Assembly (NCBI GenBank): GCA_025352665.1
Contig: JANXSM010000080.1
Coordinates: 62,001-126,000, forward strand
Source of the DNA: Rhodospirillales bacterium
GTDB lineage: Bacteria > Pseudomonadota > Alphaproteobacteria > Acetobacterales > Acetobacteraceae
Direction of reading: 5' to 3'
DNA: 64,000 nt
How positions within the stretch are numbered: the first letter of the stretch is position 1; the number at the start of each line of letters is the position of its first letter. This document shows, piece by piece, positions 1-64,000 of this stretch. Both the position numbers and the translations under genes were made by a program. A model generated the notes under the pieces. The model was given only the letters and a program-made list of their open reading frames with translations. It made no database searches and was not told the DNA's origin.

Positions 1-405
1 CTGACGGTGAGCAATTGCCATCCAAACGGGCTGGCGTTTGGTCCCGGCCAGAACTTCCTGCTCGGCTGCACCGCCCACGGCAAGGACGGCATGCCGCCGG
101 TGGCGGTGGTGATGAATGCCAAGACAGGTGCCGAAGTGGCGAGGATTGCTGAGATCGGCGGTGCCGACATGGTCGCCTACAGTGCCAAGAACAACCAGTA
201 CTATTTCGGAGGCCCCAACATGCCCGGCGGCGGCGTGCTGGGAGTGATCGATGCGAAGTCCAATACGCTGGTGCAGAAGGTCGCCATGCAGGGCGGCAGC
301 ACGCCGCACTCGGTGGCGGTGGACGACAGCACCGGACATGTGTTCGTGCCGGGCGGTGCCGGGCCTGGCGGATGTTCGTGCGTGATGGTGTTCGCCCCGA
401 AATAG
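1..405 (+). CDS. C-terminal end of a beta-propeller (YVTN/YncE-like) protein, partial
   Basis: The reading frame is open from the left edge, so the start lies outside the window; about 134 codons remain, ending at a TAG. The visible part has short repeated blade-like segments (a GGGVLGVIDAKSNTLV strand followed by a PHSVAVDDSTGHVFVPGG strand). These are typical of seven-bladed propellers in the YVTN/lactonase-like group. The final segment is rich in Gly and Cys (PGGCSCVMVF). No catalytic residue can be assigned. Such proteins are usually periplasmic or secreted, but the signal peptide would be upstream of the window. Family assignment is moderately sure; the function is unknown. Confidence 0.6.
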   Translation: MTVSNCHPNGLAFGPGQNFLLGCTAHGKDGMPPVAVVMNAKTGAEVARIAEIGGADMVAYSAKNNQYYFGGPNMPGGGVLGVIDAKSNTLVQKVAMQGGSTPHSVAVDDSTGHVFVPGGAGPGGCSCVMVFAPK

Positions 406-430
406 CATGGGCCCGGCCGGGTTGGGTGCT

Positions 431-535
431 AGAGCCCGATGACCGAAGGTGGCATCACCGAAAGGTCTGAATCACTCGATAAAACAAAGATCTAGAGTGG
501 GATTACGTCGCTTATCGGACGCCACCCCGCTCTAG
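431..535. repeat. Dispersed intergenic palindromic repeat, copy 1
   Basis: This copy shares the core GACCGAAGGTGG-ATCACCGAAAGGTCTGAATCA followed by CGATAAAACAAAG with copies at 17770 and 50961. The first half contains a GACC...GGTC inverted pair. The second half (from about 494 to 535) forms an imperfect hairpin with AGAG and CTCT ends that needs G-U pairs. The layout (two hairpin modules bounded by TAGAGC-like ends) resembles the intergenic mosaic repeats of rhizobia and relatives. It lies between two convergent genes. Confidence 0.7.
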
Positions 536-547
536 GCCAAATCGCTG

Positions 548-592
548 ACCGGCGGCCGCTGATCTGTTCTTCAACCGTGAGCGGCCGCCGGT
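548..592 (-). terminator. Strong hairpin after the ACP gene
   Basis: There is a perfect 13-bp GC-rich stem, ACCGGCGGCCGCT at 548-560 pairing with 580-592, with a 19-nt loop. It starts five bases after the ACP stop codon on the minus strand. No T-run follows, so it may be a Rho-independent-like hairpin or an RNA 3'-end stabiliser rather than a classical terminator. It could also serve the convergent propeller gene. Confidence 0.5.
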
Positions 593-596
593 ATGA

Positions 597-839
597 TCAC
601 GCCGCCTTGCTCGCCACGACGGTTGCGAGGTCGCCGACGTTCTGCAGGCGGTCGAGTTCGCGGGTGTGCAGTTTGATGCCGAACCGTTCCTCGGTTGCGA
701 TCACGATCTCGATTTGCTTGAAGCTGTCCCAGCCGGCCACGTCCTTGGCAGAAAGTGTTGGTGTCAGAACGAGGTCATCGCGCATGAAGACGTCCTGAAA
801 GATCTCGGTCAGGGCGCTGTAGATTTCGGGCTCGGTCAT
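597..839 (-). CDS. Acyl carrier protein
   Basis: This 80-residue protein has the phosphopantetheine attachment context GWDSFKQIE, with Ser39 as the expected 4'-phosphopantetheine site. Acidic helices lie on both sides, and the length is normal for a free-standing ACP. It is not the fatty-acid AcpP, which carries the DSLD motif; DSFK suits a dedicated carrier. The FkbH-like gene lies only four bases upstream in the same direction. This makes the two a likely functional pair: FkbH family enzymes load a glyceryl-type group from 1,3-bisphosphoglycerate onto a carrier. Which group is carried here is inferred, not shown. Confidence 0.88.
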   Translation of the reverse strand: MTEPEIYSALTEIFQDVFMRDDLVLTPTLSAKDVAGWDSFKQIEIVIATEERFGIKLHTRELDRLQNVGDLATVVASKAA

Positions 840-843
840 GGGC

Positions 844-2745
844 TCAGCCCTCCGTGACGGTGATGAAGGTTTCTGCTGGCACGAAGCTGGTCAGGTCCAG
901 CGTGGCGCGGGTACCGCCGTCATCATGCGTCTCGGCGAGATCGAAGCCAAGTTTCACGTAATGGTCGCGCACCATGGCGTTCTTCTTGGTCGGGATAAAA
1001 TCGCCGAGCAGCCGCTTGGCGCCCAGCTTCTTGGCCTGGGCGGCGATCAGGTTGAGCGTGGTGGGTTCCACCTGGCGGCCGAGCACACGGCAGCTCATCA
1101 GCCAAGTATCGATCATAAGATCGTCCTCGTCCTGCATCTTGCCGATGCAAATGGCAATGATCCCATTGTCGCCGAACCGATCGGTGAGTCGCAGTTGCAG
1201 GCCGAACGCCTTCTTGGACTGCATGACGTCGACCACGTCTTCCTCAGTGTAGCGCCGCGTTGTCAGGTTGAACTGGTTGGTCTTGTTGATGAGCTGTACC
1301 GTGCGCTGCAGGCCGATACGATCGAACCGGCGCCAGATCATCTCCATCTCCAGCCCGCGCAGATAGGCGGGCATGTCGGTGGTGGAGGATTTCAGCGCCT
1401 CCCGGGCTCGGTTGCCCTGGTATTGCGCGGAGCGGACGCGGTCCTCGTCGGTAATCGCGGTGCTTTCGAAGTAGCCCGCGTCCGACACCGCCTGGAGGAA
1501 GGTGATCGGGTCGTCGGTCACTTCCGGAACGGCCACCATCGGCAGTTCCTGCCGCACCAGCGCCCGCTCGACAGGGTTATCGTCGACGAACACGAGGCTA
1601 TCGAGGCCGATATTGAGTTCAGCGGCGATGGCCTTGATGTTGCTCGCCTTGTCGCTCCAGTTGGCGATGAAGCTGGCGATGTCGTTTCGCTTCAACACCA
1701 TCTCCGGATGCTGCTCGAACGGCTCGACAGCGTTGGCCTCGTCGTTCTTCGAGCACACCGCGAGGATAATGCCACGGCGGGACAGGTCGCGGGCGTATTC
1801 CTGAAACGCGGTATAGGCTTCGCCGAGCGGGCTGCCCTGGCCGATCACGATGCCGTCCATACCATCATCGCCGATCACGCCGCCCCAGAGCGTGTTGTCG
1901 AGATCGAGCACCAGGCATTTGGACGAACGGCCCTGGAGGGCTGCGACCAGGCGGCCCACCATGTCGCCATAGAAGGGTGCTGCGGTGGGTGAAATCTCCT
2001 GCTTGGCGCGATGCCACAGACCAACATCGTGCCAGGCGGCGATGCCGTCGCGGGCCGCGCGGGTATCCACGCTCAGCAGTTCGACGCCGGCCGCATCGGC
2101 CATCGGCCGAAGATCCTGGTTGATCCGGGCAATGACTCGCGCCGCCGATCCGGGCAGGCGGTGTTCGTTGAGACCGAGCAGATCGGGATGCACGGGCAAG
2201 GGCGTCTGATGGATGATCGGGCAGCGGAACGCCTCGCGCGCCAGGCGCCAGCATTCGGAAATCCGGTTGGTCTGTTCCTCGACCGCTGCAGCCCCGTCCG
2301 CCTGTTCGAACTGTGCCGACAGGCCGGCGGCGAGGTGATGCGCGTCCAGCGCGAACAGAACTATGTTGGGCTTGAACGCATGCAGGCCGGAGTCGGGCTC
2401 GATGAGTTCCTGCATATACTGGCCGTAGTCGTTCTCGTAGATGTCGATCCAGATGCCTCGGCGCAGCCCCGCCACCCGGATGGCGCCGTGCAGTTGCGCC
2501 ATGGTGCAGGAGCCCAGCAGGGCGAGGCGGATCGGCTTGGTGCCGGTGCCACCAGGCGGCTTGTCGCCGAACACGGCGCGCATCGTCTGGTCGAGCGCGT
2601 TGGTGCGCACGAAGTCCATGCGCAGATTCGCCAAGGCCATCGCCTCCGGCCACGCGTCCTCCGGCTTGGCAAAAGTCGTTGTGCGCAACACCTTCAGTCG
2701 CGCGCGCCAGTTGGCATCCTCGGCGAGCCAGTGCAGCTGGGTCAT
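844..2745 (-). CDS. FkbH-like HAD-IIIC / GNAT protein
   Basis: This protein of about 633 residues has three parts. An N-terminal SGNH-hydrolase-like region begins around LALLGSCTM. A HAD phosphatase-type core near residue 280 carries LDLDNTLWGGVIGDDG, with the two motif-I aspartates, and is followed by VCSKND and FVDDNPVERA motifs. A C-terminal GNAT-like domain contains ITDRFGDNGI and TWLMSCRVLGRQVE. This is the classic FkbH domain order. Known FkbH proteins dephosphorylate 1,3-bisphosphoglycerate and transfer the glyceryl group to an ACP; the ACP gene follows after four bases. In-frame starts also exist at 2760 and 2814; I chose 2745 because the conserved sequence begins there, without certainty. 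Its neighbourhood of heptose and glycosyltransferase genes suggests decoration of a surface glycan. Confidence 0.85.
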   Translation of the reverse strand: MTQLHWLAEDANWRARLKVLRTTTFAKPEDAWPEAMALANLRMDFVRTNALDQTMRAVFGDKPPGGTGTKPIRLALLGSCTMAQLHGAIRVAGLRRGIWIDIYENDYGQYMQELIEPDSGLHAFKPNIVLFALDAHHLAAGLSAQFEQADGAAAVEEQTNRISECWRLAREAFRCPIIHQTPLPVHPDLLGLNEHRLPGSAARVIARINQDLRPMADAAGVELLSVDTRAARDGIAAWHDVGLWHRAKQEISPTAAPFYGDMVGRLVAALQGRSSKCLVLDLDNTLWGGVIGDDGMDGIVIGQGSPLGEAYTAFQEYARDLSRRGIILAVCSKNDEANAVEPFEQHPEMVLKRNDIASFIANWSDKASNIKAIAAELNIGLDSLVFVDDNPVERALVRQELPMVAVPEVTDDPITFLQAVSDAGYFESTAITDEDRVRSAQYQGNRAREALKSSTTDMPAYLRGLEMEMIWRRFDRIGLQRTVQLINKTNQFNLTTRRYTEEDVVDVMQSKKAFGLQLRLTDRFGDNGIIAICIGKMQDEDDLMIDTWLMSCRVLGRQVEPTTLNLIAAQAKKLGAKRLLGDFIPTKKNAMVRDHYVKLGFDLAETHDDGGTRATLDLTSFVPAETFITVTEG

Positions 2746-2887
2746 GACGCAGTCTCTCATCTTCTCGCTGAGGGTGGTAGCCGACCTGCTCTTGAGCGGG
2801 CAAGCCGGCGGCACTGATGCGCAATCTCAACCCGGCCGAGGCTTGAGCGATGGGATACCGGGCGGGCGTTGCGTTGCCCCGCGAGTG

Positions 2888-3283
2888 CTACGCCGGCGCG
2901 GGCATCCGGCCTTCCTCGTAGCCATGGCGGTTATAATGATCTTCGGCAGACAGGATCTCGCCGGTCTCGATGCCTTCCTTCACGTCGGGATAGGTCTCGA
3001 GATACCATTCGGTGTCGACTTCGAAGGCGAAGGGACGACGGCCTTCCAGGTAGCCGTGCTCGGTGAAATGGCTGGTAGCCGACGTGTAAACACCGGCGTC
3101 GATCGCCTCGGCCACATCCGGATAGGTGGCGCGATACCATTCCTCATCGACCGGAAGGGCGACCAGCAACTTGCGGACGACGTCGAGGAACTCGTCGTAG
3201 GTCAGGTCTGCCTTGAGGCTGCCCTTTTCAGACACAAAGCGGATGGTCTGCCTCAGCGTGGCGAACGGAACGAGATATTTCAT
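2888..3283 (-). CDS. Small protein with two WY-YPDV-HY-HG-EGR repeats
   Basis: This 131-residue protein has an N-terminal part of about 45 residues and then two copies of a repeat of about 40 residues. The repeat pattern is WYxxTYPDVxEGI, a short linker, then HYxxHGYxEGRRP. Similar repeats occur in alphaproteobacterial glycosyltransferase and polysaccharide loci, usually attached to larger proteins, and their role is unknown. No signal peptide or membrane segment is visible. It sits between hldD and the FkbH-like gene, all on the minus strand. It could be a scaffold or substrate-recognition protein of the glycan pathway, but that is only suggested by position. Confidence 0.75.
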   Translation of the reverse strand: MKYLVPFATLRQTIRFVSEKGSLKADLTYDEFLDVVRKLLVALPVDEEWYRATYPDVAEAIDAGVYTSATSHFTEHGYLEGRRPFAFEVDTEWYLETYPDVKEGIETGEILSAEDHYNRHGYEEGRMPAPA

Positions 3284-3447
3284 CGGAAGCCTTCCAGGGG
3301 CAAGGCGCCCCGGCCGCCCGGAGCGCTATTGTCAAAAGCCTGTACGTTCTGATCTTAGACGGGAACCGCCATCAGATCCATCGTTTTGCAATACCATTGT
3401 ATGGAACACAAAACTATCATGGGAAGGCATGGTTTGGCCGCAACAAC

Positions 3448-4434
3448 CTAACGATATCTGTCGGTCGCGAGCAGGTACGATTTGACATAGTCGGCGACCC
3501 CGACTTCGAGAGACGTGAATTCCTGATTATATCCCAGCCCCCGCAGGCGCTGCATGTTCGCGCATGTGAAATACTGATATTGCGGCCGGATCGCCTCCGG
3601 CATATCGATGAATTCGACCTTCGGCCGATCGCCGCAGGCTGCCACGGCGGCTACGGCCAGATCGTGAAAACTACGCGCCTCGCCGGTGCCGCAATTGATC
3701 AGACCAGCCGGACGATCGAGCACGCCCAGCCACATCAACACAGCAACCACATCGGCCACATAGACGAAGTCGCGCAGTTGCTCGCCGTCGGCGAAGCCTT
3801 CCTTGTAAGACTTGAACAGCTTCACCGGCTGCCCCGGGCGATGCGCCGAGACAATCTTGGAAACCAGGCTCTGCATCGCACCCTTGTGGTATTCGTTCGG
3901 GCCATAGACGTTGAAGAAGCGAAGACCCGACCAAACCGGCGGTGCCGGCGTGTCACTTGCCAAGGCCTTCAGCACCCAACCATCGAAGAGCCATTTGCTC
4001 CAACCATACAGGTTCAGCGGGCGCAGCTTGCGCAAGGCTGCGAGCGCATTGTCGTCATCGAAGCCGCATTCGCCATCGCCGTAAGTGGCCGCCGAGGAGG
4101 CGTAGATGAACGTCAGCCCGTGCCTTGCACAGGCATGCCAAAGGTCCACCGAAAAGGTAAAGTTGGTTTTCAGCACGAGATCGCCATCCACCGCAGTGGT
4201 CGATGAGATCGCACCCATGTGATAGATGGCGGTGATCCTGGCCGCGTTCGTTTCAATGAACGCCAGGATGTCGTCGGGGCTGACGATGTCGACCGGCAGG
4301 CGCTTGGCGATGTTGTGCCACTTGGAGCCATCACGCAGGCGATCGCAGATGACGATGTCCTCATGGCCGGCGGCTTCCAGGGCAGCAACCAGATTGGAGC
4401 CGATGAACCCAGCTCCGCCGGTGACGATGATCAA
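3448..4434 (-). CDS. hldD: ADP-L-glycero-D-manno-heptose 6-epimerase
   Basis: This is a short-chain dehydrogenase-type epimerase of about 328 residues. The NADP-binding motif GGAGFIGSN lies at the very N-terminus, YASSAATYG near residue 117, and the catalytic Tyr-x3-Lys (YGWSK) near residues 143-147. RFFNVYGPNEYHKG is a hallmark of HldD. It converts ADP-D,D-heptose to ADP-L,D-heptose for LPS core synthesis in the cytoplasm. A TTG start at 4434 is preferred: it gives the expected MIIVTGG beginning, has CAGGAG seven bases upstream, and overlaps the preceding stop as TTGA. Longer starts would run into the upstream gene. It is translationally coupled to the glycosyltransferase fusion, with hldE further upstream. 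Confidence 0.93.
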   Translation of the reverse strand: MIIVTGGAGFIGSNLVAALEAAGHEDIVICDRLRDGSKWHNIAKRLPVDIVSPDDILAFIETNAARITAIYHMGAISSTTAVDGDLVLKTNFTFSVDLWHACARHGLTFIYASSAATYGDGECGFDDDNALAALRKLRPLNLYGWSKWLFDGWVLKALASDTPAPPVWSGLRFFNVYGPNEYHKGAMQSLVSKIVSAHRPGQPVKLFKSYKEGFADGEQLRDFVYVADVVAVLMWLGVLDRPAGLINCGTGEARSFHDLAVAAVAACGDRPKVEFIDMPEAIRPQYQYFTCANMQRLRGLGYNQEFTSLEVGVADYVKSYLLATDRYR

Positions 4435-7400
4435 AGCATGCTCCTGGAAACGGGAGGAAAGGAATGCGCGGCTCCAAGTGCGAGCAGACGCTGGCACGCA
4501 CGATGCACATCGCCAGGCTTCAGCCCGCGCATGCAGGCAAGGTTACGGTGGCAGTCCGAAATACGGGACAAGTAGCAGGGGCTGCAGGTCATATCACGGC
4601 GCAACGCCAAAGCCGAGGGCCCCATGGGGCCCCATTCGCTGGCATCTACCGTGCCGGAGTGGATGCCGATGGTCGGCACACCAATGGCTGCCGCCATATG
4701 CTTCGGACCACTGTCATTGCCCACGTACAGATCGCAGGAGCGCAGCAGGTTCGGCAGATCCCGCAACGAGGTCTTGCCGACCAGCAAGGTGACGCGCTCC
4801 TTGTGCACCACGTCCTGCAGCACGTCCTGGGCGGTCACGAGCTCGTCCGGACCGCCGATCATGATGACGTTGGCATCATCTTCTTCGACCAGCAAGTCGA
4901 TCAGGCCGGCGAACGCCGCCGTGCCCCATTGCTTGTTCTCGTTGCCCGCACCCGGATGCACGCACACCAGGGGGCGGGCGAACAGCTCCGGCAGCAAAGG
5001 CACGATGGCCGGAAGCCCCGAAACCCGTGCACGCGCGGTGTCGCGGTCCGGGAAGCCGGTGATTACGTCGCGATCTGTGCCGCAGGCCACGGCGATCGCC
5101 TCGACAAATTGCAGCAACGAATCGGTGACATGCTGGCGCTTGGAGGTGCGGGCGATATCGCCCTCCCAGGGCACGGCGATATCCAGGTACGGGTAGCTGT
5201 TATTCTGGTCGAACCCCGCCAGCCAGGTGGCGCCGGTTTGCCTGAGGATGTCGCGCGTGTCGCCCTGGCGACGCAGGTCGATCGCGAGATCGAAATGGAA
5301 CGATTCGAGCTTAGACCGCAGCTCGTCCATTTCCCGCCGGGCGACCTGCTTTTGACCCTTGGCTGATTGCGCATGGAAGAAATTGAGTTCGTGCATCCGG
5401 TCGATGGCAGGCTCCAGCACGGCCAGCGACTGCGATGCCTTGGCCGCCAGCACGTGCAGCTCGGCATTGGGAAACAGCACTTTGAGTCGTCGAAACGCCG
5501 GCAGGGTCGCGATGAAGTCGCCGATGTGATCGAGCTTGACGACCAGGATACGTCGTACCCGTTCGGCGGCGATCAGCGGATGGCCGACATGAAGCACCGT
5601 CGTGGGCTCGGCCTCTGCCACATAATCATCATACTCCGCCGACAGATGCGGGCTGAAATAAGGATCGCCTTTAAGGAACACGCTGCGCCAGGCGGCGGTG
5701 AACTTTCGGGCGTTGTAGACGTCGCCGATCTTGGCGCGGCTGACCATCTCATGGTGTATCAGCGTGGTATGCGGCGTGTAGATCACACTGCGGCCGGCAC
5801 GCTGCGTGCGCAGGCAATAATCGAGATCGTTGTTGATCACCGCATGGGTTTCATCGAAGCCGCCAAGCTCCTCGAAACTGTTGCGGCGAACCATGAAACA
5901 GGCGCCGGTGACCGCCATCACATTGCGCTGGGTCAGGGCCAGCCCGAACGGGCCCGGCTCATCGGACGGCGAAAAGCGGAACGCATGGCGCGCCACGCCG
6001 TCGGCCAGGAACATGCCCGCGTGCTGAACCTTGCCGTCCGGATAAAGCAGCTGCGGTCCGACGACGCCGACCTCCGGGCGTTGGGCATGCTCCAGCATGC
6101 ACTCGAGCCAATCGGCGCTACTGTCGAGCACTTCGATATCATCGTTGAGGAACAACAGGAATTCGCCATGCGCGCGCGCCACCCCCTTGTTGTTGAAGCG
6201 CGACCAGTTGAACTTCTCCTTGATCTGCACGACGACATCGGCGTTCTCACGCACCCATTTTTTCCAGACCACATTGTCTTCGGAGATGTTGTCGAGAACA
6301 ACGAGTTCAAAGTTCCGCCAGGTGGATTTCAAGCGGATCGAATCTATGCAGACCTGCACCAACCCCCGGGTGGCAACCGTCGGGATGATGATCGACACCA
6401 TGCCTTTGGTAATGACCCGCCGCTGCACCCGGTGCGTGCCCGCGCTGCGGCCAGGCACCACGCGGCCGCGCACACCGCGGCGTTCCAACGCTGCGCGCAG
6501 CGCCGCCCGTTCCACAGGCGTACTGTCGAGCTGCCGAGTTCCCCGCTCGCACAGCACGCGGGGGATATGCACGATCCGCTCCGCCTGTTCCGTCAGCTGC
6601 AGGACCACGCCGTACTCCCCGCAGGCTTGTGCATCCACCGCCGTGCGCGCCCAAAGGGCTGCGGAGGCCAGCCAAGGCCTGCCGATGTAGTTGGTCGACA
6701 GCAGCAGATCGGGCGACCAGTCCGGCTTGAAGAACGCCTTCATCTCGTTGTCGCCCGGATCGACCCTTCGTTCATCGGCATACAGAAAATCGGCGCCGGT
6801 TGACTGGCAGGCGGTCACCGCGAATTCCAGCAAGGCATCCACGCCCAGCAGGTCGCCCGGCCGCAAAGGCCCCGACCAGTCCGCGGCAATCCCTGGCGGT
6901 GCAGCCGAACGCACCCGCACGCGATCGGCGAGGTCCTCGTGCCTCTCAAGCAGTCCCTCCGCGCTCACGCCCTCCGGCAGCAGCACGATCAGGCGCCAAA
7001 ACGCGTAGACCTGCCGGCGCAGCGAATCGAGGGTGAGCTGCACGCGCGCCATCTCAGGCTTGCCGCCGTCGACCAGCGGCATCGCGAGTTCGAACACCGG
7101 TCGCGCGCCGATCGCATCGATCATCGCAAGTTCGAGGTTAACCTCGCCATCGGTCATCTTGCGGCGCAGCTGCCAGGGTCCGTCCTGGGATGTCGCAGGC
7201 TCCGCCTCGACCGTGAACGAGACATCCGCCGTGCCGCCCGACTTGTCACGCACGATGACGCGGACGAGATGGCTGCCCCGGCGCAGCACCTGCGGCGGCA
7301 CCAGCATGGCAAACCCGCATAGCAACGCGTTGTCCATGGTGGGAAACGCGGCACCGATGTCCTCGCGGCGGATGCCGTAATAGGCCTCCCCTAACGAGGT

Positions 7401-9008
7401 GCCGTCGACCAGGATCTCAACCCCCGCGATGCCCACCGGCGACAGCGCCCAGCCGGCCAGCGACATGAAACCACGCACGGTCTCGCGTGCGACATTGCCC
7501 GCATCAGTCCCGGTGTACAGGGGAGAGTCGAGGTAGAAACGAATGCCGTTGCCGCCGTCCTGCCCCACGCTTGAGGCACCTGTCACCGGCGCTGCCAGCA
7601 CCGGCAGCAGCGAAATCTTCGCCTCGCCCTCATTGCCGCGCACGATGACACGCACGATCTGCTCGCCGCTGACCGGCTGCAGGCCGCCGCCTGCGAAGCG
7701 AAAGCCCGCGCTGCGGGCGGAAGGGATCTGTGGGAAGTGATTGCCGACGTCGGGCCGGTCGCCCCCGCATGTGGCGAACCCCAGGCTGACGCCGCCCAGC
7801 TCCACCTCGATCCCGGCGATCCCCGAGGAGCAGACCGCCCAGCCCGAGAGAGCCACGGCGCCATCCTCGTCCAGGCTCACCAGATCGGTGTGCAGGCGGA
7901 TGGTGCTCTGACCCTGCTGCGGCCTGCGGATGACCGGCGGCATCTCCAGCGCGGCCGTCGCCTGGCGGGCGATGCCGCCGAACATGCGGGCCACCACGCG
8001 AATGGTCTCGCCGGCCTGGGCGCTCTCGTCCAGCGTGTGCAGCAGCAGGAAGCCGGAATCGGCGCTGTCGGGGTAATCGGCATGCACCATCGCCACATCA
8101 CTGCGCGGCATGGATTTCTGCGCCACCCCCAGCAGCCGGTCCTCGAGATACACGCGGATCTCGTCAATGGCAGCAAGGCCCACCGCCCAGCCGCGCACGC
8201 GCAGAACCCCTTCATCGCTGACGCGGCTTTCCTCCAGCCGCAGCAGCATGGCCGATTGCGCTGGCTCCGCCGGTGCCACGGCCTCGACCGGCTCCTCATC
8301 CTCGGGACTGGACCGATCCTGACGCACCGGAACCACCACCTGGCGCGGCGGCAGGCCCATGGCGTGGACGACCACCCGCAGATCGGCGCCGACCAGGGTC
8401 TCGGCGTCCACCATCTGATCGAGCCGAAATCCGGCGCGGCCGGCATCGGCGTAACCGGGATACGACGCCGCAACATCTGCGCGCAGCAGCCCGCCACGGG
8501 CGATGCCGAGCAGCCCGTCTGGTCCGAACACCTCGACCCGCTGCACCGGGCTGAGGCTGACCGCCCAGCCGCGGACCACCAGTCGTTCGTCGGGATCCAG
8601 GATCGCGTCTTCCACCCGCACCACCAGGGCAGGCTCGCTGACCAGTCGCGTCGGCAGCAGCGCCACGTCACCCCCCGCGATCACGAGCGAGACCCCGACC
8701 CGGGTCTCGCCGGCTGCGGTGCGCGCCACCAGAACCAGCTCCACCGGACCTGGCGGCAGCGACGGGACGGTGCCGGTGAAGGCAAAGCCCTCGGGGTGAA
8801 ACTCGGGGCCGCTCAGCTCGGTCATGTCGCTGCGGGACAACCCGGTCGCCGCCGCGCACATGCGCACGTCGCCGAGGAAAACCGTGACCCCCGCAACCCG
8901 GCCGGCACCGGCGATCCACCCGTAGCCGGTCAGCTTGTCGCCAGATGCGACCACCCGGCCCGGCTCTGGCGCCTCCAGCTTCAGGACGGGGGAGCGCACA
9001 TCGTTCAT
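4431..9008 (-). CDS. Giant fused glycosyltransferase: Ig-like repeats + GT2 (x2) + GT9
   Basis: This is a 1525-residue protein. Residues 1-610 hold five repeats of about 100 residues with the pattern GWAV..GI..VEV...G..LG.A..G..R.DV...P....AGF, probably beta-sandwich domains. Residues ~620-850 look like a degenerate GT2 module (DFLYADE, FKPDWSPDLLLSTNYIG). A complete GT2 domain starts at about 870 (MVSIIIPTV; NDD at the DxD position; FDETHAVINNDLDYCLR). From about 1150 to the end is a GT9 heptosyltransferase domain (ILVVKLDHIGDF, CVHPGAGNENKQWG, YVGNDSGPKHMAAAIG). It lies between hldE and hldD, so a heptose nucleotide donor for the GT9 part is very plausible. No membrane helix was seen. Each catalytic module normally occurs as a separate protein. 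Confidence 0.9.
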   Translation of the reverse strand: MNDVRSPVLKLEAPEPGRVVASGDKLTGYGWIAGAGRVAGVTVFLGDVRMCAAATGLSRSDMTELSGPEFHPEGFAFTGTVPSLPPGPVELVLVARTAAGETRVGVSLVIAGGDVALLPTRLVSEPALVVRVEDAILDPDERLVVRGWAVSLSPVQRVEVFGPDGLLGIARGGLLRADVAASYPGYADAGRAGFRLDQMVDAETLVGADLRVVVHAMGLPPRQVVVPVRQDRSSPEDEEPVEAVAPAEPAQSAMLLRLEESRVSDEGVLRVRGWAVGLAAIDEIRVYLEDRLLGVAQKSMPRSDVAMVHADYPDSADSGFLLLHTLDESAQAGETIRVVARMFGGIARQATAALEMPPVIRRPQQGQSTIRLHTDLVSLDEDGAVALSGWAVCSSGIAGIEVELGGVSLGFATCGGDRPDVGNHFPQIPSARSAGFRFAGGGLQPVSGEQIVRVIVRGNEGEAKISLLPVLAAPVTGASSVGQDGGNGIRFYLDSPLYTGTDAGNVARETVRGFMSLAGWALSPVGIAGVEILVDGTSLGEAYYGIRREDIGAAFPTMDNALLCGFAMLVPPQVLRRGSHLVRVIVRDKSGGTADVSFTVEAEPATSQDGPWQLRRKMTDGEVNLELAMIDAIGARPVFELAMPLVDGGKPEMARVQLTLDSLRRQVYAFWRLIVLLPEGVSAEGLLERHEDLADRVRVRSAAPPGIAADWSGPLRPGDLLGVDALLEFAVTACQSTGADFLYADERRVDPGDNEMKAFFKPDWSPDLLLSTNYIGRPWLASAALWARTAVDAQACGEYGVVLQLTEQAERIVHIPRVLCERGTRQLDSTPVERAALRAALERRGVRGRVVPGRSAGTHRVQRRVITKGMVSIIIPTVATRGLVQVCIDSIRLKSTWRNFELVVLDNISEDNVVWKKWVRENADVVVQIKEKFNWSRFNNKGVARAHGEFLLFLNDDIEVLDSSADWLECMLEHAQRPEVGVVGPQLLYPDGKVQHAGMFLADGVARHAFRFSPSDEPGPFGLALTQRNVMAVTGACFMVRRNSFEELGGFDETHAVINNDLDYCLRTQRAGRSVIYTPHTTLIHHEMVSRAKIGDVYNARKFTAAWRSVFLKGDPYFSPHLSAEYDDYVAEAEPTTVLHVGHPLIAAERVRRILVVKLDHIGDFIATLPAFRRLKVLFPNAELHVLAAKASQSLAVLEPAIDRMHELNFFHAQSAKGQKQVARREMDELRSKLESFHFDLAIDLRRQGDTRDILRQTGATWLAGFDQNNSYPYLDIAVPWEGDIARTSKRQHVTDSLLQFVEAIAVACGTDRDVITGFPDRDTARARVSGLPAIVPLLPELFARPLVCVHPGAGNENKQWGTAAFAGLIDLLVEEDDANVIMIGGPDELVTAQDVLQDVVHKERVTLLVGKTSLRDLPNLLRSCDLYVGNDSGPKHMAAAIGVPTIGIHSGTVDASEWGPMGPSALALRRDMTCSPCYLSRISDCHRNLACMRGLKPGDVHRACQRLLALGAAHSFPPVSRSML

Positions 9009-9102
9009 GCCTGGTGTCCTGGCTCCGAAATCCGTTCTGCTTGGGACACTGGTGTTGCGATTCCGCCAGCACCTTCAGCTGAGGTTCTGCGGAATAGCGA
9101 CA

Positions 9103-10560
9103 CTAGGCTGCCGGGGCTTCGGCCATGCGTTTGATGATGTTGGTGGTGCTGAAGCCTTCCTCGAGATCGATCAGGCCGACCTCGCCGCCGTTGGCGAGCA
9201 CGACATCGCCGCCCACCACCTGGTCGGCGGTGTAGTCGGCGCCCTTGAAGATCACATCGGGCAGCAAGCGCGTGATCAGCTCAAGCGGCGTGTCCTCGTC
9301 GAACAGCATCACCACGTCGGCTGCCGCCATGCTGGCCATCACGGTGGCGCGCGCCGTCTCGTTCTGCACCGGCCGGGTCGGGCCCTTCAGCCGGCGCACC
9401 GAGGCATCGGTATTCAGCGCCACGATCAGCCGGTCACACCGTGCCCGCGCCTTGCCGAGCAGGCGCACATGGCCGGGGTGGATCAGGTCGAAGCAGCCAT
9501 TGGTGAACCCCACCTTCAGCCCACGCCGGCGCCAGGCTGCGATGCGGCTCTGGGCGACCTCGAGGCCTGCGAATTTCTCGTCGATCACCAGCAGTTCCTG
9601 TCGGTGCAGCGCGCGTTCCAGCTCGGCATGACTGACAGTTGCCGTCCCCGGCTTGCCCACCGCGATCCCGGCCGCGACATTGGCGACGCGCGCGGCTTCC
9701 GCCATGCCCGCGCGGGTGGCCATCATGATGGCAAAGCTCGCCACCAGCGTGTCGCCCGCGCCGGAAACATCGGCAACCTCGCGCGCCTCGGTCGGCAGAT
9801 GCAACGCCATGGCATCGCGGCGCACCAGGGTCAGTCCCTTTTCGGAACGCGTGACCAGCACCGCGTCCGCGCCGCTGGCATCCAGCGCCGCCTGGCCGGC
9901 GAGCACCGCCCCTTCATTATCGGCGGCCAGCAGGCCGGTCGCCGCGGTTACCTCGAGCTCGTTCGGCGTCAGCACCGTCACCCGGGCATAGGCCGAGAAA
10001 TCGGCCCGCTTGGGATCGGCGATCACCGGCTTGCCAGCTTCGAGCGCCATGGCGATGGCTCGCGGCAGCACGGTGTCGGACAGCACGCCCTTGGCGTAGT
10101 CGGACAGCACGACGACATCGGCCAGCGCCAGCGCCTCTCCGTAGGCTGTCAGCAGGGCCTCGGCCAGTTCGCCGACGACGGGGGTGCTTACCTCCTCGTC
10201 CAGCCGCAGCAGCTGGTGCGCGCCCGACATGAAACGGGTCTTGACGGTGGTGGGCCTGCCGGCGGATGTCACCGGGTAGAAGGAAATGCCACTGTCGGCA
10301 CCGCCCATCGCCTCCTGCACCTGCCCCGCCGCGGCATCATCGCCGATCACGCCGACCAGGATCGCACGGGCACCCAGCGCCGTGACATTCTTGGCGACAT
10401 TGCCGGCACCGCCGAGCACGCACCGCTGGCGCTGAGCGCGAAGCACCGGAATAGGCGCTTCCGGCGAAATCCGCCGGACCTCGCCATACACGTAGCGGTC
10501 CAACATGATGTCGCCCAGCACCAGCACCACGCGTGACTGGAAGTCGGCCAGTGAGTCCAT
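9103..10560 (-). CDS. hldE: Bifunctional D-glycero-beta-D-manno-heptose-7-phosphate kinase / 1-phosphate adenylyltransferase
   Basis: This 485-residue protein is close to the usual 477. The N-terminal ribokinase-type domain begins VVLVLGDIMLDRYVYGEV and has the catalytic DVSGAGDT near residue 265. The C-terminal nucleotidyltransferase domain starts near residue 350 with FTNGCFDLIHPGHV and has GLKVGFTNG before it and a KGADY motif later. It makes ADP-D,D-heptose in two steps for the epimerase HldD. The start MDSLADFQ at 10560 has a GGGGG stretch about 6-10 bases upstream; an in-frame ATG 42 bases earlier is less likely. It is the first gene of the surface-glycan block. The isomerase GmhA and phosphatase GmhB are not in this window. 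Confidence 0.95.
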   Translation of the reverse strand: MDSLADFQSRVVLVLGDIMLDRYVYGEVRRISPEAPIPVLRAQRQRCVLGGAGNVAKNVTALGARAILVGVIGDDAAAGQVQEAMGGADSGISFYPVTSAGRPTTVKTRFMSGAHQLLRLDEEVSTPVVGELAEALLTAYGEALALADVVVLSDYAKGVLSDTVLPRAIAMALEAGKPVIADPKRADFSAYARVTVLTPNELEVTAATGLLAADNEGAVLAGQAALDASGADAVLVTRSEKGLTLVRRDAMALHLPTEAREVADVSGAGDTLVASFAIMMATRAGMAEAARVANVAAGIAVGKPGTATVSHAELERALHRQELLVIDEKFAGLEVAQSRIAAWRRRGLKVGFTNGCFDLIHPGHVRLLGKARARCDRLIVALNTDASVRRLKGPTRPVQNETARATVMASMAAADVVMLFDEDTPLELITRLLPDVIFKGADYTADQVVGGDVVLANGGEVGLIDLEEGFSTTNIIKRMAEAPAA

Positions 10561-10642
10561 GTTCAACCCCCACTTCGCAGGCAATTTCGACCGCGCGTGC
10601 ACTGCACCATATCGTTACGTCTCAAACGGGCCAACCCGGAGA

Positions 10643-10674
10643 GTGATAGATAAACGCGAAATTCGTTTTATCAC
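10643..10674. other. AT-rich inverted repeat between nth and hldE
   Basis: GTGATA at 10643-10648 pairs with TATCAC at 10669-10674, and AAACG with CGTTT inside it, with a three-base bulge. It lies downstream of nth and upstream of hldE on the minus strand. It may therefore end the nth transcript or act as an operator for the heptose genes. The sequence is distinctly AT-richer than its surroundings. Confidence 0.35.
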
Positions 10675-10698
10675 AAAGTTCTGGACGGAACCATTCCG

Positions 10699-11448
10699 TC
10701 AGCCCGGCGGCGGGCTCTTGTGCAGCAGACGGCACCAGGCAGCTCCCACGCAGCGCCAGCATTCCGGCCGGCGCGCCTTGCACACGTAGCGACCGTGAAG
10801 AATCAGCCAGTGATGCGCGTCGCGCAGCATGTCCGCCGGCACACGGCGGACCAGTCCGTCCTCGACGATGCGGACATTGGCGCCAGGTGCCAAACCGGTG
10901 CGATTGCCAAGCCGAAATATATGGGTATCGACCGCCATGGCGCTTTCGCCGAACGCCACGTTCAGCACCACGTTCGCGGTCTTGCGCCCCACCCCGGGCA
11001 ACGCTTCCAGCGCCGCCCGGTCGTTCGGAACCTCGCCGCCATGCCGTTCGATCAGCTGGGCCGACAAGGCCGCCACGTTACGCGCCTTGCCCTGCCACAG
11101 GCCAATAGTCCGGATGAACCCACCGATCCGTTCGGCCCCGAGTTCGACCATCGCCTGCGGCGTCGGTGCACTGCCAAACAGCGGCCTGGTTACCTTGTTG
11201 ACGGCAACATCCGTGGTTTGCGCCGACAGCACCACCGCAACCAGCAGGGTGTAGGGGTTGGTGTAGAGGAGCTCGCTCTTGGGATCCGGATGCGCCGACG
11301 CCAGCGCCTCAAGAAAAGGTCGCACGTCGCGCGCCGGCATCAGGCGCGAGCGGATCGGGTTGGTCGCCGAAATCGGCCCCCGCTGGCGAGGTTGCCGGCG
11401 GGCGGCCGTCTGGGTCCGACCCGGCATAGCATCGGTGGATTTGGCCAT
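10699..11448 (-). CDS. nth: Endonuclease III (DNA glycosylase/AP lyase)
   Basis: This 249-residue protein belongs to the HhH-GPD superfamily. The helix-hairpin-helix LPGVGRKTANVVL near residue 148 includes the catalytic lysine, and VDTHIFRLGNR supplies the catalytic Asp. A complete 4Fe-4S cluster motif, C-x6-C-x2-C-x5-C, ends the protein. It removes oxidised pyrimidines and nicks abasic sites in base-excision repair. The first ~40 residues (MAKSTDAMPGR...) are a basic, low-complexity extension before the conserved FLEALASAHPDPKSELLY. A shorter start at MPARDV is possible. A longer open frame upstream is antisense to the DUF2244 gene and was discarded. Confidence 0.95.
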   Translation of the reverse strand: MAKSTDAMPGRTQTAARRQPRQRGPISATNPIRSRLMPARDVRPFLEALASAHPDPKSELLYTNPYTLLVAVVLSAQTTDVAVNKVTRPLFGSAPTPQAMVELGAERIGGFIRTIGLWQGKARNVAALSAQLIERHGGEVPNDRAALEALPGVGRKTANVVLNVAFGESAMAVDTHIFRLGNRTGLAPGANVRIVEDGLVRRVPADMLRDAHHWLILHGRYVCKARRPECWRCVGAAWCRLLHKSPPPG

Positions 11449-11511
11449 GGCGCAGTGATTGCGCGCACCGGCGGGGGCTGGCAAGCCGGCTTTACGTGCT
11501 ATCTGTCGTCG

Positions 11512-12024
11512 ATGAGCTCTCCTGCCGAAACACTCCTGTTCAAGGCGGTCATCGTCCCCCACCGCAGCCTGTCGCCAGCGCGGCTGCGGCTTCTGCTGCT
11601 CGCGATCTGCACGATGTGCGCTCTCTCCGCCTCGGTTTTCGTGTGGCTCGGTGCGTGGCCGGTCGGCGGCTTCACGGGCCTGGAGCTGCTGCTGGCGGCG
11701 GCGTTGTTCAGGCTGAACGCGCGCGCGGTGCGGGGCAGCGAACTGCTGATGCTGACCGACCAGGGCCTGCGCATCACCCGAACCGCGCCCGATGGAACGC
11801 GGCGCGAGCTCACGCTCGAACCGGCCTGGCTCGGTCTCACGCTGGAGGAACGGCCCGGACGCGTACCCGCACTGCTGCTGGTCGCCCGCAAACTTCGCGT
11901 GGAAATCGGCCGCGACCTCGGAGAAGTCGAAAAACGCGATCTGGCCGAAGCCCTCGGTCGCGCGCTGCACCGTCTGCGCAACCCGGTCTTCGACAACCCA
12001 CAGCTTGCGTTGCAGACCCAATAA
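11512..12024 (+). CDS. DUF2244 family inner-membrane protein
   Basis: This 170-residue protein has two adjacent hydrophobic helices at about residues 25-65 (LRLLLLAICTMCALSASVFV and a second ending ELLLAAALF). A soluble domain with RITRTAPDGTRRELTLEPAWLGL follows. This is the DUF2244 pattern: an integral membrane protein of unknown function common in alphaproteobacteria, often next to cytochrome oxidase or nth genes. It is transcribed divergently from nth with about 60 bp between starts. The start ATG at 11512 gives the family-typical N-terminus; no good ribosome-binding site is visible. Confidence 0.8.
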   Translation: MSSPAETLLFKAVIVPHRSLSPARLRLLLLAICTMCALSASVFVWLGAWPVGGFTGLELLLAAALFRLNARAVRGSELLMLTDQGLRITRTAPDGTRRELTLEPAWLGLTLEERPGRVPALLLVARKLRVEIGRDLGEVEKRDLAEALGRALHRLRNPVFDNPQLALQTQ

Positions 12025-12156
12025 GCTCGCCCGGCTGCGCCGGATGAGCTTCGGCCCGATCAGGACGTAAAGCGTTAACCCGAGCCGCCTCTCCAGATCG
12101 AGCACCTTGATGCAAGTCGTCGGAGGCTTCGAGGACGCCGCGCAAGGACTCAATAT

Positions 12157-12173
12157 CGGCCCGATTTGGGCCG
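12157..12173. terminator. Short GC hairpin between convergent genes
   Basis: CGGCCC at 12157-12162 pairs with GGGCCG at 12168-12173 around a five-base loop. It lies between the end of the DUF2244 gene and the end of the XRE regulator, so it could stop both. No long T-tract is present on either side. Confidence 0.35.
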
Positions 12174-12189
12174 GTACGCGCCGTGCGCG

Positions 12190-12702
12190 CTATTCCTGGG
12201 TTTCCGGGACGAGCGACTTGATCAGCTCGAACACGCGCTTGCGCACGGAAGCATCGGTGATGCGGTAATAGGCGCGCACCAGCTCCAGCGTCTCGCGACG
12301 GTTCAGCGTGTCGTCGTTGCCGAAGCCGTCCTGGGCTTCCGAGAACCCCATCGCCTTGCGTGAGCCAGCACTGCCGGCCTGGCCGCCATAGACGTTGGCG
12401 AGCGGTTCGGGCATATCGTCGTAGAAGAAGCTGATCGGCACATCGAGCACCCGCGAAAGGTCGAACAGCCGCGACGCGCTGACGCGGTTCACGCCGCGCT
12501 CGTATTTCTGCACCTGCTGGAAGGTGAGGCCCAACGCTTCGCCCAGGCGTTCCTGCGACATGCCCATCAAGGTCCGACGCAGTCGCATGCGGCTGCCGAC
12601 ATGCACGTCGATCGGGCTCTGCTTGGACTCGCGGTCGGGCTTTTCTACTTCAGACTTGTCCACGATATCGTCCATGTCCGCCTGCTGTGTTGCGCCATCC
12701 AT
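12190..12702 (-). CDS. XRE-family helix-turn-helix regulator
   Basis: This protein of about 170 residues has a Cro/CI-type DNA-binding domain at residues ~33-90 (GSRMRLRRTLMGMSQERLGE, TFQQVQKYERGVNRVSASRL). Then comes DVPISFFYDDMP and a C-terminal helix LVRAYYRITDASVRKRVFELIKSL. This is the conserved alphaproteobacterial regulator usually placed after lnt and before metK/trmB, and here too it follows lnt. Its targets are not known from sequence. An ATG at 12675 is a possible shorter start with a weak AGGCGG site; an upstream in-frame extension to 12825 has no family similarity. Confidence 0.88.
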   Translation of the reverse strand: MDGATQQADMDDIVDKSEVEKPDRESKQSPIDVHVGSRMRLRRTLMGMSQERLGEALGLTFQQVQKYERGVNRVSASRLFDLSRVLDVPISFFYDDMPEPLANVYGGQAGSAGSRKAMGFSEAQDGFGNDDTLNRRETLELVRAYYRITDASVRKRVFELIKSLVPETQE

Positions 12703-12852
12703 AACCGACAGCACGGAATGTCCCTGCCGGAGGCCGTGGCAAAAGCGGCATAGAGCGGCGCACAACTGATGCTTCTGGTTGACCAGAACCTTAACGGCAC
12801 AACCTCTAATCGTCAACGGTTGCATCAGTTCTTAGGCAGGAGTTATTAAAAA

Positions 12853-14367
12853 TTAAACGTGTCTCGTTTTCGATCCCATTTGGACCATGAATCCCGCACC
12901 GATGGCCCCAATCGCGAGCCCCAGCGGGAGCAACAACCCGTATCGCGCGAAAAGAGTGGGTGGCAGTGCACCCGGCAGGTCGAGCACGAGAACCCCGCTC
13001 TCCCGCATGCCGATCCGTCCGAGCTCGTGGCCCCGGGCGTCGTACCCGGCCGAGATACCCGTGTTGGCGGCGCGCATCAGCGGCAGGCCCTCCTCCACCG
13101 CGCGCATTCGCGCGGCGGCCAGGTGCTGCCGGGGGCCGGAGCTGTCGCCGAACCAGGCATCGTTGGTGATGTTCGCCATCCAGGCGGGCCGATCGGCCGG
13201 ATCGACCACGGCGCCCGGAAAGATTGCCTCGTAGCAGATCATCGCCCCAACCGGCGGCACGCCGTTCACATGCAGCGTGGCAGGCCCGGGCCCAGCCACA
13301 AAACCTCCACCTGGCATGGCGTTGAAGGCAAGCGGGATCCAGGTCGGTTCGTATTCGCCGAAAGGCACCAGATGGGCTTTGTCGTACACTGCAGCCGCGG
13401 GCCCCGGCCCGGTCACCGCGATCATGCTGTTGCGCGGCCGCCCGGCTTCGTCGAAGCGAATGCTGCCGGCCAGCGCGGGGCCCGACGAAGCCGCCGAAAG
13501 AGCTGCGCGCGCGTTCGCGTCGGATTGCAGCAGGAACGGGCTCGCAGTCTCCGGCCACAGCACAACCGTGGGTTTCCCTGCGGCCCGCGTCACGCCTTCG
13601 CGGGTGAGGTCGAGGTGCGATTCGAAGTTGCGCTGGGCCGCGGTGCGGTCAAACTTCTCGCCCTGCGGCACATTGCCCTGCACCAGCACCACCGCGATCC
13701 CGGGACCTGCGGGCAACGGCCGGTCCAGCCGCCACACCCCAAGCCCGGCCCAGATCGCCAGAACGACGGCACCGCTGAGCGTCGAACCCAGTCCGATCGA
13801 AGGGGTCGCCGCCACCAGCAAGGTCAGCAGGGTCAGGCCATGCACGCCGACCCAAGCGGCTGGCTGGATGAACACGTCGCCAAACCCGCCTGGCACCTCC
13901 CACACGCTGCCGAGCAGGTTCCAGGGGAAGCCGGTGGCGGTGAACTGGCGCAACAGGTCCGCCAGCACCCAGGTGCCGGCCAGCACCAGCACCCGCGGCC
14001 AGCCAACCCGAATCCGGCTGGCAAGCGCGCAGGGAACCGCGATGAACACCGCCAGCACGGCGGACAGGCCGGGCACGGCGAACGGCACCACCCACCAGAA
14101 CGTGTCCGCCTCGATCAGGATCGCATCGGTGATCCAGTACAGTCCGACGATGTGCAGGCCGAGGCCAAACCAGAAGCCGGTCCATCCCGCGCGTCGCCAT
14201 TCCACCCCGTGGATCAGGGCCAGCAGCGCCGGAATGGTGACGAACAGCACCGGCAGCACGTGCAAGGGTGGCAAGGCGAGGGCCGTGGCGGCCCCCAAAA
14301 GCCCGCTCAGCAGGGCGTGCCGCCAGCCGAACAGACGGCCGAGCCGTTCCAGCCGCAACAACCTCAT
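12853..14367 (-). CDS. lnt: Apolipoprotein N-acyltransferase
   Basis: This 504-residue inner-membrane protein has six or so N-terminal hydrophobic helices, then a carbon-nitrogen hydrolase domain and a final membrane anchor (LLLPLGLAIGAIGAGFMV). The catalytic triad is visible: Glu in LWPETAS (~272), Lys in YDKAHLVPFGEY (~329) and Cys in MICYEAIFP (~377). It adds the third acyl chain to lipoproteins on the periplasmic side. The start at 14367 overlaps the stop of the upstream dehydrogenase as ATGA. The conserved corC/ybeY neighbours are absent; a hydroxyacid dehydrogenase takes that place. Confidence 0.95.
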   Translation of the reverse strand: MRLLRLERLGRLFGWRHALLSGLLGAATALALPPLHVLPVLFVTIPALLALIHGVEWRRAGWTGFWFGLGLHIVGLYWITDAILIEADTFWWVVPFAVPGLSAVLAVFIAVPCALASRIRVGWPRVLVLAGTWVLADLLRQFTATGFPWNLLGSVWEVPGGFGDVFIQPAAWVGVHGLTLLTLLVAATPSIGLGSTLSGAVVLAIWAGLGVWRLDRPLPAGPGIAVVLVQGNVPQGEKFDRTAAQRNFESHLDLTREGVTRAAGKPTVVLWPETASPFLLQSDANARAALSAASSGPALAGSIRFDEAGRPRNSMIAVTGPGPAAAVYDKAHLVPFGEYEPTWIPLAFNAMPGGGFVAGPGPATLHVNGVPPVGAMICYEAIFPGAVVDPADRPAWMANITNDAWFGDSSGPRQHLAAARMRAVEEGLPLMRAANTGISAGYDARGHELGRIGMRESGVLVLDLPGALPPTLFARYGLLLPLGLAIGAIGAGFMVQMGSKTRHV

Positions 14368-15365
14368 CCGCCGACAACGACCCGATCGACCGGCACGGCC
14401 TGGCCGGTCAACGCCCAGGCGATGCACTCCGCCGCCATGACGCCCATGTTGATGAACGAACCCCGGCTCACGCCCGATATATGCGGCGTGGCGATCACCT
14501 TGCGATGGCTGCGCAGGGGATGGCCGGGTGCGGGCGGCTCTCCTTCGAACACGTCCAGCGCGGCGCCGGCGATGTGGCCGCTGTCGAGTGCTGCCAGCAG
14601 TGCCCACTCGTCCACGATGCCGCCACGGGCCGTGTTGATCACGAACGAACCAGGCGGCATCGAAGCCAGCGCCGCCGAGTCGATCAGGTGACGGGTCGCA
14701 GGCGTCAGCGGGCAGTGCAACGACACCACGTCCGCCTCCGCCAGCAGGGAAGTCAGGCTTGCGTGAAGCCGCACACCCGGCGTCTCCTGGCCCGCAAGGC
14801 TCGGTGCGAAGGCGCTGACCTGCATGCCGAACGGACGCGCCATGGCGGCCACGGCCTGGGCGATCCCGCCAAAGCCGACCAAGCCGAGCCGCAGGCCGGC
14901 CAGGTCCCGCACGCTCGCCGCGGGGTCCCGCCAGCCGCCCGCGGCGATGTCCATGCCAAGCGGTCGCAGGTTCTTGGCCAGCGTCAGAATGAAGGCCAGC
15001 GTGTGCTCGGCGACGGCGACCGTGTTGGAGCCGGTCGCCCGCGTGACCAGAACGCCGTACGCGGCGGCGGCGACAAGATCCACGTCGTCCACCCCCACGC
15101 CGTGCCGGGCCACCACGCACAGGCGCGCCGAAGCTGCCATCGCGCGGGCGTCCACCGGGCCTTGCCGGGTCAGGATCGCATCCGCCTGGACCCTGCCGGT
15201 CAAGTCAGCCACCGCTGCCGCCGACGGATAGGGGGGCATATAGTGGATGACGCAGCCGGCCGCTTCCAGGATCGCCACCGCCTGAGCCGCCAAAAAATTG
15301 GATGTCATGACAACGTTGAATACGGGGCCCGGCGCCGGGTCGGCCACGACGCTACTCGACGGCAT
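14364..15365 (-). CDS. D-isomer-specific 2-hydroxyacid dehydrogenase
   Basis: This protein has up to 333 residues. The NAD-binding motif is GLVGFGGIAQAV. Catalytic residues are seen in order: Arg in NTARGGIVDE, Glu in DVFEGEPP and His in TPHISGVS. The substrate-side motif ARHGVGVDDVD is typical of the 3-phosphoglycerate dehydrogenase/hydroxypyruvate reductase branch, but no ACT domain follows, so it is not a standard SerA. The precise 2-hydroxyacid is unknown. The ATG at 15365 overlaps the upstream gene by 14 bases; an internal ATG at 15308 (MTSNFLAAQ) is an equally good start. Its ATGA overlap with lnt implies co-transcription. Confidence 0.88.
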   Translation of the reverse strand: MPSSSVVADPAPGPVFNVVMTSNFLAAQAVAILEAAGCVIHYMPPYPSAAAVADLTGRVQADAILTRQGPVDARAMAASARLCVVARHGVGVDDVDLVAAAAYGVLVTRATGSNTVAVAEHTLAFILTLAKNLRPLGMDIAAGGWRDPAASVRDLAGLRLGLVGFGGIAQAVAAMARPFGMQVSAFAPSLAGQETPGVRLHASLTSLLAEADVVSLHCPLTPATRHLIDSAALASMPPGSFVINTARGGIVDEWALLAALDSGHIAGAALDVFEGEPPAPGHPLRSHRKVIATPHISGVSRGSFINMGVMAAECIAWALTGQAVPVDRVVVGG

Positions 15366-16200
15366 CGCGGCGCTGGCGCTCGTAATGCCTGCTGTATTTC
15401 TCGGTGACCAGGTCGGTCTTCACCACCACCGCCACGTCGGTCGTGTTGAACTGCGTGTCGATCACGGCACCGTCGCCCACGAAGCCGCCCAGGCGCAGAT
15501 AACCCTTCACCAGCGGCGGCAGGCTCGCCAGCACACGCCGATTGTCGAGCAATGCGGGGTCGGTGCGACGCATCTCCACATATCGCTCCGGCAATGCCAC
15601 CGGACGGATGTTGGCGGGTGCCAGATGATTGGCGTGCAAATAGGTCAACTCCGCGGCCAGCACATCGGGATCGGTGCCGGGCAGACTGGCGCAGCCGAAC
15701 ATGATGTCGATGCCGTGCAGATCGACATAGGCCGCGATGCCGCGCCACAGCAGCTGCATCGCGGCCCGGCCGCGGTGCTCCCTCCCGACGCAGGAGCGGC
15801 CGAGTTCGAGCACCTTGCCCGGAAAACGCAACATCGTCGTAATGTCATATTCGTCGGCCGAATAGAACCTCCCGAGCCGGGCTGCCGCCTGTTCGCGGAT
15901 CAGGCGGTAGCAGCCCACCACTCCGTCCGGCCCGTCGCCGATGGCATGGTCCATCACCAGCAGATGGTCGGCGACATCGTCGAACGCATCCGCGTCGCGA
16001 TGGGTGCGCGCGGCACTCGGGTCAGGGTTGGCGCCCATCTCCTCATAGAACACCTGGTAGCGCAGCGCCTGGACAGCATCGATCTCGGCCGGCGTGGTGG
16101 CGATGCGGACACCCAGGTTGCCGGCGCGCAACTCGCCGAAGCTGAGGTCAGGGGCGGCAAAGCCACCCACCGACGACTGGTCGGATGCGATGCCGGTCAC
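15352..16200 (-). CDS. OlsB-like / hemolysin-type GNAT acyltransferase
   Basis: This 282-residue protein begins with a GTG that overlaps the Fur stop codon as GTGA. It has the fused GNAT fold of the L-ornithine N-alpha-acyltransferase group: VQALRYQVFYEEMG near residue 45, then GCYRLI and VLELGRSCVGREHRGRAAM, then MFGCASLPGTDP. OlsB makes lyso-ornithine lipid from ornithine and 3-hydroxyacyl-ACP. The second enzyme, OlsA, is not adjacent, so the exact product is uncertain. C-terminal to the core is a region with GYLRLGGFVGDGAVIDTQFNT, usual for this family. It appears to be co-regulated with the Fur-type gene upstream. Confidence 0.85.
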   Translation of the reverse strand: MTGIASDQSSVGGFAAPDLSFGELRAGNLGVRIATTPAEIDAVQALRYQVFYEEMGANPDPSAARTHRDADAFDDVADHLLVMDHAIGDGPDGVVGCYRLIREQAAARLGRFYSADEYDITTMLRFPGKVLELGRSCVGREHRGRAAMQLLWRGIAAYVDLHGIDIMFGCASLPGTDPDVLAAELTYLHANHLAPANIRPVALPERYVEMRRTDPALLDNRRVLASLPPLVKGYLRLGGFVGDGAVIDTQFNTTDVAVVVKTDLVTEKYSRHYERQRRDAVE

Positions 16201-16694
16201 CTGGAAACGCCCTGCGGGCTGCGGGATTGCTTCGCAGGCTTCACAGTGTCGGTCGAGCGGCGCGGGGCAGCTGTCGGTAACTTCTGCGGGTCGGCCCGCC
16301 GGCCGAACAACTCGAGTCGTGTCGAGACCAGGTCAAACCCCAGTCTTTCCGCGATTTCCTGCAACAGCTGCTCATGGGCGGGATCCTCGAACTCGATCAC
16401 CCGGCCGCTGTCGACGTCGATGAGGTGATGATGATGGCCGTGTTCCGTCGGCTCGTAGCGGGCGCGGCCGCCGCCGAAATCCCGCCGTTCCAGAATGCCC
16501 TTCTCCTCGAGCAGCCGTACTGTGCGGTAGACCGTCGCGATCGAGATGCGGCCGTCCAGGGCTGTTGCCCTTCGGTAGAGTTCCTCGACATCGGGGTGGT
16601 CCCCCGGTTCAGACAGGACACGGGCGATGATCCGGCGTTGGCCGGTCATCTTCAGTCCCTTGTCGATGCACAGTCGCTCGATGCGGCTTTCCAT
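16197..16694 (-). CDS. Fur-family transcriptional regulator
   Basis: This 165-residue protein has an N-terminal winged helix (KGLKMTGQRRIIARVLSE, DHPDVEELYRRA, ISIATVYRTVRLLEEKGI). The metal-binding dimer domain follows, with a HGHHHHLIDVDSGRVIEFED histidine cluster. The CxxC structural zinc sites are missing; a single Cys occurs at residue 9. This matches many alphaproteobacterial Fur/Mur proteins that lack structural zinc. A basic tail of about 25 residues is unusual. Fur-type proteins sense iron or manganese; which metal applies here cannot be told. It is the first gene of a coupled string leading to lnt. Confidence 0.9.
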   Translation of the reverse strand: MESRIERLCIDKGLKMTGQRRIIARVLSEPGDHPDVEELYRRATALDGRISIATVYRTVRLLEEKGILERRDFGGGRARYEPTEHGHHHHLIDVDSGRVIEFEDPAHEQLLQEIAERLGFDLVSTRLELFGRRADPQKLPTAAPRRSTDTVKPAKQSRSPQGVSR

Positions 16695-16876
16695 CCGGTT
16701 CCCAGCTCACCTGTGCCGTATGGCGCATGCCCGACGGCGCGCCGCTTCTGGCAGGCGCCACGCTTGCAGCCAAGCCCATGGCGTAGCCGATCCAGGGTTA
16801 GTATGTCCAATCGTGAACGGTGCCGGTCGTGGAGCCGCACGGAGCACGGCAAGCGAAAATGATGCGTCAGGTGCCC

Positions 16877-17287
16877 TCAGCTGCGCACGCGCGGCTTGGT
16901 TCCGAGCCCAATCTGCTTGGCCAACGACGAGCGATGGCGGGCATAGTTGGGGGCGACCATCGGATAGTCGGCGGCCAGGCCCCAACGCTCGCGATACTGA
17001 TCGGGTGTCAAGTTGTAGGCGGTCTTCAAATGCCGCTTGAGCATCTTAAGTTTCTTGCCATCTTCAAGACAGAAGATGTGATCGGGGAAGACCGACTTCT
17101 TGATGGGAACCGCCGGGTGCAGTTTGTCGGCAACCACCAGTTCGCGACCCACACCGGTCAGTGTGCGATAAACGTCTTGAATAAGGGCGGGTAACGAGTC
17201 GGGCGTGACGGAGTGGTTTGAGACATAGGCCGAGACGATCTGCGCGGTCAAACCAAGCATATCGATACTCTGTTCAATGTCAGCCAT
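16877..17287 (-). CDS. mucR: MucR/Ros-type zinc-finger regulator
   Basis: This 136-residue protein has the complete MucR signature: CLEDGKKLKMLKRHLKTAY, then NLTPDQYRERWGLAADYPMV and APNYARHRSSLAKQIGLG with a basic end. The second zinc-site cysteine is replaced by Asp76, as in other MucR proteins with CLEDG. In alphaproteobacteria MucR binds AT-rich DNA and controls exopolysaccharide, motility and cell-cycle genes, so it may control the glycan loci of this window; that is inference. A clear ribosome-binding site, AGGAAGG, precedes the ATG at 17287. Confidence 0.93.
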   Translation of the reverse strand: MADIEQSIDMLGLTAQIVSAYVSNHSVTPDSLPALIQDVYRTLTGVGRELVVADKLHPAVPIKKSVFPDHIFCLEDGKKLKMLKRHLKTAYNLTPDQYRERWGLAADYPMVAPNYARHRSSLAKQIGLGTKPRVRS

Positions 17288-17379
17288 ACCGTTACCTTCC
17301 TAGACATAAGGCTCGCAGCATACAGGAATGAGTGACCATGTCCGCAACGGATATTTTGGTGCAACGTTAAAGAGTAGTT

Positions 17380-17682
17380 ATGACCAAGAGAAACGAAACA
17401 AGTTGCATGACCGAATGCGACAGATCGCCGGTTGCTGCGGCCCTCGTGGCAGACCGGGTTATTGATATCACCGGGGATATTTGCCCGATGACCTTCGTGC
17501 GCACCCGGCTGGCACTGGACCGGCTTTCCCAAGGCGAGATCCTCATGGTGCGCCTCAAAGGCCTGGAACCGCTGCGCAACGTGCCGCGAACCGCCCAAGA
17601 GCAGGGCCACAGTGTGCTGCGCATCGACGCCGACGCGGACGGGGTCAACACGGTTTGGCTGCGGCGCGGACCGCGCGCCTAG
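17380..17682 (+). CDS. tusA: TusA-like sulfurtransferase
   Basis: This protein of 100 residues or less belongs to the SirA/TusA family. The defining Cys-Pro motif, DICPMTFVRTRLALDRL, places the sulfur-carrying Cys at residue 35. The remainder shows the small two-layer fold pattern (GEILMVRL, VPRTAQEQGHSVLRID). TusA proteins relay persulfide sulfur, for example toward tRNA thiolation or molybdenum cofactor. No partner (tusBCD/E) is nearby. ATG codons at 17380 and 17407 are both possible; the first ~25 residues are poorly conserved in the family. It is divergent from mucR. Confidence 0.85.
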   Translation: MTKRNETSCMTECDRSPVAAALVADRVIDITGDICPMTFVRTRLALDRLSQGEILMVRLKGLEPLRNVPRTAQEQGHSVLRIDADADGVNTVWLRRGPRA

Positions 17683-17689
17683 AGCAATA

Positions 17690-17888
17690 TCGCCTGAGGT
17701 TGAACCAACCGCGCGATAAAATTGATCGTCAAAACGAAAGGTTAGAGCCTGACCGCTTCGCCTACCAGAGCGTGATGACCGAAGGTGGAATCACCGAAAG
17801 GTCTGAATCACGCGATAAAACAAAGAGCTAGAGCGTAATGACGTCGCCTATCAGACGTCATTACACTCTAGAAGCGATCAGGCTCTGA
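17690..17888. repeat. Dispersed intergenic palindromic repeat, copy 2 (composite)
   Basis: This is the fullest copy. A first module (17690-17750) has AGAGC ends and a GCGCGATAAAA core. A second module (17767-17830) matches copies 1 and 3. A hairpin at about 17830-17870 has TAATGACGTC pairing with GACGTCATTA. An outer pair, GAGCCTGACCGCTTC near 17746 and its reverse complement near 17871-17885, encloses the second module with one mismatch. It fills the gap between the convergent tusA and rimI, where it may also end transcripts. Confidence 0.75.
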
Positions 17889-17908
17889 GCCGTAAAACCT
17901 TACGGTTT

Positions 17909-18385
17909 CTACATGATGCCTACGCCTGACCTGGGGGGTCCGAGTTGGCGCCGCAGCACGAGCGCGTCCTTTCCCGGACCATAATACCCGCGGCGCAGGC
18001 CGACCGGGCGATAGTCCCGCCCGCCGTAAAGCGCTCGGGCTGCGGCGTTGTCCGCCGCCACTTCCAGGAACATCGAACGCGCACCGGCGATTTCGGCACG
18101 GTTCTCGGCCGCGTGCAGTAGCACGCTGGCCAGGCCCTGCCGACGCAGGGCCGGTAACACCGCAAGCGTCAGGATCTCAGCCTCGTCGGCCGCCACGCGC
18201 GCCAGCAGACAACCGCCGGGCGGTGCGTCCGGATCAGGCCGGGCGAAAATACCGAAGCTGCCCGGCAGGCTGATCTGCTGCGCCATCGCGTCCACGTTCC
18301 AGCGCGCCTCGGGGGGGAAGGCTTCGGCGTGAATGGCTGCGAGCACCGCTACGTGCAGCGCGGATGCCATCAGCACCACGCTCAC
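17909..18385 (-). CDS. rimI: Ribosomal-protein-alanine N-acetyltransferase
   Basis: This 158-residue GNAT enzyme starts with a GTG overlapping the tsaB stop as GTGA. The acetyl-CoA loop reads LTLAVLPALRRQGLASVLL, followed by FLEVAADNAAARALYGGRDY, the conserved pattern of RimI. RimI acetylates the N-terminus of ribosomal protein S18. The tsaB-rimI pairing is a widely conserved arrangement and supports the name. N-terminal AEAFPPEARW is also family-typical. Confidence 0.88.
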   Translation of the reverse strand: MSVVLMASALHVAVLAAIHAEAFPPEARWNVDAMAQQISLPGSFGIFARPDPDAPPGGCLLARVAADEAEILTLAVLPALRRQGLASVLLHAAENRAEIAGARSMFLEVAADNAAARALYGGRDYRPVGLRRGYYGPGKDALVLRRQLGPPRSGVGIM

Positions 18386-19020
18386 CGCGGCGCGGCGCGC
18401 AGGCCGCCGGCGGGCAGCTTCGCCTCCGGTGGATCGACATAGAGCGGTTGCAGCGCAAGCGGCGCAAGCTCGCCCGCCAGGCGCCGCGCGGCGACGGCTG
18501 CCACATGTTCGGCCAGCGGTAGGCGCGCGTCGGTCAGCTGCACGTCGACATTGCCCGCCGCGAACCAGGCGGCGGCAGCAATAGCTGCGTCACCTGCGAC
18601 AGCGATAGGTCCGCCGGGCCGCGGCAGATCCGCCAGTCCCATTGGTCGGACAAGTCCGTCAACCACCAGGAACACCCGGCCGCGACGACTGTCGATCGCA
18701 ACCCACACCGCTCGCCCCGGCATGGGACCCAGTGACTTCACCAGCGCCTCCGCCACGGTGACAGCCACTACGGGCCGGCCGCCGGTGGCAAGGCCCTGCG
18801 CCAGCGAAATCGCCGTGCGCAGCCCGGTGAAGCTGCCTGGCCCGATGGTAACGGCGACCGCATCGAAGCCCTGCGTGCCGAGCACCTCCGCCACCAGGGA
18901 GGCCAGCACGGCCGAGTGGCCGCGCTCGACCGCCCGGCTCGCCCGCGCAATCACCCGCCCCGGCTCCACCAGCGCCACGGAACAGCGGGCCAGGGCAGAA
19001 TCAAGGGCGAGGATTCGCAT
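18382..19020 (-). CDS. tsaB: tRNA threonylcarbamoyladenosine biosynthesis protein TsaB
   Basis: This 212-residue protein has the ASKHA-type N-terminus MRILALDSALARCSVALVE and the family signature ITIGPGSFTGLRTAISLAQGLA (here VTIGPGSFTGLRTAIS). TsaB partners TsaD and TsaE in making the t6A37 modification of ANN-decoding tRNAs. It is shorter than the E. coli protein (231), mainly at the C-terminus. It overlaps rimI by four bases and probably shares its transcript. Confidence 0.92.
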   Translation of the reverse strand: MRILALDSALARCSVALVEPGRVIARASRAVERGHSAVLASLVAEVLGTQGFDAVAVTIGPGSFTGLRTAISLAQGLATGGRPVVAVTVAEALVKSLGPMPGRAVWVAIDSRRGRVFLVVDGLVRPMGLADLPRPGGPIAVAGDAAIAAAAWFAAGNVDVQLTDARLPLAEHVAAVAARRLAGELAPLALQPLYVDPPEAKLPAGGLRAAPR

Positions 19021-19095
19021 CAGATGCGGCTCAACGTGGGGCTGCGTGGCCGCGGTCCCTGATGACCCGACGATTGGGTCACCAGGGGCTGCGGT

Positions 19096-19677
19096 TCAGG
19101 CCAGCACGCAGGCTTCATCGAAGTCAAAGCGCGGCGAACGTGGGAGCAGGCCGGAGGCATCGCCATGGCCGAGATTGATCAGGAAGTTGGACTTCCAGCC
19201 CGATTCCGCGAAGAACGCTGCATCGACCTTGGATTTGTCGAAGCCACTCATGGCGCCGACGTCCACGCCATGCGCCCGCGCCGCCAGCATCAGATAGGCG
19301 CCCTGCAACGTGGAGTTGCGAAACGCCGTCTCCTCGGCCAGCGCCGGGCTGTTCACGAACCACGACTTGGCGTCCGCATGCGGGAACAGCTTGGGCAGTT
19401 GGTCGTAGAACTTCGGGTCGCTCGCCACGATCACCGTCACCGGGGCGGCCATGGTCTTGTCGAGATTGCCGGCCGACAGCGCCGGACGCAGCTTCTCCTT
19501 GCCCTCGGGCGTGCGGACGAACACGAAGCGGGCTGGCGAGCAGTTGGCCGAGGTCGGGCCCATTTTCAGCACGTCGAAGATCGCCGTCAGATCGGCATCG
19601 CTCACCGGCTGGTCGGTCCATTTGTTATGGGTGCGCGCCTCGGTGAACAATGCGGCGACGGCGGACGGGTCGATCAT
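19096..19677 (-). CDS. RutE-like nitroreductase (malonic semialdehyde reductase family)
   Basis: This flavin-dependent nitroreductase-fold protein has about 193-196 residues, the size of E. coli RutE. It carries [32 protein letters not shown] and [13 protein letters not shown], all typical of the RutE/HadB-like group, and a late [15 protein letters not shown] motif. RutE reduces malonic semialdehyde to 3-hydroxypropionate in pyrimidine breakdown, but no other rut genes are near, so the real substrate is open. The start at 19677 is preferred because CAGGAG lies upstream; an in-frame ATG at 19731 would have no such site. Confidence 0.85.
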
Positions 19678-19736
19678 GGGGCCTGCTCCTGATAATTCGA
19701 TATCGAACGGTCCGCTTTGTAGGCGAGCCAACAGGA

Positions 19737-20294
19737 TCAGGCAATAACCTGTTCGACGCTGATGACCTCAGGCACGTAGTGGCGCAGCATGTTCTCGATG
19801 CCGTGCTTGAGGGTGGCCGACGACGAGGGGCAGCCGCTGCAGGCGCCTTGCATGTGCAGCCGCACAACGCCGTCGCGGTAGCCGCGGAACACGATGTCGC
19901 CGCCGTCGCTGGCAACCGCTGGGCGCACGCGGGTGTCGAGCAGCTCCTTGATCTGGGCGACCACCTCGGCATCCTCCGGCAACACGTCCTCAAGGGCGGC
20001 CTCGCCGTCACCTTCGATCACCGGAAGACCGGCAACGAAATGCTCCATGATCACGCCGAGCACCTGCGGCTTGAGTGCCTGCCAGGACAGTTCGTCGTTC
20101 TTGGTGATCGTCACGAAGTCGGCGCCGAGGAACACCCGCGCCACGCCGGGCAGGGCGAACAGGCTGGTGGCCAGTGGGCTGCGCGCGGTGGTATCGGCCG
20201 AGGCGAAATCCGCGGTCGTGGCGCCCATCACATCGCGGCCCGGCAGGAATTTGAGCGTCGCTGGGTTGGGCGTGCCTTCGGTCTCGATGAACAT
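19737..20294 (-). CDS. nfuA: NifU-like iron-sulfur scaffold protein
   Basis: This 185-residue protein has an N-terminal Nfu_N domain ([19 protein letters not shown]) and a C-terminal NifU domain. The latter carries [13 protein letters not shown] and the cluster-binding CxxC in [18 protein letters not shown] near residue 150. It builds or delivers 4Fe-4S clusters to target enzymes. The ATG at 20294 has AAGGAACG upstream; the longer in-frame extension to 20645 is not family sequence. Two closely spaced palindromes lie just upstream of the ribosome-binding site and may control it. Confidence 0.93.
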
Positions 20295-20310
20295 GAAACG
20301 TTCCTTTGGG

Positions 20311-20358
20311 GCGGACCAGAACGGTCCTGTGGCCAATAAAGCGGACCGGGACGGTCCT
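20311..20358. promoter_or_regulatory. Two tandem 18-bp palindromes upstream of nfuA (candidate operators)
   Basis: GCGGACCRGRACGGTCCT occurs at 20311-20328 and again at 20341-20358, exactly 30 bp apart. Each contains GGACC and GGTCC arms separated by five bases. They end 17 bases before the nfuA start codon, on the promoter side, and lie over 130 bp from the divergent 5'-nucleotidase start. Symmetry, repetition and position fit a dimeric repressor site, such as a TetR-type operator; the protein that binds is not identified. Confidence 0.55.
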
Positions 20359-20490
20359 CTTGCTGCAAATTCGTGTAGCACAGACGCAAACGCAAGAGGG
20401 CGACCCGCATTACCGATGCGCGATATTGCTTTGGTATGAAACTTTTGCGCACCCCCTCGCCTTGGCCGCGAGGCGCGATAGGATGGCACC

Positions 20491-22068
20491 ATGAACCTGC
20501 ACCGTCGCCTGCTGCTCGCAAGCCTCGTCGCCCTCCCGATGGTCCGGCTGGCCCATGGGGCTGTGGCCCACCGGCTGACCGTGCTGCATATGAACGACTT
20601 CCATAGCCGCCATGAGCCGGTCGACAACCGCGCGCTGACCTGCAAGCCGGGCGCGCGGCCGGATTGCTTCGGCGGCGCCGCCCGCCTGGCAACAGCGCTG
20701 TTTGCCGAACGATCGGCTGCTGAGGCCGCTGGGCGAACCGTGCTGCTGCTGGACGCTGGCGACCAGTTTCAGGGCAGCCTGTTCTACACGGCCTGGCACG
20801 GCGAGGTGGAGCTTGCCGTCATGCGCGTGCTCGGCACCGAGGCGATGGCGGTGGGCAACCATGAGTTCGACAACGGCCCCGAGACCTTGGCGCGCTTTGT
20901 ACGCGCGGCTCCCTTCCCGGTCCTGTCGGCCAATGTCGATGCCAGCGCCGAGCCTGCCTTGGCCGGCCTGCTGCGGCCCGCCACCGTGCTGCGCAAAGAC
21001 GGGCTCGACATCGGCATCGTCGGTCTGACCACGCAGGAGGCCGCGACCACCTCCTCCCCCGGCCCCAACATCCGCTTCAACGACCCGGCTCCGGTGCTGG
21101 CCGCCCAGGCGCAGGCGTTGCGCGCGCAGGGTGCGAAGCTGGTGATCGCCCTGTCGCATCTCGGCTGGGCGCAGGATCGTGGGCTGGCGGCGGCAACACC
21201 CGGGGTGGACGTGTTCGTCGGCGGCCACTCCCACACTCTGCTGTCGGACAGCGAGGCCGGTGCAAGCGGCCCGGCGCACGAGGTGATCGGTCGGGCCGTG
21301 GTGGTGCAGGCCGCCTGCTACGGCCGCTACTTCGGCAGGCTTGACCTAGACGTCGCCGACGACGGCCAGGTGCTCGCCTATGGCGGCGACACCCGCCATG
21401 TCGGTCTGGAGCTGGCCGAGCATCCGCAGGTCGCCGCCATCGCCGCCGGCTACACCGCCCAACTCGACACCGTGCGCCGCCGCGTGGTCGGCCACGCGCC
21501 GGCCGCGATCGACATCACCACCTGCCGGATCGCCGAATGCCCACTCGGCAGTTTCGTGGCTGACGCGATGCTGGCCAGCGTGCACGGTGCCGATGTCGCC
21601 GTGGTCAACGGCGGCGGCCTGCGCACCGGCCTGCCCGGCGGCGACATCACCATCGGCGACGTGCTGAGCGTGCTGCCCTTCGGCAACACGGTGGCGAAAC
21701 TGCGGATGACGGGCGCCGATCTGCGCGAGGCCATCGTGAACGGCCTGTCGCGCGCGGGCTTGGGCGGGTTTCCCCAGGTCGCCGGGCTACGCCTGACCTG
21801 GAAGCCGCTGGCAGCGCCCGCAGAGCGGCTCGGGCGCATCGAAATCCGCCAGACGGACGGCCGTATGGCACCCCTTGACCCCGCACGGATCTACACCGTG
21901 GTCACCAACAACTTCATGCGCACCGGCGGTGACGGCTACGTGGCCATGCGCGATCATGCCATCGACCCATACGACGCGGGGCCCGGTGTGGACGAGATCG
22001 TCAGCGCCGCCATTGCGGCGGGCGGTCCATTGGCGCCCCGGCTCGACGGTCGCATCGCGGTCGAATAA
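20491..22068 (+). CDS. Secreted 5'-nucleotidase / metallophosphoesterase (UshA family)
   Basis: This 525-residue protein has a signal peptide (MNLHRRLLLASLVALPMVRLAHG). The N-terminal calcineurin-like domain shows all metal motifs: HMNDFHSRHE, DAGDQFQGS, VGNHEFDNG, ALSHLGWAQD and GGHSHTLL. The C-terminal substrate domain includes VNGGGLRTGLPGGDITIGD and the late NNFMRTGGDGY. UshA-type enzymes dephosphorylate nucleotides or hydrolyse UDP-sugars in the periplasm for phosphate and nucleoside salvage. It is transcribed divergently from nfuA and followed by a convergent lipoprotein gene. Confidence 0.93.
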   Translation: MNLHRRLLLASLVALPMVRLAHGAVAHRLTVLHMNDFHSRHEPVDNRALTCKPGARPDCFGGAARLATALFAERSAAEAAGRTVLLLDAGDQFQGSLFYTAWHGEVELAVMRVLGTEAMAVGNHEFDNGPETLARFVRAAPFPVLSANVDASAEPALAGLLRPATVLRKDGLDIGIVGLTTQEAATTSSPGPNIRFNDPAPVLAAQAQALRAQGAKLVIALSHLGWAQDRGLAAATPGVDVFVGGHSHTLLSDSEAGASGPAHEVIGRAVVVQAACYGRYFGRLDLDVADDGQVLAYGGDTRHVGLELAEHPQVAAIAAGYTAQLDTVRRRVVGHAPAAIDITTCRIAECPLGSFVADAMLASVHGADVAVVNGGGLRTGLPGGDITIGDVLSVLPFGNTVAKLRMTGADLREAIVNGLSRAGLGGFPQVAGLRLTWKPLAAPAERLGRIEIRQTDGRMAPLDPARIYTVVTNNFMRTGGDGYVAMRDHAIDPYDAGPGVDEIVSAAIAAGGPLAPRLDGRIAVE

Positions 22069-22077
22069 CAGCCACGG

Positions 22078-22470
22078 CTACCAGAACCAGCCGCGCGTGC
22101 GGTAGGCCTCCTGCGCCGGCGTCAGCTTGGTCGGCCCATCCGCCACCGCGCGCACCGCGCCGGTGAGGGCCTGGGGGTTCGACCAGCAATCGACGTTGGC
22201 CAGGCTTCGGGTGCACAGCATCGGCGGCTCCGGCGGCGGATCTGGCTCGCGGCAGTAGCTTTTACCCTGCTCGACGCGCACCAGCGAGCAATCCTGATTG
22301 CGCAGGACAGAAACGAACACGTCCGGCACTGTGCGGCCGAGCGCCGGCAGCGTGGCCGCGCCGATGCCGATGGCGAGCGCGCCGGGCGTGGCGAGCTCCA
22401 CGCCACAGCCCCACAGGCACCCTGCTGCCGCCAGCACCACCACGACGCGCAATTGAACAAAGCGACACAT
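22078..22470 (-). CDS. Small putative lipoprotein
   Basis: This 130-residue protein has a hydrophobic N-terminus (VVVVLAAAGCLWGC) containing a likely lipobox, with cleavage before Cys18 or Cys22. A second hydrophobic stretch (ALAIGIGAATLPALG) follows. The mature part has four further cysteines and the segment CSLVRVEQGKSYCREPDPPPEPPMLC (described only in part here: CSLVRVEQGKSYC). Several similar small alphaproteobacterial lipoproteins of unknown role share this Cys pattern. I cannot assign a function. It is convergent with the 5'-nucleotidase gene (10 bp gap). Confidence 0.6.
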   Translation of the reverse strand: MCRFVQLRVVVVLAAAGCLWGCGVELATPGALAIGIGAATLPALGRTVPDVFVSVLRNQDCSLVRVEQGKSYCREPDPPPEPPMLCTRSLANVDCWSNPQALTGAVRAVADGPTKLTPAQEAYRTRGWFW

Positions 22471-22520
22471 GCGTCCCGTGTGGCAGGCAAAGGTAACCAT
22501 CCGGTTGACGCGCCACGGTC

Positions 22521-22582
22521 GGTGCCGCTGCACCGAGGCTTGCCGTTCCGGGGTGCCGCTGCGCCGAGGTTTGCCGTTCGGG
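22521..22582. repeat. Two-unit 31-bp tandem repeat
   Basis: The unit GGTGCCGCTGCRCCGAGG plus YTTGCCGTTCSG occurs twice head to tail at 22521-22551 and 22552-22582, with a few differences. GGGGTGC begins a possible third unit. It sits between the divergent lipoprotein and YfgM-like genes, in their shared promoter region. Confidence 0.6.
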
Positions 22583-22643
22583 GGTGCTGTCGCTATGGTC
22601 CGCCGCGTTATCGAGCCCGGATCGCCGGCTCTGCATGCGAAGG

Positions 22644-23300
22644 ATGGCCGTGCCCGACATTTTCGACGAGGTCCAGGAAGACCTGCGCGCCGAGCGCGCA
22701 CGCGGCCTGCTGAAACGCTTCGGCATGCTGCTGGTGGCAGCGGCGGTGCTGGTGGTGGCCGGCGTGGGCGCCTGGGAGGCATGGCAGCAGTATCGCGGCA
22801 AGATCGCGCTTCGCGAATCGACCGCCTTCCTCGACGCCCAACGGATCGCCGATGGCGCGCCCGCCGGACGTGCCGCAGCCCTGCCGGCCTTCGAACGGAT
22901 CGCAGCCGATTCCGGCCCGGGCTACCGTAACCTGGCCCGACTGCGCGCGGCCGCCATCAAGGCGGATACTGGAGACCTCGCCGGCGCCGGCGCACTGTGG
23001 AACGCGGTCAGCGCCGACAGTGCGGCTGACCCGCTGCTGCGCGATCTCGCCAACCTGCAGTGGTCGTTGCGTCAAATCGATGCCGGCGATCCCACCGAGG
23101 TGTCCGCCCGGCTGCAGCCGCTGACCACCGCGGGCACGCCGTGGCGCGCGCTGGCGCAGGAGGCGCAGGCCATGCTGGCGATCCGCCTGGGCAAGACCGA
23201 CACTGCGCGCGACACGCTGAAAAGCCTCGCCGCGGACGCCACTGCCCCTGACGGCGTGCGCGGCCGTGCTGGCGGCCTGCTGCAAAGGCTCGGCGGCTGA
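22644..23300 (+). CDS. YfgM-like TPR membrane protein
   Basis: This protein of about 218 residues has a cytoplasmic N-terminus (DIFDEVQEDLRAERAR) and one transmembrane helix at about residues 27-46. A periplasmic helical repeat region rich in Ala follows (AFLDAQRIADG, ALPAFERIAADSGPGYRNLARLR, LATLQ-like repeats). This is the YfgM/ancillary SecYEG translocon subunit pattern. Gene order yfgM-bamB-der is conserved from E. coli to alphaproteobacteria and supports it. Starts at 22635 (ATG) and 22650 (GTG, with GAAGG upstream) are alternatives. Confidence 0.82.
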   Translation: MAVPDIFDEVQEDLRAERARGLLKRFGMLLVAAAVLVVAGVGAWEAWQQYRGKIALRESTAFLDAQRIADGAPAGRAAALPAFERIAADSGPGYRNLARLRAAAIKADTGDLAGAGALWNAVSADSAADPLLRDLANLQWSLRQIDAGDPTEVSARLQPLTTAGTPWRALAQEAQAMLAIRLGKTDTARDTLKSLAADATAPDGVRGRAGGLLQRLGG

Positions 23301-23350
23301 CGATGATGCTGCGTATTCCGATGCCTCCGCGATCTGGAAATCCAAACCGA

Positions 23351-24697
23351 ATGGACGACACCCTCATGGGCAACCGCGGCCTCTCCCGCCGGCTGGCGCT
23401 GCTGCTGCCGCTGGCCGTCGGCGGCTGCTCGCTGTTCAACGGCGACTGGTTCGGCGCCACCAAAACGCCCCTGCCCGGCACCCGCGTCGCCGTGCTCACG
23501 GTCAATCGCGGCCTCGTCGTGGACAATCCGCGCAACGATCGCGTGGTCCTGCCACCGCCGGTCACCCGCGCCGACTGGCCGCAGGCCGGCGGCCTGCCGT
23601 CGCATGAGATGGGCCACGCAGCGGTCGCCGACCGTCTGGCGCAAGCCTGGAGCGTCGATATCGGCCGCGGCGGTGGGTATCGCCGCAAGATCACCGCCCA
23701 GCCCGTGGTCGCCAACGGCCGCATCTACACCATGGACGCGGATGCCGTGGTGGACGCGTTCGACGTCGCCACCGGCGCCCGCGCCTGGCGGTTCGACACC
23801 ACGCCCGAGAACGATCGCGGCACCAATGTCGGCGGCGGCCTCGCCTTCGACAACGGCGCCCTCTACGTCAGCACCGGCCGGGCCGAGGCGCTGTCGCTCG
23901 AGGCCGGCACCGGCAAGGTGAACTGGCGCCAGGACCTGGGCGCTGCCGCCCGCGCAGCACCTACGGTAGCCGAAGGCAAGCTGTTCATCCCGCTGCTTGG
24001 CGACAAGCTGGTCGCCCTCACGGCCGAGGACGGCAAGCGGGTCTGGACCTATCAGGCGACCCAGGCGCAGACTGCGGTGCTCGGCCTGCCCGCGCCGGCC
24101 TACGCCGACGGTCTGATCATCGCAGGCTTCGGCTCGGGTGATCTCGTCGCACTCCGCGCGGCCACCGGCGCCGTCGTGTGGGCCGACAGTCTGGCCTCCT
24201 CCCGCGGCCGCAACTCCGTCTCCGATCTCTCCGCCATCCACGGCATGCCGGTGATCCAGGATGGCCGCGTCTATGCCACCGGTCTCGGCGGCCTGATGCT
24301 CTCGCTCGACCTGCGCTCCGGCCGCCGCCTGTGGGAGCGAGATGTCGCCTCCGCCGACACGCCCTGCATCGCCGGCGACTGGCTCTACGTGCTCAGCGTC
24401 GACAACCAGCTGGCAGCGATCAGCCGGATCGACGGCTCGGTCGCCTGGGTGACGCAGCTGCAGAATTTCGAGAACATGGAAAAGCAACGCGACCCGATCC
24501 GCTGGCTGGGCCCGACCCTTGCCGCCGACCGCCTGATTGTCGCCTCCAGCTCCGCTGTGGCGCAGGCGGTCAGCCCCTACACCGGCGAAGTGCTCGGCGA
24601 GCAAAAGCTGTCCGGGCCGATCTCGGTCGCCCCTGTGGTTGCGGGAGGCACCGTGTTCGTCGTCACCGACGACGGTCGCCTACTGGCCCTCCGCTGA
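23351..24697 (+). CDS. bamB: BamB-like outer-membrane assembly lipoprotein (PQQ beta-propeller)
   Basis: This protein of about 448 residues has a lipoprotein signal (RLALLLPLAVGGC, lipid-linked Cys near residue 26). It then has a long beta-propeller of PQQ-like blades: AWRFDTTPENDRGTNVGGGL, GKVNWRQDLGAAARAAPTVA, GAVVWADSLASS and GSVAWVTQLQNF. BamB helps the BAM complex fold outer-membrane proteins. It lies between yfgM and der, as in many proteobacteria. ATGs at 23303, 23351 and 23366 are in frame; 23351 best suits the signal peptide length. Its stop overlaps the der reading frame. Confidence 0.88.
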   Translation: MDDTLMGNRGLSRRLALLLPLAVGGCSLFNGDWFGATKTPLPGTRVAVLTVNRGLVVDNPRNDRVVLPPPVTRADWPQAGGLPSHEMGHAAVADRLAQAWSVDIGRGGGYRRKITAQPVVANGRIYTMDADAVVDAFDVATGARAWRFDTTPENDRGTNVGGGLAFDNGALYVSTGRAEALSLEAGTGKVNWRQDLGAAARAAPTVAEGKLFIPLLGDKLVALTAEDGKRVWTYQATQAQTAVLGLPAPAYADGLIIAGFGSGDLVALRAATGAVVWADSLASSRGRNSVSDLSAIHGMPVIQDGRVYATGLGGLMLSLDLRSGRRLWERDVASADTPCIAGDWLYVLSVDNQLAAISRIDGSVAWVTQLQNFENMEKQRDPIRWLGPTLAADRLIVASSSAVAQAVSPYTGEVLGEQKLSGPISVAPVVAGGTVFVVTDDGRLLALR

Positions 24698-26040
24698 CCC
24701 AGTCCCTGCCCGTCGTCGTCATCGCCGGCCGCCCCAATGTCGGCAAGTCGACCCTGTTCAACAAGCTGGTCGGCCGTCGCCAGGCGATCGTGTCGGATAT
24801 CCCAGGCGTCACCCGCGACCGCAAGGAAGCCGAGGCACTGCTGCGCGGCCGCAATGTCCGCCTGATTGACACCGCAGGCCTCGAGGAAAGCGACCCCGAG
24901 AGCCTATACGGCCGCATGCGCGCGTCCTCCGAGGCAGCTGTTCACATGGCCGACCTGGTGCTGTTCGTGGTCGACGCCCGTGCCGGCATCACCCCGGCCG
25001 ACGAGCATTTCGCCAACTGGCTGCGACGCCAGGGCACGCCGATCCTGCTCGTGGTCAACAAGGCCGAGGGGCGCGTCGGCGCCAACGCGGCGCTGGAGGC
25101 CTATTCGCTCGGCCTCGGCGACCCGGTCGGTGTATCCGCCGAACACGGCGACGGCCTGGCCGACCTCATGAGCGAAATCGCCGACCGGTTGCCGCCGCCG
25201 GCCGAGATCGATGCCAATGCCACCCACGCGCTGAAGCTTGCCATCGTCGGCCGCCCCAACGCCGGCAAATCGACCCTGCTCAACCGCCTGCTCGGCGAAG
25301 ACCGCCAGATCACCGGCCCCGAGCCCGGCCTTACCCGTGATTCCATCGCCGTGCAGATCGTCGACACCGACGGCACGGTGATCGAACTGGTCGACACCGC
25401 TGGCCTGCGCAAGCGCGCACGCATCGAGGAGGACCTGGAGAAAATGTCCGTCTCGTCCGCCATCGAGGCGCTGAAGATGGCCGAGGTCGTGATCCTTGCC
25501 ATCGATGCGGTGGAAGGCATCCACGACCAGGATCTGCAGATCGCCCGCCTGGTCGAACGCGAAGGACGCGCCTGCATCATCGTGTTGAACAAATGGGACG
25601 CCGTACCCGACCGCAACGCCACGCGAAAGGCGATCAGCGATCGGCTGGAGACCTCGCTCGCCCAAATGAAGGGCATCCCCGTCGTCACGCTCTCCGCGCT
25701 GACCGGCCTCAACACCGACAAGCTGCTGCCCGCGGTCCGTAAGGCGCATGAGGTCTGGAATACCCGCGTGCCGACCGGCGCCCTTAACCGCTGGTTCGAA
25801 ACCGCGCTCGAACGCCACCAGGCCCCCCTCGTCGAAGGACGCCGTCTGAAACTGCGCTACGTCACCCAGGCCAAGGCCAGGCCGCCGACCTTCATCATCT
25901 TCGGCACCCGCGCCGAACTAACACCCGAAGACTACCAGCGCTACCTCTCGAACTCGATGCGCGTGGAGTTCGAACTCCCCGGAACCCCGATCCGCCTCCA
26001 GTTCCGAGGCACAAAAAACCCGTTCGCCGACGAGAGCTAG
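24694..26040 (+). CDS. der: Ribosome-assembly GTPase Der (EngA)
   Basis: This protein of about 448 residues has two G domains in tandem: GRPNVGKSTLFN with DTAGLEES and VNKAEG, and GRPNAGKSTLLN (near residue 186) with DTAGLRKRAR and LNKWD. A C-terminal KH-like domain with LKLRYVTQAKARPPTF follows. Der is required for 50S subunit maturation. The expected N-terminus reads TQSLPVVVIAGRPN, but no ATG, GTG or TTG precedes it in frame for over 100 bases. The best candidate is CTG at 24694, which overlaps the bamB stop as CTGA; another CTG lies at 24706. Translation may depend on coupling to bamB. Confidence 0.93.
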   Translation: MTQSLPVVVIAGRPNVGKSTLFNKLVGRRQAIVSDIPGVTRDRKEAEALLRGRNVRLIDTAGLEESDPESLYGRMRASSEAAVHMADLVLFVVDARAGITPADEHFANWLRRQGTPILLVVNKAEGRVGANAALEAYSLGLGDPVGVSAEHGDGLADLMSEIADRLPPPAEIDANATHALKLAIVGRPNAGKSTLLNRLLGEDRQITGPEPGLTRDSIAVQIVDTDGTVIELVDTAGLRKRARIEEDLEKMSVSSAIEALKMAEVVILAIDAVEGIHDQDLQIARLVEREGRACIIVLNKWDAVPDRNATRKAISDRLETSLAQMKGIPVVTLSALTGLNTDKLLPAVRKAHEVWNTRVPTGALNRWFETALERHQAPLVEGRRLKLRYVTQAKARPPTFIIFGTRAELTPEDYQRYLSNSMRVEFELPGTPIRLQFRGTKNPFADES

Positions 26041-26049
26041 AGTCTGGTT

Positions 26050-26302
26050 CCGGCTGCGCCGGATGCGCTCCGCGCGGCCAGGGCGCTGCCCTGGACCTGC
26101 CAGAGGCGAGGCCTCTGGACACCATTCGTTAAGACATGTCTCTGGGTGAGGAGGGGTTCATACCCGCGCGTGTCAGCACCCCGCGGGTCTTAACCCCTCC
26201 TCACCCAGAGACCCGCTTCAATGAGCGGGGTTGCAGGGGCGACCGTCCCTGCTGGGTCCAGGGCAAAGCCCTGGCCGCGCGGAGCGCATCCGGCGCAGCC
26301 GG
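26050..26302. repeat. Long palindromic intergenic element, copy A
   Basis: Outer arms: 32 bp at 26050-26081 (CCGGCTGCGCCGGATGCGCT...) are a perfect reverse complement of 26271-26302, with weaker pairing continuing inward. Inside are a small hairpin CCAGAGGC/GCCTCTGG (26100-26118) and a 21-bp perfect stem, 26138-26158 with 26192-26212. The top of that stem holds ACCCGCG/CGCGGGT. The conserved flanks GGACACCATTCGTT and CTTCAATGA recur in copy B at 49033. No open frame in it looks like a gene. It lies between the convergent der and lptF. Confidence 0.8.
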
Positions 26303-26313
26303 ACCTGACCCGG

Positions 26314-27444
26314 CTACCCGCGGGCGGGGAGGGCTTTGGGGCTGGGGGCCGGGGCGAACAGGTAGATGGCGCAGCCGACACCGGGCAGGATGGCCTGCAG
26401 CCAGATCAGCGGGATCAAGTTTGGTGCCCGGGCGGCGATATTGAGCAACGCCAGGCCGAGTGCCAGCAGCCCGACGACGACGCCGATGGCGATGGCGGGG
26501 CGGATCAGCCCGCCGTGGCGGCGGAAGGCTCCGGTCAGCACCGAGACGAGGGCGATCAGCGTGAACGAGATCACGGTGAAGGGCGCTGCCAGCCGACGAT
26601 GGGCCTCGACCCGCCATTTGCCGATGTCGCGTTCGAACACCACAGCCCCCGGCGGCGGGCTCAGCAGGTCGGTCAGCGACATCTCGCCGGCGTCGCGGTA
26701 GCGCTGTTCCCCGGCCTTGCCGCTCTGCGTGAGGTCGAGTGTGTTCTCGGCGAAAGTGAGCACGTTGAGGCGGCCGGTCTGGTGGTCGAGCTCCTGGCGG
26801 CTGCCGTTGATGAGCAGCACGCGCGGCACGTCGCTCCCTTCCAGCAGGCGGCCGCGCTCGGCCAGAATGGTCGCATGGTTGCTGGGCTGGCGCGCATCGT
26901 CCACCAGGATACCGCGCAGCGTGCCGTCCGCATCGCGGGTGCGAATATAGACGGTCAGGCTGTCCGACACGGTGGTGAACACGCCTTCCTGCAGTAGAAA
27001 CGCAGCCAGACGGTTGCGGATTTCCCATTGATACTGACGGAACTGGCTGAAGCTGGCAGGTACGATCCACAGGTTCAGCGCGAAGCAGCAGGTCGCGACG
27101 ATCAGGCCGAGTGCCAACGCCGGCCGCGCCAATCCAAGCGGCGACAGGCCGGCGGCGCGCATCACCGTCAGCTCTCGGTCGCCGGCCAGACGCTGATAGA
27201 CGAACTGCACCACCACGAATGTGGTGATCGGCAGGATGGTGGCCACGAAATTCGGGATCAGCAGCCCGGTCAGCCCCAGGAACACACCGATGGACAGGCC
27301 CCGGTTGACCACCATTTCGACGAATTTCAGCGACTGCGTGAGCCAGATCAGCGCCACCAGCCCGACCGTCACGGCCAGCAGCGCCACGCATAGCTGGCGC
27401 AGCAGGTAGCGGTCGATACGGGTGATCCAGAGCGCGTTCATCAT
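26314..27444 (-). CDS. lptF: LPS export permease LptF
   Basis: This 376-residue protein has the YjgP/YjgQ layout: three helices at the N-terminus, a periplasmic beta-jellyroll of about 170 residues, and three helices at the C-terminus. Motifs include IDRYLLRQL, LPITTFVVVQFVYQRLAGDRELTVMRAAG and LLQEGVFTTVSDSLTVYIR, which favour LptF over LptG. With LptG and LptB it moves LPS from the inner membrane to the periplasmic bridge. The usual neighbour lptG is not here; instead it follows a GT4 gene and two TPR/GT9 genes. ATGs at 27444 and 27441 are equivalent. Confidence 0.9.
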   Translation of the reverse strand: MMNALWITRIDRYLLRQLCVALLAVTVGLVALIWLTQSLKFVEMVVNRGLSIGVFLGLTGLLIPNFVATILPITTFVVVQFVYQRLAGDRELTVMRAAGLSPLGLARPALALGLIVATCCFALNLWIVPASFSQFRQYQWEIRNRLAAFLLQEGVFTTVSDSLTVYIRTRDADGTLRGILVDDARQPSNHATILAERGRLLEGSDVPRVLLINGSRQELDHQTGRLNVLTFAENTLDLTQSGKAGEQRYRDAGEMSLTDLLSPPPGAVVFERDIGKWRVEAHRRLAAPFTVISFTLIALVSVLTGAFRRHGGLIRPAIAIGVVVGLLALGLALLNIAARAPNLIPLIWLQAILPGVGCAIYLFAPAPSPKALPARG

Positions 27445-27450
27445 CCGAAT

Positions 27451-28527
27451 TTAGCCGAAACGCGGCCGCTTGCCCAGCGCATGCGCACGTTGGTAGCTTT
27501 CCAGCAGCCGGGTGATGACGATGTCGCGGGTGAAGTCCGCCGCGTACCGCTGCAACCCTGCAGCGGCCAGCCGCATCGCAAGCCCAGGCTCCGCCAGCAG
27601 GCGGGACAGGCGATCAGCCAGGGCGGGCGGATCGTCGCGCGGGCACAGCAGGCCATCCACACCGTCGTGAACGTATTGGCGCGCGCCGTCGGCGTCGGTT
27701 GCCACCAGCGGCCGGCCGGCGGCCCACGCCTCGATGATGACGGTTCCGAACGGCTCGTAGCGGCTTGGCAGCACGCAGATGTCGCAGGCCTCCAGCAGCG
27801 CCTTGCGATCCTGCCGCCAGCCGAGGAAGCGCGTGCGATCGGCAAGACCCAGTTCCCGGGCGAGCGCCTCGTAGGCCGCACGCTCCGGGCCGTCGCCGGC
27901 CAGCCAAAGATACAGAGATGGCACGGCCACGGCGGCGCGCAGCAGCGTGTCGATGCCTTTCACCGCGTGCATGCGCGACAGCACGAGAGCGACCGGCGCA
28001 TCGGCAGGTGTCGCAAGGGCCCGCCGGTCGACCGGCGGCGCATCTGGCATGGTGCCGAAGGTATTGGTGGTGAACACCCGCTCAGCCGGCATGCCGCGCT
28101 TGACGATGGATGCGGCGATATCCGGCGTGACCGCGAAGAAACTGTCGCAATGGGCGAAATACTTCAGCTTGTAGTAGTCACCGAACCAGCCGATGGCGGG
28201 GCAGACCAGCTTGGCCGGCACGAACGAGCCGGCGCGCGACATCCATGCGTGCACCAGGTCGGCGCCGATGCTGTCGGCAGTGCGGCGGATCAGGCGCGCG
28301 CCTGGATATAACCGGTCCAACGCCGAAAAGTGCTGCGTCGTGGTGCCGATCCCCGCGTCTGCATAGCGCTGCAAAGGTCCCTCGTACGGGCGGCAGATGA
28401 CATGCTGCTTCACCCCGCGCGCGGCCAGCGCCGTGATCGCGTCCACGGCGAAGGTCTCAGCACCGCCGACGGAGGCACCGGCAATGACGTGCAGTATGCG
28501 CAGGCTGGGCTCCAATCGGTTCAACAC
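27451..28527 (-). CDS. GT4 family glycosyltransferase
   Basis: This 358-residue GT-B enzyme has an N-terminal acceptor domain with ILHVIAGASVGGAETFAVD (the GGAE loop). The C-terminal donor domain carries ALVLSRMHAVKGIDTLLRA, WLAGDGPERAAYEALARELG and the E-x7-E motif PSRYEPFGTVIIEAWAAGRP. The sugar and acceptor are unknown; WFGDYYKLKYFAHCD is seen in LPS or polysaccharide transferases of this group. A GTG at 28527 is the probable start, seven bases after the upstream stop; TTG codons follow it. It ends only seven bases before lptF, which suggests a shared transcript for LPS-related proteins. Confidence 0.88.
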   Translation of the reverse strand: MLNRLEPSLRILHVIAGASVGGAETFAVDAITALAARGVKQHVICRPYEGPLQRYADAGIGTTTQHFSALDRLYPGARLIRRTADSIGADLVHAWMSRAGSFVPAKLVCPAIGWFGDYYKLKYFAHCDSFFAVTPDIAASIVKRGMPAERVFTTNTFGTMPDAPPVDRRALATPADAPVALVLSRMHAVKGIDTLLRAAVAVPSLYLWLAGDGPERAAYEALARELGLADRTRFLGWRQDRKALLEACDICVLPSRYEPFGTVIIEAWAAGRPLVATDADGARQYVHDGVDGLLCPRDDPPALADRLSRLLAEPGLAMRLAAAGLQRYAADFTRDIVITRLLESYQRAHALGKRPRFG

Positions 28528-28534
28528 ACGCAAC

Positions 28535-30217
28535 TCAGGCCGCCGGCACCAAAAGTGCTTCGCGAACCTGCTGGACCACGCTGTCCCAGTCGCCCGGCTC
28601 GGGCTGGCGGAACTGGCGCAGTGTCGGATACCATGGGCTGTCGTCGCGGCCCAACAACCAGCGCCAGCACGTGTCGAAACGGTTGAGCAGCCAGACCGGC
28701 ACGCCGAGCCCGCCGGCCAGATGCGCCACCGAGGTGTCAACGCTGATGACGAGGTCAAGTGCAGACACCAGGGACGCGGTGTCGTCGAAGTTGTGCAGTT
28801 CGCGGGTCCAGTCGAAAACGCCGCACCCGAACGGAATGGCGGACAGTTGCACCGCGGAGGCCCCCTTCTGCAACGACACAAAGCAGGTGTCGGGGATATC
28901 GGCGAGAGCAGCAAGCTGGGCCAGCGGCATGGAACGGCGCCGGTCAATCCTGGCGCTCGCCCGCTGGTCCAGCCGGGGATTGCCCGCCCAGACCAGCCCG
29001 ATCTTGCGGCCGGGCAGCACGGCCAGACGCGACCGCCAGGCCGCGACCGCCGCCGGTGCCGCCAGAAGATACGGTGGCCCGGCCGGAATGGTCGCGACCG
29101 TGAGGCCGAACAGACCCGGCAGGTTCATCAGGTTGCATTCGCAATCTACCGGCGGCAAGGCCTCGCCCTGCGCCAAGACGTGGCATTGCGGCAGAGATCG
29201 TTGCAGCAGCCGTACCAACGGCGCCTGCACCTCCAGCACGATCTCGGCCATGCGCTGCGAAAGCCGAGGGGCGAAGCGACAGAACTGCAGCGTGTCGCCC
29301 AGGCCCTGGTCGATGTGGACGAGAAGGCGGCGCCCAGCGAGGGGCCCAGTTCCGTCCCAGGCGGGAGCCGGCAGGACCCGCCGCTGCGACGGCGCGAGCG
29401 CCTCGCCCCCCAGTGCTTCTCCCCATTGCTGTGGCCATTGCGAGAAATCGCCCAGTAGCAGGCGGCACATGCTGGCGTTCCAGGCAGATGCGAGATGCCC
29501 GGGCTCGGCCGCCAGGGCCTGGTCGTAGCCCGCCAGCGCCGCCTCCGGCGCGCCACCTTCCTGCACGGCACGCGCCCGGTTGTAATGCGCGTTGGCGTGA
29601 TCGGGCCGCGCGCGCAGGGCCGCGTCATAGCCGGCCAGTGCCGCGGCCTGCCGGCCCAGTGCCAGATCGGCGTTGGCCCGATTGGTCAACGCCACCGCAT
29701 CCTCGGGGGCAGCCGCCAGCACCTGGTCGTAGCAGTCGCGCGCCTCCGCCGGACGATCGAGCTCCTGCAGCGCATCGCCGCGCGCGATCAGCAGGCCCGG
29801 CTCGCGCGGTGCAACGGCGAGCCCGACCTCGCTTGCCAGCAGCGCCGGGCCGGGCAGCTCCAGCGCCAGCAACACGCGGGCGAGGTTGTGATGGGCCGGC
29901 ACGAAGTCGGGTGAGGCCCGCAAGGCCGCCAGATAACCCTGCCGCGCGTCCTCCAACCGTCCCAGCCCATGCAGCACATTGGCGCGGTTGAACAACGCCG
30001 GCACCATGGCGGGATCGGTCGCGAGCGCGCGTTCGATGCTGGCCAGCCCCGGCCCGGTCTCACCACGCGCGCAGAGCAGCAGGCCGAGCAGATGCAAAGC
30101 GTTCGGCTCGCCCGGCGCCACCGCCAGCACGGCAAGGTAGCCCGCCTCGGCCGTGGCGGCATCGCCTGACTGATGCGCGCGCACAGCGGTCTGCAGCAGG
30201 ATCAGCGCATCACTCAT
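28535..30217 (-). CDS. TPR protein with GT9-like glycosyltransferase domain (first of a pair)
   Basis: This 560-residue protein has about eight tetratricopeptide repeats in the first 290 residues (for example ALFNRANVLHGLGRLEDARQG, ARDCYDQVLAAAPEDAVALT). A C-terminal GT-B domain follows, with LLVHIDQGLGDTLQFCRFAP, KIGLVWAGNPRLD and SVDTSVAHLAGGLGVPVWLL. The last motif is the donor-site signature shared with heptosyltransferases. Similar TPR-GT proteins in alphaproteobacteria are thought to glycosylate surface structures. It is paralogous to the next gene upstream, with which it overlaps by eight bases. Confidence 0.85.
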   Translation of the reverse strand: MSDALILLQTAVRAHQSGDAATAEAGYLAVLAVAPGEPNALHLLGLLLCARGETGPGLASIERALATDPAMVPALFNRANVLHGLGRLEDARQGYLAALRASPDFVPAHHNLARVLLALELPGPALLASEVGLAVAPREPGLLIARGDALQELDRPAEARDCYDQVLAAAPEDAVALTNRANADLALGRQAAALAGYDAALRARPDHANAHYNRARAVQEGGAPEAALAGYDQALAAEPGHLASAWNASMCRLLLGDFSQWPQQWGEALGGEALAPSQRRVLPAPAWDGTGPLAGRRLLVHIDQGLGDTLQFCRFAPRLSQRMAEIVLEVQAPLVRLLQRSLPQCHVLAQGEALPPVDCECNLMNLPGLFGLTVATIPAGPPYLLAAPAAVAAWRSRLAVLPGRKIGLVWAGNPRLDQRASARIDRRRSMPLAQLAALADIPDTCFVSLQKGASAVQLSAIPFGCGVFDWTRELHNFDDTASLVSALDLVISVDTSVAHLAGGLGVPVWLLNRFDTCWRWLLGRDDSPWYPTLRQFRQPEPGDWDSVVQQVREALLVPAA

Positions 30218-31604
30218 TCATCGGCCCGGCATGCACAAGTGCTGCGACCACCCGGTCCACCACCCCCACCCAGTCGCCGGGTGTCGTCTGGGTGAACAGG
30301 CGCATGGTCGGATACCAGGGCGTGTCCTCGCGATCGTGCAGCCAGCGCCAGCAGCTGTCGTATCGGTTCATCACCCAAACCGAAATGCCGAGGGCGCCGG
30401 CCAGATGCGCCATGGCGGTGTCCACGGTGATCAGCAGGTCAAGCCCCGCCACCAGGGCCGCAGTGTCGGCGAAGTCGTCGAGTGCGTCGGTCCAGTCGAT
30501 CAGATCGAGACCCGCCGGCGCGCGGGTCAGCTCAGCGGCCGGTGGGCCTTTCTGCAACGAGAGATACCGCACGCCAGCAACCGTTGCGAGCGGCGCCAGC
30601 TGCGCGAGGCGCATCGAGCGGCGCCGGTCGACGCGGTTGGCATACGCCAGCTCCGGCCGCGGCGCACCCGACCATACCAGCCCGATTCGGCGCCCCTTGA
30701 GCGTGGAAAGCCGGCTCTGCCACGCCAGCACCTGGCGCGGGTCTGGCCTCAGATAGCCGATATCGCCGGGGATCGTGCCCAACTCGGTGCCCAGGGCGAA
30801 CGGCAGGCTCAGCAACGGGCATTGCAGATCGAACGGCGGCAGCGGCCCCGCGAGGTCGACCACCTCGGCCACCGCGGGCAGGCTGGCCAACAGGCGAACC
30901 AGCGGCTTCTGCACGGCGAGCACCACCCTCGCCCCCATGGCACCCACCAGCGGCGCGTAACGGCAGAACTGCAGCGTGTCGCCGTAGCCCTGCTCGGCAT
31001 GCAGCAGCACGGTGCGACCCGCGATATCCTGGTGACCTTCCCACCGTGGCCCTTCGGTGCCGGGGGCCGGGCGCAGCGCCGTTTGCCAGCGCCATTCGTA
31101 ATCCGCCCAGCCCTGGCGGAATTCGCCCTGTTGCAGCCGCGTCAGCGCCATGTGCCACAGCACGTCGGTGAACGCCGGATCGGCTGCGATGGCGCGGGCG
31201 AAACTGTCCAATGCCTGCGCGAAGCGGCGCATCTCCTGCAGCACCAGGCCACGATTGGACAGGGCGACGGCGAACTCGGGCGTAATTTCAAGCGCCCGGT
31301 CAAAGCTCGCCAGCGCCTCTTCCAGCCGCCCCGACTGGTGCAGCACGCTGCCGAGATTGCTGTGGACCTCAGCATTGTCGGGCTGCTGCGCCCGCGCCTG
31401 CAGCAGCATGTGGAGCGCGCGTTCCAGCTGCTCGGCTGCGAACAGCACCACGCCGAGCATGTGCTGGGCCGCGGGATTGCCGGGGTCCTCGGCCAGCACA
31501 TGCAGATATAGATTGCCGGCCTCGGCGAAGCGACCCGCCTTATGGTGGTCGACCGCCGCTTGCAGGCGGTGCATCAGGTCAGGGCGAAGCTCGGCGGTCG
31601 TCAT
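30210..31604 (-). CDS. TPR protein with GT9-like glycosyltransferase domain (second of a pair)
   Basis: This protein of about 464 residues has four or so TPRs in the first 170 residues (NPAAQHMLGVVLFAAEQLER, EVHSNLGSVLHQSGRLEEAL). The same C-terminal domain as its neighbour follows: VLLHAEQGYGDTLQFCRYAP, RIGLVWSGAPRPELA, TVDTAMAHLAGALGISVWVM and SCWRWLHDREDTPWYPTMRL. The pair clearly arose by tandem duplication followed by change in TPR number. The ATG at 31604 is chosen over 31628, since conserved sequence begins after it. It heads the string leading through GT4 to lptF. Confidence 0.85.
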   Translation of the reverse strand: MTTAELRPDLMHRLQAAVDHHKAGRFAEAGNLYLHVLAEDPGNPAAQHMLGVVLFAAEQLERALHMLLQARAQQPDNAEVHSNLGSVLHQSGRLEEALASFDRALEITPEFAVALSNRGLVLQEMRRFAQALDSFARAIAADPAFTDVLWHMALTRLQQGEFRQGWADYEWRWQTALRPAPGTEGPRWEGHQDIAGRTVLLHAEQGYGDTLQFCRYAPLVGAMGARVVLAVQKPLVRLLASLPAVAEVVDLAGPLPPFDLQCPLLSLPFALGTELGTIPGDIGYLRPDPRQVLAWQSRLSTLKGRRIGLVWSGAPRPELAYANRVDRRRSMRLAQLAPLATVAGVRYLSLQKGPPAAELTRAPAGLDLIDWTDALDDFADTAALVAGLDLLITVDTAMAHLAGALGISVWVMNRYDSCWRWLHDREDTPWYPTMRLFTQTTPGDWVGVVDRVVAALVHAGPMNE

Positions 31605-31710
31605 GGCGTGATAGTACGCCCTCGCCACTGCGAGATAAACCTGCCCTCTGCGCGACGCCTCGCCACCGCCACAGAGAAGATGATTGCGTGATAAACCCTC
31701 CGGGTGCGAA

Positions 31711-31724
31711 CGGAGGCACCTCCG
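31711..31724. promoter_or_regulatory. Palindrome upstream of the TetR gene (candidate operator)
   Basis: CGGAGG at 31711-31716 is mirrored by CCTCCG at 31719-31724 with a two-base centre, and ATAAA/TTTAT flank it more widely. It lies 27-40 bases before the ATG at 31751, between the TetR gene and the divergent TPR/GT9 string. The position fits autoregulation and possibly control of the glycosyltransferase genes. Confidence 0.4.
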
Positions 31725-31750
31725 ATTTATTCGAGGACCCTCAAACCGTC

Positions 31751-32338
31751 ATGAACCAGCCAACCCCAGCCCCCAGGGCCCTGCGCACGGACGCAAGGCG
31801 CAACCGGGACAAGCTGCTGGGCATCGCCGCGGGCGTGTTCGCCGAGCAAGGCGTCGGCGCGTCGCTGGAGGAGATCGCACGCCGGGCCGGGGTGGGTATC
31901 GGAACGCTATACCGCCATTTCCCCACCCGCGAGCATCCGGTGGAACAGGTCTATGGCCATGAGGTGGCAGCCCTCGGCGCGGCCGCGGACGAATTGTCCC
32001 GCCAATACCCGCCCGATGTCGCGCTGGCCGAGTGGATGCAGAGCTTCGTGCTGTTCGTCGCCACCAAACGTGGCATGGCCGACAGCCTGCGCATCCTGCT
32101 CAGCGCCAATTCCGGCTTGTTCACCAAGCCGTTCGGGCTAGTGCCGCCAACCCTGCAGCGGCTGCTCGATGCCGCCGTCGCGGCCGGCACGATCCGCGCC
32201 GATGTCGATGCCGTCGACATCCTGCACGGGCTGTCCGGCCTGTATTCCGCCCCGGCCGGACCGGAGTGGGAACCGCGCGCCCGCCGCCTGACCGCTGTGG
32301 TCATCGACGGCTTGCGCTGGGGCGCGCCCAAAATATAA
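31751..32338 (+). CDS. TetR-family transcriptional regulator
   Basis: This protein of about 195 residues has an N-terminal TetR helix-turn-helix (RRNRDKLLGIAAGVFAEQGV, ASLEEIARRAGVGIGTLYRHF). Its C-terminal ligand domain has the SbtR-like pattern (LSRQYPPDVALAEWMQSFVLFVATKRGM). An in-frame ATG at 31688 would extend it by 21 residues across a palindrome that looks like an operator, so the start at 31751 is preferred. The ligand is unknown. It is divergent from the TPR/GT9 genes and converges with the PfkB gene, whose stop lies two bases away. Confidence 0.9.
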   Translation: MNQPTPAPRALRTDARRNRDKLLGIAAGVFAEQGVGASLEEIARRAGVGIGTLYRHFPTREHPVEQVYGHEVAALGAAADELSRQYPPDVALAEWMQSFVLFVATKRGMADSLRILLSANSGLFTKPFGLVPPTLQRLLDAAVAAGTIRADVDAVDILHGLSGLYSAPAGPEWEPRARRLTAVVIDGLRWGAPKI

Positions 32339-32339
32339 G

Positions 32340-33170
32340 TCATGCGGGGTCGAGCACGCGCAGCATCGCGGGCCGTGCCGCAATGAAACGGGCCGCCGCG
32401 GCCTGGCCCCGCACCACGGCCGCATCCGCATCGGCGCCGCAGGCCAAGGCCTCGAGCAGGCCTGCTGCAAAGAAGTCGCCGGCGCCGATGCTGTCGACCG
32501 ACAGCGGCGCGGCGCAGACCATGCGCCGCACCCCCTGCGCATCTGCGATCTCCACGCCGTGGCGACCGTCGGTAACCACCACGAAGCGCAGCGCCGTACC
32601 ATCGCGTTCCAGGCGTTTGCGCCACAGCGCGTCGGCGGGGATATCAGCGACATCGGAACGCGAGGCGATCAGCCCATGCGCGGGCCGGCTCTCCTCGGGA
32701 TCCGCCGGCAGCTGGGCGACTAGCCAGTTCCGCGCCAGCAACGGCTGCAGGCTGGTCGGTGCTGCGAGCCGGGCAAAGTTGACATAGACGATCGAGCAAA
32801 CCCGCTGGAACACCGCCACCGGCAACAGCTGCGCGCGCCGCCCCCCGCCGATCAGCGTGCGCTCGCCATCGGGGTCGAGCAGGATCTCCCCCGGGGTGGT
32901 CACGCCCTGAGGTCGCTCGACGCCATCGACGGCAAGCCCCGCGGTGCGGATCGCGTCAACCATCTGCTCGCCCAATGCGTCCGTGGCAATGCGGGCGGCG
33001 ATCAGCGGGACGTGGCCGAGACCCGCCAACGCCGCGGCCGTGTTCGCAGCGCCGCCGCCAATGCGCAGCACGCGGTCCAGGCATTGCAGCCGCGCGCCCG
33101 TCTGCAGCTTGCGGTCGAGCCGCCAGATGCGGTCGACGCCGACATTGCCAGCAACCAAGATCCTGGTCAT
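32340..33170 (-). CDS. PfkB-family carbohydrate kinase
   Basis: This 276-residue ribokinase-fold enzyme has the N-terminal ILVAGNVGVDRIWRLDR and the RIGGGAANTAAALAGLG motif, which is PfkB signature 1. The second signature, VDSIGAGDFFAAGLLEAL, contains the catalytic Asp. The substrate cannot be named; the short length and the WxxD context match sugar kinases of the adenosine/fructose kinase type. Its ATG overlaps the upstream DUF2161 stop as ATGA, so the two are probably co-expressed. Confidence 0.87.
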   Translation of the reverse strand: MTRILVAGNVGVDRIWRLDRKLQTGARLQCLDRVLRIGGGAANTAAALAGLGHVPLIAARIATDALGEQMVDAIRTAGLAVDGVERPQGVTTPGEILLDPDGERTLIGGGRRAQLLPVAVFQRVCSIVYVNFARLAAPTSLQPLLARNWLVAQLPADPEESRPAHGLIASRSDVADIPADALWRKRLERDGTALRFVVVTDGRHGVEIADAQGVRRMVCAAPLSVDSIGAGDFFAAGLLEALACGADADAAVVRGQAAAARFIAARPAMLRVLDPA

Positions 33171-33856
33171 CCGGCCTCGCCGGCCGTGGCGGCGGTCCAG
33201 GACTCCAGCGCCGCGACACCGGCTGCTGCCAGCCGATACCAGCCCGGCTGCACGCGCTCGAACCAGCCATACACGTTGCGCAGCAGAATGGCGCCGGCAT
33301 CGCTTGCGAAAGGCCGCAGATCGCGCGGCCGCTGCGGGCCGCAGCGCATCGCAGCCGCACAATCCAGCGCCCGCTGGCGATAGGCCGTCATGATCGGCTG
33401 GCGCGTCGAACCGCCGGTGGCCGGGTCGCCGCGCCGCGTGCCGTGCTCCTTCAACAGCCGCGCGCGGCGCTTGAGATTGGAACGCGGCCGATACGGCTCG
33501 GGTTCGCAGATCACCGCAACCCCGCCGCTGGAGAGGGTGACCGCCAGCAGCCCGAGCCCGAGCAGACGGCACAGCCGGTGCACACGACGATCCTGGTCAC
33601 GGCCACGCCGGCTCGCGGTGACGGCAAGCCACACCTCGTCGGCCCAGGCCATGCGGTCGACCGCCTGCAGCAGCAGCTCCAGGGTGAACGACAGCTTCAT
33701 TTCGGTGATCACCAGCATCGCGGGCTCGCCCGGGCGCACCGCCACGATGTCGCAGCCGCAAACCTCGCCCTTCACCTCGAAGCCACGCGTTTCGAGAAAC
33801 CGCTTGAGCGGCCGGTACAACGCCGTCTCGAGCGGGGGCGGGAGCGAATCGGGCAT
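33167..33856 (-). CDS. DUF2161 protein with PDDEXK-nuclease-like core
   Basis: This 229-residue protein has an N-terminal half containing VKGEVCGCDIVAV followed by LVITEMKLSFTLELLLQAVDR. These give a D...E-x-K pattern that resembles PDDEXK nucleases. The second half is helical (RPRSNLKRRARLLKEHGTRRGD, a winged-helix-like end). This is the DUF2161 family, common in alphaproteobacteria; its biochemical role is undetermined. It is coupled to the PfkB kinase gene by a four-base overlap. Confidence 0.78.
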   Translation of the reverse strand: MPDSLPPPLETALYRPLKRFLETRGFEVKGEVCGCDIVAVRPGEPAMLVITEMKLSFTLELLLQAVDRMAWADEVWLAVTASRRGRDQDRRVHRLCRLLGLGLLAVTLSSGGVAVICEPEPYRPRSNLKRRARLLKEHGTRRGDPATGGSTRQPIMTAYRQRALDCAAAMRCGPQRPRDLRPFASDAGAILLRNVYGWFERVQPGWYRLAAAGVAALESWTAATAGEAG

Positions 33857-33903
33857 GGCTGAAACCTATCAGCCTCGTGCCTGACGGACGAGCCCGCCGG
33901 CCG

Positions 33904-34392
33904 TCAGATCGAAGGCAGCGGCGCCACCAGATGGATCACGGAGGACCCGGTTGCCTCGCAGATCAGCCCGGCCACGATGCTGCGGTGGCAATGGCCGTGG
34001 TCGCGCTCGAAGCACAGCAGGCAGGCGCGTTCGTTCTGCGCGATGGCGATCGCGCGGGCCAGATCGACCTGCGCCTCGACCGTTTCGAGATGCGCCGCGT
34101 AGATGCGATGCATCGTCGCGATGTCACCGCGCCGGGCAGCATCGCGGCCAGGCTTCGGCGTGCCCAACCCGCGCAGATGCGTGTAGGCGATGCCCGCCTC
34201 GGCCAGCGAGCCCGCCAACAGCCGTTTGGAAAACCCGGGTTTGCGCGACTGCGGCACCGCCCGCACGTCGAGCAGATGCACCGCCTCGGCGTGGCGCAAC
34301 GTATCGACCACGTCGCGTTGAACGGTCCCCTCATAGCCAATTGTCAGCAAGCCGGGGGCACTTGGCTGATCCATGGACGTGTGGGCCTTCAT
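33904..34392 (-). CDS. DUF488 family protein
   Basis: This 162-residue protein has the DUF488 layout: LTIGYEGTVQRDVVDTLRHA, LLDVRAVPQSRKPGFSKRLL, AYTHLRGLGTPKPGRD and the CLLCFERDHGHCHRSIVAG end with a conserved Cys/His cluster. The function of this family is unknown. ATGs at 34392 and 34374 are possible. It is divergent from the amidohydrolase operon, about 90 bp apart. Confidence 0.85.
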   Translation of the reverse strand: MKAHTSMDQPSAPGLLTIGYEGTVQRDVVDTLRHAEAVHLLDVRAVPQSRKPGFSKRLLAGSLAEAGIAYTHLRGLGTPKPGRDAARRGDIATMHRIYAAHLETVEAQVDLARAIAIAQNERACLLCFERDHGHCHRSIVAGLICEATGSSVIHLVAPLPSI

Positions 34393-34480
34393 TTTGGCGT
34401 CGATAGCATCTTTGCGTGGCAGTGACGCTGCCCTAGCCTTTGTGAGCCAACCCCTGCCGCCAAGCCAAGGATCATCCATC

Positions 34481-35713
34481 GTGGCCATTCACCTAACCAA
34501 TGCGCGCATCGTCGACGGCCACGGCACCGAGCCGGGGCCGCCGGTCTGCGTGGTCATCGAGGGCGACCGGATCACCGAAATCCTCGCCCACGCGCCGGCC
34601 TCGGCCGCAGCCGATGCGATCGATCTCGGCGGCCGCACGCTGATGCCCGGACTGATCGACGCGCATGTCCATGTCGTCGCCGTTGTGGCCAGTCTCGGGC
34701 TCAACGCGACCCTGCCCGACTCGCTGGTCGCCACCCGGTCGGCTCGCATCCAGCACGAAATGCTGATGCGCGGCTTCACCACGGTGCGCGACCTCGGCGG
34801 CGCCGACCACGGCCAGGTGGTCGCCAGCGACGAGGGCAGCGTGCTCGGCCCCCGCCTCATCATCTGCGGCAAGGCGCTCAGCCAGACCGGTGGCCATTGC
34901 GACTTCCGGGGACGCTACAACAACGGTGTCAATCTGTTCGAAACCCGCCTGGGCGCGCTGGGCCGGCTGTGCGACGGCGTGTCCGAAGTGCGCCGTGCCG
35001 CCCGCGAGGAGCTCAAGGCAGGCGCCACCTACATCAAGATCATGGCCAACGGCGGTGTGGCCTCGCCGACCGACCCGATCCATTTTCTCGGCTTCGCGCG
35101 CGAGGAGATCCTGGCCGCCGTCGAGGAGGCGGAGAACGCCGGAACCTACGTCGCAGCGCATCTCTACACCGATGCCGCCATCCGCCGCGCCGTCGAATGC
35201 GGCGTACACTCGCTCGAACACTGTAACCTGATCCAGCCGGAAACGGCGCAACTGGCGGCGGCCGCCGGCGCCATCGCGGTGCCGACTTTGGTGACCTACG
35301 ACAAGCTGTCCGAAGAAGGCGAGGCACTCGGCATCGGCTGCGAAGCGATCGCCAAGATCGACGATGTCCGCCTCGCCGGCATGGCATCGCTCACCATCAT
35401 GCACGAGGCCGGGCTGCCGATGGCGTTCGGCACCGATCTGCTCGGCGCCATGCATCGCCACCAGTCAGAGGAATTTGTCATCCGCGGCCGTGTGCTGCCG
35501 GCACAGGTCGTGATTGCGGCGGCAACCTCGATCGCGGCTCGGCTGTGCCGCATGGAGGGGCGGATCGGCACCATCGCCCCCGGCGCCTTCGCCGATCTGA
35601 TCGTGGTGGACGGCAACCCGCTCGCCGATCTCGCGTTGCTGACCGGCCAGGGCCGGCACATTCCGCTCATCATGAAGGGTGGCGTGGTCGTGAAACACAC
35701 ACGCTGGCACTGA
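34481..35713 (+). CDS. Amidohydrolase (imidazolonepropionase/Xaa-Pro-dipeptidase-like)
   Basis: This 410-residue metal-dependent hydrolase carries LIDAHVHVVAVV (HxH metal motif), the lysine region AGATYIKIMANGGVAS, YVAAHLYTDAAIRRAVECGV, GVHSLEHCN and FGTDLLGAMH (metal Asp). It ends in the family-typical LCRMEGRIGTIAPGAFADLIVVDGNPL. Relatives hydrolyse cyclic amides, N-acyl amino acids or proline-containing dipeptides in the cytoplasm. The GTG at 34481 (reading AIHLTNARIVDGHG) is the likely start, with AAGG upstream. It is the first gene of a run of eight leading through a Liv transporter and an S10 peptidase. Confidence 0.9.
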   Translation: MAIHLTNARIVDGHGTEPGPPVCVVIEGDRITEILAHAPASAAADAIDLGGRTLMPGLIDAHVHVVAVVASLGLNATLPDSLVATRSARIQHEMLMRGFTTVRDLGGADHGQVVASDEGSVLGPRLIICGKALSQTGGHCDFRGRYNNGVNLFETRLGALGRLCDGVSEVRRAAREELKAGATYIKIMANGGVASPTDPIHFLGFAREEILAAVEEAENAGTYVAAHLYTDAAIRRAVECGVHSLEHCNLIQPETAQLAAAAGAIAVPTLVTYDKLSEEGEALGIGCEAIAKIDDVRLAGMASLTIMHEAGLPMAFGTDLLGAMHRHQSEEFVIRGRVLPAQVVIAAATSIAARLCRMEGRIGTIAPGAFADLIVVDGNPLADLALLTGQGRHIPLIMKGGVVVKHTRWH

Positions 35714-35721
35714 GCCCAGGC

Positions 35722-36486
35722 GTGGCCGACATCCTGACGATATCGGGCCTGACCCGCAGCTTCTACGGCGTGCAGGCGCTGCGCGGCGTGGACTTCGTCG
35801 TCGCCCGCGGCACCATCACCGCTCTGATCGGCCCCAACGGCGCCGGCAAGACCACCGCGTTCCAATGCATCAGCGGCGTGGTGCCGCCCGATGGCGGGTC
35901 CGTGGTGTTCGACGGCACGGACATCACAGGATGGCGACCCGACCGCATCACCGGCGCCGGCCTCACCCGAACCTTTCAGATCGCGCGCGGCATCTCCCGC
36001 ATTTCGGTGCTCGACAACCTGCTGCTCTACGCGCCGGAGCAGCCCGGCGAAAACCTGCTCGGCGCCTTCGGCCGCGCCGGCCGCGACGCGGAAGCGGCCT
36101 CGCGGGACCGTGCGATGGAGATCGCCCGGCGGCTCAACCTGCTGCGCGTGATCGGCCACCCTGCAGCCGATCTCTCGGGCGGGCAGAAGAAGCTGCTGGA
36201 AATCGGCCGCGCGCTGATGGCTCAGCCACGCATGATCCTGCTCGACGAGCCGATCGCCGGCGTCAACCCAAGTCTTGCCGAGGAGATCGCCGATCATCTG
36301 CGCGGCCTGCGTGACGAAGGCATCACCTTCCTGGTCATCGAGCACCACATGGATCTGATCGCCCGCCTGTGCGACCCGGTCATCGTCATGGCGGAAGGCG
36401 CCACCCTCACCCAGGGCAGCTTCGCCGACGTGGCAAACGACCCCGCCGTGCAAGAGGCCTACCTCGGGCGCAGACGCTGGGCATGA
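35722..36486 (+). CDS. livG: Liv-type ABC transporter ATPase (LivG)
   Basis: This 254-residue ATPase has Walker A (LIGPNGAGKTT), the ABC signature DLSGGQKKLLEIG, Walker B (MILLDEPIAGVNP) and a switch His (VIEHHMD). LTRTFQIARG and the C-terminal VANDPAVQEAYLG are typical of LivG. It powers uptake through LivH/LivM. The GTG at 35722 starts nine bases after the amidohydrolase stop. Confidence 0.92.
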   Translation: MADILTISGLTRSFYGVQALRGVDFVVARGTITALIGPNGAGKTTAFQCISGVVPPDGGSVVFDGTDITGWRPDRITGAGLTRTFQIARGISRISVLDNLLLYAPEQPGENLLGAFGRAGRDAEAASRDRAMEIARRLNLLRVIGHPAADLSGGQKKLLEIGRALMAQPRMILLDEPIAGVNPSLAEEIADHLRGLRDEGITFLVIEHHMDLIARLCDPVIVMAEGATLTQGSFADVANDPAVQEAYLGRRRWA

Positions 36487-37193
36487 CCGCGCTTTTGGAA
36501 GTCTCCGGCATCGTCTGCGGCTATGGGGCTGCCGACGAGATCCTCAAAGGTGTCGACCTGCAGGTCGCCCCTGGCGAACTCGTCGCCATCATCGGCCCCA
36601 ACGGCGCCGGCAAATCCACCTTGCTGAAGGCGGTGGCGGGCTTGCTGAAACTGAAATCGGGCGGCATCGCGCTCGAAGGCGTCGCGATCGGCGCCACCTC
36701 GCCGCGCGCCCGCGCCCAGGCCGGCATCGCCTTCGTGCCGCAGGAGGCCAACGTGTTCCCCACCATGACGGTGTGGGAAAACCTGGAAATGGGCGGTTTC
36801 GTCGAACCCCGCCACACCCGCACCCGCATCCAGGCCCTGCTGGAGCGCTTCCCTATGCTGGCCGACAAGCGCCGCCAGGCGGCGCGCACCCTGTCCGGCG
36901 GCCAGCGTCAGGTGCTCGCCATGGCCATGGCGCTGATGGTGCATCCCCGCCTGCTGCTGCTCGACGAACCCTCCGCAGGCCTCTCGCCCAAAGCGGCGGA
37001 GGCCCTGTTCGACGACATCGCCGCCATCCACGCCGAGGGCACCGCCATCGCCATGGTCGAACAGAACGCGCTGGAGGCTCTGGCGATCGCCGATCGCGCC
37101 GCCGTCCTGGTCGATGGGCGCACCGCCCTGGTCGGGCCGGCCAAACAACTCGCAGCCGATCCGCAGGTGCGGCGGCTGTTTCTCGGAGGCTGA
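36483..37193 (+). CDS. livF: Liv-type ABC transporter ATPase (LivF)
   Basis: This 236-residue ATPase overlaps livG as ATGA. It has Walker A (IIGPNGAGKSTLL), AFVPQEANVFPTMTVWENLEMG, the signature TLSGGQRQVLAMA, Walker B (LLLLDEPSAGLSP) and the H-loop replaced by a Gln (MVEQNALEAL), which is common in LivF. It pairs with LivG in the same transporter. Confidence 0.92.
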   Translation: MTALLEVSGIVCGYGAADEILKGVDLQVAPGELVAIIGPNGAGKSTLLKAVAGLLKLKSGGIALEGVAIGATSPRARAQAGIAFVPQEANVFPTMTVWENLEMGGFVEPRHTRTRIQALLERFPMLADKRRQAARTLSGGQRQVLAMAMALMVHPRLLLLDEPSAGLSPKAAEALFDDIAAIHAEGTAIAMVEQNALEALAIADRAAVLVDGRTALVGPAKQLAADPQVRRLFLGG

Positions 37194-37195
37194 CA

Positions 37196-38635
37196 ATGGA
37201 ACCGAACACACCCAACACCGAACCCCCACTGCCACCGCGACGGTTTGAAACCGCCCACCAGGGCGTGTTCCACGGGTCAGCCGTCAGCTATCGCTGCCTG
37301 GCGGCCGAAGCCCATCTGCCCGACTCCGACGGCAAGCCGCGGGTCAGCCTGGTCTCCTTCAGCTATCTCGCCGACACCGAGGATCCCGCCCTCCGCCCGG
37401 TCACCTTCGTGTTCAACGGCGGCCCCGGGTCGGCCTCGCTGTGGCTGCACATGGGTGCCATCGGACCGCGCATCATCAAGGTGCCGTCGGACGCCAAGCC
37501 CACAGGCTCCGGCCCCTACACCGTATGCGACAACGATTTGTGCAACCTCGACCAGACCGACCTGGTGTTCATCGACCCTCCTGGCACCGGCTACAGCCAG
37601 ATGCTGGGCGATGCCAAGGCCGCCGATGTGTGGGGCCTCGACGCCGATGCCGATCTCATCGCGCAGTTCATCAAGGTCTGGCTCACCACGCATCGCCGCT
37701 GGGCCTCGCCGCGCTATCTGTGCGGCGAAAGCTACGGCACCACGCGAGCTGTTGCAGTGGCGGGCAAGCTCTCGGGCGGCCTGGCCGGCGTGGCCTTCAA
37801 CGGCATCGCGCTGATCTCCACCATTCTCGACTTCCACACCGCACGTTTCGAGAAGGGCAACGTGCTGCCGGACGTGTGCTTCCTGCCGACCTTCGCTGCG
37901 ACTGCGCTGTATCACGGCAAGATCTCGACCGACCTGTCACGCGATGCGTTCCTCGACAAGGTGCGCGACTTCGCCCCCGAATACCTTGCAGCCCTGTTCG
38001 CCGGCAGCAGGCTGGACGAGCCCCGCCGCATCGCCGTGCGCGACCAACTCGCAGCCTTCACCGGCCTGTCGCCGGACTGGCTCGACCGCACCAGGTTGCG
38101 CATCGACCCCGCCCGCTTCCGCAAGGAACTGCTCCGCTCCAGCGGCCAGACCGTCGGCCGCCTCGACAGCCGCTACGTCGGCACCGATTACGACCAGGCC
38201 GGCGAACTTCCAGAGGACGACGTCTCCTCCTCGGCCATCGACAGCGCCTTCGTCAGCAGCGTGAACGACCATCTCACCCGCACGCTCGGCATCGACTGGG
38301 ACCGCCCCTACGTGCCCTTCAACGCCCAGGCGCTCAAAACCTGGAACTGGGTGGTGCGCAAGCCGGACGACGCCCTCGCCTGGCCCGGCTATGTCAACGT
38401 GGCCCCCATCCTGGGCCGCCTGCTGCGCGACAATCCCGGGCTGCGCGTGCTGGTCGCCAGCGGGTTGTACGATCTGGCCACACCGTTCTACGCGGTGGAG
38501 AGCACGCTCGCCGGCAACGGCATCGCCTGCGAACGTATTCGCATGACGTACTATGAAGCCGGCCACATGATGTATCTGCACGACCCGTCGCTGGCCGCCC
38601 TGATGGCCGATCTGCGTGCCCTGATGACCGCGTAA
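37196..38635 (+). CDS. Serine carboxypeptidase-like peptidase, family S10, without signal peptide
   Basis: This 479-residue alpha/beta-hydrolase has the S10 motifs: FVFNGGPGSASLWLH (oxyanion region), LVFIDPPGTGYSQ and the nucleophile LCGESYGTTRA (Ser near 179). The acid is in ASGLYDLATPFYAVE (near 424) and the His in YEAGHMMYLHD (near 456). S10 enzymes cleave C-terminal residues at acid pH. Most are exported, yet this N-terminus (MEPNTPNTEPPLPPRRFET) is polar with no signal sequence, so it probably acts in the cytoplasm. The start at 37196 has GGAGG upstream, two bases after livF. Its place inside a transporter operon suggests it cleaves the imported compound. Confidence 0.9.
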   Translation: MEPNTPNTEPPLPPRRFETAHQGVFHGSAVSYRCLAAEAHLPDSDGKPRVSLVSFSYLADTEDPALRPVTFVFNGGPGSASLWLHMGAIGPRIIKVPSDAKPTGSGPYTVCDNDLCNLDQTDLVFIDPPGTGYSQMLGDAKAADVWGLDADADLIAQFIKVWLTTHRRWASPRYLCGESYGTTRAVAVAGKLSGGLAGVAFNGIALISTILDFHTARFEKGNVLPDVCFLPTFAATALYHGKISTDLSRDAFLDKVRDFAPEYLAALFAGSRLDEPRRIAVRDQLAAFTGLSPDWLDRTRLRIDPARFRKELLRSSGQTVGRLDSRYVGTDYDQAGELPEDDVSSSAIDSAFVSSVNDHLTRTLGIDWDRPYVPFNAQALKTWNWVVRKPDDALAWPGYVNVAPILGRLLRDNPGLRVLVASGLYDLATPFYAVESTLAGNGIACERIRMTYYEAGHMMYLHDPSLAALMADLRALMTA

Positions 38636-38681
38636 CGAAGCCCGTGTTAGCGTGTATCGCATTCCAAAGGAGGCCCAGGCC

Positions 38682-39872
38682 ATGACCCCAAGCATCCCGC
38701 GTCGCGCCGCCCTGCTGGGGGGTCTGGCCGTCCCGTTCCTGGCAAACGCCACCCACGCGCAGGCGGAAACGATCCGCATCGGCACGCTCACGCCCCAAAC
38801 CGGCGCCGGCGGTGCGTACGGTCCGCCGATGGTCAAGGCGATGCGCGCCGTGGTCGACGAGGTCAATGCCGCCGGTGGCGTGCTCGGCCGCAAGATCGAG
38901 CTGATCAGCGAGGATGACGAAACCAACCCCGACGCCGGAGTGCGCGCCGCGCGCAAGCTGATCGACGTCAATCGCGTGGTGGCGGTGCTCGGCACCTGGG
39001 CGAGTGCCGTCACCACCGCCGTGGCGCCGCTGTGCTGGGAGAACAAGGTGATGCTGTTCACCGTCTCCGGCGGCGACGGCATCACCCGCCTGCCGCACCA
39101 GGGCTACATCATCCGCACGCAACCCGATTCCAACCTGCAATCGGATCGCGCGGTGGCCTTCATGCTCGGCCAGGGTGCGCGCAAGGTTGCCTACCTGTCC
39201 GCGCAGACACCGTTCGCGGTGTCGATCTACGAGCGTCACCTGCAGGACCTCAAGGCCGGCGGCGGCCAGGCGGTCGGCAACGTCATTTACGACGCCAGCA
39301 AAACCAGCTTCCGCTCGGAAGTGGATCAGGTGCTGAAACTGCAGCCGGACTCGCTGTTCCTCAACAGCTACCAGCCGGACCTGCTGGTGCTGCTGCGCGA
39401 TCTGTTCCGCGCCGGCTACGACGGCAGGCGCTACACGCTCGGCTACGCCGCCAACGACAAGCTGATCGCAGCCTTGCCGGCCGAAGTCACCGAGGGGCTG
39501 GTGTCCTACGCCCCCTCACCGGACCTCGACAGCCCCGCCTTCAAACAGGTGCAGACGGTGATCGGCGCCAATCCCGATCCGTATTCCTGCCAGACCTTCG
39601 ACCATATCAGCATGACGCTGCTGGCCATCGCCAAGGCCGGCACCGCCAGCGGCCCGGCCATCCACGACGCGGTACGCGCCATCGGCAACCCGGCGGGCAC
39701 CCCGGTCACCAGCGTCACGGAAGGGCTCAAGCTGCTCGCTGCGGGAAAGGAGATCAACTATTCCGGCGCCTCCGGCCCGTGCAAATTCACCCCGATCGGC
39801 GACATCACCGGCTGCAAGTTCCGGTTCGACGTGGTGCAGAAGGGCCAGTCCAAACTGCTGCAGCTGTCTTGA
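38682..39872 (+). CDS. Liv-type periplasmic substrate-binding protein
   Basis: This 396-residue protein has a signal peptide (PRRAALLGGLAVPFLANATHAQA) that has a twin Arg. A type-1 periplasmic binding domain of the leucine/amide-binding group follows (IRIGTLTPQTGAGGAYGPPM, GGVLGRKIELISEDDETNPD, AVLGTWASAVTTAVAPLCWE). AAAGGAGG eight bases before the ATG at 38682 is a strong ribosome-binding site, so this gene is probably well expressed. The ligand is unknown: the family binds branched amino acids, amides, urea or aromatic acids, and the neighbours point to a peptide or amide. Confidence 0.92.
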   Translation: MTPSIPRRAALLGGLAVPFLANATHAQAETIRIGTLTPQTGAGGAYGPPMVKAMRAVVDEVNAAGGVLGRKIELISEDDETNPDAGVRAARKLIDVNRVVAVLGTWASAVTTAVAPLCWENKVMLFTVSGGDGITRLPHQGYIIRTQPDSNLQSDRAVAFMLGQGARKVAYLSAQTPFAVSIYERHLQDLKAGGGQAVGNVIYDASKTSFRSEVDQVLKLQPDSLFLNSYQPDLLVLLRDLFRAGYDGRRYTLGYAANDKLIAALPAEVTEGLVSYAPSPDLDSPAFKQVQTVIGANPDPYSCQTFDHISMTLLAIAKAGTASGPAIHDAVRAIGNPAGTPVTSVTEGLKLLAAGKEINYSGASGPCKFTPIGDITGCKFRFDVVQKGQSKLLQLS

Positions 39873-39897
39873 TCCGGCAGAGCCGGGGCCTGCGAAT

Positions 39898-40779
39898 TTG
39901 CTGATCGAACTGCTGCAGGTCGTGCTGAACGGCCTGCTGTCTGGCGCCCAGCTCGCGGTCCCCGCCATCGGCTTCACCACCATCTACGCCGTGCTGCGGT
40001 TTCCCAACTTCGCCGTTGCCAGCCACATGACGGTGGGGGCCTACGCCGGCGTGCTCGTGAATACCCAGCTCGGCTGGCCCGCCGGCTTGGCGTTGGTGGC
40101 GGCGTTCCTCGTGGCAGGCACAGTGGGCGTTGCCAGTGACACGCTGGTGCTGCGCCGCCTGCGCCCGTCGGGGCCATTGACCGCGGCGATCGGGGCAGCA
40201 GCGCTCGGCATCGTGCTCGAGAACATCGTGCGGTTCTGCTTCGCCAACGACCCGCGCGGGTTCGACCTGCCGGTGCTGCGCGACTGGCGGGTGTCGCTCG
40301 GCGCCCTCGGCCAGCTCCGCATCGGGCCGCAACAGACCGAAGCGGCCGCCGCGTCCCTGATCGCCATGGCGATCCTGTTCGCCTTTCTCGCCTTCACGCG
40401 ATCCGGGCGCATGATGCGCGCCGTGGCCGACAACCCCACGCTCGCCGCCCTCAAGGGCATCGACGCCCAAATGGTGGCGCGCCGCGCGAATTTCGTTGGC
40501 ATGGGCCTGGCAGGGTTCGGCGGCATGCTGATCGGCCTGGACACCTCGGTCGACCCACTGACCGGCTACCGCGTGGTACTCCCCGTGTTCGCCGCCGCCG
40601 TGGTCGGCGGTCTCGGCAGCATCCCAGGCGCCGTCGCAGGGGCCTTCGTGGTGGGCATCGGCGAGGAATTCTCCACAATCGTGCTCGACCCTTCCTACCG
40701 CACCGCGGTCGGCTTCGCCGCCATCCTGCTGGTGCTCACCTTGCGCCCGCGTGGCCTGCTGGGGGAGCGGGCGCTGTGA
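39898..40779 (+). CDS. livH: Liv-type permease LivH
   Basis: This 293-residue inner-membrane permease has about eight helices (LNGLLSGAQLAVPAIGFTTI, GFTTIYAVLRFPNFAVASHM). The EAA-like region MMRAVADNPTLAALKGIDAQ and GGLGSIPGAVAGAFVVGIGE are typical of LivH. A TTG at 39898 is the apparent start. The stop overlaps livM (GTGA). Confidence 0.9.
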   Translation: MLIELLQVVLNGLLSGAQLAVPAIGFTTIYAVLRFPNFAVASHMTVGAYAGVLVNTQLGWPAGLALVAAFLVAGTVGVASDTLVLRRLRPSGPLTAAIGAAALGIVLENIVRFCFANDPRGFDLPVLRDWRVSLGALGQLRIGPQQTEAAAASLIAMAILFAFLAFTRSGRMMRAVADNPTLAALKGIDAQMVARRANFVGMGLAGFGGMLIGLDTSVDPLTGYRVVLPVFAAAVVGGLGSIPGAVAGAFVVGIGEEFSTIVLDPSYRTAVGFAAILLVLTLRPRGLLGERAL

Positions 40780-41675
40780 CCAGCTATCTAGCCGCCATGG
40801 CGGTGTTCGCCGGGCTATATGCTCTGATGGCGCTTGGGCTGAACCTGATCTGGGGCCTCGCCGGCATGGTCAATCTCGGCCTCGTCGGCTTCTACGCCAT
40901 CGGCGCCTACACGACGGCCCTGCTCTGCGTCCGGTTCGGCTGGTCGCCGGTGGCAGGCATCGCCACGGCGGCGGTCGTGTCGGGGGCCACCGGCAGCGTG
41001 GTGGCCGTGATCACGGCCCGCTTGAAGGGCGACTATCTCGCCATCGTCACCCTCGGCTTTGCCGAAGTCGTACGCCTGGTCGCGTCCAACGAGATCTGGC
41101 TGACAAACGGCACCAGCGGTATTTCCGGCGTGCCTGGCCTGCCGCGCGCCTGGTTTTCGCCCGAACAGGTGAACCTGCTCTACGCCGGCATCGTGTGGGT
41201 GGCGGTGGGTCTGGTGGCCCTGCTGCTGGGCCGGCTCTCGGCAGCCCCGTTCGGTCGCGTGCTGCGCGCCATCCGCGAGGACGAGATGGTCGCAGCCGTC
41301 GCCGGCAAACGCGTGCTGCGCTTCAAGGTGCAGACCTTCGTGGTGGGCGCCGCCGTGCTCGGTCTCGCAGGTGGCCTCTACGCCCATTACGTCGGCTACG
41401 TCGCACCCGACGCGTTCCAGCCGCTGATCACCATCTATGTCGTGTTGGCACTCACCGCCGGCGGCACCGGCACCATGCGCGGCGCTATCCTCGGCGCGGT
41501 GCTCGTCGTGGCGCTGACCGAGGGCACGCGCTTTCTCGGCGCCGCCCTCCCCGACCTGCCCCCAGTGCGGATTGCCGCATTGCGCGAGGGGGTGATCGGT
41601 GTTGCACTCATCCTCGTGCTGAGCTTCAGGCCACAAGGCCTGCTGCCCGAAACAATCAAGCCGGAGCGCGCATGA
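40776..41675 (+). CDS. livM: Liv-type permease LivM
   Basis: This 299-residue permease starts at a GTG overlapping livH. Helices include YALMALGLNLIWGLAGMVNL and the central ARLKGDYLAIVTLGFAEVVR region of LivM. Further along come GRVLRAIREDEMVAAVAGK and GGTGTMRGAILGAVLVVALT. It completes the channel of the first Liv system with LivH. Confidence 0.9.
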   Translation: MTSYLAAMAVFAGLYALMALGLNLIWGLAGMVNLGLVGFYAIGAYTTALLCVRFGWSPVAGIATAAVVSGATGSVVAVITARLKGDYLAIVTLGFAEVVRLVASNEIWLTNGTSGISGVPGLPRAWFSPEQVNLLYAGIVWVAVGLVALLLGRLSAAPFGRVLRAIREDEMVAAVAGKRVLRFKVQTFVVGAAVLGLAGGLYAHYVGYVAPDAFQPLITIYVVLALTAGGTGTMRGAILGAVLVVALTEGTRFLGAALPDLPPVRIAALREGVIGVALILVLSFRPQGLLPETIKPERA

Positions 41676-42166
41676 ACCTGGACCCGAACATCGACCTCGT
41701 CGCCACATCGATGGCCGCGACAGACCAGCCGCAAACCCTGTTCCGCGCGGTGGACGCAGCGCTGAAGGCAAGCGTCGGCCACATCCTGTTCACCATCCTG
41801 ATCAGCCATCACGCCAGCCGCGAGAGCGAGCGGTTCTACACCAACATGCCCGACGCCTATCCGGTCGGCGGCAAGAAGCCGATCACCGACAGCCCGCTGA
41901 TGAAACAGCTGCTGGGCGAAGGCCGCGCCTACATCGGCTATAATGCCGCCGACATCGAATATGCCTTTTACGATCACAAGCTGATCGTCTCGCTCGGCTG
42001 CGAGAGCGTGCTGAACATGCCCGTGCGCTGGCGCGGCCAGACCATTGCCACAATGAACCTGCTCGATCGCGCGAACGCCTACAATGAGGCCCACATTCCC
42101 ATGGTGCGCGCGATCGCCCAGATGGCGCTACCAGGCTTGCTGATGATCGCCGGCAAAATCACCTGA
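41672..42166 (+). CDS. Small GAF-domain protein
   Basis: This 164-residue protein is joined to livM as ATGA. Its pattern resembles a stand-alone GAF domain: an N-terminal helix (TLFRAVDAALKASVG), strand HILFTILISH, then GRAYIGYNAADIEYAFYDHK, SLGCESVLNMPVRWRGQTIA and MNLLDRANAYNEAHIPMV. GAF domains bind small molecules or cyclic nucleotides. Being last in a transport and hydrolysis operon, it may sense the substrate or product, or the protein may be an enzyme of related fold. No output domain is attached. Confidence 0.75.
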   Translation: MNLDPNIDLVATSMAATDQPQTLFRAVDAALKASVGHILFTILISHHASRESERFYTNMPDAYPVGGKKPITDSPLMKQLLGEGRAYIGYNAADIEYAFYDHKLIVSLGCESVLNMPVRWRGQTIATMNLLDRANAYNEAHIPMVRAIAQMALPGLLMIAGKIT

Positions 42167-42296
42167 TCGCAGCGCCGCCGTCGCGGCGTCGCCCGACATC
42201 GTGTGCCTGCGGGAGCTGAAATCGACTGCAATGTCCGCGGGCAGAACGGCGCCCGCGACCACGCGGCCACCTGGGTCACGTTGCGAGCCTGATCTC

Positions 42297-42818
42297 TTAA
42301 AGCTCCCGGCCGATGACCCGATCGAGCGAATACCGTCCGCCGCCATTCATCGAAATGAACAGAGCGAGGAAGCCCATCAACAGCGCATATTCCATGCCGC
42401 CGGTGTTCCACACCCAGGCCGGTGCCAGGGCCACGCAGATCACTGCCATTTCAATGGCGATCATCGGTGCCACGATGCGGGTGAACAGCCCCAACGCCAG
42501 CATCAGCGCCCCCACGGTCTCGATCGACATCACGGCATAGCCGAAAGCCTCGGCAAAAGGCACATGCAGCTGGTTCTGCAACCGGTCGACGTTGCGGGCG
42601 AATGCATTCGCAGCCCCGCCATGGCCGACGCCCATCGCCTTGGGCATGCCATGGGTCACCAGAATAAGCCCGAAGGCCACGCGCAGCACCGCATAGGCCA
42701 CCGGTTGCGCCCAGGCATAGAATGGCTTCAACCCAGGAAACACCAGCCGGTTATCGGTCAGACCACTCCCGGCCACGCCGGCCAGCGGCATAACAAAAGA
42801 GACTCGATTTTCCTGCAT
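42297..42818 (-). CDS. DoxX family membrane protein
   Basis: This 173-residue protein has four hydrophobic helices: AVAYAVLRVAFGLILVTHGM, IETVGALMLALGLFTRIV, MIAIEMAVICVALAP and LLMGFLALFISMNG. VTHGMPKAMG is the usual start of the second conserved block. DoxX-like proteins are inner-membrane subunits linked to oxidoreductases or to surface redox stress; the exact role is unknown. The ATG at 42818 has GGGGAC-type spacing upstream. It is transcribed opposite to the Liv operon that ends 130 bp away. Confidence 0.82.
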   Translation of the reverse strand: MQENRVSFVMPLAGVAGSGLTDNRLVFPGLKPFYAWAQPVAYAVLRVAFGLILVTHGMPKAMGVGHGGAANAFARNVDRLQNQLHVPFAEAFGYAVMSIETVGALMLALGLFTRIVAPMIAIEMAVICVALAPAWVWNTGGMEYALLMGFLALFISMNGGGRYSLDRVIGREL

Positions 42819-42845
42819 GACCGTCCCCGCCGTTGGTTTCTTATA

Positions 42846-42875
42846 AATCACGCGATAAAACAGAGAGCTACAGCG
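42846..42875. repeat. Fragment of the dispersed intergenic repeat
   Basis: AATCACGCGATAAAACAGAGAG followed by CTACAGCG matches the right half of the core of copies 1-3 (TGAATCACGCGATAAAACAAAG, then AGAGC ends), with a few changes. The left half is not present. It lies between doxX and the tRNA gene. Confidence 0.5.
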
Positions 42876-43003
42876 CCGCCGTCGCGTCTCGCAATGAACC
42901 AATGTGCAACGGCTCTGCGAGGATAGCGCCTGGCCTCATGAAGCCAAGCGGTTTTGCAGCCGACACATCTCGTGTCCGCTCACATCGGAAAACCAAGGGG
43001 AAG

Positions 43004-43080
<77 letters not shown>

Positions 43081-43116
43081 ACTGGCCTCAGCAATAGCGC
43101 GAACCCGATGCCGCTG

Positions 43117-44109
43117 TCACCCCTGCGATGCGAGCCACGCAGCGGCCGCCGCCTCGGCGGCGCGGGGAGGCTGCGATGCGGTGATCCAGGCGATCGCATC
43201 CCCGATCGGCGCGGCACGGCCAAGGTCGTCGGGCAGCAGATGATATCCATTCGGATAGAACGCGCGCATCGCCCCCTCCGGCAGCGACCGCCACATCGAA
43301 GCAGTAGCACCGGGCGGCACCAGCTCGTCCCGCCCGCCGTATTGAAACAGGCCAGGTGCGGTGAAGCGAGGCGCCGCCGCAAGGGCCGCATCCATCAGAT
43401 CCACCAAGCCCCGCAGCGTGTCGAAACGCGTGTCGCGCACCGTCAGCGGATCGCGGGACAACCGGATCAGCGCGTCCCGATTGTCGGACGGCGTCACCTG
43501 CACCGGCCCCCGCCCGACGGTCAAACCCGGCGCGATCGTGGCCACCAGCCACAGCCCGCCCTGCATCGCAAAGTTCATCCGTGCCCGGCCCCACACCGCC
43601 GGGGCCGACAGAACGTAGCCCGCCACCGGCGTGATGTGCTCGGTCGCCAGCCGCATGGCGACGGCGCCGCCCATGCTCTCGCCGATCACATACAGCTTCT
43701 GGTTCGGATGCCGCTCGTGCAGCAGCCGCGTCATCGTCGCGGCATCGTCCACCAGCGCATCGCCCCCGGGCCAGAACCCCCGACCGGGGGCCGCCCCGAA
43801 ACCGCGCTGGTCCGGCGCATACACGGCAATCCCCGCCGCCGCATAGTCCGGCCCCGGCAGCACCCAGGCGTTGCGACTGTCGTTGAACCCGTGCAGCGCC
43901 AGCAGCACCGCCACCGGCTCGCCCTCCGGCATCCACGTGCGATACGGCAGCCGCGCCCCATCCGCCATCACGAAGGCCTGCGCCTCCTGGGCCGGCGGCA
44001 TGATCGCAGGCCCCGGAAACGCCCCCACCGACACGCATCCCGCCACCGCAAGCGGCGCGAGGACAGCCAGGCGACGGGAGATCCGCGGAGGTGAACGCAT
44101 TGTCGTCAT
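43117..44109 (-). CDS. Lipoprotein alpha/beta-hydrolase (monoglyceride-lipase-like)
   Basis: This protein of about 330 residues has a lipobox-like start (RRLAVLAPLAVAGC), suggesting a lipid-anchored periplasmic or outer-membrane protein. The alpha/beta-hydrolase core has LLALHGFNDSRNAWVLPGPD, YAPDQRGFGAAPGRG, the nucleophile elbow VIGESMGGAVAMRLA, the Asp in QYGGRDELVPPG and His in YPNGYHLLPDDLG. Relatives are lysophospholipases or monoacylglycerol lipases. ATG starts at 44109 and 44100 are both possible. It is divergent from the zinc-finger/polA genes. Confidence 0.87.
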   Translation of the reverse strand: MTTMRSPPRISRRLAVLAPLAVAGCVSVGAFPGPAIMPPAQEAQAFVMADGARLPYRTWMPEGEPVAVLLALHGFNDSRNAWVLPGPDYAAAGIAVYAPDQRGFGAAPGRGFWPGGDALVDDAATMTRLLHERHPNQKLYVIGESMGGAVAMRLATEHITPVAGYVLSAPAVWGRARMNFAMQGGLWLVATIAPGLTVGRGPVQVTPSDNRDALIRLSRDPLTVRDTRFDTLRGLVDLMDAALAAAPRFTAPGLFQYGGRDELVPPGATASMWRSLPEGAMRAFYPNGYHLLPDDLGRAAPIGDAIAWITASQPPRAAEAAAAAWLASQG

Positions 44110-44182
44110 GGCTATCACGCCCAGGCCACAGTACAACAGCGCCGCTCGCACTTTCCTCCAGGATCGTTCTTAAGGATCGTCC

Positions 44183-44389
44183 ATGTCCGACGGATTAGCC
44201 TCCCCCGCAGCGATTACCTCCGCCGAAACCTTCCATGTCGATGACCGTACCATCGCCTGCGACGGCGGCGACGGGGCCTTGGGCCATCCACGGGTCTTCC
44301 TGCGGATCCTGGATCGCGACGTGATATGCCCCTATTGCTCGCGCCACTACATCCTGAACGCGGGCGCAGGCAACGACCACGGCCACTGA
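44183..44389 (+). CDS. CHCC zinc-finger domain protein
   Basis: This 68-residue protein carries [17 protein letters not shown] and [13 protein letters not shown], the complete zf-CHCC pattern (C, H, CxxC). The same fold occurs in the mitochondrial complex I subunit NDUFS6; bacterial versions are uncharacterised small zinc proteins. It ends one base before the polA start, so it probably shares its transcript. Confidence 0.85.
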
Positions 44390-44390
44390 C

Positions 44391-47231
44391 ATGGACGACG
44401 AACGCACCGACGAAGGCCCGACCCCGGTCGACCCCGCTCCCCCGCCCCACCTGATCCTCATCGACGGATCCGGCTTCATCTTCCGCGCCTTCCACGCTCT
44501 GCCGCCGATGTCCCGGCCAGACGGAACCCCCGTCAACGCCGTCTTCGGCTTTACCAACATGCTGGCCCGACTGCTGAAGGACCACGTCGGCACCCATTTC
44601 GCCGTCATCTTCGACGCCGGCCGCACCACCTTCCGCAACCGCCTCTACGACAAATACAAAGCCCAGCGCCCCGACCCGCCGCCGGAGCTGATCCCCCAGT
44701 TTGCCCTGGTGCGCGAGGCCACCCAGGCGTTCGGCGTCCCCGCCATCGAGCTCGCCGACTGGGAGGCCGACGACCTGATCGCCTCCTACGCCCGCTGCGT
44801 CACCGACCGCGGTGGCCGCGCCACCATCGTCTCCTCCGACAAAGACCTGATGCAGCTCATCCGACCCGGCGTCGAGATGATGGACCCGATGAAGCAGAAG
44901 CCCATCCGCGAGGCCGAGGTCATCGAGAAATTCGGCGTCCCCCCCGGCAAGCTCATCGAGGTGCAGGCCCTGATGGGCGACAGCGTCGACAACGTCCCCG
45001 GCGTCCCCGGCATCGGCCCCAAGACCGCTGCCCTGCTCATCCAGGAGTTCGGCGACCTCGAAACCGTGCTCGCCCAGGCCCCGTCCATGAAACCCTCCAA
45101 GCGGCGCGACCTGCTGATCGAGCACGCCGCCGCCGCCCGCATCTCCCGCGAGCTGGTAATCCTGCGCGAGGACGCCCCGCTCCCGGTCCCCCTCGAACAA
45201 ATGGTCGCCTGCGACCCCGACCGCCCGGTCCTCGTCGCCTGGCTGCACGCCCAGGGCTTTCGCAGCACCATCCAGCGCCTCGGCCTGGAAGACCTGCCAA
45301 CCCCCGGCCCCGGCGCCTCGCCCACATCCTCCCTGGCCCGCCCCGACCAGCCCGCCCCGGTCGGCCTACAGGGCCAGCTGTTCGCAGCCCCCGCCCCCAT
45401 CCCGCAACCCAACGCCGGCGCCCAACCCTTCGGCCCCTACGAAACCGTCACCACCGAAGCCGCCCTCGCCGCCTGGGTCGCCGAAGCCCACACCGCCGGC
45501 ATGGTCGCCGTCGACACCGAAACCGACGGGCTCGACCCGATGCGCGCCAACATGCTCGGCCTTTCCCTTGCAACCGCCCCGGGCCGCGCCTGCTACATCC
45601 CCCTCCGCCACGAGAACGTCGGCGACCAGATCCCTATCGAGACCGCCCGCACCCACCTCGCCCCCCTGCTCGCCGACCGCTCAGTCCTCAAAATCTTCCA
45701 GAACGCCAAGTTTGACCTGCTGGTCTTCGCCCGCGCGGGCCTGGCCGACGTCGCTCCGATCGATGACACCATGCTGATTTCCTACACCATGGAAGCCGGC
45801 GCCCACGGCCACGGCATGGACGAACTCTCCACGCTCCACCTCGGCCACGTGCCGGTCTCCTACAACAGCGTCACCGGCACCGGAAAAGCGCGCATCCCCT
45901 TCGCCCACGTGCCCCTCGACCGCGCCACCGCCTACGCCGCCGAGGACACCGACGTCACCCTCCGCCTCTGGCACGCCCTGAAACCCCGCCTGCGCACCAG
46001 CCAATCCTTGGCCCTCTACGAGCAATCCGAACGCCGCCTCATCCCCGTGCTGATGGCCATGGAGCAGGCCGGCGTGAAGCTCGACAAGCCCGGCCTCCAG
46101 GCCATGTCGCTCGATTTCGCCGCCCGCATGGCCGTCATGGAAACCGACATCCACGCCATGGCCGGCGAAACCTTCAACCTCGGCTCCGCCAAACAGCTCG
46201 GCGAAATCCTGTTCGACCGCATGAGCCTGTCCGGCGGAAAACGCATGAAAACCGGAGCCTGGGGCACCGACGCCTCCGTCCTCCAAGGCCTCGCCGACCA
46301 AGGCCACGCCCTGCCCGCCCGCGTGCTCGAATGGCGCCAGCTCGCCAAGCTCAAATCCACCTACGCCGACGCTCTCGTCGAACAGATCAACCCCGAAACC
46401 GGCCGCGTCCACACCAGTTTCGCCATGGCCATCACCAGCACCGGCCGCCTCTCCTCCACCGACCCCAACCTCCAGAACATCCCCATCCGCACCGAGGAAG
46501 GCAGCCGCATCCGCCGCACCTTCATCGCCGAGCCCGGCCACGTCCTGGTCAGCGCCGACTACTCCCAGATCGAGTTGCGCCTGCTCGCCCACACCGCCGA
46601 CATCCCCCAGCTCAAGGAAAGCTTCGCCGCCGGCGAAGACATCCACGCCCGCACCGCCAGCGAAGTGTTCGGCGTCCCCATGGCCGGCATGGACGCCATG
46701 ACACGCCGTCGCGCCAAAGCCATCAATTTCGGCATCATCTACGGCATCTCAGCCTTCGGCCTCGCCCGCCAGCTCGCCATAGAACCCGGCGAAGCCCGCC
46801 GCTACATCGAGGCCTACTTCGCCCGCTACCCCCAAATCCGCACCTACATGGACCGCACCATCGCCGAGGCCAAAGCCCACGGCTACGTCATGACCCCCCT
46901 CGGCCGACGCCTCTGGATCGCAGGCATCGGCGACAAAAACCCCGCCCGCCGCAGCTACGCCGAACGCCAGGCCATCAACGCCCCCTTGCAAGGCGGTGCG
47001 GCCGACGTCATCAAACGCGCCATGGTCAAGCTCCCCCAGGCCCTCGCCGACGCCCAACTCTCCGCCCGCCTCCTCCTCCAGGTGCACGACGAACTGCTCT
47101 TCGAAGTGCCCGAGGCCGAAGCCACACAAACCGCAGCACTGGCCAAACAAATCATGGAAGCCGCAGCCACCCTCTCCGTCCCCCTCGTCGTCGAAACCGG
47201 AACCGGCCCCACCTGGGCCGCGGCACACTGA
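44391..47231 (+). CDS. polA: DNA polymerase I
   Basis: This 946-residue protein is complete in three domains. The 5'-3' exonuclease spans residues ~12-300 (LILIDGSGFIFRAFHALPPM, ADDLIASYA, GDSVDNVPGVPGIGPKTA). The proofreading exonuclease spans ~360-560, with active-site acids visible in VAVDTETDGLDP and FDLLVFARAG. The polymerase domain has DYSQIELRLLAH, RRRAKAINFGIIYGISAFG and LLQVHDELLFEV. It fills gaps in repair and removes RNA primers. The + strand here is strikingly C-rich. The stop overlaps the next start by one base. Confidence 0.97.
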   Translation: MDDERTDEGPTPVDPAPPPHLILIDGSGFIFRAFHALPPMSRPDGTPVNAVFGFTNMLARLLKDHVGTHFAVIFDAGRTTFRNRLYDKYKAQRPDPPPELIPQFALVREATQAFGVPAIELADWEADDLIASYARCVTDRGGRATIVSSDKDLMQLIRPGVEMMDPMKQKPIREAEVIEKFGVPPGKLIEVQALMGDSVDNVPGVPGIGPKTAALLIQEFGDLETVLAQAPSMKPSKRRDLLIEHAAAARISRELVILREDAPLPVPLEQMVACDPDRPVLVAWLHAQGFRSTIQRLGLEDLPTPGPGASPTSSLARPDQPAPVGLQGQLFAAPAPIPQPNAGAQPFGPYETVTTEAALAAWVAEAHTAGMVAVDTETDGLDPMRANMLGLSLATAPGRACYIPLRHENVGDQIPIETARTHLAPLLADRSVLKIFQNAKFDLLVFARAGLADVAPIDDTMLISYTMEAGAHGHGMDELSTLHLGHVPVSYNSVTGTGKARIPFAHVPLDRATAYAAEDTDVTLRLWHALKPRLRTSQSLALYEQSERRLIPVLMAMEQAGVKLDKPGLQAMSLDFAARMAVMETDIHAMAGETFNLGSAKQLGEILFDRMSLSGGKRMKTGAWGTDASVLQGLADQGHALPARVLEWRQLAKLKSTYADALVEQINPETGRVHTSFAMAITSTGRLSSTDPNLQNIPIRTEEGSRIRRTFIAEPGHVLVSADYSQIELRLLAHTADIPQLKESFAAGEDIHARTASEVFGVPMAGMDAMTRRRAKAINFGIIYGISAFGLARQLAIEPGEARRYIEAYFARYPQIRTYMDRTIAEAKAHGYVMTPLGRRLWIAGIGDKNPARRSYAERQAINAPLQGGAADVIKRAMVKLPQALADAQLSARLLLQVHDELLFEVPEAEATQTAALAKQIMEAAATLSVPLVVETGTGPTWAAAH

Positions 47232-48397
47232 TGATCCCGCAAGGCCTCCACACCCATTTCACCGCGGACGAATTTGCCGCCCGCAAAGCCGCAACCCTCG
47301 CCGCCATGCACGCCCGCGGCCTCCACGCCTTGCTGATGTTCCGCCAGGAAAGCATGTACTGGCTCACCGGCTACGACACCTTCGGCTACGTCTATTTCCA
47401 ATGCATGGTCCTCACCGCCAACGGCGACCTCGCCTTGCTCACCCGCGCACCCGACCGTTTGCAGGCTCGCTTCACCTCCATCGTCGAAAACGTCCGCATC
47501 TGGGTCGACAGCCCCGAAGCCGCCCCCGCCAACGACCTGCGCACCCTCCTGGCCGACCTCCACTGCGCCGGCCACCGCCTCGGCGTGGAATGGGACTCCT
47601 ACGGCCTCACCGCCCGCAACGGCCAACGCCTCACCGCAGCCCTCGAAGGCTTCGCCACCCTCGATGACGGGTCAGACCTCATAACCCGCCTCCGCCTCAT
47701 CAAATCCCCCGCCGAAATCACCTACGTCCGCCGCGCCGCAACCCTGGCCGACGCCGCCCTCCACGCAGCAGAAACCGCAACCCGCCCCGGCGCCTTCGAA
47801 GGCGACATCCTCGCCGACATGCAAGCAGCCGTCTTTCGGGGCGGCGGAGACGACCCGGCCAACGAATATATCATCGGCTCCGGCCCCGGCGCCCTCATGT
47901 GCCGCTACTTCACCGGCCGCCGAAATCTCGACCCAACCGACCAGCTGACCCTCGAATTCGCCGGCGCCTACCGCCACTATCACGCCTGCCTCATGCGAAC
48001 CTTCCTCATCGGCGAGGCCGACCCGCGCCTCCTCGCCATGCACGCCGCCTGCGCTGAAGCCCTCCTCGCCGCCGAAGCCGCCCTCCGCCCCGGCGAACCC
48101 TTAGGCGACGCCTTCAACGCCCACGCCCGCGTGCTCGACAAAGCCGGCCTCCGCCCCCACCGCCTCAACGCCTGCGGCTACTCCCTCGGCACCACCTTCG
48201 CCCCCAACTGGATGGACTGGCCCATGCTCTACCAAGGCCAGCCCGTCATCGCCGCCCCCGGCATGGTCTTCTTCGTCCACATCATCGTCTTCAACGCCGA
48301 AGCCAACCTCGCCATGACCCTCGGACGAACCTGTCTCGTCACCAACAACACCGCCGAAATCCTCTCCCAAGGCGACATCGGCCTCGTCCGCAGGTAA
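47231..48397 (+). CDS. M24-fold (creatinase/prolidase-like) protein lacking metal ligands
   Basis: This 388-residue protein has an N-terminal creatinase domain (ARGLHALLMFRQESMYWLTGYD, FGYVYFQCMVLTANGDL) and a C-terminal pita-bread domain. The five expected metal-binding positions of prolidases (D, D, H, E, E) read E in LTLEFAGAY, C in YHACLMRTF, Y in CGYSLG, H in FVHIIVF and a non-acid in MTLGRT. It therefore cannot bind the usual metal pair. The same family includes the ectoine hydrolase DoeA/EutD type, whose sequence context (IIGSGPGAL, RYFTGRRNLD) is similar. Substrate is unknown. Its start overlaps polA by one base (TGATG). Confidence 0.85.
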   Translation: MIPQGLHTHFTADEFAARKAATLAAMHARGLHALLMFRQESMYWLTGYDTFGYVYFQCMVLTANGDLALLTRAPDRLQARFTSIVENVRIWVDSPEAAPANDLRTLLADLHCAGHRLGVEWDSYGLTARNGQRLTAALEGFATLDDGSDLITRLRLIKSPAEITYVRRAATLADAALHAAETATRPGAFEGDILADMQAAVFRGGGDDPANEYIIGSGPGALMCRYFTGRRNLDPTDQLTLEFAGAYRHYHACLMRTFLIGEADPRLLAMHAACAEALLAAEAALRPGEPLGDAFNAHARVLDKAGLRPHRLNACGYSLGTTFAPNWMDWPMLYQGQPVIAAPGMVFFVHIIVFNAEANLAMTLGRTCLVTNNTAEILSQGDIGLVRR

Positions 48398-48428
48398 TCT
48401 CCCGCCCACCCAAGAAGAGACCCACGCC

Positions 48429-49031
48429 ATGAAAGCCGCCCCCCTGCTGTTCGGCGCCCTGCTCACCCTCCAAACCCTCCCCGCCCCCGCTCAGACAACC
48501 GCCCAAACCACCACCCAAACCACCACCCAGTTCACCGTCAACGGCACCGTCGAAACCATCGCCCCCACCGAAATCACCCTCAAATCCACCGCCGGCCTCA
48601 TCGCCCGCTTCGCCCTCTCCCCCAATCTCGTCGTCCTGCAAAACAAACCCGCCACCCTCGCCGACATCAAACCCAACGACTACGTCGCCTCCGCCGCCAT
48701 CCGCGGCACCGACCACAAACTCCATTCCACCGAGCTGCGTATCTTCCCCGAAGCCCTCCGCGGCACAGGGATCGGCCAACGCCCTATGAACGACCCGCGC
48801 GGCCAAACCATGACCAACGCAACCGTCACCGGCGCCGCCATCACAGACGGTAGCAACACCATCAAAGTGACCTTCCCCGGCGGCGAGTCGGAAATGGTGG
48901 TCGACCCCGGAATCCCCGTCATCCGCATCGACACCGTGGACCGCAGCCTCGTCAAACCCGGCAGCCCCGTGCGCATCCAAGGCACCCACGACAACACCAC
49001 CGACACCGTCACGCGTATTACCCTGCAGTGA
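48429..49031 (+). CDS. Secreted DUF5666-like protein
   Basis: This 200-residue protein has a signal peptide (APLLFGALLTLQTLPAPAQ) and then a short Thr/Gln repeat (TTAQTTTQTTTQ). Beta-rich sequence follows (TVNGTVETIAPTEITLKSTAG, KPATLADIKPNDYVASAAI). This resembles the small OB-like domains grouped as DUF5666. It ends with IRIQGTHDNTTDTVTRITLQ. It is a likely periplasmic protein of unknown function. The gene follows the M24 gene by 31 bases. Confidence 0.7.
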   Translation: MKAAPLLFGALLTLQTLPAPAQTTAQTTTQTTTQFTVNGTVETIAPTEITLKSTAGLIARFALSPNLVVLQNKPATLADIKPNDYVASAAIRGTDHKLHSTELRIFPEALRGTGIGQRPMNDPRGQTMTNATVTGAAITDGSNTIKVTFPGGESEMVVDPGIPVIRIDTVDRSLVKPGSPVRIQGTHDNTTDTVTRITLQ

Positions 49032-49032
49032 T

Positions 49033-49210
49033 CCGGCTGCGCCGGAAGCGCTCCGCGCAGCCAGGGCCCTGCCCTGGACCCGCCAGAGGCGTAAGCCTCT
49101 GGACACCATTCGTTTGAAGGGATGTCCCTGACTGCGGAGGGGGTCCGATCCGCCAGAGGGCAAAACCCGCCGGTCGGACCCCCTCCGCAGTCAGAGACAC
49201 GCCTCAATGA
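49033..49210. repeat. Long palindromic intergenic element, copy B
   Basis: The left arm CCGGCTGCGCCGGAAGCGCT, the inner hairpin CCAGAGGC/GCCTCTGG (49083-49102), GGACACCATTCGTT and the right-end CCTCAATGA match copy A at 26050. The central stem pairs 49128-49148 with 49174-49194, 21 bp perfect, but with different bases from copy A at several pairs. The right outer arm of copy A is missing here. It begins immediately after the stop of the secreted-protein gene, so it may also act on that transcript's end. Confidence 0.8.
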
Positions 49211-49342
49211 CCGGAATGCAGAAGCCCCGCCTCGAGCCGAGCCCAGCACAACATCCCTGCCGCGTGGAACGCCTCAAACAAAGCCGGATAAGTGCGTATT
49301 GTTATGATATCGTAACGAAATAGGCCAGCCAAAACCAGTCCG

Positions 49343-49969
49343 TCACGCCAGTTCGCAAAAATCATCGTCCGGCTCCAGGCCCGGCACGGTCACAACCGCC
49401 CCCAACCCCACCCGCAAATCGCCCCACCAGCCAGACCCCGCAACCCCAGTCGCGGTCGCGGTCGCCTCGACCGGCAAAATCTCGTCACTGCCAGAAGCCA
49501 CTGCCGCCACCGGTGCGACCATTGCGGCCAGCGCCACTTCGAACCCAAGCATCCGGCACAGCGGCCGCAACGTCTTGCCCAGCCGGGGCGAGGCCGCCAA
49601 CAGCGCCACCATTTCCGGATCGCCGAGTAGAAACTCCAACTGGTTCCCAAGCGCCGCCGCCTTATACGGCACCAGCCCACACAACCAGGCAAACCCGCGC
49701 GGCAACTGCGTCCCAGGCGACCGCAAACCCGCCACCCGAACCACCGAAGCCCGGCCCGGACAAAACCACCCGCCCCGAACCCGCCCCGCCCGGATCGCGG
49801 CGATGAGCACCAAAACCTCCCGCTCGAACCGCCGCAACCGGTTATAAACCAACAGGATCAAAGCCCCCGGCAACCCATTCCCCGCACTCCGCGCCGCCAC
49901 CACCCGACACAGCCCATCAAGGACCATCGAGAAGCGATCTGTTACGGAAAGCGGGGCGAAAATTGTCAT
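49343..49969 (-). CDS. Hypothetical protein with conserved N-terminal motif
   Basis: This protein of about 208 residues begins MTIFAPLSVTDRFSMVLDGL and includes LILLVYNRLRRFEREVLVLI and FAWLCGLVPYKAAALGNQLE. An N-terminal hydrophobic helix and Trp/Gly-rich middle suggest weak membrane association. Similar anonymous proteins are known to me from Acetobacteraceae genomes; no domain or function can be given. The codon third positions are G-rich, like the neighbouring minus-strand genes, which supports it being real. Confidence 0.6.
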   Translation of the reverse strand: MTIFAPLSVTDRFSMVLDGLCRVVAARSAGNGLPGALILLVYNRLRRFEREVLVLIAAIRAGRVRGGWFCPGRASVVRVAGLRSPGTQLPRGFAWLCGLVPYKAAALGNQLEFLLGDPEMVALLAASPRLGKTLRPLCRMLGFEVALAAMVAPVAAVASGSDEILPVEATATATGVAGSGWWGDLRVGLGAVVTVPGLEPDDDFCELA

Positions 49970-50041
49970 GAACAGATAATGGACATGAAAAGCTAGCCGA
50001 TGCAATTACGTACTAACCCGTAGTGCAACGAAAACGCCGCT

Positions 50042-50857
50042 TCACCCCTCGCCATCACCTACCAGGTTAAGCCCCGCATTCCGCCGCAAAGTCGGCAACC
50101 CAACCCCCGCCGCATCGAACCCACCATCATTGGCCACCGCCTGGCCATTCAGATAACTCGAAGCCTTGCTGCACAAAAACCCAACAAGCTCAGCCATCTC
50201 CTCCACCGTCCCATAACGACCCAGCGGAATCGCATCGTAGTAATCCGACCGGATCGCCACGCTGTGCACCAGCTTCGCCATCTCCGTCTCAACCGGCCCC
50301 GGACAAACCGCATTCACCCGAACGCCATAACTGCCCAGCTCCACCGCATACTGCTTGGTCATATGAATGATCGCCGCCTTGCTGGTCCCATAAGCCACCC
50401 GCAACGTGCTCGCCCGCAGCCCGGAAATCGAAGCGATATTAACAATCGCCCCGCTCTTTTGCCGAACCATGATCGCCCCGAACGCCTGCGAGCATAAAAA
50501 CGCCCCGTCCAAATTAGTGCCCAAAACATGCCGCCACTCGGCAAAAGAAGTCTCCAAAACCGGCTTGAACACCGCCACCCCCGCGTTGTTCACCAAAGCA
50601 TCCACGCGCCCCCACCGCGCCATCACCGCAGAAGCCGCCGCCGCCACCTGATCCGGATCAGCCACATCGCAAACCCGAGCCAAAACATGCTCAGGTAATC
50701 CCAAACCCGCCGCAGTCGCCAAAAGCGTCTCAGCATCGCTATCGAGCAAAACCACCCGATAGCCATGCGCCAAAAACCAGCGCCCGACCCCCAACCCAAT
50801 CCCCCGAGCCCCCCCGGTGACAACGGCTACAGAATGAGTTTCAGGTGATTCGGACAT
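50042..50857 (-). CDS. Short-chain dehydrogenase/reductase
   Basis: This 271-residue SDR has the NAD-binding VTGGARGIGLGVG, NNAG motif (LVNNAGVAVF), catalytic Ser in NIASISGLRAS and Tyr-x3-Lys in AYGTSKAAIIH. CPGPVETEM and a C-terminal SSYLNGQAVANDGGFD are typical of classical 3-oxoacyl-ACP-reductase-like SDRs. The substrate is unknown. The ATG at 50857 has AAGGGG upstream. Confidence 0.9.
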   Translation of the reverse strand: MSESPETHSVAVVTGGARGIGLGVGRWFLAHGYRVVLLDSDAETLLATAAGLGLPEHVLARVCDVADPDQVAAAASAVMARWGRVDALVNNAGVAVFKPVLETSFAEWRHVLGTNLDGAFLCSQAFGAIMVRQKSGAIVNIASISGLRASTLRVAYGTSKAAIIHMTKQYAVELGSYGVRVNAVCPGPVETEMAKLVHSVAIRSDYYDAIPLGRYGTVEEMAELVGFLCSKASSYLNGQAVANDGGFDAAGVGLPTLRRNAGLNLVGDGEG

Positions 50858-50960
50858 GGCAGGGAGCCCCTTGTGTTTGGACCGAATCGTATGCGCCCAA
50901 ACCCGATGGAGCAATTCCAGCCAAGCCAGTGTCCAGAAACCTAGAAGAGAAGTCGCGGCC

Positions 50961-51024
50961 TAGAGCGTGATGACCGAAGGGGGAATCACCGAAAGGTCTG
51001 AATCACGCAATAAAACAAGTAGAT
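50961..51024. repeat. Dispersed intergenic repeat, copy 3
   Basis: TAGAGCGTGATGACCGAAGG, then GGAATCACCGAAAGGTCTGA and ATCACGCAATAAAAC match copies 1 and 2 closely. The second hairpin module present in those copies is missing, so this copy is truncated on the right by the AT-rich sequence of the islet. Confidence 0.75.
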
Positions 51025-51136
51025 TATCCCCTTGAGGCACGCATGCAGTTTGGCGTTGATTCACGATTAGCCGTTTATGTCAATCTTATTTTTTAGCTAA
51101 CGTGATTCAGCCGTATACTCGTGTTGTAGGTTTTCC

Positions 51137-51165
51137 TTGCAGACATTAAACGCGGGCGCTATATT
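51137..51165 (+). promoter_or_regulatory. Candidate sigma-70 promoter with leaderless start
   Basis: TTGCAG at 51137-51142 and TATATT at 51160-51165 are separated by exactly 17 bp. The ATG at 51172 begins only six bases after the -10 box, so transcription would start at or next to the A of the ATG. No ribosome-binding site can be present in such a transcript. Confidence 0.5.
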
Positions 51166-51171
51166 GGTGGC

Positions 51172-51669
51172 ATGAGCAACTTCCCGGCCCTTACCGAACG
51201 CGTCGCTGGCAAACGTGCTGAAGTTCAGCAAGTTCGTCGCACGCTAGAATTGCTCGAAGTCGAGTTGAGAGTTTGGGAAAGCGCGCTGTCGCTGGTGACG
51301 GATGGCAATTTTTCCCTATCGCAGACAGAATCTACAGGAACCATCGGCAAGAAAATCGTCTCTCAAGACTTGTTCAACCCAACAGCTGGCGCGAAGTTTG
51401 GGAAGCGCGGGATGAACGCAATGTGGAAAGAGATCGCTTTCAATGTTAGTGAATTGTACCCCAACGCGTTTAACCTTGATCAGTTGAGCGAAGCTGCTGA
51501 ACTAAGCGGTCACAAAATCCCACGCGCGACACTGCGCTCGCAAATGGCAAACTATGCCAAAGTTGGGCTTATCGAGCGTATTTCGGTTGGGGTGTTCAGA
51601 TTAACAGATACAGGTCGCGCAGCAGCCGGCGTGCTGTCGGTCGAAAAGATTGAGCCGCCCAGCGTATGA
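51172..51669 (+). CDS. Orphan protein with coiled-coil and winged-helix-like regions
   Basis: This 165-residue protein is unlike its neighbours in base composition: it is AT-richer with mixed codon use. Residues 1-45 form a probable coiled coil (ALTERVAGKRAEVQQVRRTL). From about 80 the sequence (MNAMWKEIAFNVSELYPNAF, LSEAAELSGHKIPRATLRSQ, YAKVGLIERISVGVFRLTD) reads like a winged-helix domain. No family could be named. It has its own promoter and terminator and no operon partners. It is a good candidate for horizontal transfer. Confidence 0.75.
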   Translation: MSNFPALTERVAGKRAEVQQVRRTLELLEVELRVWESALSLVTDGNFSLSQTESTGTIGKKIVSQDLFNPTAGAKFGKRGMNAMWKEIAFNVSELYPNAFNLDQLSEAAELSGHKIPRATLRSQMANYAKVGLIERISVGVFRLTDTGRAAAGVLSVEKIEPPSV

Positions 51670-51688
51670 CGCGGGCGGCTCTCACTGA

Positions 51689-51718
51689 GTTGGGTGAACC
51701 GTACGGGTTCATCCCAAC
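51689..51718 (+). terminator. Hairpin after the orphan gene
   Basis: GTTGGGTGAACC at 51689-51700 pairs with GGTTCATCCCAAC at 51706-51718 with a single bulged base and a short loop. It begins 19 bases past the stop codon of the orphan gene. ATTT follows, a weak T-tract. Confidence 0.55.
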
Positions 51719-51863
51719 ATTTAGGCGGTTGACTACCGCTACCTTCAACCCCGGTAAGAGCCGGTGAAATGGTAGGTGTTTCATGCGCAAAAAGCGCATA
51801 TTAGAAGTCTAGAGATCGCGCTCCGGGTGGTTCCAGTCAAACCTCTCGGAGCGCTTTCTCCGG

Positions 51864-52097
51864 TTGCCGGGGTACCATCCCTTGGCAGAATCCGTCAAGC
51901 ATTCCTTGCGCTTATCTTTGGTCGAGGCGCAAAAATCGCGCCGCATCAGCGAGTTTGCAGATCAGGAAGCAAGACGTGGCGTTCCTGACGTGGTTGCCGA
52001 TGCCCTCTTAGGAAGCTTGCAAAAGCTTATCATACAGCCGCAAGCAACAGATCAAACATCGCATTTTCCATCTGGCGATGGTTCGAGCGATACGTGA
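51864..52097 (+). pseudogene. Probable gene fragment cut by an insertion remnant
   Basis: An open frame reads HPLAESVKHSLRLSLVEAQK, then SRRISEFADQEARRGVPDVV and ADALLGSLQKLI. It has convincing amino acid composition up to about 52010, where the insertion-sequence remnant begins; beyond that it is antisense to the transposase. The beginning is unclear, since upstream sequence is in other frames. It may be the tail of an islet gene broken by the IS. Confidence 0.35.
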
Positions 52098-52343
52098 ACT
52101 CGCCAAGGTAGCGATCCATGTATTTTGCCGAGACGTGAATGTGCGTCGAACGAATGGAGCTTTTGAAAAGTTTCCAAAAGCTTTTAACGTGGTTCGTATG
52201 ATGCACCGCACCGCACCGCGGCGATAGCCGTAGTAGGCCCACTCCTTAGCGCCATGCTTGACGGAGCCGTGCTTATAGCCGTCAGTAGTCAGTAAAACGT
52301 AGGCCACAAATTCATCCGTCGAGACGATGGAGCCCGGCTCCAC
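52008..52343 (-). pseudogene. Decayed IS1595/ISXO2-type transposase fragment
   Basis: Read on the minus strand, one frame gives GSIVSTDEFVAYVLLTTDGY and KHGSVKHGAKEWAYYGYRRG. After a frameshift near 52210, another frame gives HHTNHVKSFWKLFKSSIRST, HVSAKYMDRYLGEFTYRSNH and RQMENAMFDLL. These match the catalytic domain of IS1595-family DDE transposases (second Asp as TDE, HTN, FWxxxK). The N-terminal half is missing and no terminal inverted repeats were found. It is an inactive remnant marking the islet. Confidence 0.8.
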
Positions 52344-52350
52344 TTTGGAT

Positions 52351-52771
52351 GAGTTTCATTCAGCAGTATATCGGGCCACTGTCGCCGAAGTCGCATAGAC
52401 AAGGCCAATCACCCAATACCCACTGACCCAACATTCCATTCGGACTCATAATGCTGGGTCAAATATTTGGATACACCTTGCGTAGTTTCCAATCTACGGG
52501 CCGCCAACCAATTCGCCCATCGCACCAGTAGAGGAGAGTGTCGAGCCCAACAGCGACCGGTGCACGCGAGCCACGAGCGTTTAACGCCTACTCCACCGCA
52601 TCGCCAACAGTGCTGACTGTCGATGTAATCGCCTCCTCTCCACGTAGGAGAGCGACCCCGAAACTCCGATCACCGCCCGGAACGCAGCCGAGAAGGAGCG
52701 ACGGACCGGTCAAACCCGACACAAACGGCACACCCGATCAAAGTTTATCGGCAAATACCTGAGGTCATCAT
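52351..52771. other. 421-bp stretch without a recognisable gene
   Basis: Composition is mixed and the only open frames are short (longest about 74 codons at 52538) with Ser/Thr/Arg-rich translations that look random. It may contain further decayed mobile sequence. A pair CCTCTCCACG/CGTAGGAGAG near 52638 forms an imperfect hairpin. No gene is called. Confidence 0.5.
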
Positions 52772-53257
52772 TCACCCATCCCCAACTGCCTGCCCCAACA
52801 ACCCCAACCCCGCCGCCCCAAAAGCCCGCATATTCGCCACCCGATCCGCTGACCCCGTCTCCAGCGTCCGGCTCATCTCAACCGGCCCCGCCACCGCAAA
52901 GCAACTATGCCCGGCCGCATCGCCATAACTGTTGCCAGTCGGCCCCGCCGCTCCCGTTTCCACCAACGCCCAGGTCGCCCCCAGCCGCACCCGCAACCGC
53001 CGCGCCATCAACATCGCGTAAGCCTCGCTCGCCGAGCGCAGCCCCTCCATGTCGGCCGAGGTGATGCCGAGCAACCCAGCCCGGGCCTGCTTGGTATAAA
53101 CCACCGCACCCCCCAGAAAATAACGCGAGGCCCCGGCCTGCGCCAACAAACTGGCGGAAATCAACCCACCGGAGGACGACTCGCCCACCGCCACAGTCTC
53201 GCTCCGCGCCCGCAGCAACGCCGCGAGCGCCTCGGCCTGGGGAAGCAACGACTGCAT
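52772..53257 (-). CDS. CinA C-terminal-domain amidase (PncC-like)
   Basis: This 161-residue protein consists only of the CinA C-terminal domain: VAVGESSSGGLISASLLAQAG, YFLGGAVVYTKQARAGLLGI and ETGAAGPTGNSYGDAAGHSC. PncC-type members hydrolyse nicotinamide mononucleotide to recycle NAD. Residue patterns GESSSGG and YT match, although TGIAGPxG reads TGAAGPTG. AGGAG upstream of the ATG at 53257 decides the start. It is the last gene of the minus-strand CoA cluster, 19 bases after the hydratase. Confidence 0.85.
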   Translation of the reverse strand: MQSLLPQAEALAALLRARSETVAVGESSSGGLISASLLAQAGASRYFLGGAVVYTKQARAGLLGITSADMEGLRSASEAYAMLMARRLRVRLGATWALVETGAAGPTGNSYGDAAGHSCFAVAGPVEMSRTLETGSADRVANMRAFGAAGLGLLGQAVGDG

Positions 53258-53276
53258 GGCACTCTCCTGACCAGCG

Positions 53277-54032
53277 TTACCGCCCGACAAACACCGCCGC
53301 GCGCTTCTCCAGAAATGCCGCCTTCCCCTCCGCATGATCCGCGCTGAGGAACAGCATCGACTGCACCGTCCGCTCCCACTCCAACGCCTCCGCCAGCCCC
53401 TGCGAAAGGAACGATTTCGTCATTGCAATCGGCAGCGGCGCACTCGCTGCAAGCGACCCTGCCAGCACCAGCGCCTCCGCCTGCGCACCACCCTTCGCCA
53501 CCACGCGATCAACCAGCCCGATTGTCTCCGCCCGAACCGCGTCCACCGGGGCGCCATGCAACAGCATCTGCCGCGCCCGCCCCTCGCCAATCCGCCGCGG
53601 CAGCGTGTGCAGCAACCCGAAATCGGCCACCAACCCCACTTTGCCGAACGCCGCCATGAACCGCGCATCCTCCGCCGCCACAATCGTGTCGCAGCACAGC
53701 GCCAGCGCCAGCCCCGCTCCCACCGCCCAGCCCTCAACCGCTGCCACAATCGGTTTGGAGCTTTCGATCAGCAACCGAACCAGCCGGTGACTGATCCGAA
53801 ACCGCTCCCGCCCCCCGGCGATATCGGCCACGTTCATGCCCGTGACATCAGCGCCCGCCGAGAAATTGCCCCCAGCCCCGGTCAGCACAATGGCCCGCAC
53901 CGAGGCATCCGCCTCCAGCACCTCCATCGCCGCCACCAGCTCCTCGCGCAACGCCATCGCCAGCGCATTGCGCCGGGCGGGAACGTCGAGCACCAGCAGC
54001 GCCGTGGCCCCCAGCCGCTCCTGTCGCAGCAT
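53277..54032 (-). CDS. Enoyl-CoA hydratase/isomerase family protein
   Basis: This 251-residue crotonase-fold protein has the oxyanion motifs IVLTGAGGNFSAGADVTGM and AVEGWAVGAGLALALCCDTI. ARFMAAFGKVGLVADFGLLH follows, in which an Asp occupies the position of one catalytic Glu, so it may be an isomerase or another crotonase reaction rather than a hydratase. Its start overlaps the CoA-transferase stop (TGATG). Confidence 0.88.
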   Translation of the reverse strand: MLRQERLGATALLVLDVPARRNALAMALREELVAAMEVLEADASVRAIVLTGAGGNFSAGADVTGMNVADIAGGRERFRISHRLVRLLIESSKPIVAAVEGWAVGAGLALALCCDTIVAAEDARFMAAFGKVGLVADFGLLHTLPRRIGEGRARQMLLHGAPVDAVRAETIGLVDRVVAKGGAQAEALVLAGSLAASAPLPIAMTKSFLSQGLAEALEWERTVQSMLFLSADHAEGKAAFLEKRAAVFVGR

Positions 54033-54667
54033 CAGAAGTGCAGCGCTGCGTCGGTCGCCGCCATCAACGCCTCACGCGTCAAACCCTCGGCCATTTCCAC
54101 CACATGAAATCCGTCTGCGAGAATATCCAGCACCGCCATGTTGGTGAACACGCGCTTCACCGCCCCCACCGCCGTCAGCGGATAGCTGCACCGGCGCGCC
54201 AGTTTCGAGCGACCGTCCTTGGTGGTGTGTTCCATCACCACCCACAGCCGCTTCGCCCCCGCCGCCAGATCCATCGCACCGCCGACGGCCGGCGCCGTGT
54301 CGTTCTCGCTGGTGGCCCAGTTGGCGATGTCGCCATTCTCAGCCACCTCGAACGCCCCCAGCACGCACAGATCGATATGCCCGCCGCGGATCATCGCAAA
54401 GCTGTCGGCGTGATGCACATAGGCACCCCCCTCCCGCAGCGTCACATACTGCTTGCCCGCATTGATCAGCCAAGGGTCCACTTCCCCCTCCGCCGGCGCC
54501 GGCCCCATGCCAAGCACGCCGTTCTCGGAATGAAAGATCACCTCGCGCGAGGCCTCCACGTGGTCCGCCACCAGGGTGGGAATGCCGATGCCCAGGTTCA
54601 CATACCACCCCTCGGGAATATCGGCTGCCACGCGCGCCGCCATCTGCGGACGGGTCCAAAGGTTCAT
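54032..54667 (-). CDS. CoA-transferase subunit B
   Basis: This 211-residue protein is a 3-oxoacid/3-oxoadipate CoA-transferase beta subunit: VNLGIGIPTLVADHV and the catalytic Glu48 in HSENGVLGMGP, then DLCVLGAFEVAENGDIANW and the late MEHTTKDGRSKLARRCSYPL. It transfers CoA from succinyl-CoA or an acyl-CoA to a 3-oxoacid. Start overlaps subunit A as ATGA. Gene pair A-B is in the normal order. Confidence 0.92.
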   Translation of the reverse strand: MNLWTRPQMAARVAADIPEGWYVNLGIGIPTLVADHVEASREVIFHSENGVLGMGPAPAEGEVDPWLINAGKQYVTLREGGAYVHHADSFAMIRGGHIDLCVLGAFEVAENGDIANWATSENDTAPAVGGAMDLAAGAKRLWVVMEHTTKDGRSKLARRCSYPLTAVGAVKRVFTNMAVLDILADGFHVVEMAEGLTREALMAATDAALHF

Positions 54668-55338
54668 GCTGTCACTCCTGGCACATGGATGACGCGATTG
54701 ACGAAAATCCCGGGCGTTACGATCGCCTCCGGGTCCAGCGATCCCAACGGCACGATATGATACGCCTGCACAATGGTCATCCGCCCGGCCGTTGCCATCA
54801 CCGCGTTGAAGTTGCGGCCGGATTTGTTGTAGGTCAGGTTCCCCCAACGATCCGCATTCCACGCTTCCACCAACGCCACATCGCCGTGCAACGCGGTCTC
54901 TAAAATCATCATCCGCCCGTCGATCTCGCGCACTTCCTTGCCCTCGGCCAGCTTGGTGCCCACGCCGGTCGGCGTATAGAACCCGCCCACCCCGGCGCCG
55001 GCCGCGCGCATCCGCTCGGCAAGTGTCCCCTGTGGCACAATCTCCAGCTCCAGCCGCCCCGCGCGATACAGTTCCTCGAACACCACCGAACCCGAACTGC
55101 GCGGATAGCTGCAGATGATCCGGCGAACCCGCCCCAGCTCCATCAGCAGCGCCAGCCCGGTCCGTCCCGTCCCCGCATTGTTCGCGACGACAACAAGATC
55201 TTTGGCGCCTTGCTCGATCAGCCCGTCCAACAGCGCATCTGGCTGCCCGACCGAGCCGAAACCGCCGAGCAGCACCGTGCTGCCATCGGCAATCCCCGCC
55301 ATCGCCTCGGCCATGCTGCGGACAATCTTGTCGATCAT
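54664..55338 (-). CDS. CoA-transferase subunit A
   Basis: This 224-residue protein has the alpha-subunit features: VLLGGFGSVGQPDALLDGLI, VVANNAGTGRTGLALLMELG, PQGTLAERMRAAGAGVGGFY and TPTGVGTKLAEGKEVREIDG. It forms a heteromeric CoA-transferase with the following gene. The PcaIJ/ScoAB/AtoDA groups share this pattern; the acyl group cannot be told from sequence alone. Confidence 0.92.
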   Translation of the reverse strand: MIDKIVRSMAEAMAGIADGSTVLLGGFGSVGQPDALLDGLIEQGAKDLVVVANNAGTGRTGLALLMELGRVRRIICSYPRSSGSVVFEELYRAGRLELEIVPQGTLAERMRAAGAGVGGFYTPTGVGTKLAEGKEVREIDGRMMILETALHGDVALVEAWNADRWGNLTYNKSGRNFNAVMATAGRMTIVQAYHIVPLGSLDPEAIVTPGIFVNRVIHVPGVTA

Positions 55339-55369
55339 TCCTATGCCATCCCGTCAGAGGTCTTCCGGC

Positions 55370-57487
55370 TTAACCCCGTGGTCCGGATGGCACAAGCTCC
55401 AGCACCGCATCCGCCGCAAACGCCCCCGATGCCGTCGCAAACACCGGATTAAGGTCGATCGCCAGCAGCCGCGGCCCCGCCTGGTGCGCAAACACCGAAA
55501 GGCGAGACAGCATCCCCGCCAGTGCTCCAATGTCGCAAGGCACCGTCCCCCGCGCCCCGGTCAACAGCCCCAATCCCCGAATGGAACGGATCATCGCCTC
55601 CGCCTCAACCACCCCAAACGGGCACCGCCGCAGCACGACATCCCCGAGCAACTCAACAAATATGCCGCCCAGCCCAAACACCGCGATCGGCCCGAACACC
55701 GGGTCCCGATGGATCCCCATGATGCACTCCACCCCGCGCGTCTGCTGGCACACCAGCACCCCCGCCACCCGCGCCCCCGCAGGTGCGCGCGAAACCAGCG
55801 TGGCAAACCCGGCCCTGACGGCGTCAGCCGAGTCAACCCCTATCAGCACGCCACCGATTTCAGACTTGTGCAGAATATCCGGCGACAAAATCTTCATCAC
55901 CACCGGAAAGCCAAACCCCTCCGCCACCACAACCGCCTGCTCCGCATCCACGCAGGCCCGCTCAGCCACGATGTCGATCCCCGCCAACCCGAGCAACAGC
56001 TTCGCCTCAGCCTCATCGGGTGCAAACTCCGGCAAGGAAAGCGGCAAGATTTCGGGCAACGCCGAAAACGCGGGTGCCGCAAAGGCCTCGCCAAACCGCC
56101 CCATCGCATGCAACGCCACCACCGCGCGCGTCGGGTCCTCGAACACCAGAAACCCATCTGCCTCATACGCCGCAACAACATCCGCCGAGGCGATCACATT
56201 CAGCGCATAAAGCCGGTCGGGATGGCGCGACACCACTGCCCCCAGCTCCGCCCGTATCTTCGGCGCCAGCGACGCCACGCCGCCTGCCTGGGTAAAGAAT
56301 GCCAGCACCGAGCGATACCCGCCATGCTCCACCATCGCCTCGGCAAAATGGCCGATCAGACTCGTGTCATTGAAAACCTGCGCGGTGCAGTCAACAGGGT
56401 TGCGCGGGCTCGCAAACGGCACCCGCGCCAGCAGCGCCTGCTGCGCCGCCTCGGGCATTTCAGGCATGGCCAACCCCAACTGCTCCGCGACATCGCTGAC
56501 CAGCACGCCCGCCCCGCCCGAAAGCGTGATCATCCCCAGCGTGTTCCCCACCGGATAAATCCGCCGCGTCGCCGCATACACGATGTCGACCATCTCCTCG
56601 GTCGTCCGCGCCCGCACCACCGCGAAATCGCCCAGCACCGCCGAAGTCACCGCATCGTCGCCGGTAAGAGACGCCGTATGAGACTGCGCGGCACTTCGCC
56701 CAAGCCTGCTGCGCCCCACCTTCATCATCACCACCGGCTTGCGCGCCGCACGCGCTGCCGCAAGCGCTGCCAGAAAGCTGTCGCTCTCGTGAATCCCCTC
56801 CGCATACGCCGCGATCACCTCGGTCTCAGGGTCCTCCGCCAACCACCCGATCACATCGCCGATCGTCACATCCGCTTCATTGCCCGTCGTCACCACAACC
56901 GGCGTGCCAATCCCCCGATTGCGCATCAACGAAAAGATATGCGTGCCATAGGCGCCAGACTGGCTGGCGATCCCAACGCGCCCAGCCGGCGAAAACCCCG
57001 CCTCAAGCGAGGATGAAAAAATCGGATAATACCCCAGCCGATCGTTGAACAACCCAAGACAGTTCGGCCCCAGCAAGCGCATTCCCGAAGCCCGCGCCGC
57101 CCGCACCATCTCCGCCTGCGCCGAAGTCTCCGGTCCACACCGGCTCGGATCGACCTCCGCAAACCCTGCTGTAAACACAATGGCGGCACGCACCCCCATC
57201 CGCGCCAACTCCGCCACCGCCTCAACGGCAAGCCCGCCGGAAACCGCCACAATCGCCACATCCGGCACCTCCGGCAGCTCCGCCAGAGACGCATACGCCG
57301 GCAAACCCTGGATTTCCGACCGGTTTGGATTGACCGGAAAAATCCGCCCGCCAAACCCACGTTGCAGCATATAAGCAATCGGCCGCCCCCCGATCCGCGT
57401 TGGATCGGAGGAAGCGCCCAGCACCGTGATCGACCGCGGCGCCAACATCGGCGTCAAACTCGAGAACCTGTTGGCTTCAGTCATCAA
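55370..57487 (-). CDS. ADP-forming acyl-CoA synthetase (fused, acetyl-CoA-synthetase-like)
   Basis: This 705-residue protein has an N-terminal CoA-binding domain (ITVLGASSDPTRIGGRPIAY, IFPVNPNRSEIQGLPAYAS), then the ligase domains (RVGIASQSGAYGTHIFSLMR, SGGAGVLVSDVAEQLGL). A C-terminal ATP-grasp domain follows (ADAVRAGFATLVSR, PVFGPIAVFGLGGIFVELLG). These NDP-forming enzymes make acyl-CoA from an acid, ATP and CoA, or the reverse. It lies between dctA and the CoA-transferase, so the activated acid may be one taken up by these transporters. The start MMTEANRF gives two ATGs. Confidence 0.92.
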   Translation of the reverse strand: MMTEANRFSSLTPMLAPRSITVLGASSDPTRIGGRPIAYMLQRGFGGRIFPVNPNRSEIQGLPAYASLAELPEVPDVAIVAVSGGLAVEAVAELARMGVRAAIVFTAGFAEVDPSRCGPETSAQAEMVRAARASGMRLLGPNCLGLFNDRLGYYPIFSSSLEAGFSPAGRVGIASQSGAYGTHIFSLMRNRGIGTPVVVTTGNEADVTIGDVIGWLAEDPETEVIAAYAEGIHESDSFLAALAAARAARKPVVMMKVGRSRLGRSAAQSHTASLTGDDAVTSAVLGDFAVVRARTTEEMVDIVYAATRRIYPVGNTLGMITLSGGAGVLVSDVAEQLGLAMPEMPEAAQQALLARVPFASPRNPVDCTAQVFNDTSLIGHFAEAMVEHGGYRSVLAFFTQAGGVASLAPKIRAELGAVVSRHPDRLYALNVIASADVVAAYEADGFLVFEDPTRAVVALHAMGRFGEAFAAPAFSALPEILPLSLPEFAPDEAEAKLLLGLAGIDIVAERACVDAEQAVVVAEGFGFPVVMKILSPDILHKSEIGGVLIGVDSADAVRAGFATLVSRAPAGARVAGVLVCQQTRGVECIMGIHRDPVFGPIAVFGLGGIFVELLGDVVLRRCPFGVVEAEAMIRSIRGLGLLTGARGTVPCDIGALAGMLSRLSVFAHQAGPRLLAIDLNPVFATASGAFAADAVLELVPSGPRG

Positions 57488-57558
57488 ATTATGTCTCCGC
57501 CCCCCACATCAAACCGTCGAGGCGGGCCGCTGGCAAGCCGGCACCAGGCCTGACGCCT

Positions 57559-58848
57559 TTACATCACCAACTGTTCAGCACGGCTGGCGTTGAGCACGCG
57601 GCGCGCGCGGTCCATGTCCATGGTGCCTTCCCAGCGCGCGATGACGATGCTGGCCACCGCGTTGCCATAAAGGTTGGTGATGGAGCGGGCTTCGCTCATG
57701 AACCGATCCACGGCGAACACCAGCACGATGCTGGCCACTGGGATTTTGCCGTTCAGCGTGGCCAGCGTGGCCGCCAGGGTAATGAATCCACCGCCGGTAA
57801 TCGCGGCAGCCCCTTTGGACGTCAGCAGCAGGATCAATAGAATAAACGCCCAATCTTCCAGGCTCAGCGGAATATTCAGCGCCTGCGAGATGAACGCGAT
57901 CGCCATGGTGAAGTAGATCGAGGTGCCATCGAGGTTGAACGCATAGCCCAGCGGGATCACCAGCCCCACCAGTGACTGGCCGCAGCCGAGCCGTTCCATC
58001 TTCTCCATCAGCGTCGGCAGCGCCGCCTCGGAGGACGAGGTGCCAAGAACGATGAAGAACTCATCGCTGAGATAGCGCATCAACTTGAAGATATTCAGCC
58101 CGCACAGCGCCATCACCGTGCCGAGCACGACAAATATGAACACCGCGCAAGTGATGTAGAAGGCGCCCATCAGCCAGGCCAACGAGAACAACGTGCGAAT
58201 GCCGTAGGTGCCGATCACGAAGGCCATTGCCCCGAACGCCCCGATTGGCGCCACCTTCATGATCAGCCCCACCAGGCGGAAGAAGGCGTGGCTGACTTCG
58301 TCCAAGATGTTGACGAGCTGCTTGCCCCGCTCGCCCAGCTGCGCGCAGGCGATGCCGAACAGCACGGCAAAGAACAGCACCGGCAGAATGTCGCCGCGGG
58401 CGAACGCGCCCACCACCGTGTCCGGAATGATGTTGAGGATGAAGTCGGTCACCGAGGTGTGCGGCGCGTTGATGTAGCTCGCCACCGCCTTCGAATCGAG
58501 GCGCGCCGGATCGGCGTTCACGCCCGCCCCGGGCTCGACCACGAAACCGACCAAAAGCCCGATCAGCATAGCGAAGGTGGTGAGCACCTCGAAATACAGG
58601 ATCGTCTTGATGCCGATCCGCCCGACCGCGGCGCTGTCGGAAAGTTTGCCGATACCAACCACAACCGTCAGGAACACGATCGGTGCGATCAGCATCCGCA
58701 CCAGCTTGATGAAGCCGTTGCCGAGTGGCGCCATCTCCTTCGCAAGGTCCGGCGCGAACTGGCCCAGCAACACGCCCGCCACCACGGCGATCAGCACCTG
58801 AAGATACAGCGTCTTGGATACGTTCGCCCGGCTCACGCTTTGTGACAT
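57559..58848 (-). CDS. dctA: C4-dicarboxylate:cation symporter (DctA-type)
   Basis: This 429-residue transporter belongs to the DAACS family: LYLQVLIAVVAGVLLGQFAP, MLIAPIVFLTVVVGIGKLSD, LGTSSSEAALPTLMEKMERL (substrate loop), PLGYAFNLDGTSIYFTMAI and LLLTSKGAAAITGGGFITLA. It takes up succinate, malate or fumarate, or related acids, with cations. GGGAGG precedes the ATG at 58848. It follows livF by four bases, so it appears to be co-transcribed with a Liv system, which is unusual. Confidence 0.94.
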   Translation of the reverse strand: MSQSVSRANVSKTLYLQVLIAVVAGVLLGQFAPDLAKEMAPLGNGFIKLVRMLIAPIVFLTVVVGIGKLSDSAAVGRIGIKTILYFEVLTTFAMLIGLLVGFVVEPGAGVNADPARLDSKAVASYINAPHTSVTDFILNIIPDTVVGAFARGDILPVLFFAVLFGIACAQLGERGKQLVNILDEVSHAFFRLVGLIMKVAPIGAFGAMAFVIGTYGIRTLFSLAWLMGAFYITCAVFIFVVLGTVMALCGLNIFKLMRYLSDEFFIVLGTSSSEAALPTLMEKMERLGCGQSLVGLVIPLGYAFNLDGTSIYFTMAIAFISQALNIPLSLEDWAFILLILLLTSKGAAAITGGGFITLAATLATLNGKIPVASIVLVFAVDRFMSEARSITNLYGNAVASIVIARWEGTMDMDRARRVLNASRAEQLVM

Positions 58849-58852
58849 TCTG

Positions 58853-59563
58853 TCATCCTCCCAGATACGCGCGCGCCACCGCCGGGTTATCGGCAACCTC
58901 ATCCGCAGGACCATGCAGCACGATGGTGCCGGTCTCGATCACATAGGCGGTATCAGCGACTTCAAGCGCGGCAGAGGCATTTTGTTCGACCAGCAGAATC
59001 GTCGTGCCCTCGTTCTTGAGAGCCGTGATGATGGCAAATATCTCGTCCACGAACATCGGTGCCAGGCCCATGCTGGGCTCGTCCAGCAGCAGCAGCCGCG
59101 GTTGGCCCATCAGCGCCCGGCCCATCGCCAGCATCTGCTGCTCGCCCCCGCTCATCGAGCCAGCCAACTGGCCCAGGCGTTCGCGCAGCCGTGGAAACCG
59201 TTGCAACACCTGGTCGCGCCGGCGCGCAATCTCGCCACGATCCGACACCAGCCAGGCGCCCAGCGTCAAATTCTCATCCACGGTCAGCTCAGCGAACACC
59301 TGCCGCCCCTCCGGCACCTGCAACAGGCCCAGCGCTGCCACCTGGTGCGGCCGCAGCCCCGCGATATCCGTGCCATCGAACACAATGCGCCCTGCCCGCG
59401 GCCGGATCAGCCCCGAGATCGCCCGCATCGTGGTGGTTTTGCCGGCCCCATTGGCGCCGATCATGCACACCACCTGCCCCGCGCCCACTTCGAGGTCGAG
59501 CGCATGCACCGCCTCGGTGCGGCCATAGGCAACCGTCACGCCATGCAGCGAAAGCAGGCTCAT
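58853..59563 (-). CDS. livF: Second Liv-type ATPase (LivF)
   Basis: This 236-residue ATPase has Walker A (MIGANGAGKTTTM), GLLQVPEGRQVFAELTVDEN, signature SGGEQQMLAMG, Walker B (LLLLDEPSMGLAP) and VEQNASAAL. It overlaps livG (ATGA). With LivG it energises the second Liv transporter. Confidence 0.92.
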   Translation of the reverse strand: MSLLSLHGVTVAYGRTEAVHALDLEVGAGQVVCMIGANGAGKTTTMRAISGLIRPRAGRIVFDGTDIAGLRPHQVAALGLLQVPEGRQVFAELTVDENLTLGAWLVSDRGEIARRRDQVLQRFPRLRERLGQLAGSMSGGEQQMLAMGRALMGQPRLLLLDEPSMGLAPMFVDEIFAIITALKNEGTTILLVEQNASAALEVADTAYVIETGTIVLHGPADEVADNPAVARAYLGG

Positions 59564-60348
59564 GCGTGCGCCGCCCGCAGCTTGGCGGCCAGGCGCGCGC
59601 CGAGATAGGCCTCCACCACAGCAGGCTCCGATCGCACCGCCGCCGGTTTTCCCTCAAAGATCTTGCGCCCGAAATTCAGCACCGTGATGTGGTCCGACAG
59701 CGACATCACGAACCCCATGTCATGCTCGACCAGCAGCACCGTGGTGCCCGCATCGGCGATGCGCCGCACCAGCCCGGCCAGGGCCGTGGTCTCAGCCGGA
59801 TTCATTCCCGCCGCCGGCTCGTCGAGCAGCAGCAGCAGCGGCTGGCCGGCCATGGCGCGGGCAATCTCCAGCCGACGCTGATCGCCGTACGGCAGGCTCG
59901 ATGCCGGCTGTGCCGCACGCTCGGACAGACCCACCAACGCCAGTGCCTCGCGCGCTGCCGCCACCGCCTGGCGTTCCTCGGAGCGAAACCCCGGCAGCCG
60001 CAGGGCAATGCTGACAAGCGAGGCGCGCAGCCGGGCGTGCGCGCCAGTGAGCACGTTCTCCAGCACCGACATCTCACCGAAGATGCGGATGTTTTGAAAC
60101 GTCCGCCCGATGCCCAAGGCCGCGCGCACATGGGTGGGCCGCGCCGTCACATCTTGCCCGGCCAAGTGGATGCTTCCCTCGCTCGGCACCACCAACCCCG
60201 AAATCAGATTGAACAGCGTGGTCTTGCCCGCGCCGTTCGGCCCGATCACGGCGTGAATGCCGCCCCGCGGCACCACGAGATCGACATGATCGACCGCCAC
60301 CAACCCGGCATAGCGCCGCGTCAGGCCGCAGGTTTCAAGCAGGTTCAT
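59560..60348 (-). CDS. livG: Second Liv-type ATPase (LivG)
   Basis: This 262-residue protein has Walker A (VIGPNGAGKTTLFN), IGRTFQNIRIFGEMSVLENV, signature SLPYGDQRRLEIARAM (an unusual YGDQ signature frequent in LivG), Walker B (LLLLDEPAAGMNP) and switch His (VEHDMGFVM). The start at 60348 overlaps livM (ATGA); the longer frame to 60486 is not needed. Confidence 0.92.
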   Translation of the reverse strand: MNLLETCGLTRRYAGLVAVDHVDLVVPRGGIHAVIGPNGAGKTTLFNLISGLVVPSEGSIHLAGQDVTARPTHVRAALGIGRTFQNIRIFGEMSVLENVLTGAHARLRASLVSIALRLPGFRSEERQAVAAAREALALVGLSERAAQPASSLPYGDQRRLEIARAMAGQPLLLLLDEPAAGMNPAETTALAGLVRRIADAGTTVLLVEHDMGFVMSLSDHITVLNFGRKIFEGKPAAVRSEPAVVEAYLGARLAAKLRAAHA

Positions 60349-61220
60349 GCCGCTCGCCTGCGCATGCGCCAGCCGAGCAGCCCGTGCGGCAGGAACAGCA
60401 CCGCCACCACGATGATCAATCCGTTGAACACCAGCCGCAAATCCGAGAACCCGCGCAGCAGCTCTGGCAACAGGGTCAAAATCCATGCCCCCACCACAGG
60501 CGCGACCGGCGTGCCGATGCCGCCGAGCAGCGCGAAGGACAGGATCGTCACCGCCGGTTCAAACCCGTATTCGTTGGGTCCGATGAAACTCGACTGATGC
60601 GCCGAAAGACAGCCGGCGATCCCGGCCAGCACGGCCGAGGCCACCAAGGCGCCCAGCTGATAGCCCGGCACATTCACCCCCATCACGGCGGCGGCCGTCG
60701 CGTCCTCGCGCATCGCCTCCATGGCCCGGCCGATGCGGCTGCGGCCGACCAGCCACAGGCCCAGCAAGGCCAGGATCAGCATGCCGAAGATCATCCAGGT
60801 CTGCGCTCTCTCGGGTATTCCGTTGATCCCCAGGGCACCGCCGAACACATCCACATTCAGGTAAAGTGCCCGCAGCACCTCGCCCAGCCCGATCGTGGCG
60901 ATCGCCAGATACACGCCCGACAGCCGCAGCGTCGGCACGCCCACAGCAAGTGCAAACAGCACCGGCACCAGGCAGCTCGCGGGCAGCACCACATAAAAGG
61001 GCAGTTTCAGCGTCAGCGTCATCAACACCGAGGAATACGCCCCCAGCCCCATGAACGCCGCCTGGCCCAGCGACAGCTGACCGACCGCCAGCACCACATA
61101 CATCGACAGCGCCAGCAGCCCGTTGATCCCCAGCGAGTTGATGAGATGCCCGTAGGTCCACAGGAAATCGTCAAGACCCGCCGGGATCGTCCAGTCTGAT
61201 GCAAGCCAGGCGGGCATCAT
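60345..61220 (-). CDS. livM: Second Liv-type permease (LivM)
   Basis: This 291-residue permease has YGHLINSLGINGLLALSMYV, VGQLSLGQAAFMGLGAYSSV, LRLSGVYLAIATIGLGEVLR, RAMEAMREDATAAAVMGVNV and GGIGTPVAPVVGAWILTLLP, the LivM set. The start ATGATG at 61220 overlaps livH. Confidence 0.91.
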   Translation of the reverse strand: MMPAWLASDWTIPAGLDDFLWTYGHLINSLGINGLLALSMYVVLAVGQLSLGQAAFMGLGAYSSVLMTLTLKLPFYVVLPASCLVPVLFALAVGVPTLRLSGVYLAIATIGLGEVLRALYLNVDVFGGALGINGIPERAQTWMIFGMLILALLGLWLVGRSRIGRAMEAMREDATAAAVMGVNVPGYQLGALVASAVLAGIAGCLSAHQSSFIGPNEYGFEPAVTILSFALLGGIGTPVAPVVGAWILTLLPELLRGFSDLRLVFNGLIIVVAVLFLPHGLLGWRMRRRAA

Positions 61221-62098
61221 GCGCGCCGCACCGTGGAGGTGCCGAACAACCCCTGCGGACGCGTCCACAGCACGGCGACCAAAATCATGAAGGCCACCGC
61301 CTCCTTCAGGCTGGACGCGAGATACCCGGCGGTGAGCACCTCCAGCACCCCCAGCAGCAGCCCCGCGATCAAGGCGCCTCTGATATCGCCGAGCCCACCG
61401 ACGATGATGACGACAAAACCGCGCAGCATCATCGACTCGCCCATGAAGGGCTGAATGGCATTGAAGTTGAGCCCGATCAGAACGCCCCCGGCTCCCGCCA
61501 GCAGGCCCGACAGAAACGACACCAATGCCGCCGCTCGCCCGGTGTTGATGCCCATCAGACCCGCCGCATCTGGCCGCTCCGCCATCGCGCGCAACGCCAG
61601 CCCCAACCGCGTGCCGCGCAGCAGGAACAGCAGGGCCGCCACCAGCACGGCGGTCGCCACCAGGATCAGAATCTGCGCCTGGGTGATGCGAAGCCCTGCA
61701 ATGTCATAGGCCTCCGCCGAAATCAGCCCAGGCGGCAGCCGCTGCACGTCGGGCCCCACCCACGCCGTCATCCCCGCATACAGCGCCAGCACGCCGCCGA
61801 TGGTCACCATGAGAGAGGCCAACTCCGGCGCATTCTTGCGCCGCAGCCGGGTCAGCAGCAAAAAGTCGATCACCACCGCGATCAAGCCGGCGCCCACGGA
61901 GGCCACGGGCAGCGCCACCCAGATCGGTGCGCCCAGATGCCGCGTGAGCCAAAGGGCCAAGAAGGCGCCCGCGGTGAAATAGAACCCGTAGGTCAGATTG
62001 ACCACCCGTAGCACGCCGAAGGTGAGCGTGAACCCGAGTGCGAACAAGGCATAGGTGGCGCCGAGCAGGACGCCGTTGACGAGCTGCTGCGCAAGCAT
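61217..62098 (-). CDS. livH: Second Liv-type permease (LivH)
   Basis: This 293-residue permease begins LAQQLVNGVLLGATYALFAL, then FGVLRVVNLTYGFYFTAGAF, RAMAERPDAAGLMGINTGRA and VVIIVGGLGDIRGALIAGLL. It is the usual LivH pattern. An in-frame ATG further upstream at 62146 would overlap a hairpin, so 62098 is preferred. Confidence 0.9.
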   Translation of the reverse strand: MLAQQLVNGVLLGATYALFALGFTLTFGVLRVVNLTYGFYFTAGAFLALWLTRHLGAPIWVALPVASVGAGLIAVVIDFLLLTRLRRKNAPELASLMVTIGGVLALYAGMTAWVGPDVQRLPPGLISAEAYDIAGLRITQAQILILVATAVLVAALLFLLRGTRLGLALRAMAERPDAAGLMGINTGRAAALVSFLSGLLAGAGGVLIGLNFNAIQPFMGESMMLRGFVVIIVGGLGDIRGALIAGLLLGVLEVLTAGYLASSLKEAVAFMILVAVLWTRPQGLFGTSTVRRA

Positions 62099-62121
62099 CG
62101 TGCGGGGGACCAGACACAGAT

Positions 62122-62153
62122 AAGGCCCGGCACGGAGATCGTGCACGGGCCTT
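62122..62153 (-). terminator. Hairpin between the binding-protein gene and livH
   Basis: AAGGCCCG at 62122-62129 pairs with CGGGCCTT at 62146-62153, and GCACG/CGTGC continues inside with a small offset. On the minus strand it follows livJ-like gene by 84 bases and precedes livH. It may stop part of the transcripts so that the binding protein is made in excess over the permeases, or protect the upstream mRNA. Confidence 0.5.
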
Positions 62154-62236
62154 GCTCATAGAACAGTCATAAATGCAGCGCCACCCGCCCGTGACGGTAA
62201 GCACCTACGTCGTCAAATCAGTCTCTGGCGATGCGT

Positions 62237-63361
62237 TTATTCCAACACCACGAACTTTCCGCCCTGCATGGTCAGCACGACTACGCCTGAGGTGGACGCG
62301 GGATCGCGCCCCGGCGTGAACTGAAACGCGCCCATCACGCCCGAATAATCGGTCTTGAGCAGCGCATCGCGCACCTTCTCAGAGTCCGCAGCACCAGCAC
62401 GATCAATGGCTGCGGCCAGGATCTTCAGCGCGTCATAGGACTGCGCGGCAAACTGGTCCGGGTCCTTGTTGAACCGCGCCCTGAAGGCCGCCACGAAGTC
62501 GGCATTGACCTGGTCCTTCTTGGCGATGAACCACGGCGAACCCACGATCAGGCCGTCCGCCGCAGGCCCCGCGATCTCGCCGAGTTTGGGCGAGTTGGCG
62601 CCATTGCCGCCGATGAACTGGGTTTCCTTGCCAAACCCAAGCTGGCGCGCCTGCAGCAACACCCCAGCCGTTGGCTCCACCAGAGCAGACAACCCGATCG
62701 CATCTGGCTTCAGCGCCTTGATCTTGGTGAGCTGGGCGGAAAAATCGGAGTCCTTGCTGCCGAACGTCTCGATGGCGACGATCTTGAGGCCCACCTTGTC
62801 GGCGGTCGCCTTCATCACCTCGAAGCCAGACTTCGCGAACGCCTCGTCATTGGCATACATCAGCGCGATCGTCTTGACGCCCCGCGCCATCGCCGCCTTC
62901 AACGTCACTGGCAGCACGTCACTCTCGGGCAGCGAGGTGCGGAACACATAGTCGCCGATCGCCGTGACACCCGTGGCCGTGGTGGACGTGCCGATGATCG
63001 GGATCTTGCGCTCGTTCACCACCGGGCCGATGGCGAACATCTCGGTCGAAAGGGTCGGCCCGATGATGGCGATCACCTTGTCGCGGCCGATCAGCTTGCG
63101 CGCGGCATTCAGCCCCTGGTCCTTCTGCCCGGCGCTGTCCTCCACGATGAGAGCGATCTTGCGGCCGCCGAGCACCCCCTTCGCATTGACCTCGTCAAGA
63201 GCCAGTTCCATGCCGGACTTGATGGCGATACCGTAGGCCGCGGCGGGACCGCTCAGAATCTCGACGGAGCCAACCGGTATTGGCTGCGCCATGACCGCCG
63301 AAGTCTGTGCCAGCACAGGCGTTGCGATCAGCAGTGTGGCAAGCAATGTCCTGCGCAGCAT
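62237..63361 (-). CDS. Second Liv-type substrate-binding protein
   Basis: This 374-residue protein has a signal peptide (RRTLLATLLIATPVLAQTSA) and the leucine-type binding-protein pattern: VGSVEILSGPAAAYGIAIKS, GGRKIALIVEDSAGQKDQGL, AIIGPTLSTEMFAIGPVVNE and IPIIGTSTTATGVTAIGDYV. The ligand is unknown. GGGGGAG upstream of the ATG is a good ribosome-binding site. It starts the operon running through livHMGF, probably to dctA. Confidence 0.93.
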   Translation of the reverse strand: MLRRTLLATLLIATPVLAQTSAVMAQPIPVGSVEILSGPAAAYGIAIKSGMELALDEVNAKGVLGGRKIALIVEDSAGQKDQGLNAARKLIGRDKVIAIIGPTLSTEMFAIGPVVNERKIPIIGTSTTATGVTAIGDYVFRTSLPESDVLPVTLKAAMARGVKTIALMYANDEAFAKSGFEVMKATADKVGLKIVAIETFGSKDSDFSAQLTKIKALKPDAIGLSALVEPTAGVLLQARQLGFGKETQFIGGNGANSPKLGEIAGPAADGLIVGSPWFIAKKDQVNADFVAAFRARFNKDPDQFAAQSYDALKILAAAIDRAGAADSEKVRDALLKTDYSGVMGAFQFTPGRDPASTSGVVVLTMQGGKFVVLE

Positions 63362-63462
63362 TGGCGGTCTCCCCCGGAACGATTTGGCGAAAACCTAATC
63401 CAACGCTGCCGCAGGTCAAGCAAGCCCTTGCCAGCGCATCGCTGCCGGGCGATCCAGGTGCC

Positions 63463-64000
63463 ATGAGCAATACCCTGCGGATCGCCACCTGGAACATCAA
63501 CTCGTTGCGGCTGCGCCTGCCGCTGCTGACCCGACTGGTCGAGGCACTCAACCCCGACATCATCTGCCTGCAGGAAACCAAGGTGCCGGACGAGCTGTTC
63601 CCGGACACGACCTTGCCAGAGCTCGGCTATCCGCATTTCCTGCGAAAGGGCATGAAAGGCTACAACGGCGTGGCCATCCTCTCCCGCGTGCCGATCAAAC
63701 AGGTGCCGGACATGCCGCTCTGGTGCGGCAAGGATGACTGCCGCCACATCGCAGCCCAGATCGACCTGCCACGCGGGCCACTCATTGTGCATAATTTCTA
63801 TGTCCCCGCCGGCGGCGACGAACCGGACCGCGCGATCAACGTGAAATTCGGCCACAAGCTCGACCTCGTCGCCGAAGCCACCGCCTGGTTCCGCGCCCAG
63901 CCGCCCCGCCGCGCGGTGTTGGTCGGCGACCTCAACATCGCGCCCCTGGAACACGATGTGTGGGGGCACAAACAGCTTCTGAAAGTGGTCAGCCACACGC
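63463..64000 (+). CDS. xthA: Exodeoxyribonuclease III, N-terminal part (runs off the window)
   Basis: About 179 codons are visible. LRIATWNINSLRLRLPLLTR, DIICLQETKV (catalytic Glu38), YNGVAILSRV, NFYVPAGGDEPDRAIN and VLVGDLNIAPLEHDVW are the AP-endonuclease/exonuclease III motifs. It nicks abasic DNA and trims 3' blocks in repair. CAGG lies upstream of the ATG at 63463. It is divergent from the livJ-like gene with about 100 bp between. The C-terminal third, with the final catalytic His, lies beyond the edge. Confidence 0.94.
   Translation, partial: MSNTLRIATWNINSLRLRLPLLTRLVEALNPDIICLQETKVPDELFPDTTLPELGYPHFLRKGMKGYNGVAILSRVPIKQVPDMPLWCGKDDCRHIAAQIDLPRGPLIVHNFYVPAGGDEPDRAINVKFGHKLDLVAEATAWFRAQPPRRAVLVGDLNIAPLEHDVWGHKQLLKVVSHT

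Follow-up and report, generated by a model that had tools for sequence, protein, structure and literature searches.

FkbH-ACP pairs, in which an FkbH protein such as OzmB loads a glyceryl group onto an acyl carrier protein (ACP), are known from polyketide and NRPS assembly (PMC8949500). The MBOAT-SGNH pathways of envelope acylation, including PatAB, AlgI and Dlt D-alanylation, are marked by a C-terminal acyl-Tyr hexapeptide; a 2025 study reported no carrier protein in any such pathway except Dlt (PMC12148441). WcbI of the Burkholderia pseudomallei capsule, whose Cys and His residues touch the acyl thioester, is a putative acetyltransferase only; it is thought to use acetyl-CoA, but activity with this donor could not be shown (PMC4104973). 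Our literature search recovered no relevant tie of FkbH to polysaccharide, O-antigen, gellan or MBOAT, and no open paper joining fkbH and gellan. In the patent literature, the L-glyceryl ester of the exopolysaccharide gellan is attributed to an fkbH gene of Sphingomonas; both the glycan and the gene set differ from those described here.

We analyzed a 64,000-nucleotide window of the genome of a Rhodospirillales bacterium from the Acetobacteraceae. The locus shares with the FkbH/OzmB systems the FkbH domain, the HAD motifs, the invariant Cys and an adjacent carrier but, unlike those systems, has heptose glycan genes in place of PKS/NRPS; at other loci, the pair is found with MBOAT or NCE/WcbI. 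All the components named in the original prediction, namely, ACP, FkbH, the WY-YPDV protein, hldE, the GT2-GT9 fusion and hldD, are present on the minus strand (Table 1), in the order hldE, GT fusion, hldD, WY-repeat protein, FkbH, ACP. The intergenic gaps are 94 bases (hldE-GT), 164 (hldD-WY), 142 (WY-FkbH) and 4 (FkbH-ACP, with the ACP ATG at 839 and the FkbH stop at 844), and GT and hldD overlap by 4 bases. The ACP gene is the downstream limit of the locus, both flanks consist of housekeeping genes, and a promoter and terminator scan yielded nothing informative.

Table 1. Features of the locus, with window coordinates, strand and supporting matches.
Feature	Coordinates	Strand	Evidence
Free-standing ACP, 80 aa	597..839	-	PF00550 (PP-binding) 2.8e-07; phosphopantetheine Ser39 in GWDSF, codon 723-725
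FkbH-type glyceryl transferase/phosphatase, 633 aa	844..2745	-	TIGR01686, 304.1 bits vs cut-off 146.65; PF21211 FkbH_N (N-terminal part); HAD-IIIC; C-terminal GNAT-like part
WY-YPDV two-repeat helical protein, 131 aa	2888..3283	-	Accessory to GT fusion
hldD, ADP-glyceromanno-heptose 6-epimerase	3448..4434	-	TIGR02197, 383.6 bits vs cut-off 274.6
Glycosyltransferase fusion, 1525 aa: Ig-like repeats, degenerate GT2, GT2, GT9	4431..9008	-	PF00535, PF01075, PF17957
GT9 heptosyltransferase-like domain of fusion (aa 1153-1510)	4479..5552	-	PF01075 2.1e-25, 89.9 bits
Intact GT2 of fusion (aa 868-1087)	5748..6407	-	PF00535 7.7e-14
Probable degenerate GT2 of fusion (about aa 640-860)	6429..7091	-	Inferred: GT homologs align at ~aa 630-1130; motif decay
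Ig-like repeat region, fusion N-terminus (about aa 1-620)	7149..9008	-	Partial PF17957 Big_7 match; repeats read from sequence
hldE, heptose-7-phosphate kinase / heptose-1-phosphate adenylyltransferase	9103..10560	-	TIGR02198, 353.6 vs 345; TIGR02199, 188.9 vs 181.5

The same six genes, in unchanged order and with 63-87% protein identity (HldE 81, GT 63, HldD 75, WY 70, FkbH 80, ACP 87%), recur in a related genome (L106), and thus the locus is one conserved operon, composed of two modules. This recurrence, with other genes downstream of the set in L106, shows that the arrangement is not due to chance. A caveat is that L106 could be rather closely related and carry the operon at the same chromosomal site: its contig breaks off 64 bases into a stretch matching the nth-like gene upstream of the operon in the window.

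In the first module, the kinase and adenylyltransferase parts of HldE and the epimerase HldD, enzymes of the ADP-L-glycero-D-manno-heptose pathway, score over the respective cut-offs, and this hldE is the only copy in the genome to do so. The GT9 part of the fusion passes only the general PF01075 threshold, scoring 81-86 bits with the equivalog models of LPS heptosyltransferases I, II and III, under their cut-offs of 134-185. Homologs of the fusion that reach the GT9 part were found in 27 of 150 family genomes. The operon was rejected as the only GT9 site of the window genome, where further GT9 genes are present. The WY-YPDV protein, which adjoins 16 of 28 GT2-GT9 fusions, matched no Pfam or NCBIfam family, and its AlphaFold model (pLDDT 94) had no PDB match with Z >= 2.

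The second module is the FkbH-ACP pair. The likely FkbH start, ATG 2745, agrees with the starts of the homologs. The closest solved structure to its N-terminal and HAD parts is 3slr (3.1e-68), Bacteroides fragilis BF1531, a molecule listed as uncharacterized, and the match stops short of the C-terminal Cys part. In an alignment of 20 diverse FkbH, the HAD residues Asp281, Asp283, Thr285, Ser332, Lys366, Asp388 and Asp389 are invariant, as is Cys552 (codon 1090-1092) in the C-terminal GNAT-like part; the WLMSCR motif is present in 118 of 126 FkbH. The Cys of VCSKN, considered as an acyl carrier, was rejected because this residue varies in the alignment. The nearest solved chain to the ACP is 2lml (7.7e-14). 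Given the retention of the HAD residues, Cys552 and the phosphopantetheine Ser39 of the ACP, both proteins look functional.

A survey of 112 FkbH genes and their neighbors shows that the pair is a separate, conserved module: ACPs of a single family adjoin 100 of these genes. Nor do the pairs lie mostly away from glycan genes, since a DltB-like MBOAT adjoins 53 of the 112, often together with an SGNH protein. An 'NCE'/WcbI cluster, in which BLAST merged the two via TPR/fusion proteins only, so that NCE was rejected as a WcbI relative after hhalign detected no relation, adjoins another 28; MBOAT and NCE/WcbI never occur together at the same FkbH locus (0/112). These partner labels are strongly clustered on the tree, with 7 changes compared to 29.8 in shuffles. 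SAM methyltransferase and VOC genes lie near FkbH in several loci and are absent from the window operon. Among the FkbH-linked MBOATs, 51 of 55 have a Tyr within the last six residues, that is, the acyl-Tyr motif. Together with a predicted carrier-bound acyl group, the DltB-like MBOAT and many SGNH partners, this motif is shared with Dlt and other MBOAT-SGNH systems (PMC12148441), whereas FkbH replaces the DltA ligase, and the hexapeptide is fused to the MBOAT, with no DltX peptide. Considering these hexapeptide-bearing MBOATs and the NCE/WcbI partners, FkbH-ACP probably supplies envelope-glycan acylation, and the pair looks like an interchangeable means of decorating surface sugars, as its relatives adjoin cell-surface acylation machinery in many bacteria. 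The FkbH-ACP-MBOAT-SGNH loci look like an exception to the carrier-less rule (PMC12148441).

The neighborhood comparison across the family bears out the link to the glycosyltransferase. A physical link between FkbH-ACP and the GT2-GT9 fusion exists in the window, in L106 and in six more genomes of the family. At least two gene orders join FkbH to the fusion, and the two co-occur by genome even where unlinked (17/38 vs 10/112, p=4e-6 in 150 family genomes, kinship ignored). The heptose locus is an atypical setting for the pair: FkbH usually occurs without the GT, and GTs of the window's cluster adjoin only 11 of 112 FkbH genes. Conversely, GT-WY-hldE occurs without FkbH in 20 of 28 loci, including one in a genome of the same genus (G109), so the glyceryl part appears to be optional. 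The original proposal that the ACP-bound group is moved onto a heptose surface glycan is therefore only partly borne out: the pair is conserved, linked to the fusion and elsewhere adjacent to acylation genes, which makes glycan decoration likely, but its usual home is not a heptose locus.

Dlt and other MBOAT-SGNH systems need an MBOAT, whereas the window genome (G000) has no match to PF03062 or TIGR04091; transfer by a DltB-type MBOAT was accordingly rejected for this genome. Five NCE homologs are present in this genome, along with one WcbI-TPR gene (at C152), located 60 bp from a second FkbH-type ACP (48% identical to the operon ACP) and next to sugar-nucleotide genes; PF18588 (WcbI family) is not represented in the operon. 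Across the 150 family genomes, kinship ignored, FkbH co-occurs with NCE (29/38 vs 19/112, p=5e-11) and with WcbI (20/38 vs 20/112, p=8e-5). The NCE model (pLDDT 90) has only weak PDB matches (best, 2g6t, Z 7.8), so its function is not assignable from the fold. PF18588 proteins lie close to FkbH-ACP in L097, L051 and L067, and in Niveispirillum, WcbI directly follows the pair. This proximity suggests acyl-ACP as the WcbI donor, unlike the acetyl-CoA proposed for the B. pseudomallei protein, which shares a heptose-type glycan context with the window (PMC4104973).

Operon conservation, intact motifs, conservation of the pair, its alternative partners and genome-level co-occurrence are direct observations. 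We give about an even chance to the explanation that FkbH makes glyceryl-ACP and that a separate transferase encoded outside the operon attaches the glyceryl group to a heptose-containing glycoconjugate. HldE and HldD would make ADP-L-glycero-D-manno-heptose for the GT2-GT9 fusion and its WY-repeat accessory. FkbH would take the glyceryl group from 1,3-bisphosphoglycerate, with the HAD domain stripping the phosphate, and keep it on Cys552 before loading the Ser39 phosphopantetheine arm of the ACP. For the window lineage, the likeliest candidate for the acyltransferase that would then deliver the hydroxyacyl group is a Cys/His protein of the NCE or WcbI type, whereas many other lineages would use this donor pair to supply a DltB-like MBOAT together with an SGNH protein. 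We infer the acyl group, the chemistry by which this FkbH is loaded, the transferase and the acceptor.

The transfer step was originally, and tentatively, assigned to FkbH itself, by way of its GNAT-like or SGNH-like part. Both parts belong to one polypeptide, and the six-gene operon encodes no acyltransferase separate from FkbH. However, the invariant Cys of the GNAT-like part is expected to serve ACP loading, all members of the FkbH family have this C-terminal part, even at loci with their own MBOAT-SGNH transferases, and no catalytic Ser is conserved in block I of the SGNH-like N-terminal domain (GSCT, GSST, ASHT, GNGT and GAST among the 20 aligned FkbH). We consider such transfer very improbable and do not retain the assignment. 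It is also unlikely that the product of the pair is a small secreted metabolite or a lipid head group, with genome rearrangement as the only reason for its place in the heptose operon. The polyketide/NRPS role of known pairs (PMC8949500) and the rarity of the GT fusion at FkbH loci would fit, but no PKS/NRPS genes are nearby, the six-gene order is repeated in L106, and FkbH and the fusion are joined in more than one order and co-occur even when unlinked.

Two further alternatives retain glycan acylation. The glyceryl-ACP could be used by the WcbI-TPR protein on another polysaccharide, with the heptose operon only co-regulated. The search of the genome found a single full FkbH but two FkbH-type ACPs, the second beside the WcbI-TPR and sugar-nucleotide genes, and the Niveispirillum arrangement is compatible with this option; we regard it as doubtful given that the pair is conserved within the L106 heptose operon and that G084, G105 and G114 have linked FkbH and GT fusion but no WcbI. 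The ACP might instead carry another group, such as lactyl or a methylated hydroxyacyl, as the methyltransferase and VOC genes at several FkbH loci could indicate; the operon contains neither gene, and the FkbH domain scores far above its cut-off, so a non-glyceryl cargo appears rather unlikely.

Returning to glyceryl transfer from the ACP to a heptose glycoconjugate, we propose, more tentatively and with less than even confidence, that FkbH-ACP serves widely as a carrier-protein donor module in Gram-negative glycan acylation. It would define a second type of MBOAT-SGNH pathway fed by a carrier protein, independent of DltA; in Acetobacteraceae, the module would have been rewired to soluble NCE/WcbI-type transferases and a heptosyl GT2-GT9 operon, yielding glyceryl-decorated heptose glycans. 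If so, an enzyme pair of antibiotic synthesis would commonly supply activated hydroxyacyl groups to the surface sugars of bacteria, and from the window one would predict that a group of Acetobacteraceae carries a glyceryl substituent linked to heptose.

The six genes named in the original prediction are all found in the window (G000:C118:62001-126000) on the strand described, and they are a conserved unit. FkbH and the ACP gene are four bases apart, and the gene for the glycosyltransferase fusion (Ig-like repeats, GT2 and GT9; hereafter GT2-GT9 fusion) has a four-base overlap with hldD. The flanking genes, named by reading the sequence alone, appear unrelated to the operon: those to the left resemble methionine-salvage and YncE genes, and those to the right comprise a regulator gene and genes similar to nth and lnt. 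The same six genes, in identical order, are present in the uncultured Rhodospirillales T7_bin-548 (locus L106), with protein identities of 81% (HldE), 63% (GT2-GT9 fusion), 75% (HldD), 70% (WY-YPDV repeat protein), 80% (FkbH) and 87% (ACP, the most conserved of the six). Downstream of ACP, the gene content of L106 is unlike that of the window. The L106 contig breaks off upstream, where its last 64 bases match the nth-like gene of the window; the two operons may therefore share a chromosomal site. Elsewhere in the window, a second glycan-type cluster (27451-31628) encodes a GT4-type glycosyltransferase and two TPR proteins, one of which matches GT9 weakly. A low-GC segment (50800-52770, about 0.55) yielded no confident genes and no Rfam match; GC skew is strongly negative across the surrounding 44-58 kb.

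Positions of the operon genes in the window and of candidate transferase and second ACP genes elsewhere in the same genome (G000)
Feature	Sequence	Position	Strand
hldE	window	9103-10560	minus
Glycosyltransferase fusion, 1525 aa	window	4431-9008	minus
hldD	window	3448-4434	minus
WY-YPDV repeat protein, 131 aa	window	2888-3283	minus
FkbH	window	844-2745	minus
ACP	window	597-839	minus
NCE	locus L188	4953-5633	
NCE	locus L187	9210-11495	
NCE	locus L189	4407-5606	
NCE	locus L190	7854-10178	
Second FkbH-type ACP and WcbI-TPR gene	locus L194	7156-10419 (G000:C152, about 37155-40418)	

Judged by their sequences, the operon enzymes look active. FkbH scores 304 bits against an NCBIfam cut-off of 146.65, and its HAD residues D281, D283, T285, S332, K366, D388 and D389 are invariant in an alignment of 20 diverse FkbH proteins. 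In the same alignment, the Cys of VCSKN is not invariant and C552, the Cys of WLMSCRV, is, making C552 the putative acyl-carrying residue; WLMSCR is retained in 118 of 126 FkbH proteins. The family is known to use 1,3-bisphosphoglycerate (review, PMC8949500), which, by analogy, would be the substrate here, and the ACP carries Ser39 within GWDSF. HldE and HldD exceed their cut-offs. The GT9 domain scores above the general Pfam cut-off and below all specific heptosyltransferase cut-offs, and is therefore assigned to a heptosyltransferase-like enzyme. A divergent second HldE-like protein (L234 5335-6792, G000:C30) falls below the HldE kinase cut-off and has no adjoining hldD.

Across 150 genomes of the family, FkbH (strong matches) is present in 38 and the GT2-GT9 fusion in 27. 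The two co-occur at the genome level, the fusion being present in 17 of the 38 genomes with FkbH versus 10 of the 112 others (p=4e-6, in a test that ignores relatedness). They adjoin, in two main gene orders, in seven genomes (G000, G027, G084, G092, G105, G114 and G148), and ten other genomes carry both at a distance from each other or on different contigs. Within four genes of the 28 inspected fusions with a GT9 part, the WY protein is found in 16 cases, hldE in 11 and FkbH in 8; two more FkbH-linked fusions, outside the 28, are interrupted by contig ends. These counts point to GT-WY-hldE as one module and FkbH-ACP as another that has since joined it.

The original prediction suggested that the GNAT or SGNH part of FkbH might move the ACP-bound group onto the glycan. 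The alignment of 20 FkbH proteins argues against the SGNH-like part, which has no conserved Ser, and the GNAT-like part also occurs in FkbH proteins whose loci encode an MBOAT as a transferase of their own. Neither part is a good candidate for this transfer. We compared the neighborhoods of 112 FkbH genes placed in a tree (the best 80 of at least 581 matches from a scan of named genomes, with family loci and plasmid hits). Within four genes of FkbH, 100 encode an ACP, 53 a DltB-like MBOAT and 28 a protein of the cluster comprising NCE (SLGxNCEFG motif) and WcbI (PF18588); MBOAT and NCE/WcbI never occur together near the same one of these 112 genes. Neighbor labels change 7 times on the tree versus 29.8 in shuffles. 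The window FkbH falls in the NCE/GT section of the tree, in none of whose 43 rows an MBOAT neighbor was found. Annotated examples include Sinorhizobium meliloti pSymA, Tistrella and a Rhodobacteraceae plasmid (MBOAT) and Niveispirillum (WcbI). One locus on a Mycobacterium contig (L121) combines FkbH-ACP with two NCE genes, and its FkbH groups with those of Acetobacteraceae, possibly through horizontal transfer or contaminated assembly.

Among the FkbH-linked MBOATs, 51 of 55 have Tyr among the last six residues, typically FLYFQF, and one matches TIGR04091 at 1e-54, below that model's cut-off. In MBOAT-SGNH pathways, a C-terminal hexapeptide of this type carries the acyl group; apart from Dlt, these pathways are stated to have no carrier protein (PMC12148441), and FkbH-ACP loci look like an exception. 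Many FkbH loci encode SGNH-like partners with a G[SD]S motif and, in several, a D..H motif. FkbH-ACP adjoins MBOATs with FLYFQF-type ends in L038, L045, L046, L099, L143-L171 and other FkbH loci. An SGNH-like membrane protein is frequently encoded there too, and some of these loci add a VOC protein and a SAM methyltransferase.

No MBOAT was found in G000. This genome encodes five NCE homologs, one broken by stops (at G000:C127). NCE, a putative transferase, has the motif SLGxNCEFGLVQR and a Cys and a His that are both invariant. It matches no Pfam family, and its alpha/beta fold, modeled with confidence, has no close relative in the PDB. A relation to WcbI was not detectable, although both share an N-C-[E/Q] motif. 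The single WcbI domain in G000 is fused to TPRs in a 985-aa protein. Only 60 bp separate its gene from that of a second ACP, which shares 48% identity with the ACP of the window, and genes resembling those for phosphomannomutase and UTP-glucose uridylyltransferase are nearby. With two FkbH-type ACPs and one full FkbH in the genome, FkbH may serve both. In the 150 genomes, NCE shows the strongest FkbH association of those tested (29 of 38 versus 19 of 112, p=5e-11), followed by the GT2-GT9 fusion and WcbI (p=8e-5). DltB-like MBOATs are present in 8 of the 9 FkbH genomes that lack NCE, as would be expected if acyl-ACP were used by either NCE or MBOAT.

Gellan is an exopolysaccharide with glyceryl esters, and its glyceryl group is reportedly attributed to fkbH in the patent literature; in view of this attribution, a general action of FkbH on glycans would be less novel. 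The locus is best read as a putative generator of glyceryl- (or related hydroxyacyl-) ACP within a heptose operon, whose most likely role is the decoration of a heptose-containing glycoconjugate via a separate transferase.
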